Positions 1 to 51,911 of a stretch of DNA of 51,911 nucleotides are shown piece by piece; within the stretch, counting starts at the first letter, position 1; the number at the start of each line of letters is the position of its first letter. Under the pieces are notes generated by a model that worked only from the letters and a program-made list of their open reading frames with translations, ran no database searches and had not been told where the DNA came from. Source of the stretch: Rhodospirillales bacterium. Its GTDB lineage: Bacteria > Pseudomonadota > Alphaproteobacteria > Rhodospirillales > Shumkoniaceae. Made by a program: the position numbers and the translations under genes. Location of the stretch: the NCBI GenBank assembly GCA_016776725.1, contig JADHSV010000025.1, positions 1 to 51,911 on the forward strand, written 5' to 3'.

Positions 1-1
1 C

Positions 2-943
2 AACGCTCAGCTTATCGACGGGGCCAACGGCCATCATTTGTGGGCCGACCGCTTCGACCGTGATCTGAAAGACCTGTTCGATGTGCAGGACGAAATTACG
101 CGGGAGATCTGCACGGAGTTGGCGGTCAACCTGACCGAGGGCGAACAGTTCCGTGTGTGGAGCAAGAGTTCCCGGAATGTAGAAGCCTGGGAATATCTGT
201 GGCGCGGCGTCGAGCAATTTCACCACTTCGAAAAGGACAGTAACGCCAGAGCGCGCGAGTATTTGAAAAAAGCTATCGAAGTCGACTACGGCTACGCGCT
301 CGCGTACGGAATGTTGGCCTGGAGCCATTGGCTGGACGCGCAGTTCAAATGGACCGAGCATCCGCAAATATCTTTTGAACGGGCCGAGGAACTGGCCATC
401 AGGGCGATGGCCCTGGATGACACGCTACCCGACAATTACGCCCTTATGGGGGCAATTCACCTTTTCAAACGCCAGTATGCCGAGGCCATAGCGGCGGGCG
501 AGAAGGCCGTCTCGCTAAATCCGAACCACGCCACCAACACGGCGCTTTTGGCCATGACCCAGTTGAATGCGGGCAACTTCGACGCGGCGATTTTTGGTTT
601 TAAGAAGGCCCGCCGCCTTAGCCCGTATCATGCGGACTGGTTTCTTGAAGCCCAGGGCTGGGCCTACCTGTGGGCGGGGCGAAGTGAAGAGGCGATCCAG
701 ACTTTTGAAGAATATCTGCAGCGCAAGAACCAGCTTACGCCAGGCCATAATGTGCATTTGGGAATGGCATTGGCCTTCGCGGATTTGGGGCGCGAGGACG
801 ACGCGCGAAAAGCCGTGGGCCGGGAGCTGGCGCTCGATCCCCAATTAACGCTTAGCGGTTTTCGCGGCATGACCTTGTTCCACGACAAGGAAATTGTACG
901 CCAGAGGACCGAGGTGCTCGGGCGTTTGGGACTTCCCCAATGA
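2..943 (+). CDS. TPR-repeat C-terminal part of a cyclase/regulator-type protein (5' end outside window)
   Basis: The frame is open from base 2 with no start codon, so this is the last 313 residues of a longer protein. It opens with the motif HHLWADRFDRDL followed by FDVQDEIT. In many alphaproteobacterial class III adenylate cyclase-TPR or CadC-like proteins this motif ends the segment between the N-terminal effector domain and the helical repeats. The rest is alpha-helical with recurring Ala/Gly-rich tetratricopeptide-like units, for example A-x3-GEKAVSLNPNHA and A-x3-FKKARRLSPYHA, suited to protein contacts. No signal peptide or membrane segment is visible in this part. The effector domain is not in the window, so cyclase activity is only a family-based guess. 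It ends 111 bases before the TRAP operon and is probably a separate transcript. Confidence 0.7.
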   Translation, partial: NAQLIDGANGHHLWADRFDRDLKDLFDVQDEITREICTELAVNLTEGEQFRVWSKSSRNVEAWEYLWRGVEQFHHFEKDSNARAREYLKKAIEVDYGYALAYGMLAWSHWLDAQFKWTEHPQISFERAEELAIRAMALDDTLPDNYALMGAIHLFKRQYAEAIAAGEKAVSLNPNHATNTALLAMTQLNAGNFDAAIFGFKKARRLSPYHADWFLEAQGWAYLWAGRSEEAIQTFEEYLQRKNQLTPGHNVHLGMALAFADLGREDDARKAVGRELALDPQLTLSGFRGMTLFHDKEIVRQRTEVLGRLGLPQ

Positions 944-979
944 CAGGCCGCCGTCAACTGTTTTTTGCAAAAAGCCAGC

Positions 980-1008
980 TTGACAGAACTCTTCTCTCCG
1001 ACCAATTT
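980..1008 (+). promoter_or_regulatory. Possible sigma-70 type promoter of the TRAP/catabolic operon
   Basis: A perfect TTGACA at 980-985 is followed after 17 bases by a weak -10 (CAATTT, 1003-1008), about 50 bases before the dctP start. The -35 is good and the -10 is poor, so this is only a candidate. A short palindromic TTTTTTGCAAAAA run lies just upstream. Confidence 0.3.
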
Positions 1009-1054
1009 TGGCGACCTTAAATCCACAAGCCTCAAAACCGGGGAGAAATTACCA

Positions 1055-2041
1055 ATGAAACGTTTGTTCGCCGTGGCGATTGCCGCTTGTATGGCGATGG
1101 CGCTGGCCCAGCCGGCCCAGGCCGAAAAGAAACTTCGCATTACGCTGCAACTTCCGATCACCCATCACCTTGGACAGAACCTCCAGGCATTCAAGGAAGA
1201 GGTCGAGGCCGAGACCAAGGGCGGGGTTGTTGTCGAGATTTATCCCTCGGCCCAGCTTTACAAGGACAAGGAAGTCCCGCAGGCCGTATCCTCGGGCGCG
1301 GTTGAAATGGGCGTGGCTTCGATCACGCGCTTTGCCGGCACCATCCCGGCCGTTGATCTTTTCTACGTGCCGTTCTCGTTCCCGAGCTGGGATCTGGTGA
1401 CCAAAGCGACGGCGCCGGGCAGCCCCGTTCGCGGCCCCATCGACGCAGCCGTTCTGAAAACCGGCGCACGCATTCTGTGGTGGCAGGCCTACGGCGGCGC
1501 CATTCTGCTTTCCAAGGGCAAGCCCATCGTCACGCCTGCCGACATGAAGGACAAAAAAGTCCGCGTGTTCGGTAAGACACTTGGCGAATTCGTGAAGTCG
1601 GCCGGCGGCGCGCCCGCCCTGATTTCCGGGTCCGAACAGTTCCTTGCCTATCAGCGCGGCACGGTCGACGCGGGCATGACCGGCGTCACCGCCGTTGAAA
1701 AGCGCAAGCTTTATCAGGTGATGGATTACCTGACGGTAACCAACCATGCCGACATCGAATTCGTTGTTCTGATCAACGAGAAAACCTGGCAGAGCCTTTC
1801 CGCCGACGAGCAGGCTATCATTACCAAGGCTGCCCGCCGCGTTGAAAAGGAACTTCGCGACAAGATGGGTGGCCTCGAAGCCGCCGCCTTTGACGCGATC
1901 AAGGGCAAGATTGAAGTCATCAAGTTAACGCCGGCCCAACTCAAGGATTGGCAGAGCTCGACGGCTTCGGTGATCGACACCTACATCGAAACCGCAGGCC
2001 CGCTCGGTAAGCAGTTGGTCGAAGCGGCCAACAACCTGTAA
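1055..2041 (+). CDS. dctP: TRAP transporter solute-binding protein, DctP family
   Basis: This is the periplasmic substrate-capture protein of a TRAP (tripartite ATP-independent periplasmic) importer. The 328-residue protein starts with a clear Sec signal peptide (MKRLFAVAIAACMAMALA, cleavage after PAQA). The mature part has the DctP fold landmarks, including the segment DMKDKKVRVFG, where the family's substrate-coordinating Arg sits. The ATG at 1055 is chosen because it follows a GGGAGAA ribosome site and starts exactly at the signal peptide; the in-frame extension further upstream has neither. It is first gene of an apparent operon with dctQ, dctM and three metabolic enzymes. The ligand cannot be read from sequence. 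The downstream enzymes suggest an organic acid, possibly hydroxylated or branched. Confidence 0.9.
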   Translation: MKRLFAVAIAACMAMALAQPAQAEKKLRITLQLPITHHLGQNLQAFKEEVEAETKGGVVVEIYPSAQLYKDKEVPQAVSSGAVEMGVASITRFAGTIPAVDLFYVPFSFPSWDLVTKATAPGSPVRGPIDAAVLKTGARILWWQAYGGAILLSKGKPIVTPADMKDKKVRVFGKTLGEFVKSAGGAPALISGSEQFLAYQRGTVDAGMTGVTAVEKRKLYQVMDYLTVTNHADIEFVVLINEKTWQSLSADEQAIITKAARRVEKELRDKMGGLEAAAFDAIKGKIEVIKLTPAQLKDWQSSTASVIDTYIETAGPLGKQLVEAANNL

Positions 2042-2099
2042 GCGACGGTTCAGGGCGGTGGGGTTGGCCCGCCGCCCACCGTTTTTCAAAAAAGAAACC

Positions 2100-2579
2100 A
2101 TGCTCAACTTTATCGACCGGCTCAGCGACGTCTGCGGCAAGGTGGCGGCGCTGTTGTTTTTCGTCATCGGCGGCATGATCACCTACGAGGTGATTGTCCG
2201 TTACGTGTTTCTCTCGCCCACCATCTGGGCCGAAGAGATCGCGCGTTTCGTGCAGATTTGGGGAACCTATCTGGCGGCGGGATACGTGCTGCGCAACCGC
2301 AACCTGATAAAAATTGAATTGCTGACCGAACGGCTGGGCAAGACCCTTCAACGTATTTTGGAAGGCGTTGCCCTTATTTTCGTCGGCGTGTTCTGTGTTG
2401 TGGCCATTTATTACGGCACGCAAATTGTCGCCGAGTCCGTCGAGATCGGCCGGGCCACATCGACCATGTTGTCGGTTCCGCGCTGGATGACCGAAAGCGC
2501 CATACCCATCGGATTCGGAATTCTTCTTTTGCAATGCATGGCCGAATTTACGCGGCTCATTTCGGGAGCCTCGCGATGA
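2100..2579 (+). CDS. dctQ: TRAP transporter small permease, DctQ family
   Basis: Small membrane subunit of the TRAP importer, 159 residues with four predicted hydrophobic segments. The region TIWAEEIARFVQIW matches the conserved amphipathic DctQ stretch, usually written WxEExxR. The start at 2100 gives MLNFIDRLSD, the normal cytoplasmic N-terminus of the family; an in-frame GTG at 2058 would add an untypical basic extension. The gene follows dctP by 58 bases. Its stop overlaps the dctM start in an ATGA (2576-2579), which indicates translational coupling of the two membrane subunits. Confidence 0.9.
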   Translation: MLNFIDRLSDVCGKVAALLFFVIGGMITYEVIVRYVFLSPTIWAEEIARFVQIWGTYLAAGYVLRNRNLIKIELLTERLGKTLQRILEGVALIFVGVFCVVAIYYGTQIVAESVEIGRATSTMLSVPRWMTESAIPIGFGILLLQCMAEFTRLISGASR

Positions 2580-3847
2580 CGGCGTTTATCATTCTTCTGG
2601 CTCTGTTGGGCCTGTTGCTTGCGGGCGTTCCCGTGGCCTTTGGACTTGGCGGTTTGGGCCTGATATTGATGTGGCTGGCCGATATTTCGCCGGTCATGGT
2701 GGCCCAGGCGCTGTACAGCACGGCGGACAATTTCGTTCTGCTGGCCGTTCCTTTGTTTTTGTTGATGTCCAACGTTTTGCTCAAGGGCGGCGTTGGGCGC
2801 GATTTATTCAATGCGGTTCAGTCCTGGGTCGGTCACTGGCCTGGCGGGCTGGCCATCGCCACCATTATTTCATGCGGGCTTTTTTCGGCCATTTCCGGAT
2901 CATCGGTGGCGACGGCGGCAACCATCGGAACCGTCGCGGTGCCCGAAATGATCGGGCGCGGCTATGACAAGCGTTTCGTGCTTGGTCTGCTGGCTGCGGG
3001 CGGTACGCTGGGTATTTTGATACCGCCGTCGATCCCCATGATCGTTTACGGCGTGATTACGGAAGAATCCATCGTCGATCTGTTCCTGGCCGGGATCGGT
3101 CCGGGGTTGATGCTGGTCGGTCTGTTTATTTTGTTCAGCCTGGGGTATGCGCGCTTTGGTGGCGGCTACACCGCGCTGGATAAGGCCGATTGGGACACGC
3201 GGGTGCGCGCCACGGTGCGCGCCCTGCCAACCGCCATCCTGGCTTTCGTGGTTATCGGCGGGATTTACGCGGGCATCTTCACACCCACCGAAAGCGCAGG
3301 CGTCGGTTTCGCGGTGGCGCTGATTATCGTATTCGCCCTGGGCACGATGAACTGGGAGAAGCTGAAAGAAGCGGTTATCGATTCCATGCGTACCACGGTG
3401 ACCATCTTTTTGATCATCGGCGGCGCGAAAATTTTCGGCAAGGCGATTACGCTGTATCGTATTCCCCAGGATATCTCCATGGCCATCAGCACCAATATCG
3501 GCGAGGCCGGGGTGTTCATTCTGATCGTTTGCGCGGTTCTGCTGTTGATGGGCTGTTTCCTGGAATCCATGTCCATGTTGCTGATCATGGTGCCGGTTCT
3601 TTTCCCGTCCCTGGCCGCGTTGGGCATTGATCCCATCTGGTTCGGCATCCTGTTCGTCATCATGATCGAATGCGCGCTGATTACCCCGCCGGTAGGGCTT
3701 AATCTGTTCGTTATCCAGGCTGTAGGGAAGGTGTCGATTAACGATGTGTTGCGGGGTGTCTGGCCGTTCATTCTGATGATGTTCGGATCCATCGTCGCCA
3801 TCTATTTCTTCCCCGATATCGCGCTCTACATTCCATTCAAACTCTGA
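2576..3847 (+). CDS. dctM: TRAP transporter large permease, DctM family
   Basis: Large sodium-coupled transport subunit, 423 residues, a normal length for DctM. About a dozen hydrophobic segments are visible. Family landmarks include the stretch around LLAVPLFLLMSNVLL, the loop GTLGILIPPSIPMIVYG and, near the C-terminus, ITPPVGLNLFVIQ. The start is the ATG inside the ATGA overlap with dctQ. The TRAP genes are followed after 18 bases by a lyase-like gene in the same direction, so the importer and the enzymes very likely share a transcript and a substrate. Confidence 0.92.
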   Translation: MTAFIILLALLGLLLAGVPVAFGLGGLGLILMWLADISPVMVAQALYSTADNFVLLAVPLFLLMSNVLLKGGVGRDLFNAVQSWVGHWPGGLAIATIISCGLFSAISGSSVATAATIGTVAVPEMIGRGYDKRFVLGLLAAGGTLGILIPPSIPMIVYGVITEESIVDLFLAGIGPGLMLVGLFILFSLGYARFGGGYTALDKADWDTRVRATVRALPTAILAFVVIGGIYAGIFTPTESAGVGFAVALIIVFALGTMNWEKLKEAVIDSMRTTVTIFLIIGGAKIFGKAITLYRIPQDISMAISTNIGEAGVFILIVCAVLLLMGCFLESMSMLLIMVPVLFPSLAALGIDPIWFGILFVIMIECALITPPVGLNLFVIQAVGKVSINDVLRGVWPFILMMFGSIVAIYFFPDIALYIPFKL

Positions 3848-3865
3848 CCATTCGGAGCAAGTCCC

Positions 3866-4732
3866 ATGACCGTGTCGCCCGCCCAAGCCCTGCGTGATCT
3901 TCTGGCCGGGCCGGACATCATCGTGATGCCGTGCTGTTACGATGCGTTTTCCGCGCGATTGATCGAGCGGGCCGGATTTCCGCTGACCTTCATGAGCGGC
4001 TTCGCCGTCTCGGCGGCGCGATTGGCAATGCCCGATACGGGACTGATTTCGTTCGCCGAAATGGTCGATCAGGGCCGCAATATTTGTTCGGCCATTTCCA
4101 TTCCCATGATCGGCGATGGCGACACCGGCTACGGCAACGCCCTTAACGTCAAACGCACGGTGGGGGCGTACGCCCAGTCAGGATTCGCCGGGATCATGAT
4201 TGAGGATCAGGTCGCGCCCAAACGCTGCGGCCACACGCGTGGAAAACAGGTTGTCGAGTTCGATGAAGCCTGTCAGCGCCTGCAGGCCGCCGTCGACGCC
4301 CGCGACGAAGGGGCCGACATTCTGATCATGGCGCGCACCGACGCGCGGGCGACCCATGACATGGATGAGGCCATGCGGCGTATTAAGGCGTTTGCCGACA
4401 TTGGCGCCGATATCCTGTTTCTGGAAGCGCCGCAAACCGAAGACGAAATGCAGCGCTTTTGCACCGAAATTCCGGGCCCGAAGATGGCCAATATGGTGGA
4501 GCAGGGGGCGACACCCGTTCTGCCGCCAGCGGGGTTGCAGGACATCGGCTACAAGATCGCGGCCTATCCGTTAACGCTGCTTCTGGCCATCGTTCCGGTT
4601 ATCGAACGCGCGTTGGCGGCTCTGAAGGAAGGGCAGCATCCAGAAGGGCTGGCGACGTTCACGGATTTGCAGGATATTGTCGGATTCCCAGAATATTTTG
4701 AGGCTGAAAAGAAGTACGCTGCGGAAGATTAG
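3866..4732 (+). CDS. Isocitrate lyase/PEP mutase superfamily enzyme
   Basis: A 288-residue TIM-barrel enzyme of the isocitrate lyase/phosphoenolpyruvate mutase superfamily. Visible hallmarks are the metal-site loop GDGDTGYG (residues 83-90) and the catalytic loop KRCGH (119-123). The Cys of KRCGH is the general acid in the lyase members (isocitrate, methylisocitrate and 2,3-dimethylmalate lyases), whereas true PEP mutases and phosphonopyruvate hydrolases lack this Cys motif. The sequence therefore favours a C-C lyase or oxaloacetate-type decarboxylase acting on a 2-hydroxy or 2-methyl dicarboxylate. It lies 18 bases after the TRAP permease and 12 before a kinase-like gene. The length is that of the short superfamily members. 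The substrate is not determined. Confidence 0.85.
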   Translation: MTVSPAQALRDLLAGPDIIVMPCCYDAFSARLIERAGFPLTFMSGFAVSAARLAMPDTGLISFAEMVDQGRNICSAISIPMIGDGDTGYGNALNVKRTVGAYAQSGFAGIMIEDQVAPKRCGHTRGKQVVEFDEACQRLQAAVDARDEGADILIMARTDARATHDMDEAMRRIKAFADIGADILFLEAPQTEDEMQRFCTEIPGPKMANMVEQGATPVLPPAGLQDIGYKIAAYPLTLLLAIVPVIERALAALKEGQHPEGLATFTDLQDIVGFPEYFEAEKKYAAED

Positions 4733-4744
4733 CGGAGATTAGTT

Positions 4745-5743
4745 ATGACCCCTGATGAAATTAGGGCCGATCTTGTGCGTTTGGGGGTTGCCGGGCCGGA
4801 CGAGACCCCGCGCATCGAGCCGCTTAAGGGCGGCGTGTCTTCCGACATTTTCCGCGTCGATCTGAAATCGGGCCCGGTTTGCATCAAGCGCGCCTTGCCC
4901 AAACTGAAGGTTGCCGCCGACTGGCGTGCGCCCGTTGAAAGAAACGCCTACGAATTTGAGTGGATGCGCGTGGCATCAATCATTGAACCGACCTGCGTTC
5001 CCGAGCTTCTGGGCGAGGATGTGGACGCCGGTCTTTTCGTCATGCGGTTTCTCGACCCGCACATTTATCCGCTTTGGAAAGAGCAGCTACGCGACGGATT
5101 TGCCGACCCCGACTTTGCCTCGGTGGTCGGTCGGCGGCTGGTCGGCATTCACGGGGCAACGGCGGGCGATCCCGATATCGCCAATGCCTTCCCAACCGAT
5201 CACATTTTCTATCCGATCCGCCTGGAGCCCTATCTGCTGGCGACCGCGCGCGCGCATCCCGAATACGCGGGCGTCCTTGAGAAACTGGCGGAAACGACCC
5301 TGAACACCAAAAAAGCGTTGGTTCACGGCGATGTCAGTCCCAAAAACATCTTGGTCGGGCCGGATGGTCCGGTGTTTTTGGATGCGGAATGCGCTTGGTA
5401 TGGCGATCCGGCGTTCGATCTGGCGTTTTGTCTGAACCATTTGCTGCTAAAATGTTTATGGACGCCGAGCACGGCGGCTGGGTTCCTGAATTGCTTTGAT
5501 GCCCTTGCCGCAGCCTATCTGGATGGCGTCGCCTGGGAGCCCGTGGAAGAACTGGAAAAGCGCGCCGCCAATTTGTTGCCCGGCCTGTTTCTGGCCAGGG
5601 TCGACGGCAAATCGCCGGTCGAATACCTGACGGACGAAAACGATAAAAACCGGGTGCGCAATGTTGCCGGGCCGCTGCTTGTCGATCTTCCGGATCGGCT
5701 GGACCTGATAAGGGATGCTTGGAAAAGGGAGGTAGGCGTATGA
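4745..5743 (+). CDS. APH/choline-kinase-fold phosphotransferase
   Basis: A 332-residue small-molecule kinase of the aminoglycoside phosphotransferase (APH) fold. The catalytic loop reads HGDVSPKN with Asp196 as catalytic base and Asn201 as metal ligand. It is followed by LDAE, where Asp213 is the Mg-binding residue equivalent to the DFG Asp, and then GDPAFDLA. The N-lobe carries GGVSSDIFRV, a nucleotide-loop-like segment, and KRALPK with the candidate ATP-binding Lys. APH-fold proteins phosphorylate hydroxyls on many substrates besides antibiotics. Here the gene sits in a catabolic operon, 12 bases after a lyase and overlapping an enolase paralog by ATGA (5740-5743), so the likely role is phosphorylation of an imported hydroxy acid or an intermediate derived from it. 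Antibiotic resistance is unlikely. Confidence 0.85.
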   Translation: MTPDEIRADLVRLGVAGPDETPRIEPLKGGVSSDIFRVDLKSGPVCIKRALPKLKVAADWRAPVERNAYEFEWMRVASIIEPTCVPELLGEDVDAGLFVMRFLDPHIYPLWKEQLRDGFADPDFASVVGRRLVGIHGATAGDPDIANAFPTDHIFYPIRLEPYLLATARAHPEYAGVLEKLAETTLNTKKALVHGDVSPKNILVGPDGPVFLDAECAWYGDPAFDLAFCLNHLLLKCLWTPSTAAGFLNCFDALAAAYLDGVAWEPVEELEKRAANLLPGLFLARVDGKSPVEYLTDENDKNRVRNVAGPLLVDLPDRLDLIRDAWKREVGV

Positions 5744-7047
5744 ACCCGCATGTCGTTACCGGGGTCAAGGGCCGCCGGGTCTGGGACTCGCGCGGTCGGC
5801 CTACGGTCGAGGTGGAAGTCGATTTGGCGGGCGGGGCCGTGGGGCGGGCCATCGCTCCGGCAGGCGCGTCCACCGGCAGCGGCGAGGCCATTGATCTTCG
5901 CGACGGCGGTGACCGTTTGGGTGGGTTCGACGTGCAGACGGCGCTGGGAAACGTGAACGGCGAAATCCGCCTTTGCATCGCCGGTATGGATGCGACCGAT
6001 CAGGCCGGGATCGACCAAGCACTTATTGAACTGGACGGAACCCAAAACAAAAGCCGCCTTGGCGGCAACGCCACCATCGCCGCGTCCATGGCCGTGGCGC
6101 ACGCTCGGGCCGCGGCGGCGGGCGTGCCTTTATGGCTGTATCTGGGCGGGGAAGGGGTCTGCACGCTGCCGTTACCGGAAATCCAGATTTTCGGCGGCGG
6201 CGCGCATGCGGGCGCGCGCATCGATATTCAGGATTTCATGGTCGTCATGCCCGGCGCCACCAGTTTCGACGAGGCTCTGGCCTGGACGGCGGAGGTTTAC
6301 CGCGTCGCCGGAAAAATGATGGACGAGGCCGGAAAGCTGCAGGGCGTGGCCGACGAAGGCGGATACTGGCCGGCTTTCGCCACCAACGAAGAAGGGTTGG
6401 AACTGCTGGTTCAGGCCATTGAGCGGGCCGGGCTTGTTCCGGGCGAACAGGCGGCCATCTCGCTGGATATTGCGGCAACCGAGTTCTGCCACGATGGTCG
6501 CTACAAACTGGCCCTGGAGGAACGCGAGCTGGATTCCGACGGGCTGGGCGAGTTGCTGGTTTCCTGGGTGGACCGTTATCCCATCGTTTCCATCGAAGAC
6601 CCCATGTCCGAGGACGACGCCGTTGGCATGCGCCGCTTTACCGAGGCCGTCGGCCACCGGGTGCAGATCGTCGGCGACGATTTCGTCGTCACCAATGCCG
6701 ATCGTATCAGGGCTGCGGCCAACGAAGGCGCGTGCAACACGGCTTTGATCAAACCCAACCAGGCCGGAACCCTTAGCGAAACTCACGCTGCACTTACGGC
6801 GGCGCGTGAGGCCGGATGGGGGGCAATCGTGTCGGCGCGTTCGGGTGAAACCGAGGACGTCACCGTGGCCCATCTGGCGGTCGGATGGGGTGTCGCACAA
6901 TTGAAGGTGGGTTCGTTCGCGCGGGCCGAACGCATGGCCAAGTGGAACGAGGTCCTGCGTATTGAAGAGCATTTGGCGGATCGTGCGCGGTTTGTTGGCG
7001 CTTCACCGTTTGCCTCCCTTGTCGGTGCGGGAACAAAATGGATTTAG
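5740..7047 (+). CDS. Enolase-superfamily paralog with altered active site
   Basis: A 435-residue protein clearly homologous to enolase along its full length: ASTG near the N-terminus, GGGAHAG (His156), ADEGG (Glu206), SIEDPMSEDD, GDDFVVTN, LIKPNQAGT (catalytic-Lys equivalent), RSGETED and ARAERMAKWNE. Against yeast enolase, two active-site positions differ. The acidic residue in QEFM (Glu168) is Asp165 here, and the His of SHRSGETED (His373) is Ala366. Those residues act on water and the 2-phosphoglycerate hydroxyl, so normal enolase activity is doubtful. The start at 5740 lies in the ATGA overlap with the kinase gene. Housekeeping enolase sits with pyrG/kdsA/pdh genes in most proteobacteria, not with TRAP genes. 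A phosphorylated substrate made by the neighbouring kinase is the natural guess. Confidence 0.88.
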   Translation: MNPHVVTGVKGRRVWDSRGRPTVEVEVDLAGGAVGRAIAPAGASTGSGEAIDLRDGGDRLGGFDVQTALGNVNGEIRLCIAGMDATDQAGIDQALIELDGTQNKSRLGGNATIAASMAVAHARAAAAGVPLWLYLGGEGVCTLPLPEIQIFGGGAHAGARIDIQDFMVVMPGATSFDEALAWTAEVYRVAGKMMDEAGKLQGVADEGGYWPAFATNEEGLELLVQAIERAGLVPGEQAAISLDIAATEFCHDGRYKLALEERELDSDGLGELLVSWVDRYPIVSIEDPMSEDDAVGMRRFTEAVGHRVQIVGDDFVVTNADRIRAAANEGACNTALIKPNQAGTLSETHAALTAAREAGWGAIVSARSGETEDVTVAHLAVGWGVAQLKVGSFARAERMAKWNEVLRIEEHLADRARFVGASPFASLVGAGTKWI

Positions 7048-7128
7048 GCCTGTCATAGCAACGCTTGAACCCCATGTCGGGCGCGTTCATGATTGGTATC
7101 GCCATTATTTTATGCGGAGGGCGTAGGA

Positions 7129-7683
7129 ATGAGGCTTCTTGGAAAAATTGCGGTGTTGCTTTCGTTGGGCTTTCTGGCCGGATGTGCGTCTCAGGCGGCT
7201 ATTCCCGTCCAAGGGCCCATACAGCCCGTGGCGGGTGACGTCATTCGCCTGGATGTCGCCCAAATCGAAATTTTCCGGCCGGCGGCGGAACCGGGCACGG
7301 TTATTGATATGTCATCCGCCGTCGAGGCCTGGCTGCGCGAACATCTGGTGGCTGTCGGCGCGTCGGGGCGCATCAGGGCCGGCATCAACAACGCAGCTGT
7401 GCGTCAATCGGTCATGCGCCGCACGGCGCCGGGCGGCACCTCGTTTGAGCGTATCCGTCAATACGACGGAATGATCCATGTGCGCATTGACGCCACCGAC
7501 CGCTCGACCCAGCGGGCGGGCTTCGCGGGCGGATCGGCCAGCCGCAGCCAGATCGTGGCGGCGGAAATTCCGGTTGCTCAACAGCAGCAGGTCGCTTCCG
7601 ATATGGCCGACGCTCTGATGACCGATTTTTCGTATTCCTTGTCGGCCGACGTTCGTCAGCGGCTCGCCAAATTCCTGCGGTAG
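7129..7683 (+). CDS. Predicted lipoprotein of unknown function
   Basis: A 184-residue protein with a lipoprotein signal peptide: basic start MRLLGK, a hydrophobic core and the lipobox LAGC with Cys19, followed by Ala-Ser at +2/+3, so outer-membrane sorting is expected. The mature part is mixed alpha/beta without a domain I recognise. It carries one Gln-rich helix (VAQQQQVASDMADAL) and a C-terminal helix. The ATG at 7129 is preceded by a GCGGAGGG ribosome site at 7114-7121; a longer in-frame start at 7093 lacks the signal-peptide layout. It is separated from the catabolic operon by about 80 bases and followed by a hairpin terminator, so it may be a stand-alone gene. Confidence 0.75.
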   Translation: MRLLGKIAVLLSLGFLAGCASQAAIPVQGPIQPVAGDVIRLDVAQIEIFRPAAEPGTVIDMSSAVEAWLREHLVAVGASGRIRAGINNAAVRQSVMRRTAPGGTSFERIRQYDGMIHVRIDATDRSTQRAGFAGGSASRSQIVAAEIPVAQQQQVASDMADALMTDFSYSLSADVRQRLAKFLR

Positions 7684-7726
7684 TCTCTGTCGCGCCGTAG
7701 ACTGCGGCGCAAAATAGCCGCCTTGA

Positions 7727-7762
7727 TCGCCAAATGGGGCCGTTTTCGCCCCATCGGCGATT
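7727..7762 (+). terminator. Hairpin after the lipoprotein gene
   Basis: Perfect arms ATGGGGC (7734-7740) and GCCCCAT (7748-7754) around a CGTTTTC loop are extended by TCGCC/GGCGA (7727-7731 and 7756-7760) with a small internal bulge. There is no clean T-run behind it, so it is either a weak intrinsic terminator or an mRNA-end stabiliser. It lies between the lipoprotein stop and the adhesin promoter. Confidence 0.5.
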
Positions 7763-7788
7763 ATCAAAAAACGGCGGAAAACCGGGGC

Positions 7789-7838
7789 TGTGACGACCGT
7801 CACAGCCAAAATCTTCCCTTCTTGGTACTATCAATGAA
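7789..7838 (+). promoter_or_regulatory. CRP-type site and class II promoter of the giant adhesin gene
   Basis: TGTGA (7789-7793), six bases, TCACA (7800-7804) form a perfect CRP/FNR-family half-site pair inside a longer palindrome with 9-base arms (7786-7794 and 7799-7807). A -10-like hexamer TACTAT lies at 7826-7831. If transcription starts at 7838, the site is centred at -41.5, the class II activator position. The remaining leader (7839-8031) is AT-rich and ends in a GGGAGAAAG ribosome site. I see no gene in it. Assignment to CRP rather than another family member is inference. Confidence 0.55.
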
Positions 7839-8031
7839 TTCTGGACTGGCGCCTGTGCGCCTGTTTATGCGTAAGGTCTTGAGTTAATTGATAAAATTTT
7901 ATGGATATTTGGATCGAATCAACATCGTATTTCATGGTTTTGTCCATATATCCTTCTAGTTACACGGGGTGCGTTGCCTGATTTGGGCCCCAATTTGGGC
8001 ATAGCGTGGAGCCGCAAAGGGAGAAAGTAAG

Positions 8032-11000
8032 ATGGCCGTCAATGATCTCACCGGCGAATTTGGTTTGCCAGAAGGTGTGAGCCCGGATCACGTCGTCGAG
8101 GCGTCCGGTTCCGATTCATTGATTCTCCCGGAAGGTATGCCGCTTTCCGACTGTGAAATGGTTCAGGTTGGCGACAACCTGACACTTACCGCGCCCGACG
8201 GAACGGTAACCGTTGTCGAAGGATATTTCGGCACCGAGAACCCGCCCCAGCTGGTTTCGCCCGGTGGCGGCCAGATGGAAGGCGATATGGTTTCGCAGCT
8301 GGCGGGACCGTTGGCGCCGGGTCAGGTCGCGGATGCCGGACCGGCGGTCGGCGCCCAGCCCATTGGTACGGTTGAAAGCTCCAGCGGCACGGTGATGGCC
8401 ACCCGCGCCGACGGCACGCAAGTTGAACTTCAGGCAGGCGACCCCGTTTTCCAGGGCGATATTCTTGAAACTTCCGGAGATGGCTCCATCGGCGTTGTGC
8501 TGGCCGACGAAGCGACCTTCTCCATGGCCGAAAACGGCCGCATGGTGCTGGACGAAATGGTCTATGACCCCGGCACCCAGGAAGGCTCCATCAATCTCGA
8601 GATCGTGCAGGGCGTTTTCACCTTCGTCAGTGGCCAGGTCGCCAAGACCGATCCCGATGCCATGACCCTGACCACGCCGGTGGCGACCATCGGTATTCGC
8701 GGCACCCAGGTAGGTATTGAAATCCCCGATGGCGAAGAAATGCGTGTCGTCCTCATGGAAGAGGGCGACGGGTTCGTCGGCGAAGTCGTGGTTATGAACG
8801 AGTCCGGCATTCAGGTCATGAACTCGTCGGCGGAATTCACCACCATCACCGGCGCGGGCGTTGCCCCGTCGTCGGTGGGGACCATGAGCATCAGCGAGAT
8901 GGTTCAGTCCTTCTCGAGCGCTTTGCAGGCCCTTCCCCAGACCGAAGGCAACAACGCCAACGACTATGGCATGAAGGAAGAGCTTGGCGACGCGGGTGAG
9001 GATGAAGAAGAGGCGGAAGAAGAACTCGCCGATGTCGAGGAAGAAGCCGAAGAGGCCGTCGAGGAAGTCGTCGAAGAAGTCGTCGAGGAAGAAGTCATCG
9101 AGGAAGAAGTCATCGAGGAAGAAGTCGTCGAGGAAGTTGTCGAGGAAGAAATTGTAGAGGAAATAGAGGAGGTCGTGGAGGAGGTCGCCGAGGAAGAAGT
9201 CGTGGAGACCGAGGAACTTGCCGACGTCGGCGACGTTGACGATATCGGCGATCTGGGTGATTTCGAGACGGCCGCAGGCGACGAAGGTGGCGACGATACC
9301 GACGAATTGGCTGACGTTGACGGGTTTAGTGACGGCGGCGATGAAGGTGGCGATGAGGGTGGCGATGATGACGCCGCCCTGGACGATATCGAAGACCTTG
9401 CCGACTTTGAAACCGCGGCGGGCGACGAAGGGGATGCCGGGTTCGGCGATTCCGTTGTCAGCGTAACCAGCAATCCGTTCGCGGCAGCTGGTCCGACGGG
9501 GGGCGATGATCAAGGCGGTGGCGGCGGTAGTGGCGGCGGCGATGATGACGACGACGATGGCGGCGTTGAAGCCAGCGGCGGCGGTGGCGATACAGGCGGT
9601 GGCGACGACGGCCCGGCGCCGGTTGTCAACATCTTCCCCATTGCGACGGGCGGAGCCGTGGATGGTACGGACGAGGATACGTCCTTTTCCGGCCGACTGT
9701 CGGCAACCGATCCCGACGGCAGCTCTCTTTCGTTCAGCGGTTCTGGCGCAACCGAACACGGCACCGTTGAAATTGACGCTAACGGACTTTACACCTACAC
9801 GCCGAATGCCGATTACAACGGTTCGGATAGTTTCACCTACACGGTGACGGATAGCGACGGCGCAAGCAGTACAGCGACGATCACCTTCGAAGTGGCCTCG
9901 GTTGACGACGTTCCCGTCGTGACCGTCCCGGATGCAGTTTCGGGCGGCACGGGAACGGAGATTGATCTCGACATTTCCGCAGCCATGGACGACGTTACCT
10001 CCGAGACCGTCGCATCTATTGAAATTTCGGGCGTTCCCACGGGCGCAACGTTGTCGGTCGGAACCGACAATCTCGATGGAACGTGGACGATTTCGGGTGC
10101 CGAGGAATTGGCTGCGCTGGACGGTCTGACGATTACGTCGGCGACCGATGACAACTCCGACTTCACACTGAGCGTAACGTCAACATCGACAGACGGCGGA
10201 ACATCCGATCCTGTCAATATCGAAGTAAACGTCAACGTTGCCCCCGAAGCGGCGGGCGGCACGGAAGATGCGCTTGAAGACACGGCCTTCACCGGACAGC
10301 TTTCGGCAACGGATGTTGACGGTGACACTCTTGAATTCACATTGGCCGAAGGCGGCGACGCGGCCCACGGCACCGTTACGGTCAATGCCGACGGTTCCTA
10401 CAGCTACACGCCGGATGCCGATTACAACGGCACCGATACGTTCACCTACGAAGTTGACGACGGCCAGGGCGGTACCGATACCGCGACTGTCACCTTGAAT
10501 GTTGCTTCGGTCGATGACGTTCCTGTCGTGACCGTTGACGATTCTGCAGGCGATGAAGATGCGGCAATCGCTCTCGACATTTCGGCGGTCATGGATGGCA
10601 CTACGACCGAAACGGTTGACTTTGTAACGATCTCGGACGTTCCTTCGGGCGCGGTTATCTCGGTTGGCACGGATTCCGGGGACGGCACGATTGTGTTCAC
10701 GCCGGTTACGGCCAATGCGGACGGTAACTTTGAAATTCCCGCCGGTAGTCTTGATCACGTGACGATCACGCCGCCGGGCGATTCGTACGATGACTTCCAA
10801 TTGAGCGTGACGGCGACCAGTACCGACCAAAGCACCAGTACACCTTCCACTATCGATGTGAGCGTGGCGCCTGTCGCCGATGCGCCGGTCGGCACGGTTG
10901 AAGCGGCTTTCGGTCCCGAGGACACTAGTATTTCCCTGACCATCGACGTTGACGTTCCGGGCGCGGAATCCGTTGCCGCGGTTGGCATCAACATTCCCCA

Positions 11001-14000
11001 AGGAGCCACGCTTTCGGTCGGATCAGACAGCACTATGACCGTTACTGGCAATATCGTGACCGGTTCGGGTGAAGACGGGGGGTTCACCGAAAGTGAACTC
11101 GCCGAGCTTGCAAACGGTGGACTGTCCATGACGCCGCCGGCCGACTTTAACGGCGAATTGAACCTTACCGTCACGTCCATGTCGACGGACGGCGGGGCCA
11201 GCGAAGCGCCGCTTACCGTCACGGTTACGCCAGTGGCCGATATCCCGGTCGGTTCGGTCGTGGTCGAGCCGGGCGTTGAGGATACGCCCATTGCATTGAC
11301 CATCACCGCCGACGTTCCCGGCAACGAAGACGTTGCTTCAATTACGGTTTCGGGCGTGCCCGAAGGCGCTTCTCTGTCTGCAGGCACGAGCAGCGAGGAC
11401 GGCAGCATTTGGACCTTGACGCCTGAAGAACTTGCGGGTCTTGAAGTCAATCCGGCCCCCGATTTCAACGGCAGTTTCGATTTGACGGTCCGCGTCGAAT
11501 CAACAGACGGCGGCGCCAGCACGGGAACCATCCCGGTTTCGGTTGCTGCGGTCGGCGATGCGGCGGAAGTCTCGCTTGATGCGGCAGCCACGGGTGCCGA
11601 GGATGCGGCCATTGCGCTGAACATCTCGGCGGCGGTTGCGGACAGCACGGAAACGGTTGATTTTGTGACCATCTCCGGCGTTCCGGACGGCGCGAGCCTG
11701 TCGGCGGGCACCAGCAACGCGGACGGCACCTGGACCCTTGAAGCGAACCAGCTCGATAACCTGACGATCACGCCTCCGGCCGATAGCGGCGCGGACTTTA
11801 GCTTGAGCGTCACGGCGACCTCGACGGACGGCACCACGGGCGCCACGGCGACAGTTCCGGTAAGCGTGGCGGCGGTTGCCGACGCGCCGGACCTTGACGT
11901 GTCGAATGTGTCGGGCGTTGAAGATACGGCGATTGCGCTGGATATCACGGCGGGATTGACCGACACGGACGGTTCCGAACAGATTACGTCGGTTGAAATT
12001 ACCGGTGTTCCGGACGGCGCCGTTCTTTCGGCGGGTACGGACAACGGCGGCGGCAGTTGGACGCTCAGCGCCGGCGATCTTTCCGGCCTGACCATTACGC
12101 CGGACGATGACGACGCGGATGATTTCTCGCTGAGTGTTGCGGTGACTTCGACGGATACGGACCCGGATACGGGTGCGGAGACGACGGCGACGACGAACGG
12201 TTCGTTTAACGTGAGCGTCGGCGAAGATGCCGATGCGCCGACGTTGATCGTCGATGACGCGGTTGGTGCTGAAGATACGGCCATTGTGCTGGATATCTCG
12301 GCCAGCCTGAACGATCCGCAGGAAGTTCTTTCACTGACCATCGACGGCATTCCGGATGGTGCGGTTATCACGGTCGTTAACCCGGGCGAAAACCCGGTTG
12401 ATCTTGCCGTTACGGATGGTTCCGTGACGATCCCGCCTGGATTGCTGGGTGGCGCTATTTCGATCACGCCGCCGGCCGACTTCAACGGCGACATTCCGTT
12501 GACGGTTACGGCGCAGTCGAAGCACGGCGGCGACAGCGAAAGTGTTACGGAAGACCTGACGGTTTCGGTCACCGCGGTTGATGATATTCCGACCGTTAGC
12601 GTTGCCGATGCCGCGGGCGACGAGGACGCGGCGATTTCGCTGAACATTACCGCGAGCATGGACGCGGCGACGACCGAAACGCTGGACTTTGTCACGGTGT
12701 CGAACGTTCCTGATGGCGCGACCCTTTCGGTTGGGACGGATTCCCTTTCGGCGAACCCGGACGGCAGCTTCACGGTCACGGCGGGTGATCTTGGCGGCCT
12801 GAACATCACGCCTCCTGCTGGTGATCATGCCGACTTCACGCTGAGTGTGGCGGCGACCTCGACGGACGGCGGGACTTCGGCTCCGGTTGATCTGGATGTT
12901 GCGGTTGCTTCGACCAACGTGGGACCGGACGCCGCGGACGGCACGGAAGCGGCGGTCGAGGACACGGCGTTCAGTGGCCAGCTTTCGGCAACGGACGCGG
13001 ACGCGGGTGACACGCTGACTTTCAGCCTTGCCGACGGCGGCGGTGCGGCCAATGGCACGGTTACGGTGAATGCAGATGGCTCCTACAGCTACACGCCGGA
13101 TGCCGACTTCAACGGCACGGACACCTTTACCTACGAGGTTGACGACGGCGAAGGCGGCACGGACACGGCAACGATTACCTTGAATGTTGAATCCGTTGGC
13201 GACGCGGCTGAAGTCTCGGTCGCGGATGCTTCCGGTTCCGAAGACACAGCCATTACGCTCGATATCAGCGCAGCGGTTGCGGACAGCACGGAAACGGTTG
13301 ATTTCGTGACCATCTCGGGCGTTCCTGCGGGCGCGAGCCTCTCGGCTGGCACCAGCAATCTGGACGGTACGTGGACGCTTGAAGCGGGCGACCTTAGCGG
13401 CCTGACGGTAACCCCTGCCGATGACAGCTCTGCCGACTTCACGCTGAGCGTGACGGCGACTTCGACGGACGGCACCACGGGTACGGCGGCCGATATCGAC
13501 GTGAGCGTTGCTGCGGTTGGCGATGCAGCCGAAGTTTCGGTCACGGATGCTTCGGGCGCCGAAGACACGGCCATTACGCTGGATATCAGCGCAGCCGTTG
13601 CGGACAGCACGGAAACGGTCGACTTCGTAACGGTCTCCGGCGTTCCGGACGGCGCCAGCCTTTCGGCGGGCACCAGCAACCCGGACGGCTCGTGGACGCT
13701 TGAAGCTTCCGATCTCAGCGGCCTGACCATTACCCCGGCTGCTGACGACAACGCCGACTTCACGCTGAGCGTGACGGCGACTTCGACGGACGGCACCACG
13801 GGTGTGGCGGCCGACATCGACGTGAGCGTTGCGGCGGTTGGCGATGCGGCCGAGGTTTCGGTGAGCGACGCTTCCGGTTCCGAAGACGCGCCAATTTCGC
13901 TGGATATCAGCGCAGCGGTTGCCGATAGCACGGAAACGGTCGACTTCGTAACGGTCTCCGGCGTTCCGGACGGCGCCAGCCTTTCGGCGGGCACCAGCAC

Positions 14001-17000
14001 TATTCCGGGTACGTGGACGCTTGAAGCCAGCGAGCTTGACGGATTAACGATCACACCTCCGGCCGATAGTGGCGCGGACTTCAACCTGACCGTCGCAGCG
14101 ACTTCGACGGACGGCACCACGGGCGCACCGGCGAGCATCCCCGTAAGCGTGGCGGCGGTTGCCGACGCGCCGGATCTGGACGTGTCGAATGTCTCGGGCG
14201 TTGAAGATACGGCGATTGCGCTGGATATCACGGCGGGACTGACCGACACGGACGGTTCCGAACAGATTACGTCGGTTGAAATCACCGGTGTTCCGGACGG
14301 CGCCGTTCTCTCGGCGGGTACGGACAACGGCGGCGGAAGTTGGACGCTGGAAGCGGGCGATCTTTCCGGCCTGACCGTCACGCCTGTACTCAACGACGAT
14401 ACGGACTTCTCGCTGAGTGTTGCGGTGACTTCGACGGATACGGATCCGGATACGGGTGCGGAGACGACGGCAACGACCAACGGTTCGTTTAACGTGAGCG
14501 TCGGCGAAGATGCCGATGCGCCGACGTTGATCGTCGATGACGCGGTTGGTGCTGAAGATACGGCCATTGCGCTGGATATCTCGGCCAGCCTGAACGATCC
14601 GCAGGAAGTTCTTTCACTGACCATCGACGGCATTCCGGATGGTGCGGTTATCACGGTCGTTAACCCGGGTGAAAACCCGGTTGATCTTGCCGTTACGGAT
14701 GGTTCCGTGACGATCCCGCCCGGATTGCTGGGTGGCGAGATTTCGATCACCCCGCCTGAGGACTTCAACGGCGACATTCCGTTGACGGTGACGGCGCAGT
14801 CGAAGCACGGCGATGATAGCGAAAGTGTTACGGAAGACCTGACGGTTTCGGTCACGCCGGTTGCGGACACGACGGTTTCGGGTTCGGGCACTGGCGCCGA
14901 AGACTCGCCGATTGATCTGGCGATTTCACCGGCAGTGGCCGGCGGCGAGGAAGTTGCGAGCGTCACCATCACCGGCGTTCCCGACGGCGCGAGCCTGTCG
15001 GTTGGGACGGACAACGGCGGCGGCAGCTGGACGCTGACGCCGGCTCAGTTGAACGGCCTGCAGCTTGATCCTCCGGCCGATTTCAACGGCGACATCTCGC
15101 TGAACGTTTCGGCGACCATGACGGACGGCAGCACCAGCACCGCCTCGCCGTTCACGGTTTCGGTCACGCCGGTTGAAGATGCGCCGACCGGAACGGTCGG
15201 ACCGGCGTCTGGCGCCGAAGATTCCGACATTGCCCTGGTCATCGATATTGACGTTCCGGGCGCCGAGTCGGTTGCCGCCATCAGCGTCGGCAACCTGCCG
15301 GAGGGGGCCACCCTTTCGGTTGGATCCGACAGTGCCTTGACCGTTTTTGACAATACCGTGGTCGGTTCGGGTGCAGATGGGAGCTTCACCGTGGCTGACC
15401 TCGCCGAACTCGCGGGCGGTGGTTTGGTTATGACGCCACCGGCCGATTTCAATGGCGAATTAAACCTTTCCGTCAACTCCATGTCGACGGACGGCGGAAC
15501 CAGTGATATGCCGCTTGCCGTGACGGTTACGCCGGTTGCCGATGCACCGGAAATGACGGTTTCGGAGGCGTCGGGCCTCGAAGATACGGCAATTCCGCTC
15601 AACATTTCGGCCGACGTTCCGGGTAACGAGGATTTGGCCGAAATCGCTATTGGAAACGTGCCCGCTGGCGCGACCCTTTCGGTCGGAACCGACAGCGGTC
15701 TGAACCTGGACGGCAATGTTCTTTCAGGATCGGGTGAAGGCGGCGTGTTCACCGTCGACGATCTGCTGGCCCTGGAAGGCGGCGCGTTGAGCATCACGCC
15801 GGCTGCGGACGATAACAGCGATTTCAATCTGAACGTTACGGCCACGTCAACAGACGGCGGCAGCAGTGCTGCCGTGCTTCCCATTAGCGTGGCCGCGGTG
15901 GCCGAAGATGCGGACGTCACCTTTTCGGTGAGCGACGGCGAAGGGGAAACGACCCTTCCGGGCGCCGACGATTATGGCGAGGCGGAAACCATTCAGGTCG
16001 ATGGCGGCGGTGTCGAGTACACCTACGACGATGCAGACAGCGCGACGGTTTCGGTTACGGATGAGTGGGGAAGCGTCAACTCCATCGATGCGACCAGTGA
16101 CGACGCGGCCGATGTGGTGCTGCAGGATTTCGTGGAAGCCAATGTTACTCTGGGTGGCGAAGGTGACAGCACGGTAGATATCGAAAATGCCGCCAGTGGC
16201 GACGTTGCCACGGGTTCCGGCGATGACAGCATTGAAATCACGGGCCAGGCCGGTGAAAGCGGCGCCTTCGACGTGGATGCCGGCGCCGGTGACGATACGA
16301 TCACGGTTGACGGCGATTACGACGCTTCCGCCGTTGTTGGTGGCGCCGGACAAGACACCATCACCACCGGTGGCGGAGAAGACGTGATCACCGGCGGCGC
16401 CGACAACGATGTCATCGACGGCGGTGCCGGCGTTGATGTTGCCGTGTTCAGCGGTTCCTTCACCGACTACGCCATCAGCATTGACGACACAACGGGCGAA
16501 ATCACGGTTGCGGGGCCGGACGGCACCGACACCCTGGTCAACATCGAAACCCTGCGTTTCGACGACGGCGACGTTCCGGTTGATAGCCTGGGTACGGCTG
16601 AACCGATAATTTCGATCACACCGGCGGCGGGCAACGAAGATTCCGCCGTTGCGCTGGTTATCGATGCCAGTGCCGGTGCTGCCTCCGATCCGATCGGTTC
16701 GATCACCATCGGCGGCGTGCCCGCCGGGGCGACCCTTTCGGTCGGTACCAGCGACATGACCCTGGACGGCAACGTGCTTTCCGGTTCGGGAGTTGACGGT
16801 CAGTTTACGGCTTCCGACTTGCAGGCCTTGTCGGACGGTGCGGTGACCATTACGCCGCCGGAAAACTCGGATGTCGACTTCAGCCTTTCGGTTTCGGCCA
16901 CATCGGCCGGTGGGGCTTCGGCGCAATCCGTGAGTATGCCGGTGACGGTGGATGCCGTCGCCGATGTGCCGGTGATTACGGTGGAACTCGGCGATCCGAC

Positions 17001-18993
17001 GGTTACCGGCGGTGATGGTGGCGGGACGCCGCTTCACTATTGGAACTTCGAAGAAAAACGTGACGGCGACTTCTTTGACGATCAGGTCGGTGGGGCCCAC
17101 GGCGAAGAATACAGCATCGTCGAAGTTGATGGCGAAGGCCGGTTCGGCAACGCGGGCGACTTCGATTCCGATCGCTGGCGTGCGGATGACGCCATTTCGG
17201 TTCCGCATACCGAGGACATGGAACTGGGCAGCGGCACGGTGACGGTGTGGTTCAACGCCACCAACGTTGATAGAACGCAGGGGATTCTTTCGAAGGATTC
17301 CTGGGGTTACGACGATGGCGGCCATCTGACCATGGGAGTGGTTGATGGCGAGGTCAAAGTCCGTCTGCAGAGCGACAACGATAGCTTCACCGTCGATGGT
17401 GGAACACTGTCGGACAATACTTGGCATCAGGCGACGTTCTCCTGGGGCGACGGCGGCATGAAACTCTATGTCGATGGTGCGTTGGTGGATTCGGACGACT
17501 ATACCGGCGGGATTGCCACCAACCAGAACCCGTTGATCATTGGCGCCAACTCCGCGTGGTCGGGCGACGACAGCGCGACGCATGGCCAGTTGGGACAATT
17601 TTTCAAGGGGCATATCGACGACGCCGCCATGTACGGCAAAGAGCTTTCGGCCGAAGAAGTTGCGACGCTTTACAGCGACGGCGTTCAGGCGATGATGGAT
17701 GGCGACGGGGCGGATACGATTGAGTATCCGTTGGTCATCGCCACCAATCTGACCGATGCCGACGGATCTGAATCGCTGGGCGACGTGACCATCAGCGGTA
17801 TTCCGGAAGGGGCTACGCTTTCAGCCGGCGCCGATAACGAGGACGGCACCTGGACGGTTTCGCAAGGCGACCTCGCGGATCTTAAAGTGACGGTCGGAAA
17901 CGATGTCGCCGCTGACTTCCAGGTTTCGGTCAGCGTCACTTCGACCGAGGCGGTGGGCGGCGATACCGCCGTGGCGAGCGCATCCGTCACCGTGCCGGTC
18001 GATGGCAACGACGCCCCGGTCCTTGAAGGCGACGGCGAAACGACGGTCGCGGCCGGCGGCGATGTCACGATTTCCGCCGCTGACATGCATCTCACTGATG
18101 ATACAAGCGGTGCGGACGAGTTGCTCTATACCCTGACCGACGACGTTGATTTCGGTTCGCTCTATCTGGATGACGGATCGGGCAATCGGACGGATCTGGA
18201 TGTCGGCGACAGCTTCAGTCAGGAAGATATCGACCTGGGTCTGCTCAGCTACGAGCAAGATGAATCGCTTGCCGATTTCTGGGATCCGGCCACCCCTGAA
18301 TGGAGCGATGGCGGTGCTCCGATTGATCAGGGCAACCTGACCATGCCGCTGGCTGCAGAAAGCGTGACCGTTACCTTCGAGGGCGAAAGCGCCGGCTACG
18401 ACAATTCGCTTGGCTGGTACAAGCTGGACGCCGACGGCAACCCGACCGATCCGCAGATGATCTGGACCAACACCGATGATGACGAGCTTTCCGAAGGAAC
18501 ATCGGTGACGCTGGATGGATTGGCGCCGGGCGAGCAGTTTGGTTTCTTCATTGTGAAGGACGGGGCCGACGAGTATCCGTGGCTTGACGGTCAGAATACC
18601 TCCGACAACACGATGCAGTTCGGTGACAACGGCAACATTGAGTTCGTTAACAACGGGGGGAACGTGACCCAAACCATCGAGTCGGCCGACTTGTTCTATA
18701 CGGACCAGTCGTTGAATTCGGATAACGTCAACCACGCGCTCTCGGGCACCGAGGGTGATGGACTGATGATCGGGTTCGAGGATCTGACCGGCGGTGGCGA
18801 CAACGATTTCAATGATGTCACATTCTCGGTGAAATACGATAACGAGGTTTCGTCGTCACCCACCAGCGACAGCTTCACCTTTACCGCCGAGGACGGTGAC
18901 GGCGCCAAGGTTGCCGATAGCGACGAAGCCGGCGACGGCTACACCGTCACCGACGGAGCGGGGACGTTCGACATCACCATCGACAACGCCTGA
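8032..18993 (+). CDS. Giant repeat adhesin, Lap-type, with FecR-like N-terminus
   Basis: A 3653-residue secreted or surface protein without a Sec signal peptide, as expected for type I secretion. In order: a FecR-like beta module (about 110-280, with TTPVATIGIRGT); a very acidic Glu-rich stretch (about 314-400); an Asp/Gly-rich linker holding two TAAG motifs (413-416 and 461-464); roughly twenty cadherin/VCBS-like repeats of about 95-110 residues (about 535-2750); a short RTX-type calcium segment with GGADNDVIDGGAG (about 2770-2810); another repeat pair; a LamG/concanavalin-like domain (about 3000-3223); a cadherin-like unit (about 3330-3420); and a DUF4114-like domain (about 3450-3605, GGDNDFNDVTF). 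Asp-rich repeats suggest calcium stiffening. LapG-family proteases cut adhesins at AAG-type motifs, and a LapG homologue is encoded nearby. The type I exporter genes are not in the window. It probably mediates attachment or biofilm formation. Confidence 0.88.
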   Translation: MAVNDLTGEFGLPEGVSPDHVVEASGSDSLILPEGMPLSDCEMVQVGDNLTLTAPDGTVTVVEGYFGTENPPQLVSPGGGQMEGDMVSQLAGPLAPGQVADAGPAVGAQPIGTVESSSGTVMATRADGTQVELQAGDPVFQGDILETSGDGSIGVVLADEATFSMAENGRMVLDEMVYDPGTQEGSINLEIVQGVFTFVSGQVAKTDPDAMTLTTPVATIGIRGTQVGIEIPDGEEMRVVLMEEGDGFVGEVVVMNESGIQVMNSSAEFTTITGAGVAPSSVGTMSISEMVQSFSSALQALPQTEGNNANDYGMKEELGDAGEDEEEAEEELADVEEEAEEAVEEVVEEVVEEEVIEEEVIEEEVVEEVVEEEIVEEIEEVVEEVAEEEVVETEELADVGDVDDIGDLGDFETAAGDEGGDDTDELADVDGFSDGGDEGGDEGGDDDAALDDIEDLADFETAAGDEGDAGFGDSVVSVTSNPFAAAGPTGGDDQGGGGGSGGGDDDDDDGGVEASGGGGDTGGGDDGPAPVVNIFPIATGGAVDGTDEDTSFSGRLSATDPDGSSLSFSGSGATEHGTVEIDANGLYTYTPNADYNGSDSFTYTVTDSDGASSTATITFEVASVDDVPVVTVPDAVSGGTGTEIDLDISAAMDDVTSETVASIEISGVPTGATLSVGTDNLDGTWTISGAEELAALDGLTITSATDDNSDFTLSVTSTSTDGGTSDPVNIEVNVNVAPEAAGGTEDALEDTAFTGQLSATDVDGDTLEFTLAEGGDAAHGTVTVNADGSYSYTPDADYNGTDTFTYEVDDGQGGTDTATVTLNVASVDDVPVVTVDDSAGDEDAAIALDISAVMDGTTTETVDFVTISDVPSGAVISVGTDSGDGTIVFTPVTANADGNFEIPAGSLDHVTITPPGDSYDDFQLSVTATSTDQSTSTPSTIDVSVAPVADAPVGTVEAAFGPEDTSISLTIDVDVPGAESVAAVGINIPQGATLSVGSDSTMTVTGNIVTGSGEDGGFTESELAELANGGLSMTPPADFNGELNLTVTSMSTDGGASEAPLTVTVTPVADIPVGSVVVEPGVEDTPIALTITADVPGNEDVASITVSGVPEGASLSAGTSSEDGSIWTLTPEELAGLEVNPAPDFNGSFDLTVRVESTDGGASTGTIPVSVAAVGDAAEVSLDAAATGAEDAAIALNISAAVADSTETVDFVTISGVPDGASLSAGTSNADGTWTLEANQLDNLTITPPADSGADFSLSVTATSTDGTTGATATVPVSVAAVADAPDLDVSNVSGVEDTAIALDITAGLTDTDGSEQITSVEITGVPDGAVLSAGTDNGGGSWTLSAGDLSGLTITPDDDDADDFSLSVAVTSTDTDPDTGAETTATTNGSFNVSVGEDADAPTLIVDDAVGAEDTAIVLDISASLNDPQEVLSLTIDGIPDGAVITVVNPGENPVDLAVTDGSVTIPPGLLGGAISITPPADFNGDIPLTVTAQSKHGGDSESVTEDLTVSVTAVDDIPTVSVADAAGDEDAAISLNITASMDAATTETLDFVTVSNVPDGATLSVGTDSLSANPDGSFTVTAGDLGGLNITPPAGDHADFTLSVAATSTDGGTSAPVDLDVAVASTNVGPDAADGTEAAVEDTAFSGQLSATDADAGDTLTFSLADGGGAANGTVTVNADGSYSYTPDADFNGTDTFTYEVDDGEGGTDTATITLNVESVGDAAEVSVADASGSEDTAITLDISAAVADSTETVDFVTISGVPAGASLSAGTSNLDGTWTLEAGDLSGLTVTPADDSSADFTLSVTATSTDGTTGTAADIDVSVAAVGDAAEVSVTDASGAEDTAITLDISAAVADSTETVDFVTVSGVPDGASLSAGTSNPDGSWTLEASDLSGLTITPAADDNADFTLSVTATSTDGTTGVAADIDVSVAAVGDAAEVSVSDASGSEDAPISLDISAAVADSTETVDFVTVSGVPDGASLSAGTSTIPGTWTLEASELDGLTITPPADSGADFNLTVAATSTDGTTGAPASIPVSVAAVADAPDLDVSNVSGVEDTAIALDITAGLTDTDGSEQITSVEITGVPDGAVLSAGTDNGGGSWTLEAGDLSGLTVTPVLNDDTDFSLSVAVTSTDTDPDTGAETTATTNGSFNVSVGEDADAPTLIVDDAVGAEDTAIALDISASLNDPQEVLSLTIDGIPDGAVITVVNPGENPVDLAVTDGSVTIPPGLLGGEISITPPEDFNGDIPLTVTAQSKHGDDSESVTEDLTVSVTPVADTTVSGSGTGAEDSPIDLAISPAVAGGEEVASVTITGVPDGASLSVGTDNGGGSWTLTPAQLNGLQLDPPADFNGDISLNVSATMTDGSTSTASPFTVSVTPVEDAPTGTVGPASGAEDSDIALVIDIDVPGAESVAAISVGNLPEGATLSVGSDSALTVFDNTVVGSGADGSFTVADLAELAGGGLVMTPPADFNGELNLSVNSMSTDGGTSDMPLAVTVTPVADAPEMTVSEASGLEDTAIPLNISADVPGNEDLAEIAIGNVPAGATLSVGTDSGLNLDGNVLSGSGEGGVFTVDDLLALEGGALSITPAADDNSDFNLNVTATSTDGGSSAAVLPISVAAVAEDADVTFSVSDGEGETTLPGADDYGEAETIQVDGGGVEYTYDDADSATVSVTDEWGSVNSIDATSDDAADVVLQDFVEANVTLGGEGDSTVDIENAASGDVATGSGDDSIEITGQAGESGAFDVDAGAGDDTITVDGDYDASAVVGGAGQDTITTGGGEDVITGGADNDVIDGGAGVDVAVFSGSFTDYAISIDDTTGEITVAGPDGTDTLVNIETLRFDDGDVPVDSLGTAEPIISITPAAGNEDSAVALVIDASAGAASDPIGSITIGGVPAGATLSVGTSDMTLDGNVLSGSGVDGQFTASDLQALSDGAVTITPPENSDVDFSLSVSATSAGGASAQSVSMPVTVDAVADVPVITVELGDPTVTGGDGGGTPLHYWNFEEKRDGDFFDDQVGGAHGEEYSIVEVDGEGRFGNAGDFDSDRWRADDAISVPHTEDMELGSGTVTVWFNATNVDRTQGILSKDSWGYDDGGHLTMGVVDGEVKVRLQSDNDSFTVDGGTLSDNTWHQATFSWGDGGMKLYVDGALVDSDDYTGGIATNQNPLIIGANSAWSGDDSATHGQLGQFFKGHIDDAAMYGKELSAEEVATLYSDGVQAMMDGDGADTIEYPLVIATNLTDADGSESLGDVTISGIPEGATLSAGADNEDGTWTVSQGDLADLKVTVGNDVAADFQVSVSVTSTEAVGGDTAVASASVTVPVDGNDAPVLEGDGETTVAAGGDVTISAADMHLTDDTSGADELLYTLTDDVDFGSLYLDDGSGNRTDLDVGDSFSQEDIDLGLLSYEQDESLADFWDPATPEWSDGGAPIDQGNLTMPLAAESVTVTFEGESAGYDNSLGWYKLDADGNPTDPQMIWTNTDDDELSEGTSVTLDGLAPGEQFGFFIVKDGADEYPWLDGQNTSDNTMQFGDNGNIEFVNNGGNVTQTIESADLFYTDQSLNSDNVNHALSGTEGDGLMIGFEDLTGGGDNDFNDVTFSVKYDNEVSSSPTSDSFTFTAEDGDGAKVADSDEAGDGYTVTDGAGTFDITIDNA
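11878..12572 (+). repeat. Long near-identical block A inside the adhesin gene
   Basis: This ~695-base segment encoding two cadherin-like repeats recurs almost unchanged at 14161-14855, offset by 2283 bases (761 codons, in frame). Most differences are single bases, many silent. It indicates a recent in-frame segmental duplication or gene conversion. Confidence 0.85.
13198..14160 (+). repeat. Three tandem 321-bp repeat units in the adhesin gene
   Basis: Units begin at 13198, 13519 and 13840, each 107 codons and each starting with the Gly-Asp-Ala-Ala-Glu-Val motif. A fourth, older copy begins at 11554. Unit length is exactly constant in this array, so copy number could change by slippage or recombination without breaking the frame. 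Confidence 0.85.
14161..14855 (+). repeat. Long near-identical block B inside the adhesin gene
   Basis: Second copy of the 11878-12572 block in the same orientation and frame, directly after the 321-bp tandem array. Differences cluster at the segment encoding residues around TPVLNDDTDF, versus TPDDDDADDF in the first copy. Confidence 0.85.
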
Positions 18994-19032
18994 CCCAACG
19001 GTCCTATCTCTCGCCGTAAAGGCACGCAAAAG

Positions 19033-19064
19033 ACAACCCCCGTCCGGCGAAGGGCGGGGGTTGT
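19033..19064. terminator. Bidirectional terminator between adhesin and sensor genes
   Basis: Perfect 10-base arms ACAACCCCCG (19033-19042) and CGGGGGTTGT (19055-19064). The plus strand continues with a short T-run (TCGGCGTTTT), and the minus strand reads CTTTTGC after the hairpin. It fits the convergent genes on either side. Confidence 0.85.
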
Positions 19065-19082
19065 CGGCGTTTTGAGACTGGA

Positions 19083-21389
19083 TTATTCGGCGGATTCCTT
19101 CGGCCGGTTCCTGAAATGCGCCCAGCGTTTGGTTCCTTCACGGTTATGAAGGATGTTGATCAGGGCAGAAACGGGCCGTCGGTCGAAGCGGGTCCCGGCG
19201 GCCCGCTGAAGCCGTTCCGCGGCCTCATCGAACGAAAGGGCATTGCGCCGCGCGTTGACGCTGACCATTCCCATGAAGGCAACGGCTACCGCGACCACGC
19301 GTGCGGGCCGCAGAATGTCTTCCCCTTGAATGCCGAGCGGCCCTTTTCCGTCCCAAAGTTCTCCGGCCTGTGCGATGCTTTCGACAACCGGGCCATTGAA
19401 CGTGACGTCCTTCAATAAATCGGCGCTGACCCGGTACGCACCATCGATCATTCTATTTTCCTGAGGCGACAGGGGAGCTGTCTTGGTCAGGATGGAAGTC
19501 GGTACGAAAACCGATCCGACGCTGGACAACTTCGCGGCGATTTCAACTGTCTTGACCTCGTCGCCCTCTACGCCCATTTCGTGGGCGATTTCCGCAGCCA
19601 CTTCGGCTACGCGTGAGGACATGTTTGTGGAGAAGGGGTTGCGCTTATCGACGACACCAACCAAGGTATCGATCAGTTGCCCCAACATGCGTTCGCTGCG
19701 GCGCTTCTCAACCGTCAATTCGGTAATGTCGTTCAGCACCATCAGAATGCCGGGTGGGTGGTCGCGGTCCCCGCGCAGGGGAACGTGGTCGGATTTGATG
19801 ACCTTTACGTCGTCTTCGTCCCCGCCCTCGTTAAACTCGTGCAGATGGGACTGCCGGGTGCGGTCGCGCGAATCCTCATGGCCCTGGTCCTCGGCTTCCG
19901 CGAAATTAGCCAGGACGTCCTTGTTGATTTTCGCGTAGGCCTCGGCCTGAACCGGACCGACGACGCTGGCCATGGTTTTACCAAACATATCCTCGGGCGC
20001 TATTCCGGCTTCCCGCGCGGCGGGTTCGTTGGCGAAGGTATATTTGGTGTCGCCGGTAACGGCGACGATGCCCAAGGGCTGGCTGTTCGTCACCACGCGC
20101 ATGAACTTGCTCATGTTTTCAAAGCGTTCGGACGAAACGCGGAACTTTTCGGCGGCCTGTGCCGCGCGCACCGACGTTCCGTGCCGCCATACGGCGATGA
20201 TGGCGATGGTTACGCCGACAATTATCAGAACGAAAACGATCAGAATGGTTTTCAAACGCGTTTCGTTGGCGGCTAGCGCCTCTCCGCGCGAAATTTTCCG
20301 CGCCAGAACCCATGGCAGGTTGGCGAGGGGACGCGAGACGATCAGGACTTCATCTCCGCCATAGTCCTGTTTGACGCCAAATCCGCCCGGCTTTTGTGCC
20401 GCGTAGGCTGCCGCCAGGTCCGGGGTGTCGGCGGCGAGGGAGCGCTTTAGCGGCGGTGTGCCGTCGGCCAGCGGCGACAGATACTCAACCGTATTGCCTT
20501 TAAGGCGGACCAAATAGGTCTCGCCGGTTTTGGAGGTGTCTCCCGGTTGTTCAAGGGCCTCGAAAAGCTTTTTGTCCAGCGTGCGAATGCCAACAACGGC
20601 GCCGATCCCGGTAGCACCCTCATCTTGCTGAATGCCGTATACGGGTAGCGCGAATCCGATGGTCGGTTCGTTCGATGCCCCCATGAAAATGTCAATCAAT
20701 GCAGGTTCGCCGTCCAGCGCCGCCGCAACGGCGGCGCGGATTTTTCCGCTTATCGGGGGCATTCCGGGCGTACTGACGATGGGTTTGCCGTCGGCGTCGA
20801 CAAGGCCCAAACCGGCGACGCCGGCTCTCTCGATATTGGCCGCGACCTCACCTTCGGGCTCCGGCGCCTTGAAGCCGGTACGATCCGCAGTCGCCACCAG
20901 AAGGTTGCGCAGATATCCCGCTTCGGCCTCACCGCTTTCGCTTTCGTCCGTCTCTTCTTCCTCTTCTTCCTCTTCAGCCTCGGTCTCCTCTTGCAAGCCC
21001 AGTTCGTTGAGCCCGTCGTCGGCAGGGTCGGAGGGTTCTTCGGCGGGCTCGGGCTCGGGCGCACCGCCGCCCTCGTCCTCTGATTCAAGTGTGCTCATGT
21101 AAAGCTGAAGCGACGCGTTCTGGGACAGTTCGCGTAAGGTGGTGAAATTTCCCTCGGCCCAATCCTGGACGGCGGCGACGCGGCTATCGGCGACAATTCC
21201 AAGGCGGATTTGCCATGCCTGAAGGTCGCGTCCGCGTTCGTCGTCGACGAATTTCAATGCGAAAACGATCGCCAACGCGATGCCGATCACCATTCCGATG
21301 GCGCATCCGACGACGATCCAGTTTACCTTGCGTCGCGGCGCTTCTTCTTCGGTGGCGTTGTCGTCTTTGGAATCGGCGGTCGCATTCAT
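19083..21389 (-). CDS. Membrane Cache-PAS protein with degenerate HD-GYP-like domain
   Basis: A 768-residue signalling protein. Layout: cytoplasmic start, membrane helix about 22-46, periplasmic double-Cache-like sensor (about 50-370) interrupted by a highly acidic insert (about 102-158), second membrane helix (about 380-401), PAS domain (about 425-560) with a charged insert, and an HD-GYP-like domain (about 570-750). The HD-GYP domain keeps the framework (DKRNPFSTN, VPTSILTKTAPLSPQE, WDGKGP). It lacks the metal ligands: the HD of HDIGK is Ser-Ser (LSSVGS, 621-626), the early His is Met590, the HHE is AGE, and GYP is GPL. It should therefore not hydrolyse c-di-GMP and more likely binds a ligand or partner. 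The ATG at 21389 follows a GGGGGG ribosome site. It lies between the adhesin and a LapG-like gene, so a LapD-like role is a reasonable inference. Confidence 0.82.
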   Translation of the reverse strand: MNATADSKDDNATEEEAPRRKVNWIVVGCAIGMVIGIALAIVFALKFVDDERGRDLQAWQIRLGIVADSRVAAVQDWAEGNFTTLRELSQNASLQLYMSTLESEDEGGGAPEPEPAEEPSDPADDGLNELGLQEETEAEEEEEEEETDESESGEAEAGYLRNLLVATADRTGFKAPEPEGEVAANIERAGVAGLGLVDADGKPIVSTPGMPPISGKIRAAVAAALDGEPALIDIFMGASNEPTIGFALPVYGIQQDEGATGIGAVVGIRTLDKKLFEALEQPGDTSKTGETYLVRLKGNTVEYLSPLADGTPPLKRSLAADTPDLAAAYAAQKPGGFGVKQDYGGDEVLIVSRPLANLPWVLARKISRGEALAANETRLKTILIVFVLIIVGVTIAIIAVWRHGTSVRAAQAAEKFRVSSERFENMSKFMRVVTNSQPLGIVAVTGDTKYTFANEPAAREAGIAPEDMFGKTMASVVGPVQAEAYAKINKDVLANFAEAEDQGHEDSRDRTRQSHLHEFNEGGDEDDVKVIKSDHVPLRGDRDHPPGILMVLNDITELTVEKRRSERMLGQLIDTLVGVVDKRNPFSTNMSSRVAEVAAEIAHEMGVEGDEVKTVEIAAKLSSVGSVFVPTSILTKTAPLSPQENRMIDGAYRVSADLLKDVTFNGPVVESIAQAGELWDGKGPLGIQGEDILRPARVVAVAVAFMGMVSVNARRNALSFDEAAERLQRAAGTRFDRRPVSALINILHNREGTKRWAHFRNRPKESAE

Positions 21390-21527
21390 ACTGCCCCCCA
21401 ACGTGCAATCCTGAAACCCACTGAAAAACAGTATCATTCCCTTGGGCGGCCAAAAACCCTAAAATATCGGTTGTATGGGTGCCATATGTTAGGTTCCATC
21501 CACGAGGGCAAACCGGTGGTTTCGTAA

Positions 21528-22229
21528 ATGGTTTCAACCGATCGTTCGAGGGCGTGGTCTATCAAAGTAGCGGCGATTGTCATCGCTACGGCACTAATGA
21601 TGCCGGGCTTGGCGGTAACGCCGCCGGCTTATGCCGCCAAGGCAAAAGCAAAGGCCGTCACCAGTTTCTTCAAAAGCAAGGAAGTGCGCTCGAAAGATAT
21701 GAAGCCGTTCAAGAAATGGACGGCTGCGGTGAAGCGCTATTCGCGTGAAAAAGGCAAGGCCAAGAAAACCAAGGGAAGCTGCAAGTCAAAGAAATTCAAC
21801 AGATGCCACTATCAAACGTGGATCAAGTTTCTGATCAGCATCAAGAAGAAGGACAAGTTGACGCAGATTAAGGCCGTCAACAAGTTCATGAACAAGTCCC
21901 GCTACATCACCGACAAAAACAATTGGGGCAAGAAGGATTTCTGGGCGTCACCGGGAGAATTCATGGCCCGGTTCGGCGATTGCGAGGATTTCGCCATCGC
22001 CAAGTTCATGTCGTTACGGCTTTTAGGGTTCAAGAACAGTGAAATCAGGGTTGTTGCGGTGAAGGACCTCAACCTGAAGGTCGGGCATGCCATCCTTGTC
22101 GCTTTCGTCGACGGCAAAACCTATGTCCTCGACAACCAGATCAAGCAGGTCATCGCCGCTGAGCGCGTGCGCCACTACAAGCCGGTGTTTTCCATAAATA
22201 CAAAGTATTGGTGGCGTCACCTGAGTTAA
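21528..22229 (+). CDS. lapG: LapG-type periplasmic transglutaminase-like cysteine protease
   Basis: A 233-residue protein of the bacterial transglutaminase-like cysteine protease family (BTLCP, DUF920), to which LapG belongs. An N-terminal signal peptide (hydrophobic core about 12-32, cleavage near AYA) sends it to the periplasm. The catalytic triad is visible as Cys152 in GDCEDFAIAKF, His187 in GHAILVAF and Asp202 in VLDN. Asp151 and Glu153 around the Cys match the calcium-binding acids of LapG. WGKKDFWASPGEF is the family's region before the Cys. Known LapG cleaves LapA-type adhesins after the TAA of a TAAG-like site in the N-terminal region and is held off by LapD at low phosphate or high c-di-GMP. 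Here it is divergent from the degenerate HD-GYP sensor and follows the adhesin. The mature N-terminus is unusually Lys-rich. No good ribosome site is seen. Confidence 0.87.
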   Translation: MVSTDRSRAWSIKVAAIVIATALMMPGLAVTPPAYAAKAKAKAVTSFFKSKEVRSKDMKPFKKWTAAVKRYSREKGKAKKTKGSCKSKKFNRCHYQTWIKFLISIKKKDKLTQIKAVNKFMNKSRYITDKNNWGKKDFWASPGEFMARFGDCEDFAIAKFMSLRLLGFKNSEIRVVAVKDLNLKVGHAILVAFVDGKTYVLDNQIKQVIAAERVRHYKPVFSINTKYWWRHLS

Positions 22230-22683
22230 TATTAGAAGTCGCTAATAATACCCCCTTGATATTTTCACTACCAACGACTGAACGGAACCACCGCCGGGTC
22301 AGGCGGAGCAGGTGGAACAGCGCAGAAATCAGCAAAAAATGCAAGCGCCAGGACCGTTTGGCATGCCATGTTTCCAGTACTTGCCTATATTCTAGGCGAA
22401 TGGAATTTGGCAAAGTAACCGGGAAATTTTCCGTGAAAAAACGGGTTAACATGAATGGAATGTTACGCAATTCCATGGGTGGCATAAATTTTATTTCAAA
22501 AAACGCAGTAATGATAATTAATCGCAAATAACAAGTACTAGTTTAGAAAACATCTAACTTGAAACGACGGACGTTTTTCTGTAAACCTACGCCCCGAGGA
22601 AACCTAAAGAAAGAGCCAGACTGTGTGGCCGAATAGACTGCCTCTTTTCATAAATCAATGAACGGAACCGGGGCTCTATTAAG
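22230..22683. other. AT-rich intergenic region upstream of the Ech hydrogenase
   Basis: 454 bases, visibly AT-richer than the flanking genes. Short frames exist on both strands but none has a ribosome site, a domain or protein-like composition. I looked for FNR, sigma-54 and CRP motifs and found no convincing one. A purine-rich GGAAACCTAAAGAAAGAG segment (22599-22616) lies in what is probably the hydrogenase leader. Confidence 0.5.
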
Positions 22684-24600
22684 ATGCTCGATACTCTTGC
22701 GTTTATCCTGATCGTGTTGCCGTTTCTGGCGGCGCTAGGTTGCTTTGCAATCCGTGCGTCCGCCATTCGCTCTGCGATCATCGTGGCAACCAGCGGACTG
22801 CTGGTCGTCGCTTTCATTATGTTGCTGCTTGAAGGTCCTGCGACCTACACGCCGGAAACGCTTTTCGGGGTTGGAATTCGCGAGATCATTCAGGTTGCGG
22901 ATTTCGCGCTGCTGGCGCTGATCTTCTACTTCGGCGTTCGCTATAAAAGCGCCCTGGTGGTTGTTTTGGCCATCGTGCAGCTTGGCTTCGCCAGCTATCT
23001 CGAATTTGGGCTTAGCACCCACGAGTATGGCCATCAGACCTTCGTAATCGACAACCTCACCCTGGTGATGGTTGGGATCATTACGGTGGTGGGCGGGGCG
23101 ATCGCTATTCACGCGGTCCCGTACATGAAAGCTCATGAAGAGCACCTGCATCTTGAGAAGAGCCGCCAGCCGCGGTTCTTCTTTGTGTTGGTCCTGTTCT
23201 TAGGCGCCATGAACGGCCTCGTTATGACTAACGACCTGTCGTACTTCTATTTCTTCTGGGAGATCACGACGCTGTGCTCGTTCCTGCTGATCGGCCACGA
23301 CCAGACCGAAATCGCGACCAAGAACGCGGTTCGGGCGTTGTGGATGAACAGCCTGGGCGGCGTGGCGCTAATGGGCGCGATCGTCTGGTTCTATAAAGAA
23401 CTTGGCACGTTTGACATCGCGGCGATCATTGAAGCGGCTCCGCAAACGGCCATGATGATGGTTCCGTTGGCCCTGCTTTGCTTCGGCGCCTTCACCAAGG
23501 CGGCGCAGGTTCCGTTCCAAAGCTGGCTGCTGGGCGCCATGGTTGCCCCGACGCCGGTCTCGGCAATGCTTCATTCATCGACGATGGTTAAGGCGGGTGT
23601 CTATGCGGTAGTCCGGTTTGCTCCGGCCTTCACCGACACCTACCTGGGCTATGCGGTGGCTCTTGTCGGCGCCTTTACATTCCTGGCGACGGCGGCCCTC
23701 GCGGTTGGTCAGAGCAACGGCAAGAAGATCCTTGCCTACTCGACCATCAGCAATCTGGGCCTGATTGTCGCCTGCGCCGGTATCGGCACACCGGCGGCAT
23801 TGGCCGCGGCGATGCTGATCATCGTGTTCCATGCCATTTCCAAGGGTCTGTTGTTCCTGTGTGTTGGCACCATCGAACAAAAGATCGGCAGCCGCGACAT
23901 CGAAGACATGCGAGGCGTCTATGCCGGCATGCCGGTGACGGCCCTGATTACGGTGATCGCGGTGATCACCATGATCCTGCCGCCCTTTGGCATGCTGCTG
24001 GGCAAATGGATGGCCATCGAATCGGCGGCCTCGGATTTGGCCCTGATCATCATGCTGGCTCTCGGCAGCGCGTTGACGATTGTGTACTGGGTACGTTGGG
24101 CCGGTGGCGTCATGAGCGCACCGTTCGGCGGCAAGGTCGCCAAAGAGGAACAGGCCGTTCTGACCCGTTGGCCGTTGGTTGGCTTGTGCGCCAGCGCGGT
24201 TATCGTCAGCATTGCTTCGCCTTGGCTTTACACCGGGTTGGTTGGACCTGCTGTTGCGGCGATGGGAGCGTCTCCGTTTGAAGTCAGCCAGGGCGTGTTC
24301 GGCAACCCCGCCGGGGCCTTCGCTGTGCTGCCGCTGTTCGCGGTTGTCGTGATCGGTTTCCTGTTCGCCATAAAGGCAATGCGGAACGCCGAAGTGACGC
24401 CTGCGGCCATGCCTTATATGGCGGGTCTGCAGAATACTGACGGATCGGCCTATATCGGCCCGATGAATAAAGAGGTCCCGATTACCGTGGGGCACTACTA
24501 CATGTCGGCGCTGTTCGGTGAGGAAAAGTTGTCACGCTGGGTTAATGGTGGGGCGGTGGCTCTTCTGGCGCTGATGTTCGTGATGGGAGGAATGCAGTGA
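22684..24600 (+). CDS. echA: Ech-type hydrogenase membrane subunit A (NuoL/Mrp antiporter-like)
   Basis: A 638-residue polytopic protein of the NuoL/MrpA ion-pump family and the first gene of a six-gene set matching echABCDEF order. Landmarks include the conserved Glu in FYFFWEITTLCSFLLI, the Lys/His-rich core around GAFTKAAQVPFQSWLLGAM and SAMLHSSTMVKAGVY, and the broken-helix region near KKILAYSTISNLGL. It should translocate H+ (or Na+) across the cytoplasmic membrane, driven by electron flow between ferredoxin and protons. It is about the length of EchA and lacks the C-terminal amphipathic arm of NuoL. The C-terminal part carries the loop YIGPMNKEVPI, which is specific to hydrogenase versions. 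The stop overlaps the echB start. Confidence 0.9.
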   Translation: MLDTLAFILIVLPFLAALGCFAIRASAIRSAIIVATSGLLVVAFIMLLLEGPATYTPETLFGVGIREIIQVADFALLALIFYFGVRYKSALVVVLAIVQLGFASYLEFGLSTHEYGHQTFVIDNLTLVMVGIITVVGGAIAIHAVPYMKAHEEHLHLEKSRQPRFFFVLVLFLGAMNGLVMTNDLSYFYFFWEITTLCSFLLIGHDQTEIATKNAVRALWMNSLGGVALMGAIVWFYKELGTFDIAAIIEAAPQTAMMMVPLALLCFGAFTKAAQVPFQSWLLGAMVAPTPVSAMLHSSTMVKAGVYAVVRFAPAFTDTYLGYAVALVGAFTFLATAALAVGQSNGKKILAYSTISNLGLIVACAGIGTPAALAAAMLIIVFHAISKGLLFLCVGTIEQKIGSRDIEDMRGVYAGMPVTALITVIAVITMILPPFGMLLGKWMAIESAASDLALIIMLALGSALTIVYWVRWAGGVMSAPFGGKVAKEEQAVLTRWPLVGLCASAVIVSIASPWLYTGLVGPAVAAMGASPFEVSQGVFGNPAGAFAVLPLFAVVVIGFLFAIKAMRNAEVTPAAMPYMAGLQNTDGSAYIGPMNKEVPITVGHYYMSALFGEEKLSRWVNGGAVALLALMFVMGGMQ

Positions 24601-25448
24601 CAAACGTAATCTTGTTGGCCCTTGCCGGGCTGATTGTCGCGCCTCTCGTCGGCGGACTTATCGGCGGCATTGACCGTAAGCTGACGGCGCGCGCGCAGGG
24701 ACGGTTCGGACCTCCGATCGTGCAGTCCTTCTACGACGTGGCCAAGCTTTGGGCCAAGGAAACCACGGTCGCCAATCCGTGGCTGACCTTCTGTTCGTGG
24801 GTTTACGTGGGTGCGGCGGCAACCTCGGTGGTGCTCTTCTTCATGATGGGCGACCTGTTGCTGATCTTCTTCGTGCAGGCCATTGGCGCGGTGTTCCTGG
24901 TGATTGGCGCTCTTTCGGTGCCGTCACCTTACAGTCAGGTCGGCGGCCAGCGCGAGCTGCTGCAGATCCTGGCCTATGAGCCGCTGTTGATCCTGGTTAT
25001 CGCCGGTATTTACGTGAGCACGGGCAGCTTCAAGGTCGAGGCCGTCCTTGCCCACGATACGCCGCTGCTTCTTGAACTTCCGTTGCTGTTCATCGTTCTT
25101 GGCTATGCGCTGACCATCAAGCTCAGGAAGTCGCCGTTTGACATTTCCGGTTCGCATCACGCGCATCAGGAACTGGTCAAGGGTGTGTACACCGAGTACG
25201 TCGGTCGTAACCTGGCGCTGGTCGAAATCGCCCACTGGTATGAAACCATCCTGATCCTCGGCTTTGTCGCTCTGTTCTGGACGACAAGTCTGATCGGTCT
25301 GGTGGTTCTGCTGCTGGTGACCTATGCGCTTGAAATTCTCATCGACAACATTTCGGCCCGTTTGACTTGGCGGTGGATGTTGGGATCGGTCTGGATTGCC
25401 GGACTGTGCCTTTCCACGGCTAATCTCGCCTGGCTGTACTTCGCTTAA
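24597..25448 (+). CDS. echB: Ech-type hydrogenase membrane subunit B (NuoH-like)
   Basis: A 283-residue membrane subunit homologous to NuoH/EchB that anchors the hydrophilic arm. Visible landmarks are the RARAQGRFGPPI-like segment near the start (here TARAQGRFGPP), the acidic loop SPYSQVGGQRELLQILAYEP, and KSPFDISGSHHAHQELVKGVYTEY, which corresponds to the conserved NuoH quinone-side loop. In Ech it carries no quinone function. About eight hydrophobic segments are present. The start is GTG at 24597 inside a GTGA overlap with echA, with GGGAGGAA directly upstream. Confidence 0.9.
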   Translation: MTNVILLALAGLIVAPLVGGLIGGIDRKLTARAQGRFGPPIVQSFYDVAKLWAKETTVANPWLTFCSWVYVGAAATSVVLFFMMGDLLLIFFVQAIGAVFLVIGALSVPSPYSQVGGQRELLQILAYEPLLILVIAGIYVSTGSFKVEAVLAHDTPLLLELPLLFIVLGYALTIKLRKSPFDISGSHHAHQELVKGVYTEYVGRNLALVEIAHWYETILILGFVALFWTTSLIGLVVLLLVTYALEILIDNISARLTWRWMLGSVWIAGLCLSTANLAWLYFA

Positions 25449-25460
25449 GGGGCTGCTCAG

Positions 25461-25916
25461 ATGCTTGGTAACTTCATCAAGAAATCCCAACTCAAGTCGC
25501 CTTGGTTGGTTCATTTCGATTGCGGAAGCTGCAACGGGTGCGATATCGAGGTTTTGGCCTGTCTGACGCCGCTTTACGACGTCGAGCGTTTTGGCATTAT
25601 CAATGTCGGCAACCCCAAGCACGCGGACGTGCTGCTGGTGACCGGCACCGTGAACCCCCGCAATGCGAAGGTTCTCAAGAATATTTACGACCAGATGCCC
25701 AATCCGAAGCTTGTGATCGCCATCGGCGCGTGCGGCCTTTCAGGCGGCGTGTTCCGTGATTGCTATAACGTCATGGGCGGGGTTGATACGGTCATTCCGG
25801 TCAACGTCTACGTTCCCGGATGCGCGGCCAAGCCCGAGGCGATTATCGACGGCGTGGTCACCGGTCTGGGTTTGCTGGCCGAAATGCAAAAGGAAGCCGA
25901 AAAGGCAGCCGCCTAG
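25461..25916 (+). CDS. echC: Ech-type hydrogenase small subunit C (NuoB-like, proximal 4Fe-4S)
   Basis: The 151-residue electron-transfer subunit next to the [NiFe] site. The four cysteines expected to hold the proximal 4Fe-4S cluster are visible in the usual pattern: CNGC (Cys24, Cys27), IGACGLSGG (Cys91) and VPGCAAKPE (Cys121). This is the short group 4 form without a twin-arginine signal, so it is cytoplasmic. It follows echB by 12 bases with a weak ribosome site (AAGGGG). Confidence 0.92.
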   Translation: MLGNFIKKSQLKSPWLVHFDCGSCNGCDIEVLACLTPLYDVERFGIINVGNPKHADVLLVTGTVNPRNAKVLKNIYDQMPNPKLVIAIGACGLSGGVFRDCYNVMGGVDTVIPVNVYVPGCAAKPEAIIDGVVTGLGLLAEMQKEAEKAAA

Positions 25917-25955
25917 ACAACGGCACTTGGCCCTTTGGTAACAAGGAAGACGACC

Positions 25956-26348
25956 GTGGAATTAGAATGCACGACAATCACCCGGGAAACCGTGGTTGAC
26001 GAAGTGACAAAAATGAAAAACGACGGATACCGCTTCGTGACCATGTCCGTTGTCGATCTGGACGAGGAGAACGTTGATCTCCTTTACCATTTCGACAAGG
26101 ATCTGGAGGTGGTCAACCTGCGCATGGCCGTGCCCAAGAAAGAGCCCGTGCCCAGCATCAGCGGGGTATATTTCGCCGCGTTTCTGATCGAAAACGAGAG
26201 CAAGGATCATTTCGGCCTGGAATTTGATGGCCTGGTCCTCGATTTCGGCGGCACGCTCTATCTTGAGGAAGAGGTTCAGCGGACTCCGTTCTGCAAATAC
26301 GGCGTTATCCGTAAGGACGCCGAGGCCGCAGCCGAGGGAACCGCGTAA
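25956..26348 (+). CDS. echD: Ech-type hydrogenase subunit D (NuoC-like)
   Basis: A 130-residue subunit resembling the NuoC/EchD family, which supports assembly of the large and small subunits and binds no cofactor. Landmarks are the N-terminal alpha/beta unit with GYRFVTMSVVDLD, the YHFDKDLEVVNLRM strand and the C-terminal FCKYGVIRK. The chosen start is the GTG at 25956 behind an AAGGAAG ribosome site. An in-frame TTG at 25935 would add seven residues overlapping that site and is less likely. Confidence 0.85.
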   Translation: MELECTTITRETVVDEVTKMKNDGYRFVTMSVVDLDEENVDLLYHFDKDLEVVNLRMAVPKKEPVPSISGVYFAAFLIENESKDHFGLEFDGLVLDFGGTLYLEEEVQRTPFCKYGVIRKDAEAAAEGTA

Positions 26349-26369
26349 AGCGCGATTGAAGGAAAGATC

Positions 26370-27446
26370 ATGGCAAGAACAATCGTACCATTCGGACCGC
26401 AGCATCCGGTTCTACCCGAACCCATCCACGTCACCGTGACCGTGGAAGACGAGATCATCACCGACGCCGTTCCGGCGCTTGGTTATGTTCACCGGGGACT
26501 GGAAACGCTGGCCGACGTCCGTGACCATGTGCAAATGATCCAGGTGGTCGAGCGCGTTTGTGGCATCTGCTCGATGATCCACGCTGCATGTTACGTGCAG
26601 GGCATCGAGGAAATGATGGGCGTGGAAGTCCCGCGCCGGGCCGAATACCTGCGGGTTATCTGGTCCGAACTTCACAGGATGCACAGTCACCTTCTGTGGC
26701 TTGGCCTGTATGCCGACGCATTCGGCTTTGAATCGCTGTTCATGCAGTTCTGGCGCATTCGCGAACGCGTCATGGACCTCATGGAAGCGACGGCCGGGGC
26801 GCGGGTCATCATCTCGGTCAACGTGATCGGCGGCGTGCGCCGCGATCTCGACGAAGACCAGTGCAAGTGGGTCCTGTCCGAAGTTGAGGATGTTGAAAAG
26901 CAGATCAGGCAGCTTCAGACGACGATGCTGAACGACTACTCGGTCAAGAAGCGTACCGTTGACGTTGGCGTCATCACCAAGGAACAGGCGCTCGAGTTGG
27001 GTGCCGCCGGACCTTGCCTGCGTGGCAGCGGTGTTGCTCAGGACATGCGCATGACCGGTTACGGCGCCTATGACGACATGGGTTTCGAGCCCATCGTCGA
27101 AACCGCTGGTGACTGCTATGCCCGTGGCGCGGTTCGCTTCCGCGAGACGTTGCAGGCCGGCGAGATTATCCGCAAGGCCATCGCCGGATTGCCCGAAGGG
27201 GAAACCTCGGTCAAGGTCCGCGGGCGCCCGAAAGGCGAGGTCATTACGAGGGTCGAGCAGCCACGCGGCGAATTGATGTACTACATCAAGGCCAATGGCT
27301 CGAAGAACCTGGACCGGTTGCGCATCCGCACGCCGACATTCGCCAACATCCCGCCGCTGACTGCCATGCTGCCGGGGATGGAACTGGCCGACGTACCGGT
27401 CATCATTCTGTCCATCGACCCGTGCATCAGCTGCACCGAACGATAA
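26370..27446 (+). CDS. echE: Ech-type [NiFe] hydrogenase large subunit E
   Basis: The 358-residue catalytic subunit, homologous to NuoD and EchE/CooH. Both nickel-binding pairs are intact: RVCGIC (Cys64, Cys67) and DPCISC (Cys352, Cys355). This marks a real hydrogenase and excludes a complex I subunit, which lacks these cysteines. The protein ends only three residues after the last Cys (TER). There is thus no C-terminal extension to be cleaved, as known for CooH-type group 4 enzymes, and no maturation endopeptidase should be needed. Genes for nickel and Fe(CN)2CO insertion (hyp) are not in the window and must be elsewhere. It is followed by echF after 16 bases. Confidence 0.95.
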   Translation: MARTIVPFGPQHPVLPEPIHVTVTVEDEIITDAVPALGYVHRGLETLADVRDHVQMIQVVERVCGICSMIHAACYVQGIEEMMGVEVPRRAEYLRVIWSELHRMHSHLLWLGLYADAFGFESLFMQFWRIRERVMDLMEATAGARVIISVNVIGGVRRDLDEDQCKWVLSEVEDVEKQIRQLQTTMLNDYSVKKRTVDVGVITKEQALELGAAGPCLRGSGVAQDMRMTGYGAYDDMGFEPIVETAGDCYARGAVRFRETLQAGEIIRKAIAGLPEGETSVKVRGRPKGEVITRVEQPRGELMYYIKANGSKNLDRLRIRTPTFANIPPLTAMLPGMELADVPVIILSIDPCISCTER

Positions 27447-27462
27447 GAAAGGGGTAAATAAA

Positions 27463-27834
27463 ATGGCGTTCATGACCCCAACCATCGTCAAAAACTTTTT
27501 TGGCAAACCGGCCACGCGGATGTATCCGATTACGACTCGCGAGCCGTTCTCGAATGCGCGCGGCGAGCTCTATATCGACGTAAAAGAGTGCAACATGTGC
27601 ACCCTTTGTGCGCGGGCCTGTCCGGCGCAATGCATTACCGTGGATCGGGAAAAGGCGACGTGGGAGTGTGATCCCTTCGAGTGCGTCTACTGCGGCGTAT
27701 GCGTCGATGTTTGCGGGCGCAAGTGCCTGCATCAGCACGACCAGTACCGCGCGCCGGCGGTTGAGAAATTCGTTATGCACGAACAGGGCGAAATCAAAAA
27801 GAAACCCAAAAAAGAGGCGAGTGACTCGGCGTAG
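27463..27834 (+). CDS. echF: Ech-type hydrogenase ferredoxin-like subunit F (NuoI-like)
   Basis: A 123-residue protein with two 4Fe-4S cluster motifs, CNMCTLCARACPAQC and CVYCGVCVDVCGRKC, the 2[4Fe-4S] arrangement of EchF/NuoI. It receives electrons from, or gives them to, soluble ferredoxin. The C-terminus is a short Lys-rich tail (EIKKKPKKEAS). It is the last gene of the ech operon and is followed by a strong terminator. Confidence 0.92.
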   Translation: MAFMTPTIVKNFFGKPATRMYPITTREPFSNARGELYIDVKECNMCTLCARACPAQCITVDREKATWECDPFECVYCGVCVDVCGRKCLHQHDQYRAPAVEKFVMHEQGEIKKKPKKEASDSA

Positions 27835-27914
27835 ATCGTAGCCTCGCAATACCTGTTCGTGCCGAGCACGCCGGCCATACAGAAGCCGGCACTCAGGAAC
27901 CTACCAAGTGTTTT

Positions 27915-27941
27915 AACCCCGCCCAACAGGGCGGGGTTTTT
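27915..27941 (+). terminator. Intrinsic terminator of the ech operon
   Basis: Stem AACCCCGCCC (27915-27924) and GGGCGGGGTT (27929-27938) with a four-base loop AACA, running directly into a T-run (27937-27941). Confidence 0.92.
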
Positions 27942-27959
27942 CCGCCAGTTGCGGTATTT

Positions 27960-28679
27960 TCAAGCTACCAGGTTTACCAGACTACCCAGCGGCAGGGTGT
28001 CGCCTTGCCTGTTGATGGCACGTGACAGGGCTTGACCCGGCGCGCCCAACTGGCCCAGGTTGCGCTGCAGGGATTCCAGGTTGATCAGGCGGCGCTCAAC
28101 CCTGAACAACGCCTCATCCACGATCGCTATCCCGCGATCGATATCGGTCGAACTCAGCAAGGTCAGACCGGTTAACCCGAGACCCTGGGCATCGAGGGGC
28201 TGCGGCACAATTTCCAATCCGCCGCCGTAGCGTGAGGTCTGGATCAGAATGTTTCCCGACGAGCTGGAAATGAAATTGGCGCTAAAGTTGAAGGTGTTAG
28301 CCGCGATCAGGGTGTCGATCTTGTCAAAAAGGATGCTGGCTTCGGCATGAACATTGACGCGGGAAACGCGGGTGCCGTCGATGGTCAATGCTGTTGTCGA
28401 CGATACCAGAGGTTCGTGATCGGCGGTTTCAAGGGCGCCGGCAAGGGCGCTCAGGCTATCCCTGATGGCCGTGCCGACCTTGATCGCCACCAACAAGGCC
28501 GCCGACGCCGTGTAGATATCTACCGAGGTAACGTAGGGCGGCGTCGGGCCGGATGTCAGCGCAGACGGCAACTCGCGTCCAACGGCGCCCGCCGCCGACG
28601 TTCCCGACAGCCTGCGCAACACCGCAGCACCGTCCGCCGCAAAAACGACGGAGGATACGGATGAAATTTCCAGGGCCAA
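27960..28679 (-). CDS. Flagellin-like protein of unknown function
   Basis: A 239-residue protein. The C-terminal part resembles the flagellin C-terminal helix pattern ([26 protein letters not shown]). The middle ([20 protein letters not shown], then LGLTGL) resembles the conserved flagellin core just before that helix. The N-terminal half ([23 protein letters not shown]) is helical but lacks the canonical flagellin N-terminus. It is convergent with the ech operon and not near any flagellar gene. The start appears to be TTG at 28679; a stop lies six codons upstream in the same frame and no ATG is available near the N-terminus. The assignment is a resemblance only. Confidence 0.5.
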
Positions 28680-28786
28680 GTCCCAAGTCCCGGTCTATCT
28701 GTCCAAACCCATTGTCGGCATCATACCACATTTTGCGTCCCGACCGCTCGCCGACCGCGTAAATGACACCAACATGCTGATTACGC

Positions 28787-28815
28787 TTGCAAATTTCGCC
28801 AAAACGCAGGATATA
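28787..28815 (+). promoter_or_regulatory. Candidate promoter of the cold-shock gene
   Basis: TTGCAA (28787-28792), a 17-base spacer and GATATA (28810-28815). Starting near 28822, the mRNA would carry a leader of about 140 bases before the CspA start, as is typical of cold-shock mRNAs whose leader folds differently with temperature. No coding sequence is apparent in 28680-28962. Confidence 0.4.
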
Positions 28816-28962
28816 GATGCGTTCGGTTGCACATTATTCTGGCGTATCCATCTAGAAGCCTTTGCGCTTTGCCGCGTTACCCCTGAAATTGTGAGACCAC
28901 GAAACGAAGCTGTGCGGGCCAAGCAGGTCTGCAAATTGATGAGTGCCTTGAAAGGACAAAAC

Positions 28963-29172
28963 ATGGCAACTGGATCAGTGAAATGGTTCAACCCCACTAA
29001 GGGTTACGGGTTCATCGAGCCGGAAGATGGCTCCAAAGACGCGTTCGTTCACATTTCCGCCGTTGAAAAGGCCGGACTTACGAGCCTTCGTGAAGGCCAA
29101 AGGGTTGAATTCGAACTCGTCCCCGGACGGAACGGCAAAGCTTCCGCTGAAAATCTGAGCGTCCTGGACTAA
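28963..29172 (+). CDS. cspA: Cold-shock protein, CspA family
   Basis: A 69-residue single-stranded nucleic acid-binding OB-fold protein. The RNP1 motif [11 protein letters not shown] and RNP2 motif DAFVHISAV are intact, with the [10 protein letters not shown] start. Such proteins melt RNA structure during cold shock or growth transitions. The ATG at 28963 follows GAAAGGA; a much longer in-frame extension from 28774 is not conserved in type and covers the leader. It is followed 37 bases later by a small gene that often accompanies CspA in alphaproteobacteria. Confidence 0.93.
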
Positions 29173-29209
29173 CGATTGGCATCGCGCCAACCTGACTGAA
29201 AGAACCGAA

Positions 29210-29392
29210 ATGGCCCGCAAACCTAACTACAAGTTCGAACGCATGGAGCGCGATCGGGCGAAAGCAGCCAAAAAAGCGGCCCGGGCCAAAGCCAAGGCGG
29301 AAAAAGCGGAACTCGAGAACCCGCCGGAAACCGAGGTCGATGCCGACACCGTCACCGACGCCGATACTGGCGCCGAACCCGGCGAGGAATAA
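29210..29392 (+). CDS. Small Lys/Ala-rich protein downstream of cspA
   Basis: A 60-residue protein with a strongly basic helical N-terminal half (RAKAAKKAARAKAKAEKAE) and an acidic tail (EVDADTVTDADTG). Similar short proteins beginning MARKPNY are familiar next to cold-shock genes in alphaproteobacteria. The function is unknown; the charge pattern suggests nucleic acid or ribosome contact. A GAAAGAACC ribosome site precedes the ATG, and the gene probably shares the cspA transcript up to the terminator at 29440. Confidence 0.65.
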   Translation: MARKPNYKFERMERDRAKAAKKAARAKAKAEKAELENPPETEVDADTVTDADTGAEPGEE

Positions 29393-29439
29393 CCTCGAAA
29401 ACACCGCTGAAACACCCTTCACGGTTCCAAACATACGCC

Positions 29440-29476
29440 CCCCCGCTTAGCCTTAGGCTCTACGGGGGATTTTTTT
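29440..29476 (+). terminator. Intrinsic terminator after the cspA pair
   Basis: Outer stem CCCCCG (29440-29445) with CGGGGG (29463-29468) and inner stem AGCC/GGCT (29049 offset: 29449-29452 and 29456-29459), followed by seven T (29470-29476). Confidence 0.9.
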
Positions 29477-29770
29477 GCGCTCGATTTGCGTGAAAACCAT
29501 CACCCACGGCACGAAAACCCCCCACACAAAGCCGCAAAAAGCCCCCTAAAACAGACTAACCTACTGAAAACAAACAAAAACAACCCGTTTCAGGCGAAAA
29601 ATGTAGGCATTTGTCATCAAATGTAGGCAAACGTCATCATTTACCCCCACTCTCCGCGTCATCTCCACAATGTAAAAGAACCAATAATCGGAATAATAAC
29701 CTATTTCACGCAAAAAGTCAACCCCCCATTTTCCCCGACCCGCCCCAAACTCCCCAACCGGATCACCCAG
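29477..29770. other. Non-coding stretch between cspA terminator and repeat array
   Basis: AT-richer and low in complexity (many A and C runs). Apart from a 20-bp tandem repeat at 29599-29638, I see no gene, RNA or promoter that can be supported. Confidence 0.5.
29599..29638. repeat. Two tandem 20-bp iteron-like repeats
   Basis: Two adjacent 20-base copies of the form AAATGTAGGCA-N3-GTCATC (29599-29618 and 29619-29638), differing at three central bases. The spacing of two helical turns suggests a protein binding site. No obvious regulator gene is adjacent. Confidence 0.5.
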
Positions 29771-29773
29771 CCT

Positions 29774-30460
29774 CCCGGAGGAGCGCGCCCAGCGCGACGA
29801 TCAGGGCGAATTCCGGCCATATTGGCCCATTCTGATGCGCTTCGGTGGAACGATCCGCTAGGCGTTGCGTGAAGCGCGATGCTGTCGCATCGGGCGAACG
29901 GAACAACGACGCGGGCGGCCACCAATGCGCACCCCTCGGGCGGGTCGTTTCTGGCCGCCCGCGTCGTCGAACCCCTTGCCCGTAGCTATGGCTATGCGCT
30001 GCAAGGTTCTCCTAACCACGGCCATAAACGACCACGTCAGAATGAGCCAATATGGCCGGAATTCGCCCTTACGACCAAGCGGGAGCGCAGCCTTAGTGGC
30101 GCGTGAACGAAATCAAACAAAACCGGCACCACGCGGCCCCCCCCCGACAACAAGCTCGGAGGAGCGTGCCCAGCGCGACGACTATGCGACCAAGCGGGAG
30201 TGCAGCCTGAGTGGCGCTTGAACGAAATCAAACAAAAACCGCACCCCGCGAGCTCCCCCGACAACAGGCCCGGAGGAGCGCGCCAGCGCGACGACTATGC
30301 GACCAAGCGGGAGCGCAGCCTTAGTGGCGCTTGAACGCAATCAAACAAAACCGGCACCACGCGAGCCCCCCGACAACAAGCCCGGAGGAGCGCGCCCAGC
30401 GCGACGACTATGCGACCAAGGGGGAGCGCAGGCTGCGTGCCGCTTGAACGCAATGCCCAA
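29774..30460 (+). repeat. Left array of ~113-bp non-coding repeats
   Basis: Units contain, in order, GGAGGAGCGCGCCCAGCGCG, an ACGACTATGCGACCAAGCGG segment, a GCAGCC...GTGGCGCTTGAACG segment and an A-rich AATCAAACAAAACC segment. The GAACG landmark recurs at 30105, 30220, 30333 and 30446 (spacing 113-115). The first unit begins near 29774 and is split by a palindromic insertion (29801-30071). Frames through the units are short and composition-driven, so I regard the array as non-coding. The same unit occurs in the opposite orientation at 32990-33405. Confidence 0.85.
29801..30071. mobile_element. MITE-like inverted-repeat element inside the left array
   Basis: About 271 bases bounded by 35-base inverted repeats (29801-29835 and 30037-30071; 33 of 35 bases complementary). 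A second nested pair of perfect 15-base arms lies at 29907-29921 and 29952-29966. It interrupts a repeat unit exactly between its CGACGA and CGACCAAGC parts. No transposase is encoded. It is too small for an insertion sequence, so a non-autonomous element is the best description. Confidence 0.6.
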
Positions 30461-30702
30461 AGAAAGGCCGGGCTCCGCCTTTGCCTGCGAAAGGCATCGC
30501 CCTTTGAGCCCTCTTTTTCACATTTCTGGAATTCACAATTTAAAACCTGCCCCCGCGCTTTTGACCCCGCGCTTTCGGGAAAATTGGTTAAGGCACGCGC
30601 GGAATTACCCCAAAAAAGATGAGTATAATTTATTTTTTTGGGTATAATACCGGCGTTATATTGATGAAAAACAAAGAATGAAGCCGTTTATGGGGGGGGT
30701 GT

Positions 30703-32211
30703 ATGAAAAAGGCAAAAAGCCTCGAAGAGTGGGAAGTTTCTATAATTAAAGCGATGCAAGGAAATGGTTATTCCCAGCAGGATATTCTTTCGTATTTCAC
30801 CCGACCAGGAAGAAGTATAAATATTGCGAGGCTTTATGAAATAAAAGACGGGGAGTCATTCTCTCAGATTTCACCGGCCAGCGACGAGAAGCTGAAAGAA
30901 TTTGTTCAAAATCCAGAAGATTATGTGGAATTTCTTGATGCTAGATCGTTAGAAAACGTTAGTGGTGATCCGTTCAGTAGAAAGAGATTAGGAATAATAT
31001 TTCCGAAGAATCTGGAAAAATTGATCCTTCCTTCGGATGAGACGGACATCATTGAATACAAAAGCGCATTTAACTGGAGCTCGCCAGAAGATTATGGAAA
31101 AATCCTGTCTTCATTTTCGAACAACAAAGGCGGGTATTTGGTATTTGGAGTATCTCCGGAAGGGGAGTTCGTAGGACTAAAAAATAGTAAATTTCAAGAA
31201 GTCGACTCGGTGAAAATAAGTAAATTCCTGAACACGCATTTTGTCCCGCAGATAATGTGGAAAAGAAAGCTGTTTTCCAAGGGAAAGAAAAAATTCGGAA
31301 TAATTTATGCGTCGTCGGCGAGTAGGAAGCCAATTATTTGTTGTAAAGATAAGGGAGTGACCCTGAAAGATGGTGAAATTTATTTTCGCTACGTGGGAAG
31401 CTCGGAGAAAGTGCGCCACGCGGAGTTGGCTGCGATCATAGAGGAGCGAGTTAGTCGGATTTCAGATTTGTGGAAGGATAGAGTTACCCGTATTGCGGCA
31501 ACAGGTCCGGAGGACTCAGCGATCGTAGACTTAAAAACAGGAATTGCGGAGGGGAGTGGAGCGATCGTTAATATTGACCCGGTTCTTTTGGATCAAATTA
31601 GGGATCTGAGAGAAAAGGGCGAAACGGGAGATGAGCGAAAAAAGCCAGAGGTGCGCTTGTCGGGGGAAATCATGGATTCCCGGCCGATTGGGCTTGTTGA
31701 GGTCCCAACGGCAATTAATGACTCCGATTTGATATTTTCTTTTCTGATGAGGGAAAAGGTCGTTAACCCCATTGATTATCTTCGACAGTCTTGTCATTCA
31801 GCTACTCATGTTTTGCCGATTTTCTATTATATCTGGTTAGCTGGGATTTCGATGAAGGAGGCTGTGCGGATAGTTGAATCCGAGAAAACAAACTACGTGG
31901 CGTGTAAGAAGAAGATCATTCGCAGAATCACGGATGGGGGAGCGTTTGGGGTAAGAAAATCTTCATCCAATGATTTGTTCGTTGAAGATTTGGAGAATAA
32001 AAAAATTTCCCTTAATTTAAATGTCCCTAATTCAAAAAAATATCTATACGCAATTCGAAAAATGCACAAAAAATCAATAAATAATGACTTCATTTTCTCG
32101 TCCGTCTGCGACCTGTTCCAGCAATTCTATTTTGAAAGAAAGGACATAGCTACGTTTGTTCGGCATGCGGTATGCCATATGGATACTGAAATATATATGC
32201 CTCAATCGTGA
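30703..32211 (+). CDS. HTH and AlbA_2 (Schlafen-type) domain protein
   Basis: A 502-residue protein, AT-richer than the genome around it. Residues 7-50 form a helix-turn-helix unit of the kind seen in front of AlbA_2 domains (GYSQQDILSYFTRPGRSINI). Residues about 112-240 form the AlbA_2 domain, a nucleic acid-binding or nuclease-related fold: DIIEYK (117-120 core) and SSFSNNKGGYLVFGV with GEFVGL. The C-terminal part (about 330-502) has no domain I recognise. AlbA_2 proteins occur as regulators, helicase partners and in defence islands. Two TATAAT hexamers (30624 and 30643) and a G-run ribosome site lie before the ATG. It is the main cargo between the inverted repeat arrays, so lateral acquisition is likely. 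Confidence 0.75.
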   Translation: MKKAKSLEEWEVSIIKAMQGNGYSQQDILSYFTRPGRSINIARLYEIKDGESFSQISPASDEKLKEFVQNPEDYVEFLDARSLENVSGDPFSRKRLGIIFPKNLEKLILPSDETDIIEYKSAFNWSSPEDYGKILSSFSNNKGGYLVFGVSPEGEFVGLKNSKFQEVDSVKISKFLNTHFVPQIMWKRKLFSKGKKKFGIIYASSASRKPIICCKDKGVTLKDGEIYFRYVGSSEKVRHAELAAIIEERVSRISDLWKDRVTRIAATGPEDSAIVDLKTGIAEGSGAIVNIDPVLLDQIRDLREKGETGDERKKPEVRLSGEIMDSRPIGLVEVPTAINDSDLIFSFLMREKVVNPIDYLRQSCHSATHVLPIFYYIWLAGISMKEAVRIVESEKTNYVACKKKIIRRITDGGAFGVRKSSSNDLFVEDLENKKISLNLNVPNSKKYLYAIRKMHKKSINNDFIFSSVCDLFQQFYFERKDIATFVRHAVCHMDTEIYMPQS

Positions 32212-32431
32212 CGCCATTTCTGGGAGCTGCGGTGAAGAATTCCCTGGTTACGGTGACAGAGCACTAATTGGAGCACAGAGGCCGGTCCTTCCTTCATAAA
32301 CGCGTTCAGCAACCGTGTTAAACGCGCTGCCTTTTTTCGTCGCCTGATCAACCGACTCTGACCTCCATTGATCTGTCGCCCCGGCACAGGTATCCACCAC
32401 CAGTGGCACGCTTAGTTCGACGACCGATTCC

Positions 32432-32767
32432 TTATGGGACGTCGCCAACCCTCTCGAACGTGACCTGAACGGTCCGTCCCATCACCATGATTTCCCTCGC
32501 GGAACCATCTGCGAAGTCGGCTGGCCAGTCAGCAGTGAGCGGAACGGCTTGTCCTTCAGGAAGCTGGTCCCCAGTGACAAGCTGAGCACCACCCGGAGGG
32601 GCTGAAAGTTCTGCTTTAATCTTCACCCTTTCCCCTGCTTCGGTGTATGTGCCGTGATAGCGACCGTTTGCAGCGTCAACTCCAACAATCACGCCCTTTC
32701 CGACGTAGATTGATCCGAATCCGATCCCGGATTGGCCGAGATACCGCATTATGTACAAAGCGCTCAT
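32432..32767 (-). CDS. Small GrlR-like protein
   Basis: A 111-residue protein whose pattern resembles the GrlR-like small regulator family: an ALYIMRYLGQSG start, then GSIYVGKGVIVGVDAANGRYHGTY, a beta-rich build with a short charged loop. Family members (named for the locus regulator GrlR) bind partner proteins and are also found as orphan genes. The frame runs on the minus strand, opposite to the AlbA_2 gene. The start ATG lies at 32767, after GGAGGTTCTC on the coding strand. An overlapping TTG-initiated 66-codon frame downstream (32248-32448) is not convincing. The name is by resemblance only. Confidence 0.55.
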   Translation of the reverse strand: MSALYIMRYLGQSGIGFGSIYVGKGVIVGVDAANGRYHGTYTEAGERVKIKAELSAPPGGAQLVTGDQLPEGQAVPLTADWPADFADGSAREIMVMGRTVQVTFERVGDVP

Positions 32768-32942
32768 GAGAACCTCCGCTTCTATGAATGCTATGAATGA
32801 TAGAACCGTGGCTGAAAAAATGTACTGTGAGCCATCAAGAAAATTGGCAATAAGCTACACATATAACAACCACGAGTCAACATCATCGGACGCGACCACA
32901 ACTACTTTTTTCGGCTGCGGCGGGTGAGTTCGGGGGACACCT

Positions 32943-32972
32943 CGAATTACGTCGACACGAATTACGTCGACA
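32943..32972. repeat. Two tandem 15-bp repeats at the edge of the islet
   Basis: CGAATTACGTCGACA occurs twice in tandem (32943-32957 and 32958-32972). It lies in the gene-free stretch 32768-33632, at the junction between AT-rich cargo and the right repeat array. 32768-32942 holds nothing else that I can support. Confidence 0.6.
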
Positions 32973-32989
32973 GTTTACTTTTTAAATTC

Positions 32990-33405
32990 GCGTTCAAGCC
33001 CCACTAAGGCTGCGCTCCCGCTTGGTCGCATAGTCGGTACGCTGCGCTTCCCTCCGGGCTTGTCCGCGTAGGCTTCGCTTGTTGCCGTTTTTAAGCATTG
33101 CGTTCAGGCGGCACGCAGCCTGCACTCCCGCTTGGTCGTTAGTCGGTGCGCTGCGCTTCCCTCCGGGCTTGTCCGCGTAGGCCTCGCTTGTTGGTGGTCT
33201 TAAGCATTACGTTCAAGCGCCACTGAGGCTGCGCTCCCGCTTGGTCGCATAGTCGTCGCGCTGGTGCGCTCCTCCGGGCTGGTTGTCGGGGGTCTCGCTG
33301 GGTGCCGGTTTTTTTTAATTGCGTTCAAGCGCCACTTGGGCTGCACTCCCGCTTGGTCGTTAGTCGAGGCGCTGCGCGCTCCTCCGGGTTTGTTGTCGGA
33401 GGTTG
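32990..33405 (-). repeat. Right array of ~110-bp repeats, inverted relative to the left array
   Basis: Four units of the same family as 29774-30460, read from the minus strand. The CGTTCAAG/CGTTCAGG landmark recurs at 32991, 33101, 33210 and 33322 (spacing 109-112). Two sub-types are visible: one with a longer GGGCTTGTCCGCGTAGG segment (first two units), and one closer to the left-array units (last two). It is not CRISPR: units are contiguous, with no unique spacers. Confidence 0.85.
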
Positions 33406-33453
33406 GGGGGTGGAGGCGGATTTGTGTGGTTACGCGGGGTTTTCCAAAAAAAT

Positions 33454-33473
33454 TGGCAACAATTTTGTTGCCA
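33454..33473. promoter_or_regulatory. Palindrome upstream of the TTT transporter operon
   Basis: Perfect inverted arms TGGCAACA (33454-33461) and TGTTGCCA (33466-33473) around ATTT. TTGACA hexamers follow at 33476 and 33497, but without a good -10. The position, 160 bases before tctC, suits an operator. Identity of the regulator is unknown. Confidence 0.4.
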
Positions 33474-33632
33474 GATTGACAAGGGCGGCCGAATTGTTGA
33501 CACTCGATATCTGCCGTTTGAGGAGAAGATGCGGCATGGGGGAAAAAACGAATTCGCGGCGAGTGCCGAGGAGTGCTTCCGTTTCAATAGAATTTCGTTG
33601 CTTTCCGTAGGTGCAACAAGGGAGATTTAACG

Positions 33633-34652
33633 ATGAAAAAGCTCTTCGTAACCGGTTTGGTCGCCACGAGCCTGTTAATGACGGGTGCCGTCATGGCGGC
33701 TCCCAAGTATGCGGACGTCAAAATTCCGAAGAACATTCAGGCGATCGTCGCCTACAACGCGGGCGGATCAAGCGATGCCCTGGCGCGCGTGATGCTGCCG
33801 TTCTGGGAGAAGAAGGTCGAGGAACTGACCGGCAAGAAGCCCAACGCCATTGTCGTGAACCTGCCGGGCGCGGGTGGCGAAATTGGCTGGACGAGCCTGT
33901 CGTACGCCAAGAAGGACGGCTCGACCATCGGTGTCATCAACCTGCCGGCGGTAGCCCTGGTCCAAGCGGCTCGCGTTGCGAAGTACGCGCCGTGGCTGGA
34001 AAAGTTCGCGCCCATCGGCGTCAACATTATCGACCCGAACGTGGTGCGTCTGCAGAAAGACGCCAAATACGCCACGCTTAAGGATGCGCTGGACGCCGCG
34101 AAGGCGAAGCCCGGTTCCGTGACCGTGGGCGCCGACGGCCCGCTGTCGGACGACCATATGGCCGTCTATGCCCTGGCCGTTAAGTACGGCGCCGAATTCA
34201 CTTTCGTGCCGTATTCGGGCGGCGCGCCTGCCAACAAGGCGTTTCAGTCGGGTGAAGTCGATATCGCCGTCGGCAACGTCTTTGATCATCTGAAGACCAA
34301 GGGTTCGGCCAAGGACGTCATGGTGCTGCGCCCGAGCCGCTACACCTCCATGGATGCCATGAAGGGCGTCAAGACGGCCAAGGAATCCATCGGTATGGAC
34401 GTCGGTGATCTGGGCTCGACCCGCGGCTGGGCGGCTCCGGCCGGTATCCCCGCCAAACTGTTGACGGTCTATCGCGAAGCCTTCGCCATGGCGGTCAATG
34501 ATCCCGAGTATAAGAAGGCCGCTCTCAAGCGCAACATCACCATCGTCGATCCGTTGGTCGGCGATGATTTCGGCGGCTTCATGAAGGACCAGCAGGCGCT
34601 GGTCGGCGACCTGCTCGACCTGTTCGTCAAGGGCGGCTATATCAAGAAGTAG
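33633..34652 (+). CDS. tctC: Tripartite tricarboxylate transporter binding protein, TctC family
   Basis: A 339-residue periplasmic solute-binding protein of the TTT system. It has a signal peptide (MKKLFVTGLVATSLLMTGAVMA, cleavage after AMA) and the family features AYNAGGSSDALARVM near the start, LPGAGGEIGWTSL, and PYSGGAPANKAFQSGEVD. It delivers carboxylates to the TctAB membrane pair. Clear ribosome site AAGGGAG at 33619-33625. It is followed by a strong hairpin before tctB, which would raise tctC product over the membrane subunits. The ligand is not determinable here. Confidence 0.9.
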   Translation: MKKLFVTGLVATSLLMTGAVMAAPKYADVKIPKNIQAIVAYNAGGSSDALARVMLPFWEKKVEELTGKKPNAIVVNLPGAGGEIGWTSLSYAKKDGSTIGVINLPAVALVQAARVAKYAPWLEKFAPIGVNIIDPNVVRLQKDAKYATLKDALDAAKAKPGSVTVGADGPLSDDHMAVYALAVKYGAEFTFVPYSGGAPANKAFQSGEVDIAVGNVFDHLKTKGSAKDVMVLRPSRYTSMDAMKGVKTAKESIGMDVGDLGSTRGWAAPAGIPAKLLTVYREAFAMAVNDPEYKKAALKRNITIVDPLVGDDFGGFMKDQQALVGDLLDLFVKGGYIKK

Positions 34653-34678
34653 CCGTAATTACGGTTAAAAAGGTTGCG

Positions 34679-34709
34679 GGCGGGTCCGTCGGTGGCGGAC
34701 CCGCCGTTT
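34679..34709 (+). terminator. Hairpin between tctC and tctB (attenuator or mRNA stabiliser)
   Basis: Perfect arms GGCGGGTCCG (34679-34688) and CGGACCCGCC (34696-34705) with a seven-base loop, followed by GTTT. The T-run is short, so termination would be partial, which suits unequal expression of tctC and tctBA. Confidence 0.65.
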
Positions 34710-34746
34710 CCTCAAGAAAAACGGATAAAGCGCGAGGGATAGTTGC

Positions 34747-35208
34747 ATGCATTTTCCCAAGGGGGCGGCGGCACGGGATTCGGTGTCCGCGCTGGTCATC
34801 ATGGCGGTCAGCGCCGGCGGCGTTTACAGCACGTTTGAATTCCCACAACGCGCGGCGGCGTGGCCGCTGTATATGTGGGGTCTGTTGGCGGCGTTCAGCG
34901 TGTTGCTGCTGTTCAACAGCCTGCGCCAGACCGTGACCGAGCAACTGGCCCAAGTCGACAAGGCCGAGCGGAATGCGCGGATCAAACGCATCGCCATCAA
35001 TGTCGGGCTAATTCTTGGGTTTGTCATTCTGGTTCCGATCCTTGGGTTCTTCACCGCCGCCGGTATCTATCTCGTCATTCACATGAGTTATCTCGGCATT
35101 CGGCCCTACTGGCTGGTCGCGTTGGTCACGGGGGGTGTTTTGATCGCCTTTTATATGATGTTCGAATTTTTCCTTGGGGTTCTGGTGCCCCACGGATTGA
35201 TTTTCTGA
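34747..35208 (+). CDS. tctB: Tripartite tricarboxylate transporter small subunit, TctB family
   Basis: A 153-residue membrane protein with four hydrophobic segments, the size and topology of TctB. Weakly conserved family features include FPQRAAAWP after the first segment and the last two segments around PILGFFTAAGIYLVIHM and VLIAFYMMFEFFLGVLVPHG. It pairs with TctA. The gene follows the intergenic hairpin by about 40 bases and precedes tctA by 22. Confidence 0.85.
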   Translation: MHFPKGAAARDSVSALVIMAVSAGGVYSTFEFPQRAAAWPLYMWGLLAAFSVLLLFNSLRQTVTEQLAQVDKAERNARIKRIAINVGLILGFVILVPILGFFTAAGIYLVIHMSYLGIRPYWLVALVTGGVLIAFYMMFEFFLGVLVPHGLIF

Positions 35209-35230
35209 CGGCGCGCGGGGGAACGACACA

Positions 35231-36763
35231 ATGTGGGAACAAATCGCTGACGCCGCCATCGTCATTATCCAACCGGGAAGTCTTTTGCTGGCCTTTCTCG
35301 GCGCCGCCATGGGAACCGTTTTCGGCGCCATGCCGGGCGTTTCGGCAACGCTGAGCATTGCGTTGCTGGTGCCGGTCACCTTTGAAATGACCGCTACGTC
35401 GGGCCTGATATTTCTCGGCGCCGTCTATTGTGGCGCCATCTACGGCGGTTCCATTTCGGGCATCCTGATCAATGTTCCGGGCACACCGGCAGCCGTCGCG
35501 ACGATGATAGACGGCTACGAAATGACAAAGAAGGGCAAAGGCGGACTGGCCCTGGGAACCGACATTTGTTCGTCTTTCGTCGGCGGGCAGTTCAGCGTCA
35601 TCGTGCTGTTGTTTCTGGCGCCCCTGGTGGCCATGGTCGCCCTGGAAATCCGCTCGGCCGAGTTTTTCTGGATCGTCATCTTCGCCATGAGCACCATCGG
35701 CGCCATCGGCGCGGGGTCGGCCATCAAGGGCCTGATGGCGGGTATCTTCGGCCTTATTATCGGCACCGCCGGCATGCATCCCATGACCGGAACGCTACGC
35801 TACGCCTTTGATCAACCCCCCCTTTACGAGGGCGTGCCGGTCATCGTGGCGTTGGTCGGCCTGTTCTCGATCTCGCAGGTCTTGTACCTCGCCGAAGGCA
35901 AGGGCATGGACACCCAGTTGAAGATCCCCGAGGTTGGCCGCATGTGGCCCGGCCGGGCGACATTGTGGAAACTGCGTGGCGTTTTGGCCCGGTCTTCGAT
36001 CATCGGGACGGTCGTCGGACTGATCCCCGGGGCCGGCGCAGACATCGCGTCCTTTATCGCGCGTTCCGAAGCCAAACGTTATTCGAAAAACCCCTCGGAA
36101 TACGGCAAGGGCTCCATCGAGGGCGTATGCTCGGCCGAGGCCGCAAACAATGCCGTCGTCGGCGGCAGCCTGATCCCCATGCTGACCCTGGGCATTCCAG
36201 GCAACGCGGTGACGGCGGCGCTGCTTGGCGGATTGTTGATTCACGGTTTGATTCCGGGGCCAAGCCTGTTCACCGACGCGCCCGACATCCTGTATCCGTT
36301 CATTCTCAGCCTGTTTCTGGCCAATTTGTTTTTTGCCGTGTTTGGTTTCGGCGCCCTGCGCTACGTGGCCAAGGTGGTGCTGGTGCCCCAGGGCATCATC
36401 GCTGCGGTGGTGACGGCGCTGGCGGTCATCGGGGCCTATTCCTTCCGCAATCTGACCTTCGACATTTGGATCATGTTCTCGCTTGGCGTCGTCGGCTACA
36501 TCATGCGCAAAGCCGATTTCCCGTTGGCGCCGATTATCCTCGGCATCATTCTCGGGCCCATGGCCGAAGAAAATCTGGACCGGGTCATGACCCTGGCGCA
36601 CGCGAAGGAGCTGACGACCATCGAGTTCTTCATGGGCCGCTGGCAAACGGTCTTGCTGATGGTGCTGACATTTGCCGCCATCGGCTATTCCTTCTATCGC
36701 GATTACCGATATCGCAAGGAGTTGGAGGCCAAGATCGCCAACGGGGAAGACGTCGGTAAGTAA
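35231..36763 (+). CDS. tctA: Tripartite tricarboxylate transporter large subunit, TctA family
   Basis: A 510-residue polytopic transporter subunit with the usual TctA features: GAMPGVSATLSIALL near the N-terminus, YGGSISGILINVPGTPAAVAT, the second repeat GLIPGAGADIASFIA, and GNAVTAALLGGLLIHGLIPGP. It forms the cation-coupled transport path with TctB, fed by TctC. Normal length; last gene of the operon. No regulator or two-component pair (tctDE) is adjacent. Confidence 0.93.
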   Translation: MWEQIADAAIVIIQPGSLLLAFLGAAMGTVFGAMPGVSATLSIALLVPVTFEMTATSGLIFLGAVYCGAIYGGSISGILINVPGTPAAVATMIDGYEMTKKGKGGLALGTDICSSFVGGQFSVIVLLFLAPLVAMVALEIRSAEFFWIVIFAMSTIGAIGAGSAIKGLMAGIFGLIIGTAGMHPMTGTLRYAFDQPPLYEGVPVIVALVGLFSISQVLYLAEGKGMDTQLKIPEVGRMWPGRATLWKLRGVLARSSIIGTVVGLIPGAGADIASFIARSEAKRYSKNPSEYGKGSIEGVCSAEAANNAVVGGSLIPMLTLGIPGNAVTAALLGGLLIHGLIPGPSLFTDAPDILYPFILSLFLANLFFAVFGFGALRYVAKVVLVPQGIIAAVVTALAVIGAYSFRNLTFDIWIMFSLGVVGYIMRKADFPLAPIILGIILGPMAEENLDRVMTLAHAKELTTIEFFMGRWQTVLLMVLTFAAIGYSFYRDYRYRKELEAKIANGEDVGK

Positions 36764-36815
36764 CTCCTCGCGGGGGTGGGCGTTTCAATGGCTCTAATCG
36801 TTTCGCGACGCCTTA

Positions 36816-37088
36816 CTACGGGTTTGGTGTCGAGGAGGAGACCTTAATCGCCGCCTTCAACCGCCGATCCTTTTTGATCTCCATTTCCCGCCGTAGCGCC
36901 TCGCCGTGACTTAGCGGGCCTTCGGTGTGGGCGATGCGCCAGGGGCCTCGGCCTTTGGTGAAGCGGGCGCCGGTGTTTGCGTTGTGCTGGGCCAAGCGGG
37001 CGGTGACGTCTTTGGCGATGCCGGTGTAGGCGATACCGGCACCGTTGAGGGCGATGTAGACGTAGTAGGCGTCTTGATTGGCGTTCAT
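36816..37088 (-). CDS. GIY-YIG nuclease-fold protein (YhbQ/UPF0213 type)
   Basis: A 90-residue single-domain GIY-YIG protein: YYVYIALNGAGIAYTGIAKD carries the two strand motifs, followed by TARLAQHN, FTKGRGPWRI and ALRREMEIKK with the catalytic Arg/Glu region. Members of the small family are linked to DNA repair or RNA turnover; function here is inferred from the fold. It starts one base after the slyX stop and is probably co-transcribed with it. Confidence 0.88.
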   Translation of the reverse strand: MNANQDAYYVYIALNGAGIAYTGIAKDVTARLAQHNANTGARFTKGRGPWRIAHTEGPLSHGEALRREMEIKKDRRLKAAIKVSSSTPNP

Positions 37089-37089
37089 C

Positions 37090-37299
37090 TCAATAATGCG
37101 GCGGTGGTTTGTCGTCGTTGCCGTCGAGGTGGGCGTCGATATCGCCCAGGCGTTCGGCCATGCGGCGGACCTGCCCGGTCAGGCGCTCGATCTCGCGGTC
37201 CTGGGTGGCGATCACGCTTGAGAGGTCCTCGACCATGCGATTAACGTAGGCCAGCCGTGTTTCCAGGTCGCTGATTCGGGGCTCCAAAGGGTCGGTCAT
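37090..37299 (-). CDS. slyX: SlyX family protein
   Basis: A 69-residue coiled-coil protein with the SlyX pattern: ISDLETRLAYVNRMVEDLS, then IATQDREIERLTGQVRRM, and the diagnostic C-terminal PPPHY. The biochemical role of SlyX is unknown; it is a cytoplasmic helical protein conserved in proteobacteria. It is the upstream gene of a two-gene unit with the GIY-YIG gene, divergent from the ABC importer operon. Confidence 0.93.
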   Translation of the reverse strand: MTDPLEPRISDLETRLAYVNRMVEDLSSVIATQDREIERLTGQVRRMAERLGDIDAHLDGNDDKPPPHY

Positions 37300-37478
37300 G
37301 GGCTTTTTTCCGGTTATCTTGTTTCGCCGAACCCGGACCGTAGACCCAAAACGGCCGCGCGATCAATGTTGCTCCCAGATTGTGGATAACCCGCCCTTCC
37401 CGAAAGGGCGCCCGGCGCTGTATAAGCGGAGCGAACATCGCAGGGTTTGCCGCCTACATATGTCGCGCGGAACGGTGA

Positions 37479-39077
37479 ATGGACGAACATAACGACAAGA
37501 ATAAACCGGACGACGGCAGGCGGGCGGGGGCGCCGCTATTGGAGGCGCGCGGCCTGACCAAGGCCTTCCCCGGTGTCATCGCCAACGATACGGTCTCGTT
37601 TATCATTCGCCCCGGCGAGGTCCATGCCCTGCTGGGTGAAAACGGGGCCGGGAAAAGCACCCTGGTAAAAATGATGTACGGCCTGCTGCGCCCCGACGAG
37701 GGCGAGCTTTTTTGGCAGGGCCGCCCGGTACAAATGGACAAGCCGTCGACGGCGCGGGCATTGGGCATCGGCATGGTGTTCCAGCACCTGTCGCTTTTCG
37801 AGCCCCTGAGCGTGCTGGAAAATGTCGCCCTGGCCGTGCCCGGCAAGTGGAACCCCAAGGCCTTGCGCAAGCGCATTATCGAGGTTTCCACGGCCTATGG
37901 GTTGCCGCTGGAGCCCGACCGCATCGTCCAGTCCATGTCGGTGGGTGAGCGCCAGCGCATTGAAGTGGTGCGCTGCCTTCTTCAGGACCCCCAGCTGCTG
38001 ATTTTGGATGAACCGACCAGTGTGCTGACCCCGCAGGAAGCCGACCAGCTTTTCGCCACGCTGGACAAGCTGTCGGCAGAGGGCCGGTCCATTCTATATA
38101 TTTCGCATAAATTGCACGAAGTGCGCCGCCTGTGCTCGGGCGCGACCGTGCTGCGCGAAGGGCGCGTGGTGGCCCATTGCGATCCGCGCGAGGAAACGCC
38201 GGGGTCATTGGCCGAATTGATGCTGGGCACGCGCATTGCGCCGCCCAGCCGCGCGTCCACCCGGCGCACGACGCCGCGCCTGAGGGTTTTCAACGTATCC
38301 GCTACCTCAAGCCGCGCTTTCGGGTTCGATTTGAAGGACATCTCGTTCACCCTGCACGGCGGCGAAATTCTGGGCATCGCCGGAATTGCCGGCAACGGGC
38401 AGAACGAACTGATGAAGGTGCTGACCGGCGAAACCAAGCTGGACCATGAGGCCGACGCCATTCGCGTGGACGGCGCGCCGGTGGCCCATTTCGGACCGAT
38501 CCACCGGCGTTTGTGCGGCATGGCGTTTGTGCCCGAAGAGCGTAACGATCACGCCGCCGCCCTTAATCTGGCGCTGACCGACAACACGTTTTTGACGGGT
38601 TTCTCGAAACTGCGCCTGACCCGCGGCGGCATGATCCGGTCGCGCCGCACGCTGGAGCACACCAAGCGGGTGGTCGATACCTACGGCGTGCGCACCGCCG
38701 GTCCCAGGGCCGATGCCGGTAGCCTGTCGGGCGGCAATTTGCAGAAATTCGTGGTTGGCCGCGAAATCATGCAGGCGCCCGAGGTTCTGATTGTCGCCCA
38801 ACCGACCTGGGGTGTGGATGCGGGCGCGGCGCTGGCCATCCGTCAGGCGCTGATTGATCTGGCGGCGACGGGCAGCGCGGTGTTGATCATTTCCCAGGAT
38901 CTGGACGAGATTTTCGCCATTTGCGACCGCATCGCGGTGATGAGCGAAGGGCGGCTGTCGCCGCCGGTTCCCGTTGCGCAAGCCACCACCGAGGAAATCG
39001 GGCTGCTGATGGGCGGCGTGCACGCGCCCACGATTCCGCCCGAGCCCGAGCCCGAGCAGCGGGAGGCGGCCACATGA
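37479..39077 (+). CDS. BMP/nucleoside-type ABC importer ATP-binding protein
   Basis: A 532-residue double ATPase of the sugar/nucleoside ABC type (YufO/NupO-like). The first nucleotide-binding domain is complete: Walker A GENGAGKST (53-61), signature MSVGERQR, Walker B LLILDEPTS and the H-loop region YISHK. The second has a Walker A without the GKS core (GIAGNGQNELM), a clean LSGGNLQK signature and a Walker B-like VLIVAQPTWGVD, the usual asymmetric pattern of this family. It powers uptake with the two permeases and the BMP-type binding protein encoded next. The stop overlaps the next start by ATGA (39074-39077). Confidence 0.92.
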   Translation: MDEHNDKNKPDDGRRAGAPLLEARGLTKAFPGVIANDTVSFIIRPGEVHALLGENGAGKSTLVKMMYGLLRPDEGELFWQGRPVQMDKPSTARALGIGMVFQHLSLFEPLSVLENVALAVPGKWNPKALRKRIIEVSTAYGLPLEPDRIVQSMSVGERQRIEVVRCLLQDPQLLILDEPTSVLTPQEADQLFATLDKLSAEGRSILYISHKLHEVRRLCSGATVLREGRVVAHCDPREETPGSLAELMLGTRIAPPSRASTRRTTPRLRVFNVSATSSRAFGFDLKDISFTLHGGEILGIAGIAGNGQNELMKVLTGETKLDHEADAIRVDGAPVAHFGPIHRRLCGMAFVPEERNDHAAALNLALTDNTFLTGFSKLRLTRGGMIRSRRTLEHTKRVVDTYGVRTAGPRADAGSLSGGNLQKFVVGREIMQAPEVLIVAQPTWGVDAGAALAIRQALIDLAATGSAVLIISQDLDEIFAICDRIAVMSEGRLSPPVPVAQATTEEIGLLMGGVHAPTIPPEPEPEQREAAT

Positions 39078-40141
39078 TCCGCCTTGTTCCCCGCCGCCAG
39101 CGCTCGCGCGCCATGGTTTGGGGCGCGCCGTTGCTGGCCGTCGCGCTGACCCTGATTACCGGCGGGCTGACGTTCGCCATCATGGGCAAGCCCATGGGGG
39201 CGGCGCTGTTCACCTTCTTTGTGCAACCCCTGACCAGCGTCTACGGTGTGAGCGAACTGATCGTCAAGGCCTCGCCCCTGGTTCTCATCGGCATCGGCCT
39301 GTCGCTGGGATTTCGCGCCAATGTCTGGAATATCGGGGCCGAGGGCCAATACACCTTTGGCGCCATTCTGGGCGGCGGCATCGCCATTTTCTTTCATGAC
39401 AGCACCAGCCCGTTTTTGCTGCCCGCCATGCTCATTGCAGGCGCTGTCGGCGGTATGGCCTGGGCGGCCATTCCCGCCTTTTTGCGAACACGCTTCAACG
39501 CCAACGAAATTCTGGTCAGCCTGATGCTGACCTACGTTGCCGTGCTGCTGCTCAGTTATCTGGTGCATGGGCCGTGGCGCGACCCGGACGGATATAACTT
39601 CCCCGAATCGCGGCTGTTCCCGGAGGCCGGAACCATGCCCGTTCTGATCGAGGGAACCCGCGTTCATATGGGCGTGTTTTTCGCGCTGATCGCCGTGGGC
39701 GTGGCCTTGCTGCTGGGCAAGGGACTGACCGGGTTCAAGTTGAAGTTGGTGGGCCTGGCCCCCGAAGCGGCCCGCTTCGCCGGTTTTTCCGAAACCCGGA
39801 TCATCTGGTTTGCCCTGCTGGCCGGCGGCGGTCTTGCCGGGCTGGCGGGCGTTATCGAAGTGGCCGGACCCATCGGCCAGCTGATCCCGACCATATCGCC
39901 GGGCTATGGGTTCACCGCCATCATCGTGGCCTTCCTGGGCCGTCTTCATCCCGTTGGCGTGCTGCTGGCCGGTCTGGTCATGGCGCTGACGTACCTGGGC
40001 GGCGAGACGGCGCAAATCGAAATCGGGGTTCCGGCGGCCGTTACCGGGCTGTTCCAGGGGTTCTTGCTGTTCTATCTCTTGGCCTGCGACGTCCTGATCC
40101 GCTATCGCGTCCACATTCTAATCGGAAAGGCGGCGCGATGA
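39074..40141 (+). CDS. ABC importer permease (YufP/NupP-like)
   Basis: A 355-residue permease of the nucleoside/branched-chain type. Landmarks: LGFRANVWNIGAEGQYTFGA and, in the cytoplasmic coupling region, LKLVGLAPEAARFAGFSETR. About ten hydrophobic segments. The start at 39074 is set by the ATGA overlap with the ATPase gene; a longer frame reaching 38921 lies inside that gene and has no membrane character. Overlaps the second permease by ATGA (40138-40141). Confidence 0.92.
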   Translation: MIRLVPRRQRSRAMVWGAPLLAVALTLITGGLTFAIMGKPMGAALFTFFVQPLTSVYGVSELIVKASPLVLIGIGLSLGFRANVWNIGAEGQYTFGAILGGGIAIFFHDSTSPFLLPAMLIAGAVGGMAWAAIPAFLRTRFNANEILVSLMLTYVAVLLLSYLVHGPWRDPDGYNFPESRLFPEAGTMPVLIEGTRVHMGVFFALIAVGVALLLGKGLTGFKLKLVGLAPEAARFAGFSETRIIWFALLAGGGLAGLAGVIEVAGPIGQLIPTISPGYGFTAIIVAFLGRLHPVGVLLAGLVMALTYLGGETAQIEIGVPAAVTGLFQGFLLFYLLACDVLIRYRVHILIGKAAR

Positions 40142-41067
40142 GCGGGTTCGAGCATCTGACACCATTGATTCTGACCGTGATTACGGCGTCCACGCCATTG
40201 TTGTTCGCCGCCGCCGGGGAACTGGTGACGGAACGCTCGGGCGTTCTGAACCTGGGGGTCGAGGGGTTGATGGTGACCGGCGCGCTGGCCGCCTTCGCAG
40301 GCACATATGTTTCGGGAAGCGCCATCATCGGCGTGCTGTGCGGGGCCCTGGCGGGCGTGCTTATGGCCCTGGTTTTCGCGGCGCTGACGCTGAGCCTGCT
40401 GGCCAATCAGGTGGCGACGGGCCTGGCCCTGACCATTTTCGGCCTGGGGCTGACGTCGCTTCTGGGTTCGGGTTTCATCGGCGTGACCGTCGAAAACCTT
40501 CCGAAGCTATACATTCCGGGCCTTAGCGAAATACCGGTTCTCGGACCGATCGTGTTTGGCCAGGACGCCATGGTTTATCTGTCGTTCGCCTGCGTCGGCG
40601 GTATCGGCTGGGTGCTTGCCAGAACCCGCGTCGGCCTGATTTTGCGGGCTGTTGGGGCGTCCCATGATTCGGCCCATGCCCTGGGCTATCCGGTTATTCG
40701 TATCCGCTATATGGCGACCATGTTCGGCGGCGCCATGGGCGGCATTGCGGGATCGTACCTGTCCTTGGTCTACACACCCATGTGGGCGGAAAACCTGACT
40801 GCGGGGCGCGGCTGGATCGCCCTGGCGCTGGTGGTCTTTTCCACGTGGCGGCCGGGCAGGCTGGTGGTGGGCGCCTATCTGTTCGGCGCGATCACGGTCA
40901 TTCAGCTGCATGCGCAGGGCCTGGGCGTGGCCGTGCCGTCGCAGTTCCTGTCCATGACGCCCTATCTGGTGACGATTATGGTTCTGGTCGTGATTTCCCG
41001 CGACCGCTTGAAAATTCAACTCAACGCGCCGGCCTGTCTGGGCCGGAGCTTCCATCCCGCGCAATAG
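40138..41067 (+). CDS. ABC importer permease (YufQ/NupQ-like)
   Basis: A 309-residue second permease, forming a heterodimer with the previous one. Landmarks: AAAGELVTERSGVLNLGVEG near the N-terminus, VATGLALTIFGLG, and the cytoplasmic loop LRAVGASHDSAHALGYPVIR that contacts the ATPase. Translationally coupled to the upstream permease. It precedes the binding-protein gene by 42 bases. Confidence 0.92.
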   Translation: MSGFEHLTPLILTVITASTPLLFAAAGELVTERSGVLNLGVEGLMVTGALAAFAGTYVSGSAIIGVLCGALAGVLMALVFAALTLSLLANQVATGLALTIFGLGLTSLLGSGFIGVTVENLPKLYIPGLSEIPVLGPIVFGQDAMVYLSFACVGGIGWVLARTRVGLILRAVGASHDSAHALGYPVIRIRYMATMFGGAMGGIAGSYLSLVYTPMWAENLTAGRGWIALALVVFSTWRPGRLVVGAYLFGAITVIQLHAQGLGVAVPSQFLSMTPYLVTIMVLVVISRDRLKIQLNAPACLGRSFHPAQ

Positions 41068-41109
41068 CGGTTGCGCGGTTAAATCAGAAGCGCAGTAAGG
41101 AGAGAAACG

Positions 41110-42183
41110 ATGCTACGTTCCACGTTGAAAACTCTGGCACTCGCTGCCATCGGCGGCGCCATGTTAAGCGTTTCCGCCCAGGCCGAACCGACCAAGGTCG
41201 GCTTCATCTACGTCGGCCCCATTAGCGATCACGGCTGGTCCTTCCGCCATGACGTCGGCCGTCTGGCCATCGAGAAAGAGCTGGGCGACAAGGTCAAGAC
41301 CAGCTACGTCGAAAGCGTCAGCGAAGGCCCCGACGCTGAACGCGTCATCAGCCAGCTGGCGTCGTCGGGTCACAAACTGATCTTCACCACCTCGTTCGGC
41401 TACATGAACCCGACCCTGAAAGTCGCCAAGCGTTTCCCGGGCGTTAAGTTCGAACACGCCACCGGTTACAAGCAGGCCGCCAACGTTGCCACCTATTCGG
41501 CGCGTTTTTATGAAGGCCGTTATGTGATCGGCGCCATTGCCGGCAAGATGACCAAATCCAACGTCATCGGTTACGTCGGCGCCTATCCGATCCCGGAAGT
41601 CGTGCGCGGCATTAACGCCTTCTTGCTGGGCGCGCGTTCGGTCAACCCGAAGGTCTCCGTCAAGGTGGTCTGGGTCAACAGCTGGTACGACCCCGGCAAG
41701 GAAGCCGATGCGGCCAAGGCTCTGATCGACCAGGGCGTCGACGTTCTGGCCCAGCATACCGATTCGCCCGCTCCGCTTCAGGTTGCCGAACAGCGCGGCA
41801 TCGTCGGTTTCGGTCAGGCTTCCGATAACATCGCGTTCGCGCCCAAGGCCCAGTTGACGGCGATCATCGATAACTGGGACAAGTACTACGTCGAACGCGC
41901 CAAGGCGGTTATCGACGGCTCCTGGAAGAAAGGCGACGTGTGGGGCGGCCTGAAATCGACCATGGTATCGATGGCTCCCTACACCAACCTGCCGGCCGAC
42001 GTGAAGGCGATGGCGCAGAAGGTGGAAGCCGACATCATCGCCGGCAAGGTCCACCCGTTCGCAGGCCCCATCAAGGATCAGTCCGGCGCGCTTAAAGCCA
42101 AAGCCGGCGAAACGCTGGATGACGGCACGCTGCTGGGCATGAACTGGTACGTCGAAGGCGTCGAAGGCAAACTGCCGCAGTAA
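41110..42183 (+). CDS. BMP family ABC importer substrate-binding protein
   Basis: A 357-residue periplasmic binding protein of the basic membrane protein (BMP/Med/BmpA) family, which in studied cases binds nucleosides or related purines. It has a signal peptide ending AQA (about residue 25) with no lipobox, unlike many BmpA lipoproteins. Family features are KVGFIYVGPISDHGWSF, the loop IFTTSFGYMNPTLKVAKRFP, and VWVNSWYDPGKEADAAKALI. Strong ribosome site AAGGAGAG. It is the last gene of the importer operon, before a shared terminator. The precise ligand is unknown. Confidence 0.92.
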   Translation: MLRSTLKTLALAAIGGAMLSVSAQAEPTKVGFIYVGPISDHGWSFRHDVGRLAIEKELGDKVKTSYVESVSEGPDAERVISQLASSGHKLIFTTSFGYMNPTLKVAKRFPGVKFEHATGYKQAANVATYSARFYEGRYVIGAIAGKMTKSNVIGYVGAYPIPEVVRGINAFLLGARSVNPKVSVKVVWVNSWYDPGKEADAAKALIDQGVDVLAQHTDSPAPLQVAEQRGIVGFGQASDNIAFAPKAQLTAIIDNWDKYYVERAKAVIDGSWKKGDVWGGLKSTMVSMAPYTNLPADVKAMAQKVEADIIAGKVHPFAGPIKDQSGALKAKAGETLDDGTLLGMNWYVEGVEGKLPQ

Positions 42184-42212
42184 ACAAGACGTTTCGACAC
42201 GCCAAAAAACGC

Positions 42213-42246
42213 AAAACCCCCGTCCGGTCCGCCGGGCGGGGGTTTT
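42213..42246. terminator. Bidirectional terminator between ABC importer and cyclase genes
   Basis: Arms AAAACCCCCG (42213-42222) and CGGGGGTTTT (42237-42246), perfect, with a T-run on each strand; it lies between convergent genes. Confidence 0.92.
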
Positions 42247-42263
42247 CATTGGCTAAAACAGGG

Positions 42264-44222
42264 TCATTTGGATTGGGCGACGAACACGCCGTCCCAATCT
42301 TGGGCGGGGGGTGTCGTTTCGTAACGTTCCATGCGCGTCTCGTACAGGTCGTACACGCGGGCCAGACCTAAATCGCCGCAAAGGGCGCGGCATTCGGCCA
42401 ATTTCGAGCGGGCCATTGGCCATTCCCGCCCTCGGTAGGCCGCCATCATTTCGTGGTGGGAGGCGCGCAAGGTCTGGAACCCTTCATCGCCGGCCACGCT
42501 TTCATCGCCCAGCAGGGCGAATATGCGGGTCGCCCGCTTTCTTCCCTTCACCTGAATAAGATCGATATCCAGCGTTGCCAGTTCGGCCACGGCGCTTTGC
42601 GTGTTTTCGCCGATGATGACATCGACGCCGTGGGTCTTGCATAACCCTTCCAGGCGTGAGGCCAGATTTACCTCGTCGCCGAGAACCGTGTAGTCGAAGC
42701 GCCGACGCGATCCCATGTTGCCGACGATCACGTCCCCGGTGTTGATTCCAATGCCGATGCGTAGGCGGGTGTGGGCGCGCCCTTCGTTCTCCGCCTCGGC
42801 CGATAGGCGCTGGTTCAGGCGAAGCATTTCGTCTTGCATGGCCAGGGCGGTCAGGCAGGCGTTGCGGGCATGGGCGGCATCGTCCAATGGCGCGTTCCAA
42901 AACGCCATTATGCAATCACCCATGTACTTATCGACCGTACCATTTCGATCCATGATCACATCGGTAAGCGGGGTCATCAGGTTGGTGACCAGCCGGGTCA
43001 GGCCTTCGGCGTCGAACTGTTCGGATATAGCGGTGAAGTCGCGAACGTCACCGAACATCACACTCATGTTGCGTGTTTCGCCACCCAGTTTAAGCGCCTG
43101 CGGGTTGGCGATCAGCTGCCCGACCACCTGGGGTGAAAGGTATTGGGCGAAGGATTTGCGGATAAGGCCTTTTTCCAAGCGTTGGCGCCGACCGAAATGG
43201 ATCTCGCTCAGCCACATGGAAAAAATAACGCTGAGGGTGGGGATCACCAGGGGAAGGATAGTCAGGTTCCAGCGGAAAGCCACAAAGCAGCCGACCCACA
43301 GCGCCACCACAAAGCAGCCGACCATGGTAATTCGCACAAGGATGCTGCTGGCCAGGAACGACAACCCCACCGCCAGCAGCGTAAAGGCGAACACGAGGCT
43401 GGCGTTACCCCACCATCCCAGTCTTATGAACTGGCGGCCATCCAGGATTTGCGCCAGGGCATGGGCATGGATAAATACGCCCGGCATTTCCCGCACTTCG
43501 CGCTCGCCAATTCCGGTGGCGAACGGTGTTCGGTGCAAATCGGTCAGCGTCAGGTCGGCCCCGATGAAGGCGATTTTGCCGGCGAACAAGCGGTCAGGCG
43601 CGATATCGACGGCGTGAGCGGGAACCGTGCGAAAGGGTCGATTGCCCTCGCGGGCAGGCCCACGCCAGGAAATCGGTGTTTCGTCGGCCGGAACGGGAAA
43701 TCCCAGTTTTTCCGCCATTCTGGGGGTGATACCTCGAAGAAAGCCCGCGCCGGGTTCCTCGCGGCCCGCAAATATCGTTCGCACGGTGCCGTCGAAAGGG
43801 TCTTTTGCGAGATTTGCGAAGCCGCGCAGATCGGGGGCGATCACGGCGCGTAAATATTCCACCTGCTGTGCGTCCAGCCCCTCCTTCGATCCGGCATAGG
43901 CGACAACCAGCGGAATTTGGGCCCCGATTTCATCCAGCGTACGAATAAGTTCGCGGTCCTTGGCCCGTTCGGTCGGTTGATCCAGCAGGAAATCGAGGAC
44001 AATGGCGCGGACGCCCTTGGCGTGCAGTGTTTGAAGAACGCTGCTCAGGAAATGCCGGTCGATGGGAGAGCGGTAGGCGAAACGTTTGAGGGTGTCTTCG
44101 GTAACCGCGACCACGACAATTTCGCCGGGCTTGTCCTGCCGGGGCAACAGATTGGCGACACGGAAATCCTCGACCCACGCCCCCATCAGCGACAAAAACG
44201 GAAAAGTCTTCACCGCCGTCAC
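42264..44222 (-). CDS. CHASE2-domain adenylate cyclase
   Basis: A membrane class III cyclase. From the GTG at 44222 it has 652 residues: an extracytoplasmic CHASE2 sensor (about 20-260), three hydrophobic segments (about 270-345) and a cyclase domain (about 375-560) with both metal Asp (FGDVRDF, YMGDCIMAF), the Lys of DKYMGD and the Asp of FDYTVLGD that favour ATP over GTP, and NLASRLEGL. Activity as an adenylate cyclase is therefore expected. The coordinates use the only standard start codon. However, the same frame continues upstream without interruption to the stop of the FecR-like gene (44313-44315) and there encodes a basic-then-hydrophobic segment (RKRLLALTAFLAITLLSTLIS), the expected first membrane helix. 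A TAAGGGA ribosome site sits eight bases before an ATC at 44300-44298. Initiation at that ATC, or a sequence error there, would give 678 residues. Confidence 0.9.
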   Translation of the reverse strand: MTAVKTFPFLSLMGAWVEDFRVANLLPRQDKPGEIVVVAVTEDTLKRFAYRSPIDRHFLSSVLQTLHAKGVRAIVLDFLLDQPTERAKDRELIRTLDEIGAQIPLVVAYAGSKEGLDAQQVEYLRAVIAPDLRGFANLAKDPFDGTVRTIFAGREEPGAGFLRGITPRMAEKLGFPVPADETPISWRGPAREGNRPFRTVPAHAVDIAPDRLFAGKIAFIGADLTLTDLHRTPFATGIGEREVREMPGVFIHAHALAQILDGRQFIRLGWWGNASLVFAFTLLAVGLSFLASSILVRITMVGCFVVALWVGCFVAFRWNLTILPLVIPTLSVIFSMWLSEIHFGRRQRLEKGLIRKSFAQYLSPQVVGQLIANPQALKLGGETRNMSVMFGDVRDFTAISEQFDAEGLTRLVTNLMTPLTDVIMDRNGTVDKYMGDCIMAFWNAPLDDAAHARNACLTALAMQDEMLRLNQRLSAEAENEGRAHTRLRIGIGINTGDVIVGNMGSRRRFDYTVLGDEVNLASRLEGLCKTHGVDVIIGENTQSAVAELATLDIDLIQVKGRKRATRIFALLGDESVAGDEGFQTLRASHHEMMAAYRGREWPMARSKLAECRALCGDLGLARVYDLYETRMERYETTPPAQDWDGVFVAQSK

Positions 44223-44312
44223 TGAAATCAGTGTGGATAGCAGCGTAATCGCCAGAAATGCCGTTAGGGCAAGAAGCCTTTTTCGTGTGGTCGCGCCGAT
44301 CGCCGGATTCCC

Positions 44313-45053
44313 TTAAGCTGGATCGTTCGATACCAGCATACGCGCCTGCTCAATACAGTCGACCCCAATCATCCATGCGGCCATCGCATTTTTGGAAGGC
44401 ACGCTCGCCGGAACTTCGCGGAAGGTTATCAGGGTATCCTTGTCATCAACGGTAAACCAGATCTTGGCGTTATCCTTCACGGGTACGCCCGCAGGCAACC
44501 GCATGGTTTGGGTGCCGTCCGGCCAACGGCTTAGCGTATTCCACGTTTCGTCAAGGCTGGTCAGGGAAATCTCATCGAACGTCTGGCTTGCGGGGCGCCA
44601 CAGTTCGATGTCATCGGCGCTTCGGTAACACCACGCGCCAGCCCTGGTCGTATCAACCAACCATGGCTGGGGGCTCGCCGCGGCATCCGCCGTCTTGCCA
44701 AAGTCCGCGGTGCGGGCGACGCCCAGAGCGGTCGTTGTTTTGTTTCGCGGGCTCATTAGCCCCTTCAGCGCTGCAAAAACCCCCTCGCCATCCTGTTTCA
44801 GGTTGGCGGCGGCGGCGCCATCGTAACGTCCGGCCACGGTAAACATGGTGCCGTCCGTTGAAATCAATGTAATCTTCTGTCCGGCTTCCAGGTGCAGGAT
44901 ATGATCGCTGTCTATAACCTGACCCGATTGCAAGGAAAGGCCCTCGGCTGCAAACACCACCAACTCGGAAGCCTGCGCCTGGGTCAGGCAAAGAAACACC
45001 GCGGGCAATATCAGCCCCGTCAGGGTGTTTCGTGCGATATCGCGGATGCTCAT
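44313..45053 (-). CDS. FecR-like periplasmic protein upstream of the cyclase
   Basis: A 246-residue exported protein: signal peptide (MSIRDIARNTLTGLILPAVF, cleavage after QAQA) followed by a FecR-like beta-rich N-terminal domain (VVFAAEGLSLQSGQVIDSD, then ITLISTDGTMFTVAGRYDG) and a second domain with a Trp/Cys-containing strand pattern (LVDTTRAGAWCYRSADDIEL). Small FecR-like proteins next to CHASE2 cyclases recur in alphaproteobacteria, so it may present a signal to the CHASE2 sensor; this is inference. It is the first gene of the cyclase operon, with its stop codon part of the cyclase ribosome site. Confidence 0.75.
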   Translation of the reverse strand: MSIRDIARNTLTGLILPAVFLCLTQAQASELVVFAAEGLSLQSGQVIDSDHILHLEAGQKITLISTDGTMFTVAGRYDGAAAANLKQDGEGVFAALKGLMSPRNKTTTALGVARTADFGKTADAAASPQPWLVDTTRAGAWCYRSADDIELWRPASQTFDEISLTSLDETWNTLSRWPDGTQTMRLPAGVPVKDNAKIWFTVDDKDTLITFREVPASVPSKNAMAAWMIGVDCIEQARMLVSNDPA

Positions 45054-45111
45054 TTCCTGCTCCGAAGCCTAAACCAAGCGTTTACATCATCAACATTTCA
45101 GCTAAATTGCC

Positions 45112-45161
45112 GAGCGGGATTATACGTGATGGTATCGCCTGATACTGTGACAGGCGTCACA
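45112..45161 (-). promoter_or_regulatory. CRP-type class II promoter of the FecR-cyclase operon
   Basis: TGTGA (45146-45150), six bases, TCACA (45157-45161): a perfect CRP-type pair. On the minus strand a perfect TATAAT lies at 45124-45119. This predicts a start at 45112 with the CRP site centred at -41.5, exactly the class II activator geometry. The same site ends 26 bases before the divergent TRAP gene start (45188), where a bound protein would more likely block transcription or sit at the promoter. Confidence 0.65.
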
Positions 45162-45187
45162 AACAGGGCGAAATCAAGGAAGTATTG

Positions 45188-45730
45188 GTGAAGATCGTCG
45201 GGCAGATGGTTGGGGCGTTGGATGGGCTGAACGAACGAGTCGGCCGCGCGGTTGCGTGGCTTGTATTGTTGATGGCGCTCAACGTCTTCATCGTGTTTTT
45301 TCTGCGCCATGTTTTCGCCGTTGAACTCGCGTGGTTGCGCGAATCCTATGCCTGGATGCATGGCATCATATTTATGGCCGGCGCGGGTTACACCGTTCTC
45401 AATAACGGTTTTCTGCGTGTCGACATTATTTATCGAAAAAAGGATGCCCGCCAGCGGGCGGTGGCCGATCTGACGGGCGCGTTGGCGTTTCTGGCGCCGT
45501 TCGCAATCACGGTGGCATGGCTTAGCTGGCCCTACGTGGCGGAGGCCTGGACGCGCCTTGACGGGGCGGGCGAGATTGGCGGACTGCCGGGGGTGTTTCT
45601 TCTCAAGTCGGTAATTTTGGTGTTTTGCCTGCTGATCGGGTTGCAGGGCGCCGCTCTTGTCGGGCGTTCGATCATGGTTTTGCGTGATCAGCAGGATGAA
45701 CCCGTGGCCGAGGGGCCCGGCGGCAAATGA
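45188..45730 (+). CDS. dctQ: TRAP transporter small permease, DctQ family
   Basis: A 180-residue protein with four hydrophobic segments and the DctQ amphipathic motif (AWLRESYAWMHG), followed by FLRVDIIYRKKDARQRAVADL between segments, typical of the subfamily. The start is GTG at 45188 after AAGGAAG (an adjacent TTG at 45185 is equally placed). It overlaps the caspase-DctM fusion gene by ATGA (45727-45730), so the two are made together. No DctP binding protein is encoded nearby, which is unusual for a TRAP pair. Confidence 0.87.
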   Translation: MKIVGQMVGALDGLNERVGRAVAWLVLLMALNVFIVFFLRHVFAVELAWLRESYAWMHGIIFMAGAGYTVLNNGFLRVDIIYRKKDARQRAVADLTGALAFLAPFAITVAWLSWPYVAEAWTRLDGAGEIGGLPGVFLLKSVILVFCLLIGLQGAALVGRSIMVLRDQQDEPVAEGPGGK

Positions 45731-48627
45731 TCGGCTTAATAGCGTCCCGTATTTTCCGTGTTTTCGCGATCCTGATTGCGTTGCTCAATTCGGCTGGCGC
45801 GGCGGTTCTGGTTGATGCTAACGCACTGGATGGCAAGGATGGTATTGCTTTGGTCGTTGGCAATGCCCGCTATCAGACGGCGCCGCTGAGCAACCCCGAG
45901 AACGATGCCAATGCTATTGCGCGGGCCCTTGACGGCCGTGGGTTCAAGGTCGAAAAGCTGATCAATGCGACGCGTACCGAGATGGAGCGGGCGATCGTCC
46001 GATTTGGCCGACGATTAAAGAAATCGCAAACCGTGGGTCTTTTCTTCTACGCCGGTCATTCGGTGCAGATCGGAGGACGCAACTACCTTATTCCGCTGGG
46101 AACCAGTATCGAGGCGGAAGATGAAATCCGTGTGGAATCGGTGGATCTGGAATACGTGCTGGCGCGCATGGGTGCGGCTGCCAATCCCATGAATTTGGTG
46201 ATCCTTGACTCATGCCGTGACAATCCGTTCGGTTTCAGCTCTTTGAACGTTCCCAGCGGCCTGGCCCCGGTTGATGCCCCGCCGGGATCGTTCATCGCCT
46301 ACGCGACCGCACCGGGCAAGGTCGCTGCCGATGGCAGTGGCGACAATGGTATTTATACAAGTCACCTGCTCCGCGCCTTGCAACTCAGCGGGTTGAGGAT
46401 TGAGGACGTTTTTAAACGTGTCCGGCGCGAGGTGGCGAAGCAAACGGACGGGCTTCAAGTGCCTTGGGAATCGTCGTCGCTGACCCGGAATTTCTACTTT
46501 CGGCCGGAGCAGCGAACGCCTGCGGACGCATCGCTGCAAACCCAACCAAAAAGCATTGAAACGACCTATTGGGAATCGATCCGCGGAAGCCGCGACAAGG
46601 CGGTGTTGCGCGCCTATCTTACGCGCTATCCAAACGGCGCATACTCCGGTTTGGCCAAGGCGAAACTGGAGGAATTGCGGGTCCTGTCATCCGGGGCCGC
46701 CCCGCAATCTTCTGTCAGCTTCGACGTCGCCGCACGCGACGGGGTGTTTGTCGCACTAAAAACGGCGAATATTCGCTCGCAGCCGACCATCAGTTCGCAG
46801 AAGATCGGGCTGCTGGCGCTGGGCGAGCCGATCAAGGTGACGGGAAAGACCGAGGTTGCCGGAAAAAGCTGGTATCGCATTGAAAAGACCGATCAGACCG
46901 AGGGCTTCATCTATGCCACGCTTCTTGCCGAAAAGGGGGCAAGCTGGTTCAATTTCAACCTTGATCCAAAGGGGTTCGCGATCCTTCTGGTGGCGGTGAG
47001 TATTGGTTTGCTGCTGGTGGGATTTCCAAGCGTTTTCACGCTTGGCACGTCGGCTCTCGCGTTTGCCCTGCTCGGCGGTTTGCTGGGCGTGTTCGATCTG
47101 AATTTGCTTGGCAACATTCCGTCGCACTTTCTGGGCACCATGACCGATGACACCTTGGTGGCGGCGCCCCTGTTTGTGTTCATGTGGCTTTTGCTTGCGC
47201 GATCGGGTTTGGATGTGCAGCTGGTTGCTACGGTGCGATCCATGTTTGGCAGCGTGCGTGGCGGCCTGGCCGCAGCTTTGCTGATCGCGGGCATTGTACT
47301 GGCCGCCATAACGGGTTTCGTCGGCATGACCGTGGGGACGTTGGGGCTTTTGCTGCTGCCGATCATGTTGAGCGCAGGCTACGCCAAACACCTGGCCAGT
47401 GGCGCCACGCTGGCCTCGGCAAGTCTTGGGTATATCGCGCCGCCATCCATCATCCTGATTATTCTGGGCGTGGTTTTGCAAAGCGCCAATATTGAATCGC
47501 AACAGTTAATCGGCAACTGGACCGTAGAGCCGGTTTCGGTTGCCGACCTGTTCGCCGCCGCAGTGCTGCCGGGGATACTGCTGCTGGGGATGTATTTGCT
47601 TTGGATTGCCATAAAATTGCGTTTGTCCCCCGAGGATTGCCCGCCGCCTATGCAGATAAAACGACAGGTGTCGCGGCGAATGGTAATTCAAAGTGTGGTG
47701 GCCCCCGTTGTCCTTCTGCTGGTGGTGCTGGGCGGTATCTTCACCGGCCTCGCGTCACCGAGCGAGGCCGCGGGAATCGGCGTTATTGGCGCCATTCTTC
47801 TGGGGGGGCGCGAGAAAAGAACCTTCCCGAAATCAAGGCCCGCCAATCCGCAATCCCTGGCCGTGGTCGATAAAGCCGTCGAGGATCGCAAGCGCAACGG
47901 CGCCGCCTACGAGGGAAACGCGTTTCGTTATGGTGACGGACCACCGTTGACCGGGGCTGTCTGCCTGCTGGCGCTGATAGCCCTTGCGGCGTTTACTGAC
48001 ATTCATGTGCCGCGGGATATGGCGATCAATGGTGAGATGGCCGTTTTCGTGATGGCCTGCCTGTTGACGGCCGTTTTCGTGTGGGGCTTTGCGATCAGTC
48101 TTTGGCGGCTGGCGATACTTGATGCCCTGGTCGAGGCCATGCGTGAAACGGTCAACGTCAGTGCCATGATCTTCGTTGCGTTTCTTGCCGCAGCCGTATT
48201 CGTGCTCGTGTTTCGCGGGTTTGACGGTGATGACGTCATTGCCGGAATCCTGGCCATCCTTCCCGGCGCGCCCATGGGAGCCGTGCTGGCCGTTCTGTGC
48301 ACCATGTTTTTGCTGGGCCTGGTTTTGGATGTTTTTAGCGTATTGCTTATCTACGTTTCCATCGTCGCGCCGCTGATCTTGCAGATGGGGGTTAATCCCG
48401 TTTGGTTCGGCGTGATGATTATTCTCACCCTGCAAGCCAATTTCATGTTGCCGCCTTATAGCTTTGCGCTGTCACGCGTGCGCGCCATCGCACCTGCGCT
48501 ACCGCGCATGCAGGGCTCCCTGCAAGGCGCCATTCCCTTCGTGATCATTCAGTTGATTGGATTGATCGTACTGGCGATATTCCCGGAAATCGCCACCTGG
48601 CTCGCGGACCTGCGCGCAACCCCGTAG
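45727..48627 (+). CDS. Fusion of a periplasmic caspase-like domain, an SH3 domain and a TRAP DctM permease
   Basis: One uninterrupted 966-residue protein. Residues 1-26: signal peptide or anchor (IFRVFAILIALLNSAGAA). Residues about 36-260: caspase-like (peptidase C14) domain starting GIALVVGNARYQ, with the catalytic dyad in FYAGHS (His111) and LDSCRDNPF (Cys163) both present. Residues 280-317: a helical segment (YWESIRGSRDKAVLRAYL) often seen after such domains. Residues about 345-402: bacterial SH3-like domain (TANIRSQPTISSQKIG, then SWYRIE, EGFIYATLL). Residues about 415-966: DctM permease (APLFVFMWLLLARSG, YIAPPSIILIILG, NFMLPPYSFALS), with a hydrophilic insert near 700-745. DctM proteins are normally about 430 residues. 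Coupled to dctQ by ATGA. The caspase and SH3 domains should face the periplasm. Function is unknown; a proteolytic sensor or gate on the transporter is possible. Confidence 0.9.
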   Translation: MIGLIASRIFRVFAILIALLNSAGAAVLVDANALDGKDGIALVVGNARYQTAPLSNPENDANAIARALDGRGFKVEKLINATRTEMERAIVRFGRRLKKSQTVGLFFYAGHSVQIGGRNYLIPLGTSIEAEDEIRVESVDLEYVLARMGAAANPMNLVILDSCRDNPFGFSSLNVPSGLAPVDAPPGSFIAYATAPGKVAADGSGDNGIYTSHLLRALQLSGLRIEDVFKRVRREVAKQTDGLQVPWESSSLTRNFYFRPEQRTPADASLQTQPKSIETTYWESIRGSRDKAVLRAYLTRYPNGAYSGLAKAKLEELRVLSSGAAPQSSVSFDVAARDGVFVALKTANIRSQPTISSQKIGLLALGEPIKVTGKTEVAGKSWYRIEKTDQTEGFIYATLLAEKGASWFNFNLDPKGFAILLVAVSIGLLLVGFPSVFTLGTSALAFALLGGLLGVFDLNLLGNIPSHFLGTMTDDTLVAAPLFVFMWLLLARSGLDVQLVATVRSMFGSVRGGLAAALLIAGIVLAAITGFVGMTVGTLGLLLLPIMLSAGYAKHLASGATLASASLGYIAPPSIILIILGVVLQSANIESQQLIGNWTVEPVSVADLFAAAVLPGILLLGMYLLWIAIKLRLSPEDCPPPMQIKRQVSRRMVIQSVVAPVVLLLVVLGGIFTGLASPSEAAGIGVIGAILLGGREKRTFPKSRPANPQSLAVVDKAVEDRKRNGAAYEGNAFRYGDGPPLTGAVCLLALIALAAFTDIHVPRDMAINGEMAVFVMACLLTAVFVWGFAISLWRLAILDALVEAMRETVNVSAMIFVAFLAAAVFVLVFRGFDGDDVIAGILAILPGAPMGAVLAVLCTMFLLGLVLDVFSVLLIYVSIVAPLILQMGVNPVWFGVMIILTLQANFMLPPYSFALSRVRAIAPALPRMQGSLQGAIPFVIIQLIGLIVLAIFPEIATWLADLRATP

Positions 48628-48641
48628 ATCGAAATGTAAGA

Positions 48642-48657
48642 AAATGGTGCCGGCACC
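48642..48657. repeat. 16-bp repeat of the tRNA-Thr 3' end (att-like or REP-like)
   Basis: AAATGGTGCCGGCACC is identical, in the same orientation, to 50239-50254, which covers the acceptor end of tRNA-Thr and adjacent bases. The two copies bracket the AT-richer SGNH gene. Because GGTGCCGGCACC is itself a palindrome, a dispersed repeat is an alternative. No integrase is present. The remaining bases 48658-48774 show nothing further. Confidence 0.4.
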
Positions 48658-48774
48658 TGTCTCCGGCTCTATTTCCCAAATCAGTTATGGTGCGCGACCT
48701 GCCCCAACGATGGCCAGTCAGGCCGCGTATCCGCATTCCGCGATCCACAAGCTCCAAAACATTCGTACTGTTGG

Positions 48775-49959
48775 TCAACGCTTGGGTTCTGCGGTCAGAT
48801 ACCGGAACAAAAATTCTGCAATACGTGATGCACCGGCCTTGTTGAAGTGACCGTCGAAGGAAAACGTGTGCGCATCCCTTGTCGATGTCTTCAGCGCGGG
48901 AAAGCTCGTTACGCACTCCAGCTCGAATCGCGCGCAATGCTGTTTCGCCAAATACATCATATAATCCTGCGCGGGAAAGCCTTGCCTGCCCTGTGAGTAT
49001 GACCAGTAATAATAGTCGTCAAAAAACAACCGGTTGGGCAACAGGTTCACTATCAATCGCCCGCCCCGACGTTTGATCAACACAGATAGCGCAGACAATA
49101 TTTGAAAGTTGTTATTGATCGTTTCCGGCCCAACTTTTTTGGCAAGAACACCTGAATCACGATGCCTATAATAAAGAAGCCGAGCTTTCGGAAGTACATT
49201 TCCCAACAGGACCGAAGCATATGGTGCGGAACTAATGAATCCACCAAGCGAATCAAAGGAAGGGACAAAAATCCCGGTTCTCTGATAGAGCCAATAGCGC
49301 CATGTGGGTTCTCCAAGACGACGTAACGGCTTGGCTAATAGCAAATCCATGCCATCATCCAATCTTGGCGGCTCCGTGCCGGATTGCTCTAAAAGCTGAC
49401 TGTCTCTGACAATCCTACGCACAAAACTATTTGCCTGACTGGTGTGTAAATCATTCCAGGTCACAGAAACGATGACCTGGTCCCCAGGCCGCACAATGTT
49501 TGAAAGCATGCCTGCTGTACGAGCGTAGTACTGATCGATATTAGTGGCCGGAACTCCCATATTGTGGACCTTCCATGGGCCACCGGGTGAATCATTCAAC
49601 CTGCACTGCAAAAGGTTTGCCCATGTTTCCTCGTCTGCCAACCCAACCCCAAAAGTCTGGCTATCACCGATCAGAAAAATTCTATTACCCGTCGATTCAT
49701 TAATCGGCATACAGGGAACGAGCCGTGTGCCGTATTTGGTGATGGAGAAGTTCTTTGCCTGGAAATCAATACCATTATCATACTGCCCGCGATATTCAGG
49801 CTCTAGAACCCAAAATCCGCGAGTATCAAAGACTAGAATACCTGGCTTCGTCGAATAAGGTTTTGGCAACGTGAACCAGAAGCGAGCACCAGCTTCGACC
49901 ATGAAAAAAAACACGATCAAAGATGTCGGAATTAGTATGAGATTTTTCCACATTCTCAT
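48775..49959 (-). CDS. Membrane-anchored SGNH/GDSL-like hydrolase
   Basis: A 394-residue protein with an N-terminal membrane anchor (NLILIPTSLIVFFFMVEAGA) and an extracytoplasmic SGNH-like domain: block I FLIGDSQTFGVGL with the nucleophile Ser, an Asn-containing block (VTWNDLH) and block V DGHFNKAG with the Asp-x2-His pair. Such proteins act on acyl groups of surface polysaccharides or lipids; the substrate is unknown. Several starts are close: TTG at 49962, ATG at 49959 and ATG at 49953, which has the best distance to AAGG. Base composition is AT-richer than the flanking genes, and the gene lies between a 16-bp repeat and tRNA-Thr, so acquisition by transfer is plausible. Confidence 0.75.
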   Translation of the reverse strand: MRMWKNLILIPTSLIVFFFMVEAGARFWFTLPKPYSTKPGILVFDTRGFWVLEPEYRGQYDNGIDFQAKNFSITKYGTRLVPCMPINESTGNRIFLIGDSQTFGVGLADEETWANLLQCRLNDSPGGPWKVHNMGVPATNIDQYYARTAGMLSNIVRPGDQVIVSVTWNDLHTSQANSFVRRIVRDSQLLEQSGTEPPRLDDGMDLLLAKPLRRLGEPTWRYWLYQRTGIFVPSFDSLGGFISSAPYASVLLGNVLPKARLLYYRHRDSGVLAKKVGPETINNNFQILSALSVLIKRRGGRLIVNLLPNRLFFDDYYYWSYSQGRQGFPAQDYMMYLAKQHCARFELECVTSFPALKTSTRDAHTFSFDGHFNKAGASRIAEFLFRYLTAEPKR

Positions 49960-50196
49960 CAACCTTAGGGCAGGAACCTATTGTGGCGCGCAATTGAAAT
50001 ACTGTAACTACTGGAGACTCGTTGATCGAGCAAGGTCGGCTCCGCCCGTGCAGGGATTTGGCGGGGTGGAAGCGGATCGTGAAAGCGGTTGAGGAGTTGC
50101 CAGTTCAGGAGGCGGCGACCCACGGTGATACGGTGCATTTATTTTGACGCAAACCGCCTCAAAATGCTGCGCGGTGGTCACTTACTGTTCACTTGG

Positions 50197-50228
50197 AAAA
50201 AAATAAGGTTAGCGGAAATCCACTAACC
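50197..50228 (-). terminator. Terminator of tRNA-Thr
   Basis: Read on the minus strand: GGTTAG (50228-50223), ten-base loop, CTAACC (50212-50207), then TTA and a run of seven T (50203-50197). It lies 14 bases after the tRNA 3' end. Confidence 0.8.
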
Positions 50229-50241
50229 CCTTGAAATTAAA

Positions 50242-50317
<76 letters not shown>

Positions 50318-50373
50318 CCCGATTTGACGATTGGCGCGCACGATAACGCCTGGGGCGCGCGTCGGCAAGACCG

Positions 50374-51219
50374 TTAGGTGCGCCGTGCGGTTTCGTAGAG
50401 GGCTACGGCGGCGGCGGTGGCCAGATTCAGGCTTTCGACCTTGCCGGTTATGGGAATGCGTGTGACCAGATCGCAGTGATCCAGGGTCAGGCGGCGCAGG
50501 CCGCTTCCTTCGGAGCCCAGAACCAGGGCAACGCGGCCCGAGAAATCGGCATCACCGATATCCGTTTCAGCCTTGCCGTCCAGGCCGACGCACCAGAACC
50601 CGGCGTCCTTCAAATCCTCAAGGCCGCGCGCCAGATTGGTCACGCGTACCAGCGGAGTTACTTCCAGCGCACCCGAAGCGGCTTTCGCCAGTGCGCCGGT
50701 TTCCGGCGGGGCGTGGCGGCGCTGCATGACCACGGCGCCGGCGCCGAAAGCGGTGGCGGCACGCAAAGCCGCGCCCACGTTGCGCGGATCGGTAACCTGA
50801 TCGAGAACAAGCGCAATTGCGCGAGACTCGTCGCGCGGAAAGACGTCTTCCAGCCACACTTCCTCAAGCGGTTCGGTCAGCATGGCGACACCTTGATGGA
50901 CGGCGCCGGGGGTTAGCAGGCGCTCGATTTCCCGGCGATCGGTTTTTTCAACGGGAATTTCCCGTGCCAGTCTGGCCGTTTCGGTGGCCAGGGCATCGGC
51001 GTCGCCCGGCATGGCCAAAAGCCTGTGGCACCGACGTTTCGGGTTGGCGAGTGCGGCGAAAACGGCATGAACGCCATATAACCAATACGCAGTACCGCTG
51101 GTGGAAGCCGAACTTGCGGGCGGCGAATCAGCGCCTCGCGCCTCACCATTCCGCGCTAAACGGTTTGGCTTTTGGCGGCCCGCTCTCGGGTTTGGGTGGG
51201 GTCTCTTGCGTTTGCTCAT
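50374..51219 (-). CDS. rlmB: 23S rRNA (guanosine-2'-O-)-methyltransferase, RlmB/TrmH family
   Basis: A 281-residue SPOUT methyltransferase. The N-terminal tail is basic and disordered (KRKRPHPNPRAGRQ), then a substrate-binding domain (YGVHAVFAALANPKR) and the SPOUT knot with NVGAALRAATAFGAGAVV, LVLGSEGSGL and ESLNLATAAAVALYE. It methylates the ribose of a guanosine in 23S rRNA, in E. coli G2251. The ATG at 51219 (MSKRKR) is chosen; ATG at 51234 is also possible, and neither has a clear ribosome site. It is divergent from the tRNA-Tyr/Gly/tuf unit, an arrangement common in alphaproteobacteria. Confidence 0.92.
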   Translation of the reverse strand: MSKRKRPHPNPRAGRQKPNRLARNGEARGADSPPASSASTSGTAYWLYGVHAVFAALANPKRRCHRLLAMPGDADALATETARLAREIPVEKTDRREIERLLTPGAVHQGVAMLTEPLEEVWLEDVFPRDESRAIALVLDQVTDPRNVGAALRAATAFGAGAVVMQRRHAPPETGALAKAASGALEVTPLVRVTNLARGLEDLKDAGFWCVGLDGKAETDIGDADFSGRVALVLGSEGSGLRRLTLDHCDLVTRIPITGKVESLNLATAAAVALYETARRT

Positions 51220-51319
51220 ATCGGGGTATAACATACTAGGAAATGTGGTGCCTTCAATCCTTTCCGTCAGGGTGCGGACCCTGGGGGAAGGTTTGTTGCG
51301 CCTCATTGTTGTTTTTGCG

Positions 51320-51349
51320 TTGACAACTGGTCGTAATTCCTCGTATTTC
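51320..51349 (+). promoter_or_regulatory. Promoter of the tRNA-Tyr/tRNA-Gly/tuf unit
   Basis: TTGACA (51320-51325) and TATTTC (51344-51349) with an 18-base spacer, about 45 bases before tRNA-Tyr. A perfect -35 and a moderate -10. Confidence 0.5.
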
Positions 51350-51392
51350 CGGCATTCGTTTTGCCGGGATACCGGTAGATCGGCACTCTTGT

Positions 51393-51478
51393 GGAGGGGT
51401 GCCCGAGTGGCTAAAGGGGACGGGCTGTAAACCCGTTGACGTACGTCTACGTTGGTTCGAATCCAACTCCCTCCACCA
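51393..51478 (+). tRNA. tRNA-Tyr (anticodon GUA)
   Basis: An 86-base class II tRNA with a long variable arm. Acceptor GGAGGGG pairs with TCCCTCC (one G-T at the base) and CCA is encoded. Anticodon stem ACGGG/CCCGT carries loop CTGTAAA with GTA. The T-arm contains GGTTCGAATCC. Confidence 0.95.
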
Positions 51479-51532
51479 TATTGCTCGGATCGGCCGGTAT
51501 CGGTCGATTGGGATCGGGCGGATGTCTGGGTC

Positions 51533-51606
51533 GCGGGTGTAGCTCAATGGTAGAGCGACAGCCTTCCAAGCTGACGACGAGGGTTCGATTCCCTTCACCC
51601 GCTCCA
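51533..51606 (+). tRNA. tRNA-Gly (anticodon UCC)
   Basis: A 74-base cloverleaf: acceptor GCGGGTG with CACCCGC and encoded CCA. Anticodon loop CTTCCAA holds TCC. The T-arm contains GGTTCGATTCC. It lies between tRNA-Tyr and tuf and is probably processed from their common transcript. Confidence 0.95.
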
Positions 51607-51679
51607 GACGCCATTCCGGGTGGTGTTGCGGGATATTTGTTTTTTCGTTTGGGTCACAGGGTAAAAGAAAGACAGAGCC

Positions 51680-51911
51680 ATGGCGAAGCAGAAATTTGAA
51701 CGTACGAAGCCGCATTGCAATGTTGGTACGATTGGTCACGTTGATCACGGCAAGACGACATTGACGGCCGCTATCACGAAGATTCTCGCTGAAGAGGGCG
51801 GTGCTGAGTTCACGCCGTTTGATCAGATTGACAAGGCGCCTGAAGAGAAGGCGCGCGGCATCACGATTGCGACGGCGCATGTTGAGTATGAGACGAAAGC
51901 CCGTCACTACG
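51680..51911 (+). CDS. tuf: Elongation factor Tu, N-terminal part (3' end outside window)
   Basis: The first 77 residues of EF-Tu, which carries aminoacyl-tRNA to the ribosome. The P-loop GHVDHGKT and the switch I region [18 protein letters not shown] are intact. A GAAAGACAGAG ribosome region precedes the ATG. The frame runs off the end of the window. The tRNA-Tyr, tRNA-Gly, tuf order is typical of the alphaproteobacterial tufB locus. Confidence 0.95.

Follow-up and report, generated by a model that had tools for sequence, protein, structure and literature searches.

A caspase-SH3 module fused to the TRAP subunit DctM, divergent from a CHASE2 cyclase, in a Rhodospirillales genome

The role of bacterial caspases is, to our knowledge, largely unknown. 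A locus in a Rhodospirillales genome (assembly GCA_016776725.1, contig JADHSV010000025.1; the 51,911 nucleotides analysed are called the window throughout) raises the question of what a caspase does when it is joined in one chain to DctM, the large subunit of a TRAP transporter, and whether such a protein still transports or uses its transporter part as an anchor or a sensor.

Architecture and occurrence of the fusion

The open reading frames of the window include a single unbroken frame of 966 amino acids, for which a first-pass annotation had proposed a signal peptide and caspase, SH3 and DctM domains. A Pfam search of the whole protein bears out these domains and returns Peptidase_C14, SH3_3 and DctM only, with neither STAC nor a histidine kinase, and the N-terminus is signal-like in its hydropathy and modelled helix. 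In window coordinates, the features are:

45185..45730, plus strand: dctQ, the upstream neighbour overlapping the fusion gene (PF04290, E 3e-12)
45727..48627, plus strand: caspase-SH3-DctM fusion gene
45727..45804, plus strand: predicted signal-peptide-like N-terminus, residues 1-26 (hydropathy peak 2-20, modelled helix 2-25)
45841..46497, plus strand: caspase domain, residues 39-257 (PF00656, E 4e-37; most blocks with pLDDT >90)
46057..46059, plus strand: codon of the dyad residue His111
46213..46215, plus strand: codon of the dyad residue Cys163
46549..46689, plus strand: helical linker, residues 275-321 (three confident helices in the model)
46762..46923, plus strand: SH3_3 domain, residues 346-399 (PF08239, E 8.5e-10; low-confidence model)
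46978..48624, plus strand: long-type DctM part, residues about 418-966 (PF06808, matched at 424-693 and in a second stretch, E 1.5e-51)

This long type of DctM carries the label FcbT3-like. The stop of dctQ and the start of the fusion share ATGA, the overlap noted at first pass. The model has a mean pLDDT of 64.6, most DctM blocks lying below 70, as the alignment was too shallow for the DctM half.

An independent assembly, G054 (DUZD01000179.1), carries dctQ followed by caspase-SH3-DctM in the same order, and its fusion is 53% identical to that of the window. As called, the G054 fusion starts at a TTG about 30 bp behind dctQ, so that the ATGA overlap itself is not conserved. The source assembly is at draft level, with 52 contigs and a completeness of 73.9%, which leaves some room for a chimeric assembly or a missed frameshift; however, because an independent genome has dctQ and the same fusion, we regard the gene as no assembly accident and an artefact of either kind as hardly credible.

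The fusion is rare within the order, being carried by two of 317 genomes, the window's own counted. Draws from the class (385 genomes, threshold 1e-110, and also a junction query) and from the phylum (369 genomes, threshold 1e-55) returned it in its own genome only; the draws overlap, and at most two candidates were scored per genome (seven for the junction query), so that weaker fusions may be missed. None of 683 matching plasmid records reached 80% coverage, and viral contigs gave one partial DctM match and no fusion. The fused pair forms a single clade in the trees of both DctM and the caspase (support 100/100 and 100/99, with long rows flagged as unsure and a caspase bootstrap not yet settled), and the fusion in the window and G054 is best read as having a single origin. 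Among the literature matches listed, none describes a system of caspase-SH3-DctM build, in agreement with the first-pass annotation.

Conservation of the caspase and DctM parts

The dyad seen in the window is intact and is retained in homologues. Over all 77 caspase-matching frames, the G054 fusion included, position 111 is His in 75 and position 163 is Cys in 73, each out of 76 frames with a letter at that position, and the deviating frames are short or weak matches (a smaller alignment of 38 rows took 33 of the 76 non-fused frames). Three acidic residues are kept as well, D60 (75/76), D161 (75/76) and D202 (71/72), again counted over frames with a letter there. Foldseek on the caspase model gave the paracaspase MALT1, the nearest solved structure, as its best match (E 7e-12), and we take the equivalents of D60, D161 and D202 to line the Arg pocket of MALT1; the conserved acidic residues suggest a specificity for Arg/Lys. 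The caspase is 75% identical between the two fusions, with end branches in its tree of 0.29 (window) and 0.10 (G054).

The loci that hold these 77 frames come from a contig scan with two caspase peptides as the sole queries. Three of five other caspase proteins scanned (L171, L172 and L252) contain SH3_3 in the order caspase-SH3, and their tails hold an FGE domain, a weak TPR match or nothing in Pfam; the linker of L252, a caspase-SH3-FGE protein, is similar to the helical linker of the fusion. A defence system was considered and dropped, as PADLOC returned a generic caspase match (E 2e-8), cyclase cross-hits and nothing further. In G019 a caspase gene lies 15 bp behind the dctM of a dctP-dctQ-dctM set on the same strand; as gene-neighbour support this is weak, since none of five congeners has a caspase there.

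The DctM part departs strongly from its family. Nineteen unfused relatives have 185 invariant columns in common; the window protein differs at 68 of these and G054 at 34, with 30 common to both, while unfused rows show 0-12 losses. The identity of the window's DctM part is 39-44% to 13 tabulated unfused DctMs and 52-54% to that of G054 without the loop (48-49% with it), and its end branch in the DctM tree is 3.91 against 0.70 for G054 and a median of 0.54. Two places in the alignments concern transport directly:

48319..48354, plus strand: HPout region (residues 865-876), altered in the window as well as in G054
48448..48450, plus strand: Leu908, aligned with Thr369, the Na2 ligand of PpSiaM

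Thr369 of PpSiaM is described, in the available text of PMC9971032, as a Na+ (Na2) ligand whose replacement by Ala left about 3% of transport. The window also has P878S and G912S, at columns where 19/19 and 18/18 relatives agree. Judged from these alignments, the Na+/substrate regions of DctM are strongly diverged in both fusions and the caspase is well kept. Because the protease part has been kept and the transporter part has drifted, we read the protein less as an ordinary importer than as a possible sensor or anchored protease.

It is possible, if on balance improbable, that the fusion is instead a working TRAP transporter for a new substrate, with an altered site and an unlinked SBP, in which the caspase-SH3 part gates transport or binds peptidoglycan. 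Such a transporter would explain why the frame is intact, why the twin prolines are retained at both DctM sites, why DctM codon positions 2 and 3 (0.22-0.25 against 0.57) show a pattern as under purifying selection and why DctQ is still 64% identical between the window and G054; it fits poorly with Leu in place of the Na2 Thr in the window and with P878S and G912S. Transport may persist in G054, since the Na2 Thr is kept there and just 7 of 83 broadly conserved DctM columns have changed.

The very long DctM branch of the window lineage could also mean that DctM is a passive tether, a decaying membrane anchor on a protein in which only the caspase matters, and caspase-SH3 modules do occur with other tails. 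We find this unlikely, as DctM and DctQ are full length in both lineages, the changes are shared rather than random (30 of the 34 in G054) and a single helix would be enough for anchoring.

Topology and binding-protein partners

The side of the membrane on which the caspase lies can be approached by helix counting. TM1, which links Q to M, is present in fused QM proteins only, according to the available part of PMC9352664, and for one fused QM protein the available text of PMC11801797 proposes, though not from direct observation, that the N-terminus is cytoplasmic. Together these would place the N-terminus of M outside and, by inference, the caspase-SH3 module on the periplasmic side, in support of what the first-pass annotation had reasoned.

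The same annotation had stated that no DctP gene lies nearby, which holds for the locus itself: no dctP was matched close to the fusion, either in the window or on the G054 contig, whereas 12 of 14 unfused dctM loci checked have an SBP gene (six of these 12 come from one genus, and the contigs of the remaining two loci end at or near the gene). It does not hold further afield: positions 965-3847 of the window encode another DctP and DctM, and a single DctP query finds 16 matches in the genome. Moreover, each fusion genome encodes, at a distance from the fusion, a membrane-anchored DctP (the two are 59% identical), and the absence of a local dctP is therefore no proof of independence from an SBP. 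In the source genome (G000) no dctQ or dctM like those of the fusion lies within the 17 kb fetched for the anchored DctP, which is an orphan only in a relative sense, because a protein with a DctM domain and DUF3394, preceded by an NMT1-like binding protein, is encoded 2.3 kb away on the opposite strand; the G054 contig starts just before its anchored DctP gene. Homologues of the anchored DctP occur in 160 of 317 genomes, too widespread for the missing specific partner of the fusion, and co-occurrence was rejected as an argument. A working transporter would thus have a candidate SBP in both genomes, yet one that is not specific to fusion carriers, and the fusion locus still differs from the unfused ones in having no SBP gene of its own.

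A further alternative is that the protease stands in place of the SBP and generates or frees peptides for import by the same protein, which would suit a caspase on the same chain, predicted on the same side, and the lack of a local dctP. The altered transport site argues against it, as do the TRAP substrates known to us, which are small organic acids, and we consider it very improbable.

Divergent neighbours, putative operator and proposed function

The off-family DctM half, the cyclase neighbourhood and a CRP-type site were all absent from the first-pass annotation. The fusion side is transcribed divergently from a pair of genes:

42264..44222, minus strand: CHASE2 adenylate/guanylate cyclase (PF05226, E 2e-30; PF00211, E 4e-20)
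44313..45053, minus strand: secreted-type protein of an unnamed family
45132..45145, no strand: second palindrome, GTATC-N4-GATAC, fitting the loose S. meliloti Clr core
45146..45161, no strand: perfect CRP-type palindrome, TGTGA-N6-TCACA, within the 131 bp between the divergent genes

The secreted-type protein has homologues in 24 of 120 genomes, its own included, with two invariant Cys across 20 rows; a resemblance to FecR seen by eye was dropped, as none of 20 members matches any Pfam family. In 18 of 27 loci fetched, the genes for the cyclase and the secreted protein are adjacent and co-oriented. Caspase or CHAT genes were found at 9 of 27 pair loci and at none of 16 control loci (0.016 in a two-sided Fisher test), a count that mixes locus lengths and includes partial caspase matches, with controls chosen by the analyst that exclude L193, a dctM locus retrieved because of its caspase. 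In G064 a stand-alone caspase is divergent from the cyclase/secreted pair, like the fusion in the window; the G054 contig stops before any cyclase position could be seen.

The motif TGTGA-N6-TCACA, spotted by eye and post hoc, occurs twice in the window against 0.04 expected and five times in the draft genome, which has four Crp-type genes above cut-off. In 253 loci the exact palindrome was present only as three copies of the window's own site, with none in the 27 pair loci of relatives, and a laxer form, GTGAC-N4-GTCAC, was present in 10 of 268 loci, four of these being copies of window sites. The G054 spacer has no CRP-type palindrome with up to two mismatches and no Clr core. The Clr core, as given in the available text of PMC10127613, shows no enrichment in the window (18 occurrences against 13.0 expected; 9 of 100 shuffles had as many).

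Our preferred reading, put forward tentatively and as somewhat less than probable, is a membrane-anchored periplasmic caspase whose DctQM-derived part is an anchor or a sensor and which is tied to a cAMP circuit. In this view a paracaspase-like protease and an SH3 module became joined to the N-terminal end of a TRAP large subunit, whose gene has kept its place behind dctQ, and the module would hang on the periplasmic face, with DctQ-DctM as membrane anchor or retuned ligand/ion sensor, not as an ordinary importer. The caspase would cut a periplasmic protein, the first candidates being the neighbouring secreted protein and the CHASE2 ectodomain, and a CRP/Clr-type regulator could tie the expression of one or both arms to cAMP. 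Of the earlier suggestion that the module acts at the transport site, the tethered, probably periplasmic caspase survives; an ordinary working site is not supported, given the Na+/substrate regions changed in both fusions. A bolder form of our reading seems doubtful to us as a whole: a proteolytic transceptor in which the TRAP core, having lost (window lineage) or altered (G054) its transport function, responds to a ligand or ion gradient, and the periplasmic caspase of the same protein relays the signal to a cAMP circuit with its regulator on the shared promoter.

Each part of this arrangement has relatives among known systems. The unfused long-type DctMs of G063, G148 and G033 contain the same domain, in its long form, aligned as a single piece over about 418-960 at 40-42% identity and accompanied by dctQ, but they have no caspase-SH3 module and, unlike the fusion, have dctP at the locus. 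An extra domain on DctM is also found in the natural DctM-DctP fusion of A. intestini, where it is an SBP and not a protease (PMC9352664, available part). Bacterial orthocaspases and paracaspases (Peptidase_C14) have the caspase domain and dyad in common with the fusion, some of them with SH3_3, but the fusion differs from other bacterial caspases in having a polytopic transporter subunit as its C-terminal partner; the main text of a 2012 survey of caspase homologues, as available, contains the word TRAP 0 times (PMC3501461). The available text of the same survey describes a T. erythraeum protein in which a metacaspase is physically linked to CHASE2, although in one chain, with no TRAP part described and with the caspase predicted to be cytoplasmic.

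The S. meliloti CHASE2 cyclases CyaD1, CyaD2 and CyaK, with Clr and the FecR protein SMc02177, combine a cyclase with a small gene next to it and a regulator of the CRP type (PMC5498481, PMC13001267); no caspase or TRAP fusion is described for that circuit in the available parts of these papers, and the neighbour in the window has no FecR match. The present locus links a caspase to a membrane protein whose fold family is known, with a prediction for the side on which the caspase lies and with a cyclase and a CRP-type operator next to it, and for these reasons its substrate and trigger can be searched for directly. The SLC5-STAC histidine kinases RpuS, CrbS and CbrA join a transporter domain to a signalling part (PMC9100948, available text), a role that in the fusion would fall to the caspase; their output is a kinase and not a protease, and their transporter belongs to a different family. 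If our reading is right, the fusion would give the TRAP family its own example of a transporter that became a sensor, a protease replacing the kinase.

Domain architecture and gene neighbourhood of the fusion

The first-pass annotation had read a caspase, an SH3-like domain and DctM from a single frame overlapped by dctQ, and a Pfam search of the whole protein recovered each of these parts.

45727-48627, plus strand: caspase-SH3-DctM fusion gene, uninterrupted frame of 966 codons
Fusion residues 39-257: Peptidase_C14
Fusion residues 346-399: SH3_3
Fusion residues from 424: DctM
Gene upstream of the fusion and overlapping it: DctQ

Both proposed dyad residues, His111 and Cys163, are present in the window caspase and are retained in its homologues: among 77 caspase-matching frames from public genomes, of which 76 have a letter at the position, the histidine is found in 75 and the cysteine in 73. 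The nearest solved structures are those of MALT1. SH3_3 follows the caspase in three of five other caspase proteins scanned, two of them from the window's own genome (one with a weak TPR match) and the third also carrying an FGE-sulfatase domain; of the remaining two, one has a rhodanese domain and the other no SH3.

The earlier claim that dctP is missing also held, as none was found near the fusion, whereas dctP matches turned up at 12 of 14 unfused dctM loci compared with wider flanks (six of the 12 from one genus, one of them L193, chosen for its caspase); in the two without a match the contig stops at or near the gene. In L193 (4591-9243, genome G019), dctP-dctQ-dctM is followed 15 bp on, on the same strand, by a lipoprotein-like caspase gene; in none of the five congeners does a caspase stand at that place. 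The window carries a separate TRAP set at 965-3847 (plus strand), in which Pfam identifies a DctP and a DctM separated by a 173-aa frame. Elsewhere in the same genome, contig C12 encodes a DctP (locus L217, 8242-9372, minus strand) with an N-terminal hydrophobic segment, no obvious cleaved signal and no matching dctQM alongside; at E 1e-62 it has homologues in 160 genomes out of the 317 searched.

Literature searches, mostly of papers outside subscription, found no fusion of a caspase with a TRAP transporter or DctM, in line with the view that no system of this build had been described, and searches on broader themes gave none among the matches listed. The parts are all of known kinds; what is new is their combination.

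Origin of the fusion and divergence of its membrane part

A second genome, G054, has the same architecture, dctQ and then caspase-SH3-DctM. A caspase-based scan of public genome contigs also found a fusion on an 8,178-base contig (DUZD01000179.1) of a Rhodospirillaceae MAG, which matches the G054 contig in length and layout. The fusion is rare: within the order it was seen in 2 of 317 genomes, one of them the window's own. The two proteins are 53% identical over their alignment. Because both the caspases (support 100/100; 44 rows) and the DctMs (100/99; 26 rows) are sisters in their trees, the simplest reading of their origin would be that the fusion arose once, whether or not it was later transferred.

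Identity between the two is 75% in the caspase, 64% in DctQ and 47% in SH3, and in DctM 52-54% without the loop or 48-49% with it. End branches agree with this contrast between DctM and caspase, although long rows are placed unsurely: 3.91 (window), 0.70 (G054) and a median of 0.54 for DctM, against 0.29, 0.10 and 0.25 for the caspase. The fusion DctM is of the long type, and several unfused relatives align with it in one piece (about 418-960). Of 185 columns invariant in 19 unfused DctMs of the same type, 68 are changed in the window protein and 34 in G054, with 30 departures in common (hypergeometric 9e-12); unfused rows, each left out in turn, gave 0 to 12. The changed regions include TM11 and the HPout stretch, which is LDFIEI or close in relatives versus LDVFSV and LDSMAM in the fusions. 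In the part of the PpSiaM study available (PMC9971032), Thr369 is the Na2 side-chain ligand, and replacing it with Ala left about 3% of transport; the residue aligned with it is Leu908 in the window protein, and G054 retains Thr. Of 83 columns conserved in a mixed-type set of 24 unfused DctMs (five from the own genome), the window protein keeps 63 and G054 76. Some constraint on DctM remains. Given this divergence, the end branches and the shared departures, we read the membrane part as having probably changed role, beginning in the common ancestor and going further in the window lineage.

The divergent gene pair and its spacer

Two genes diverge from the fusion side, the nearer lying 131 bp from its first gene.

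44313-45053, minus strand: secreted-type protein gene
42264-44222, minus strand: CHASE2 cyclase gene
45146-45161: perfect CRP-type palindrome TGTGACAGGCGTCACA, in the spacer

Homologues of the secreted-type protein, which share two invariant cysteines and matched no Pfam family in 20 members searched, were identified in 24 of 120 genomes, among them the window's own; a CHASE2 cyclase gene lies beside theirs, on the same strand and within about 720 bp, at 18 of 27 loci compared. G054 has the secreted-type gene in the same place and direction, after which the contig ends. In another relative, G064, genes for a stand-alone caspase and for a CHAT protein are divergent from the pair. Caspase or CHAT genes were found at 9 of 27 pair-type loci, some as partial caspase matches, against 0 of 16 control loci, which were author-chosen with L193 left out (two-sided Fisher 0.016). 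CHAT-domain proteins adjoin the pair in loci L156 (3724-10344) and L139 (4469-10159, with TPRs). Just past the window's cyclase are ABC uptake genes (37479-42183, plus strand) for an ATPase, two permeases and a BMP-type binding protein.

The 2.48-Mb draft has 5 perfect CRP-type palindromes, against 0 for the reversed-pattern control, and the window has 2 where 0.04 were expected, an enrichment test that is post hoc because the palindrome was first spotted by eye in the printed spacer. The G054 spacer lacks such a palindrome, and exact matches in 253 loci scanned were only copies of the window's own site. A second spacer palindrome (45132-45145) fits a loose Clr core; the window shows no enrichment of that core. 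Four Crp-type genes in the genome exceed the cut-off. The window's other perfect palindrome (7789-7804) lies about 230 bp ahead of 8032-18993 (plus strand), encoding 3653 aa with FecR, bacterial Ig/cadherin-like and laminin-G-like domains.

A possible periplasmic protease

A signal-like N-terminus, together with the topology that published TRAP work implies, points to the periplasmic caspase-SH3 module that the first-pass annotation had proposed, a placement that stays a predicted one. MALT1 cleaves after Arg or Lys, and conserved acidic positions suggest that this caspase may do so too. On our best account, the fusion would be a membrane-anchored periplasmic protease, with its DctQ-DctM part as sensor or anchor, which may cooperate with the pair that includes the CHASE2 cyclase and be controlled by cAMP; every step past the anatomy is one that we infer. 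In S. meliloti a circuit made up of CHASE2 cyclases and the regulator Clr is known, with a FecR protein among the Clr targets, according to the accessible parts of two reports (PMC5498481, PMC13001267). The window locus resembles this circuit and is at most a candidate member of it.
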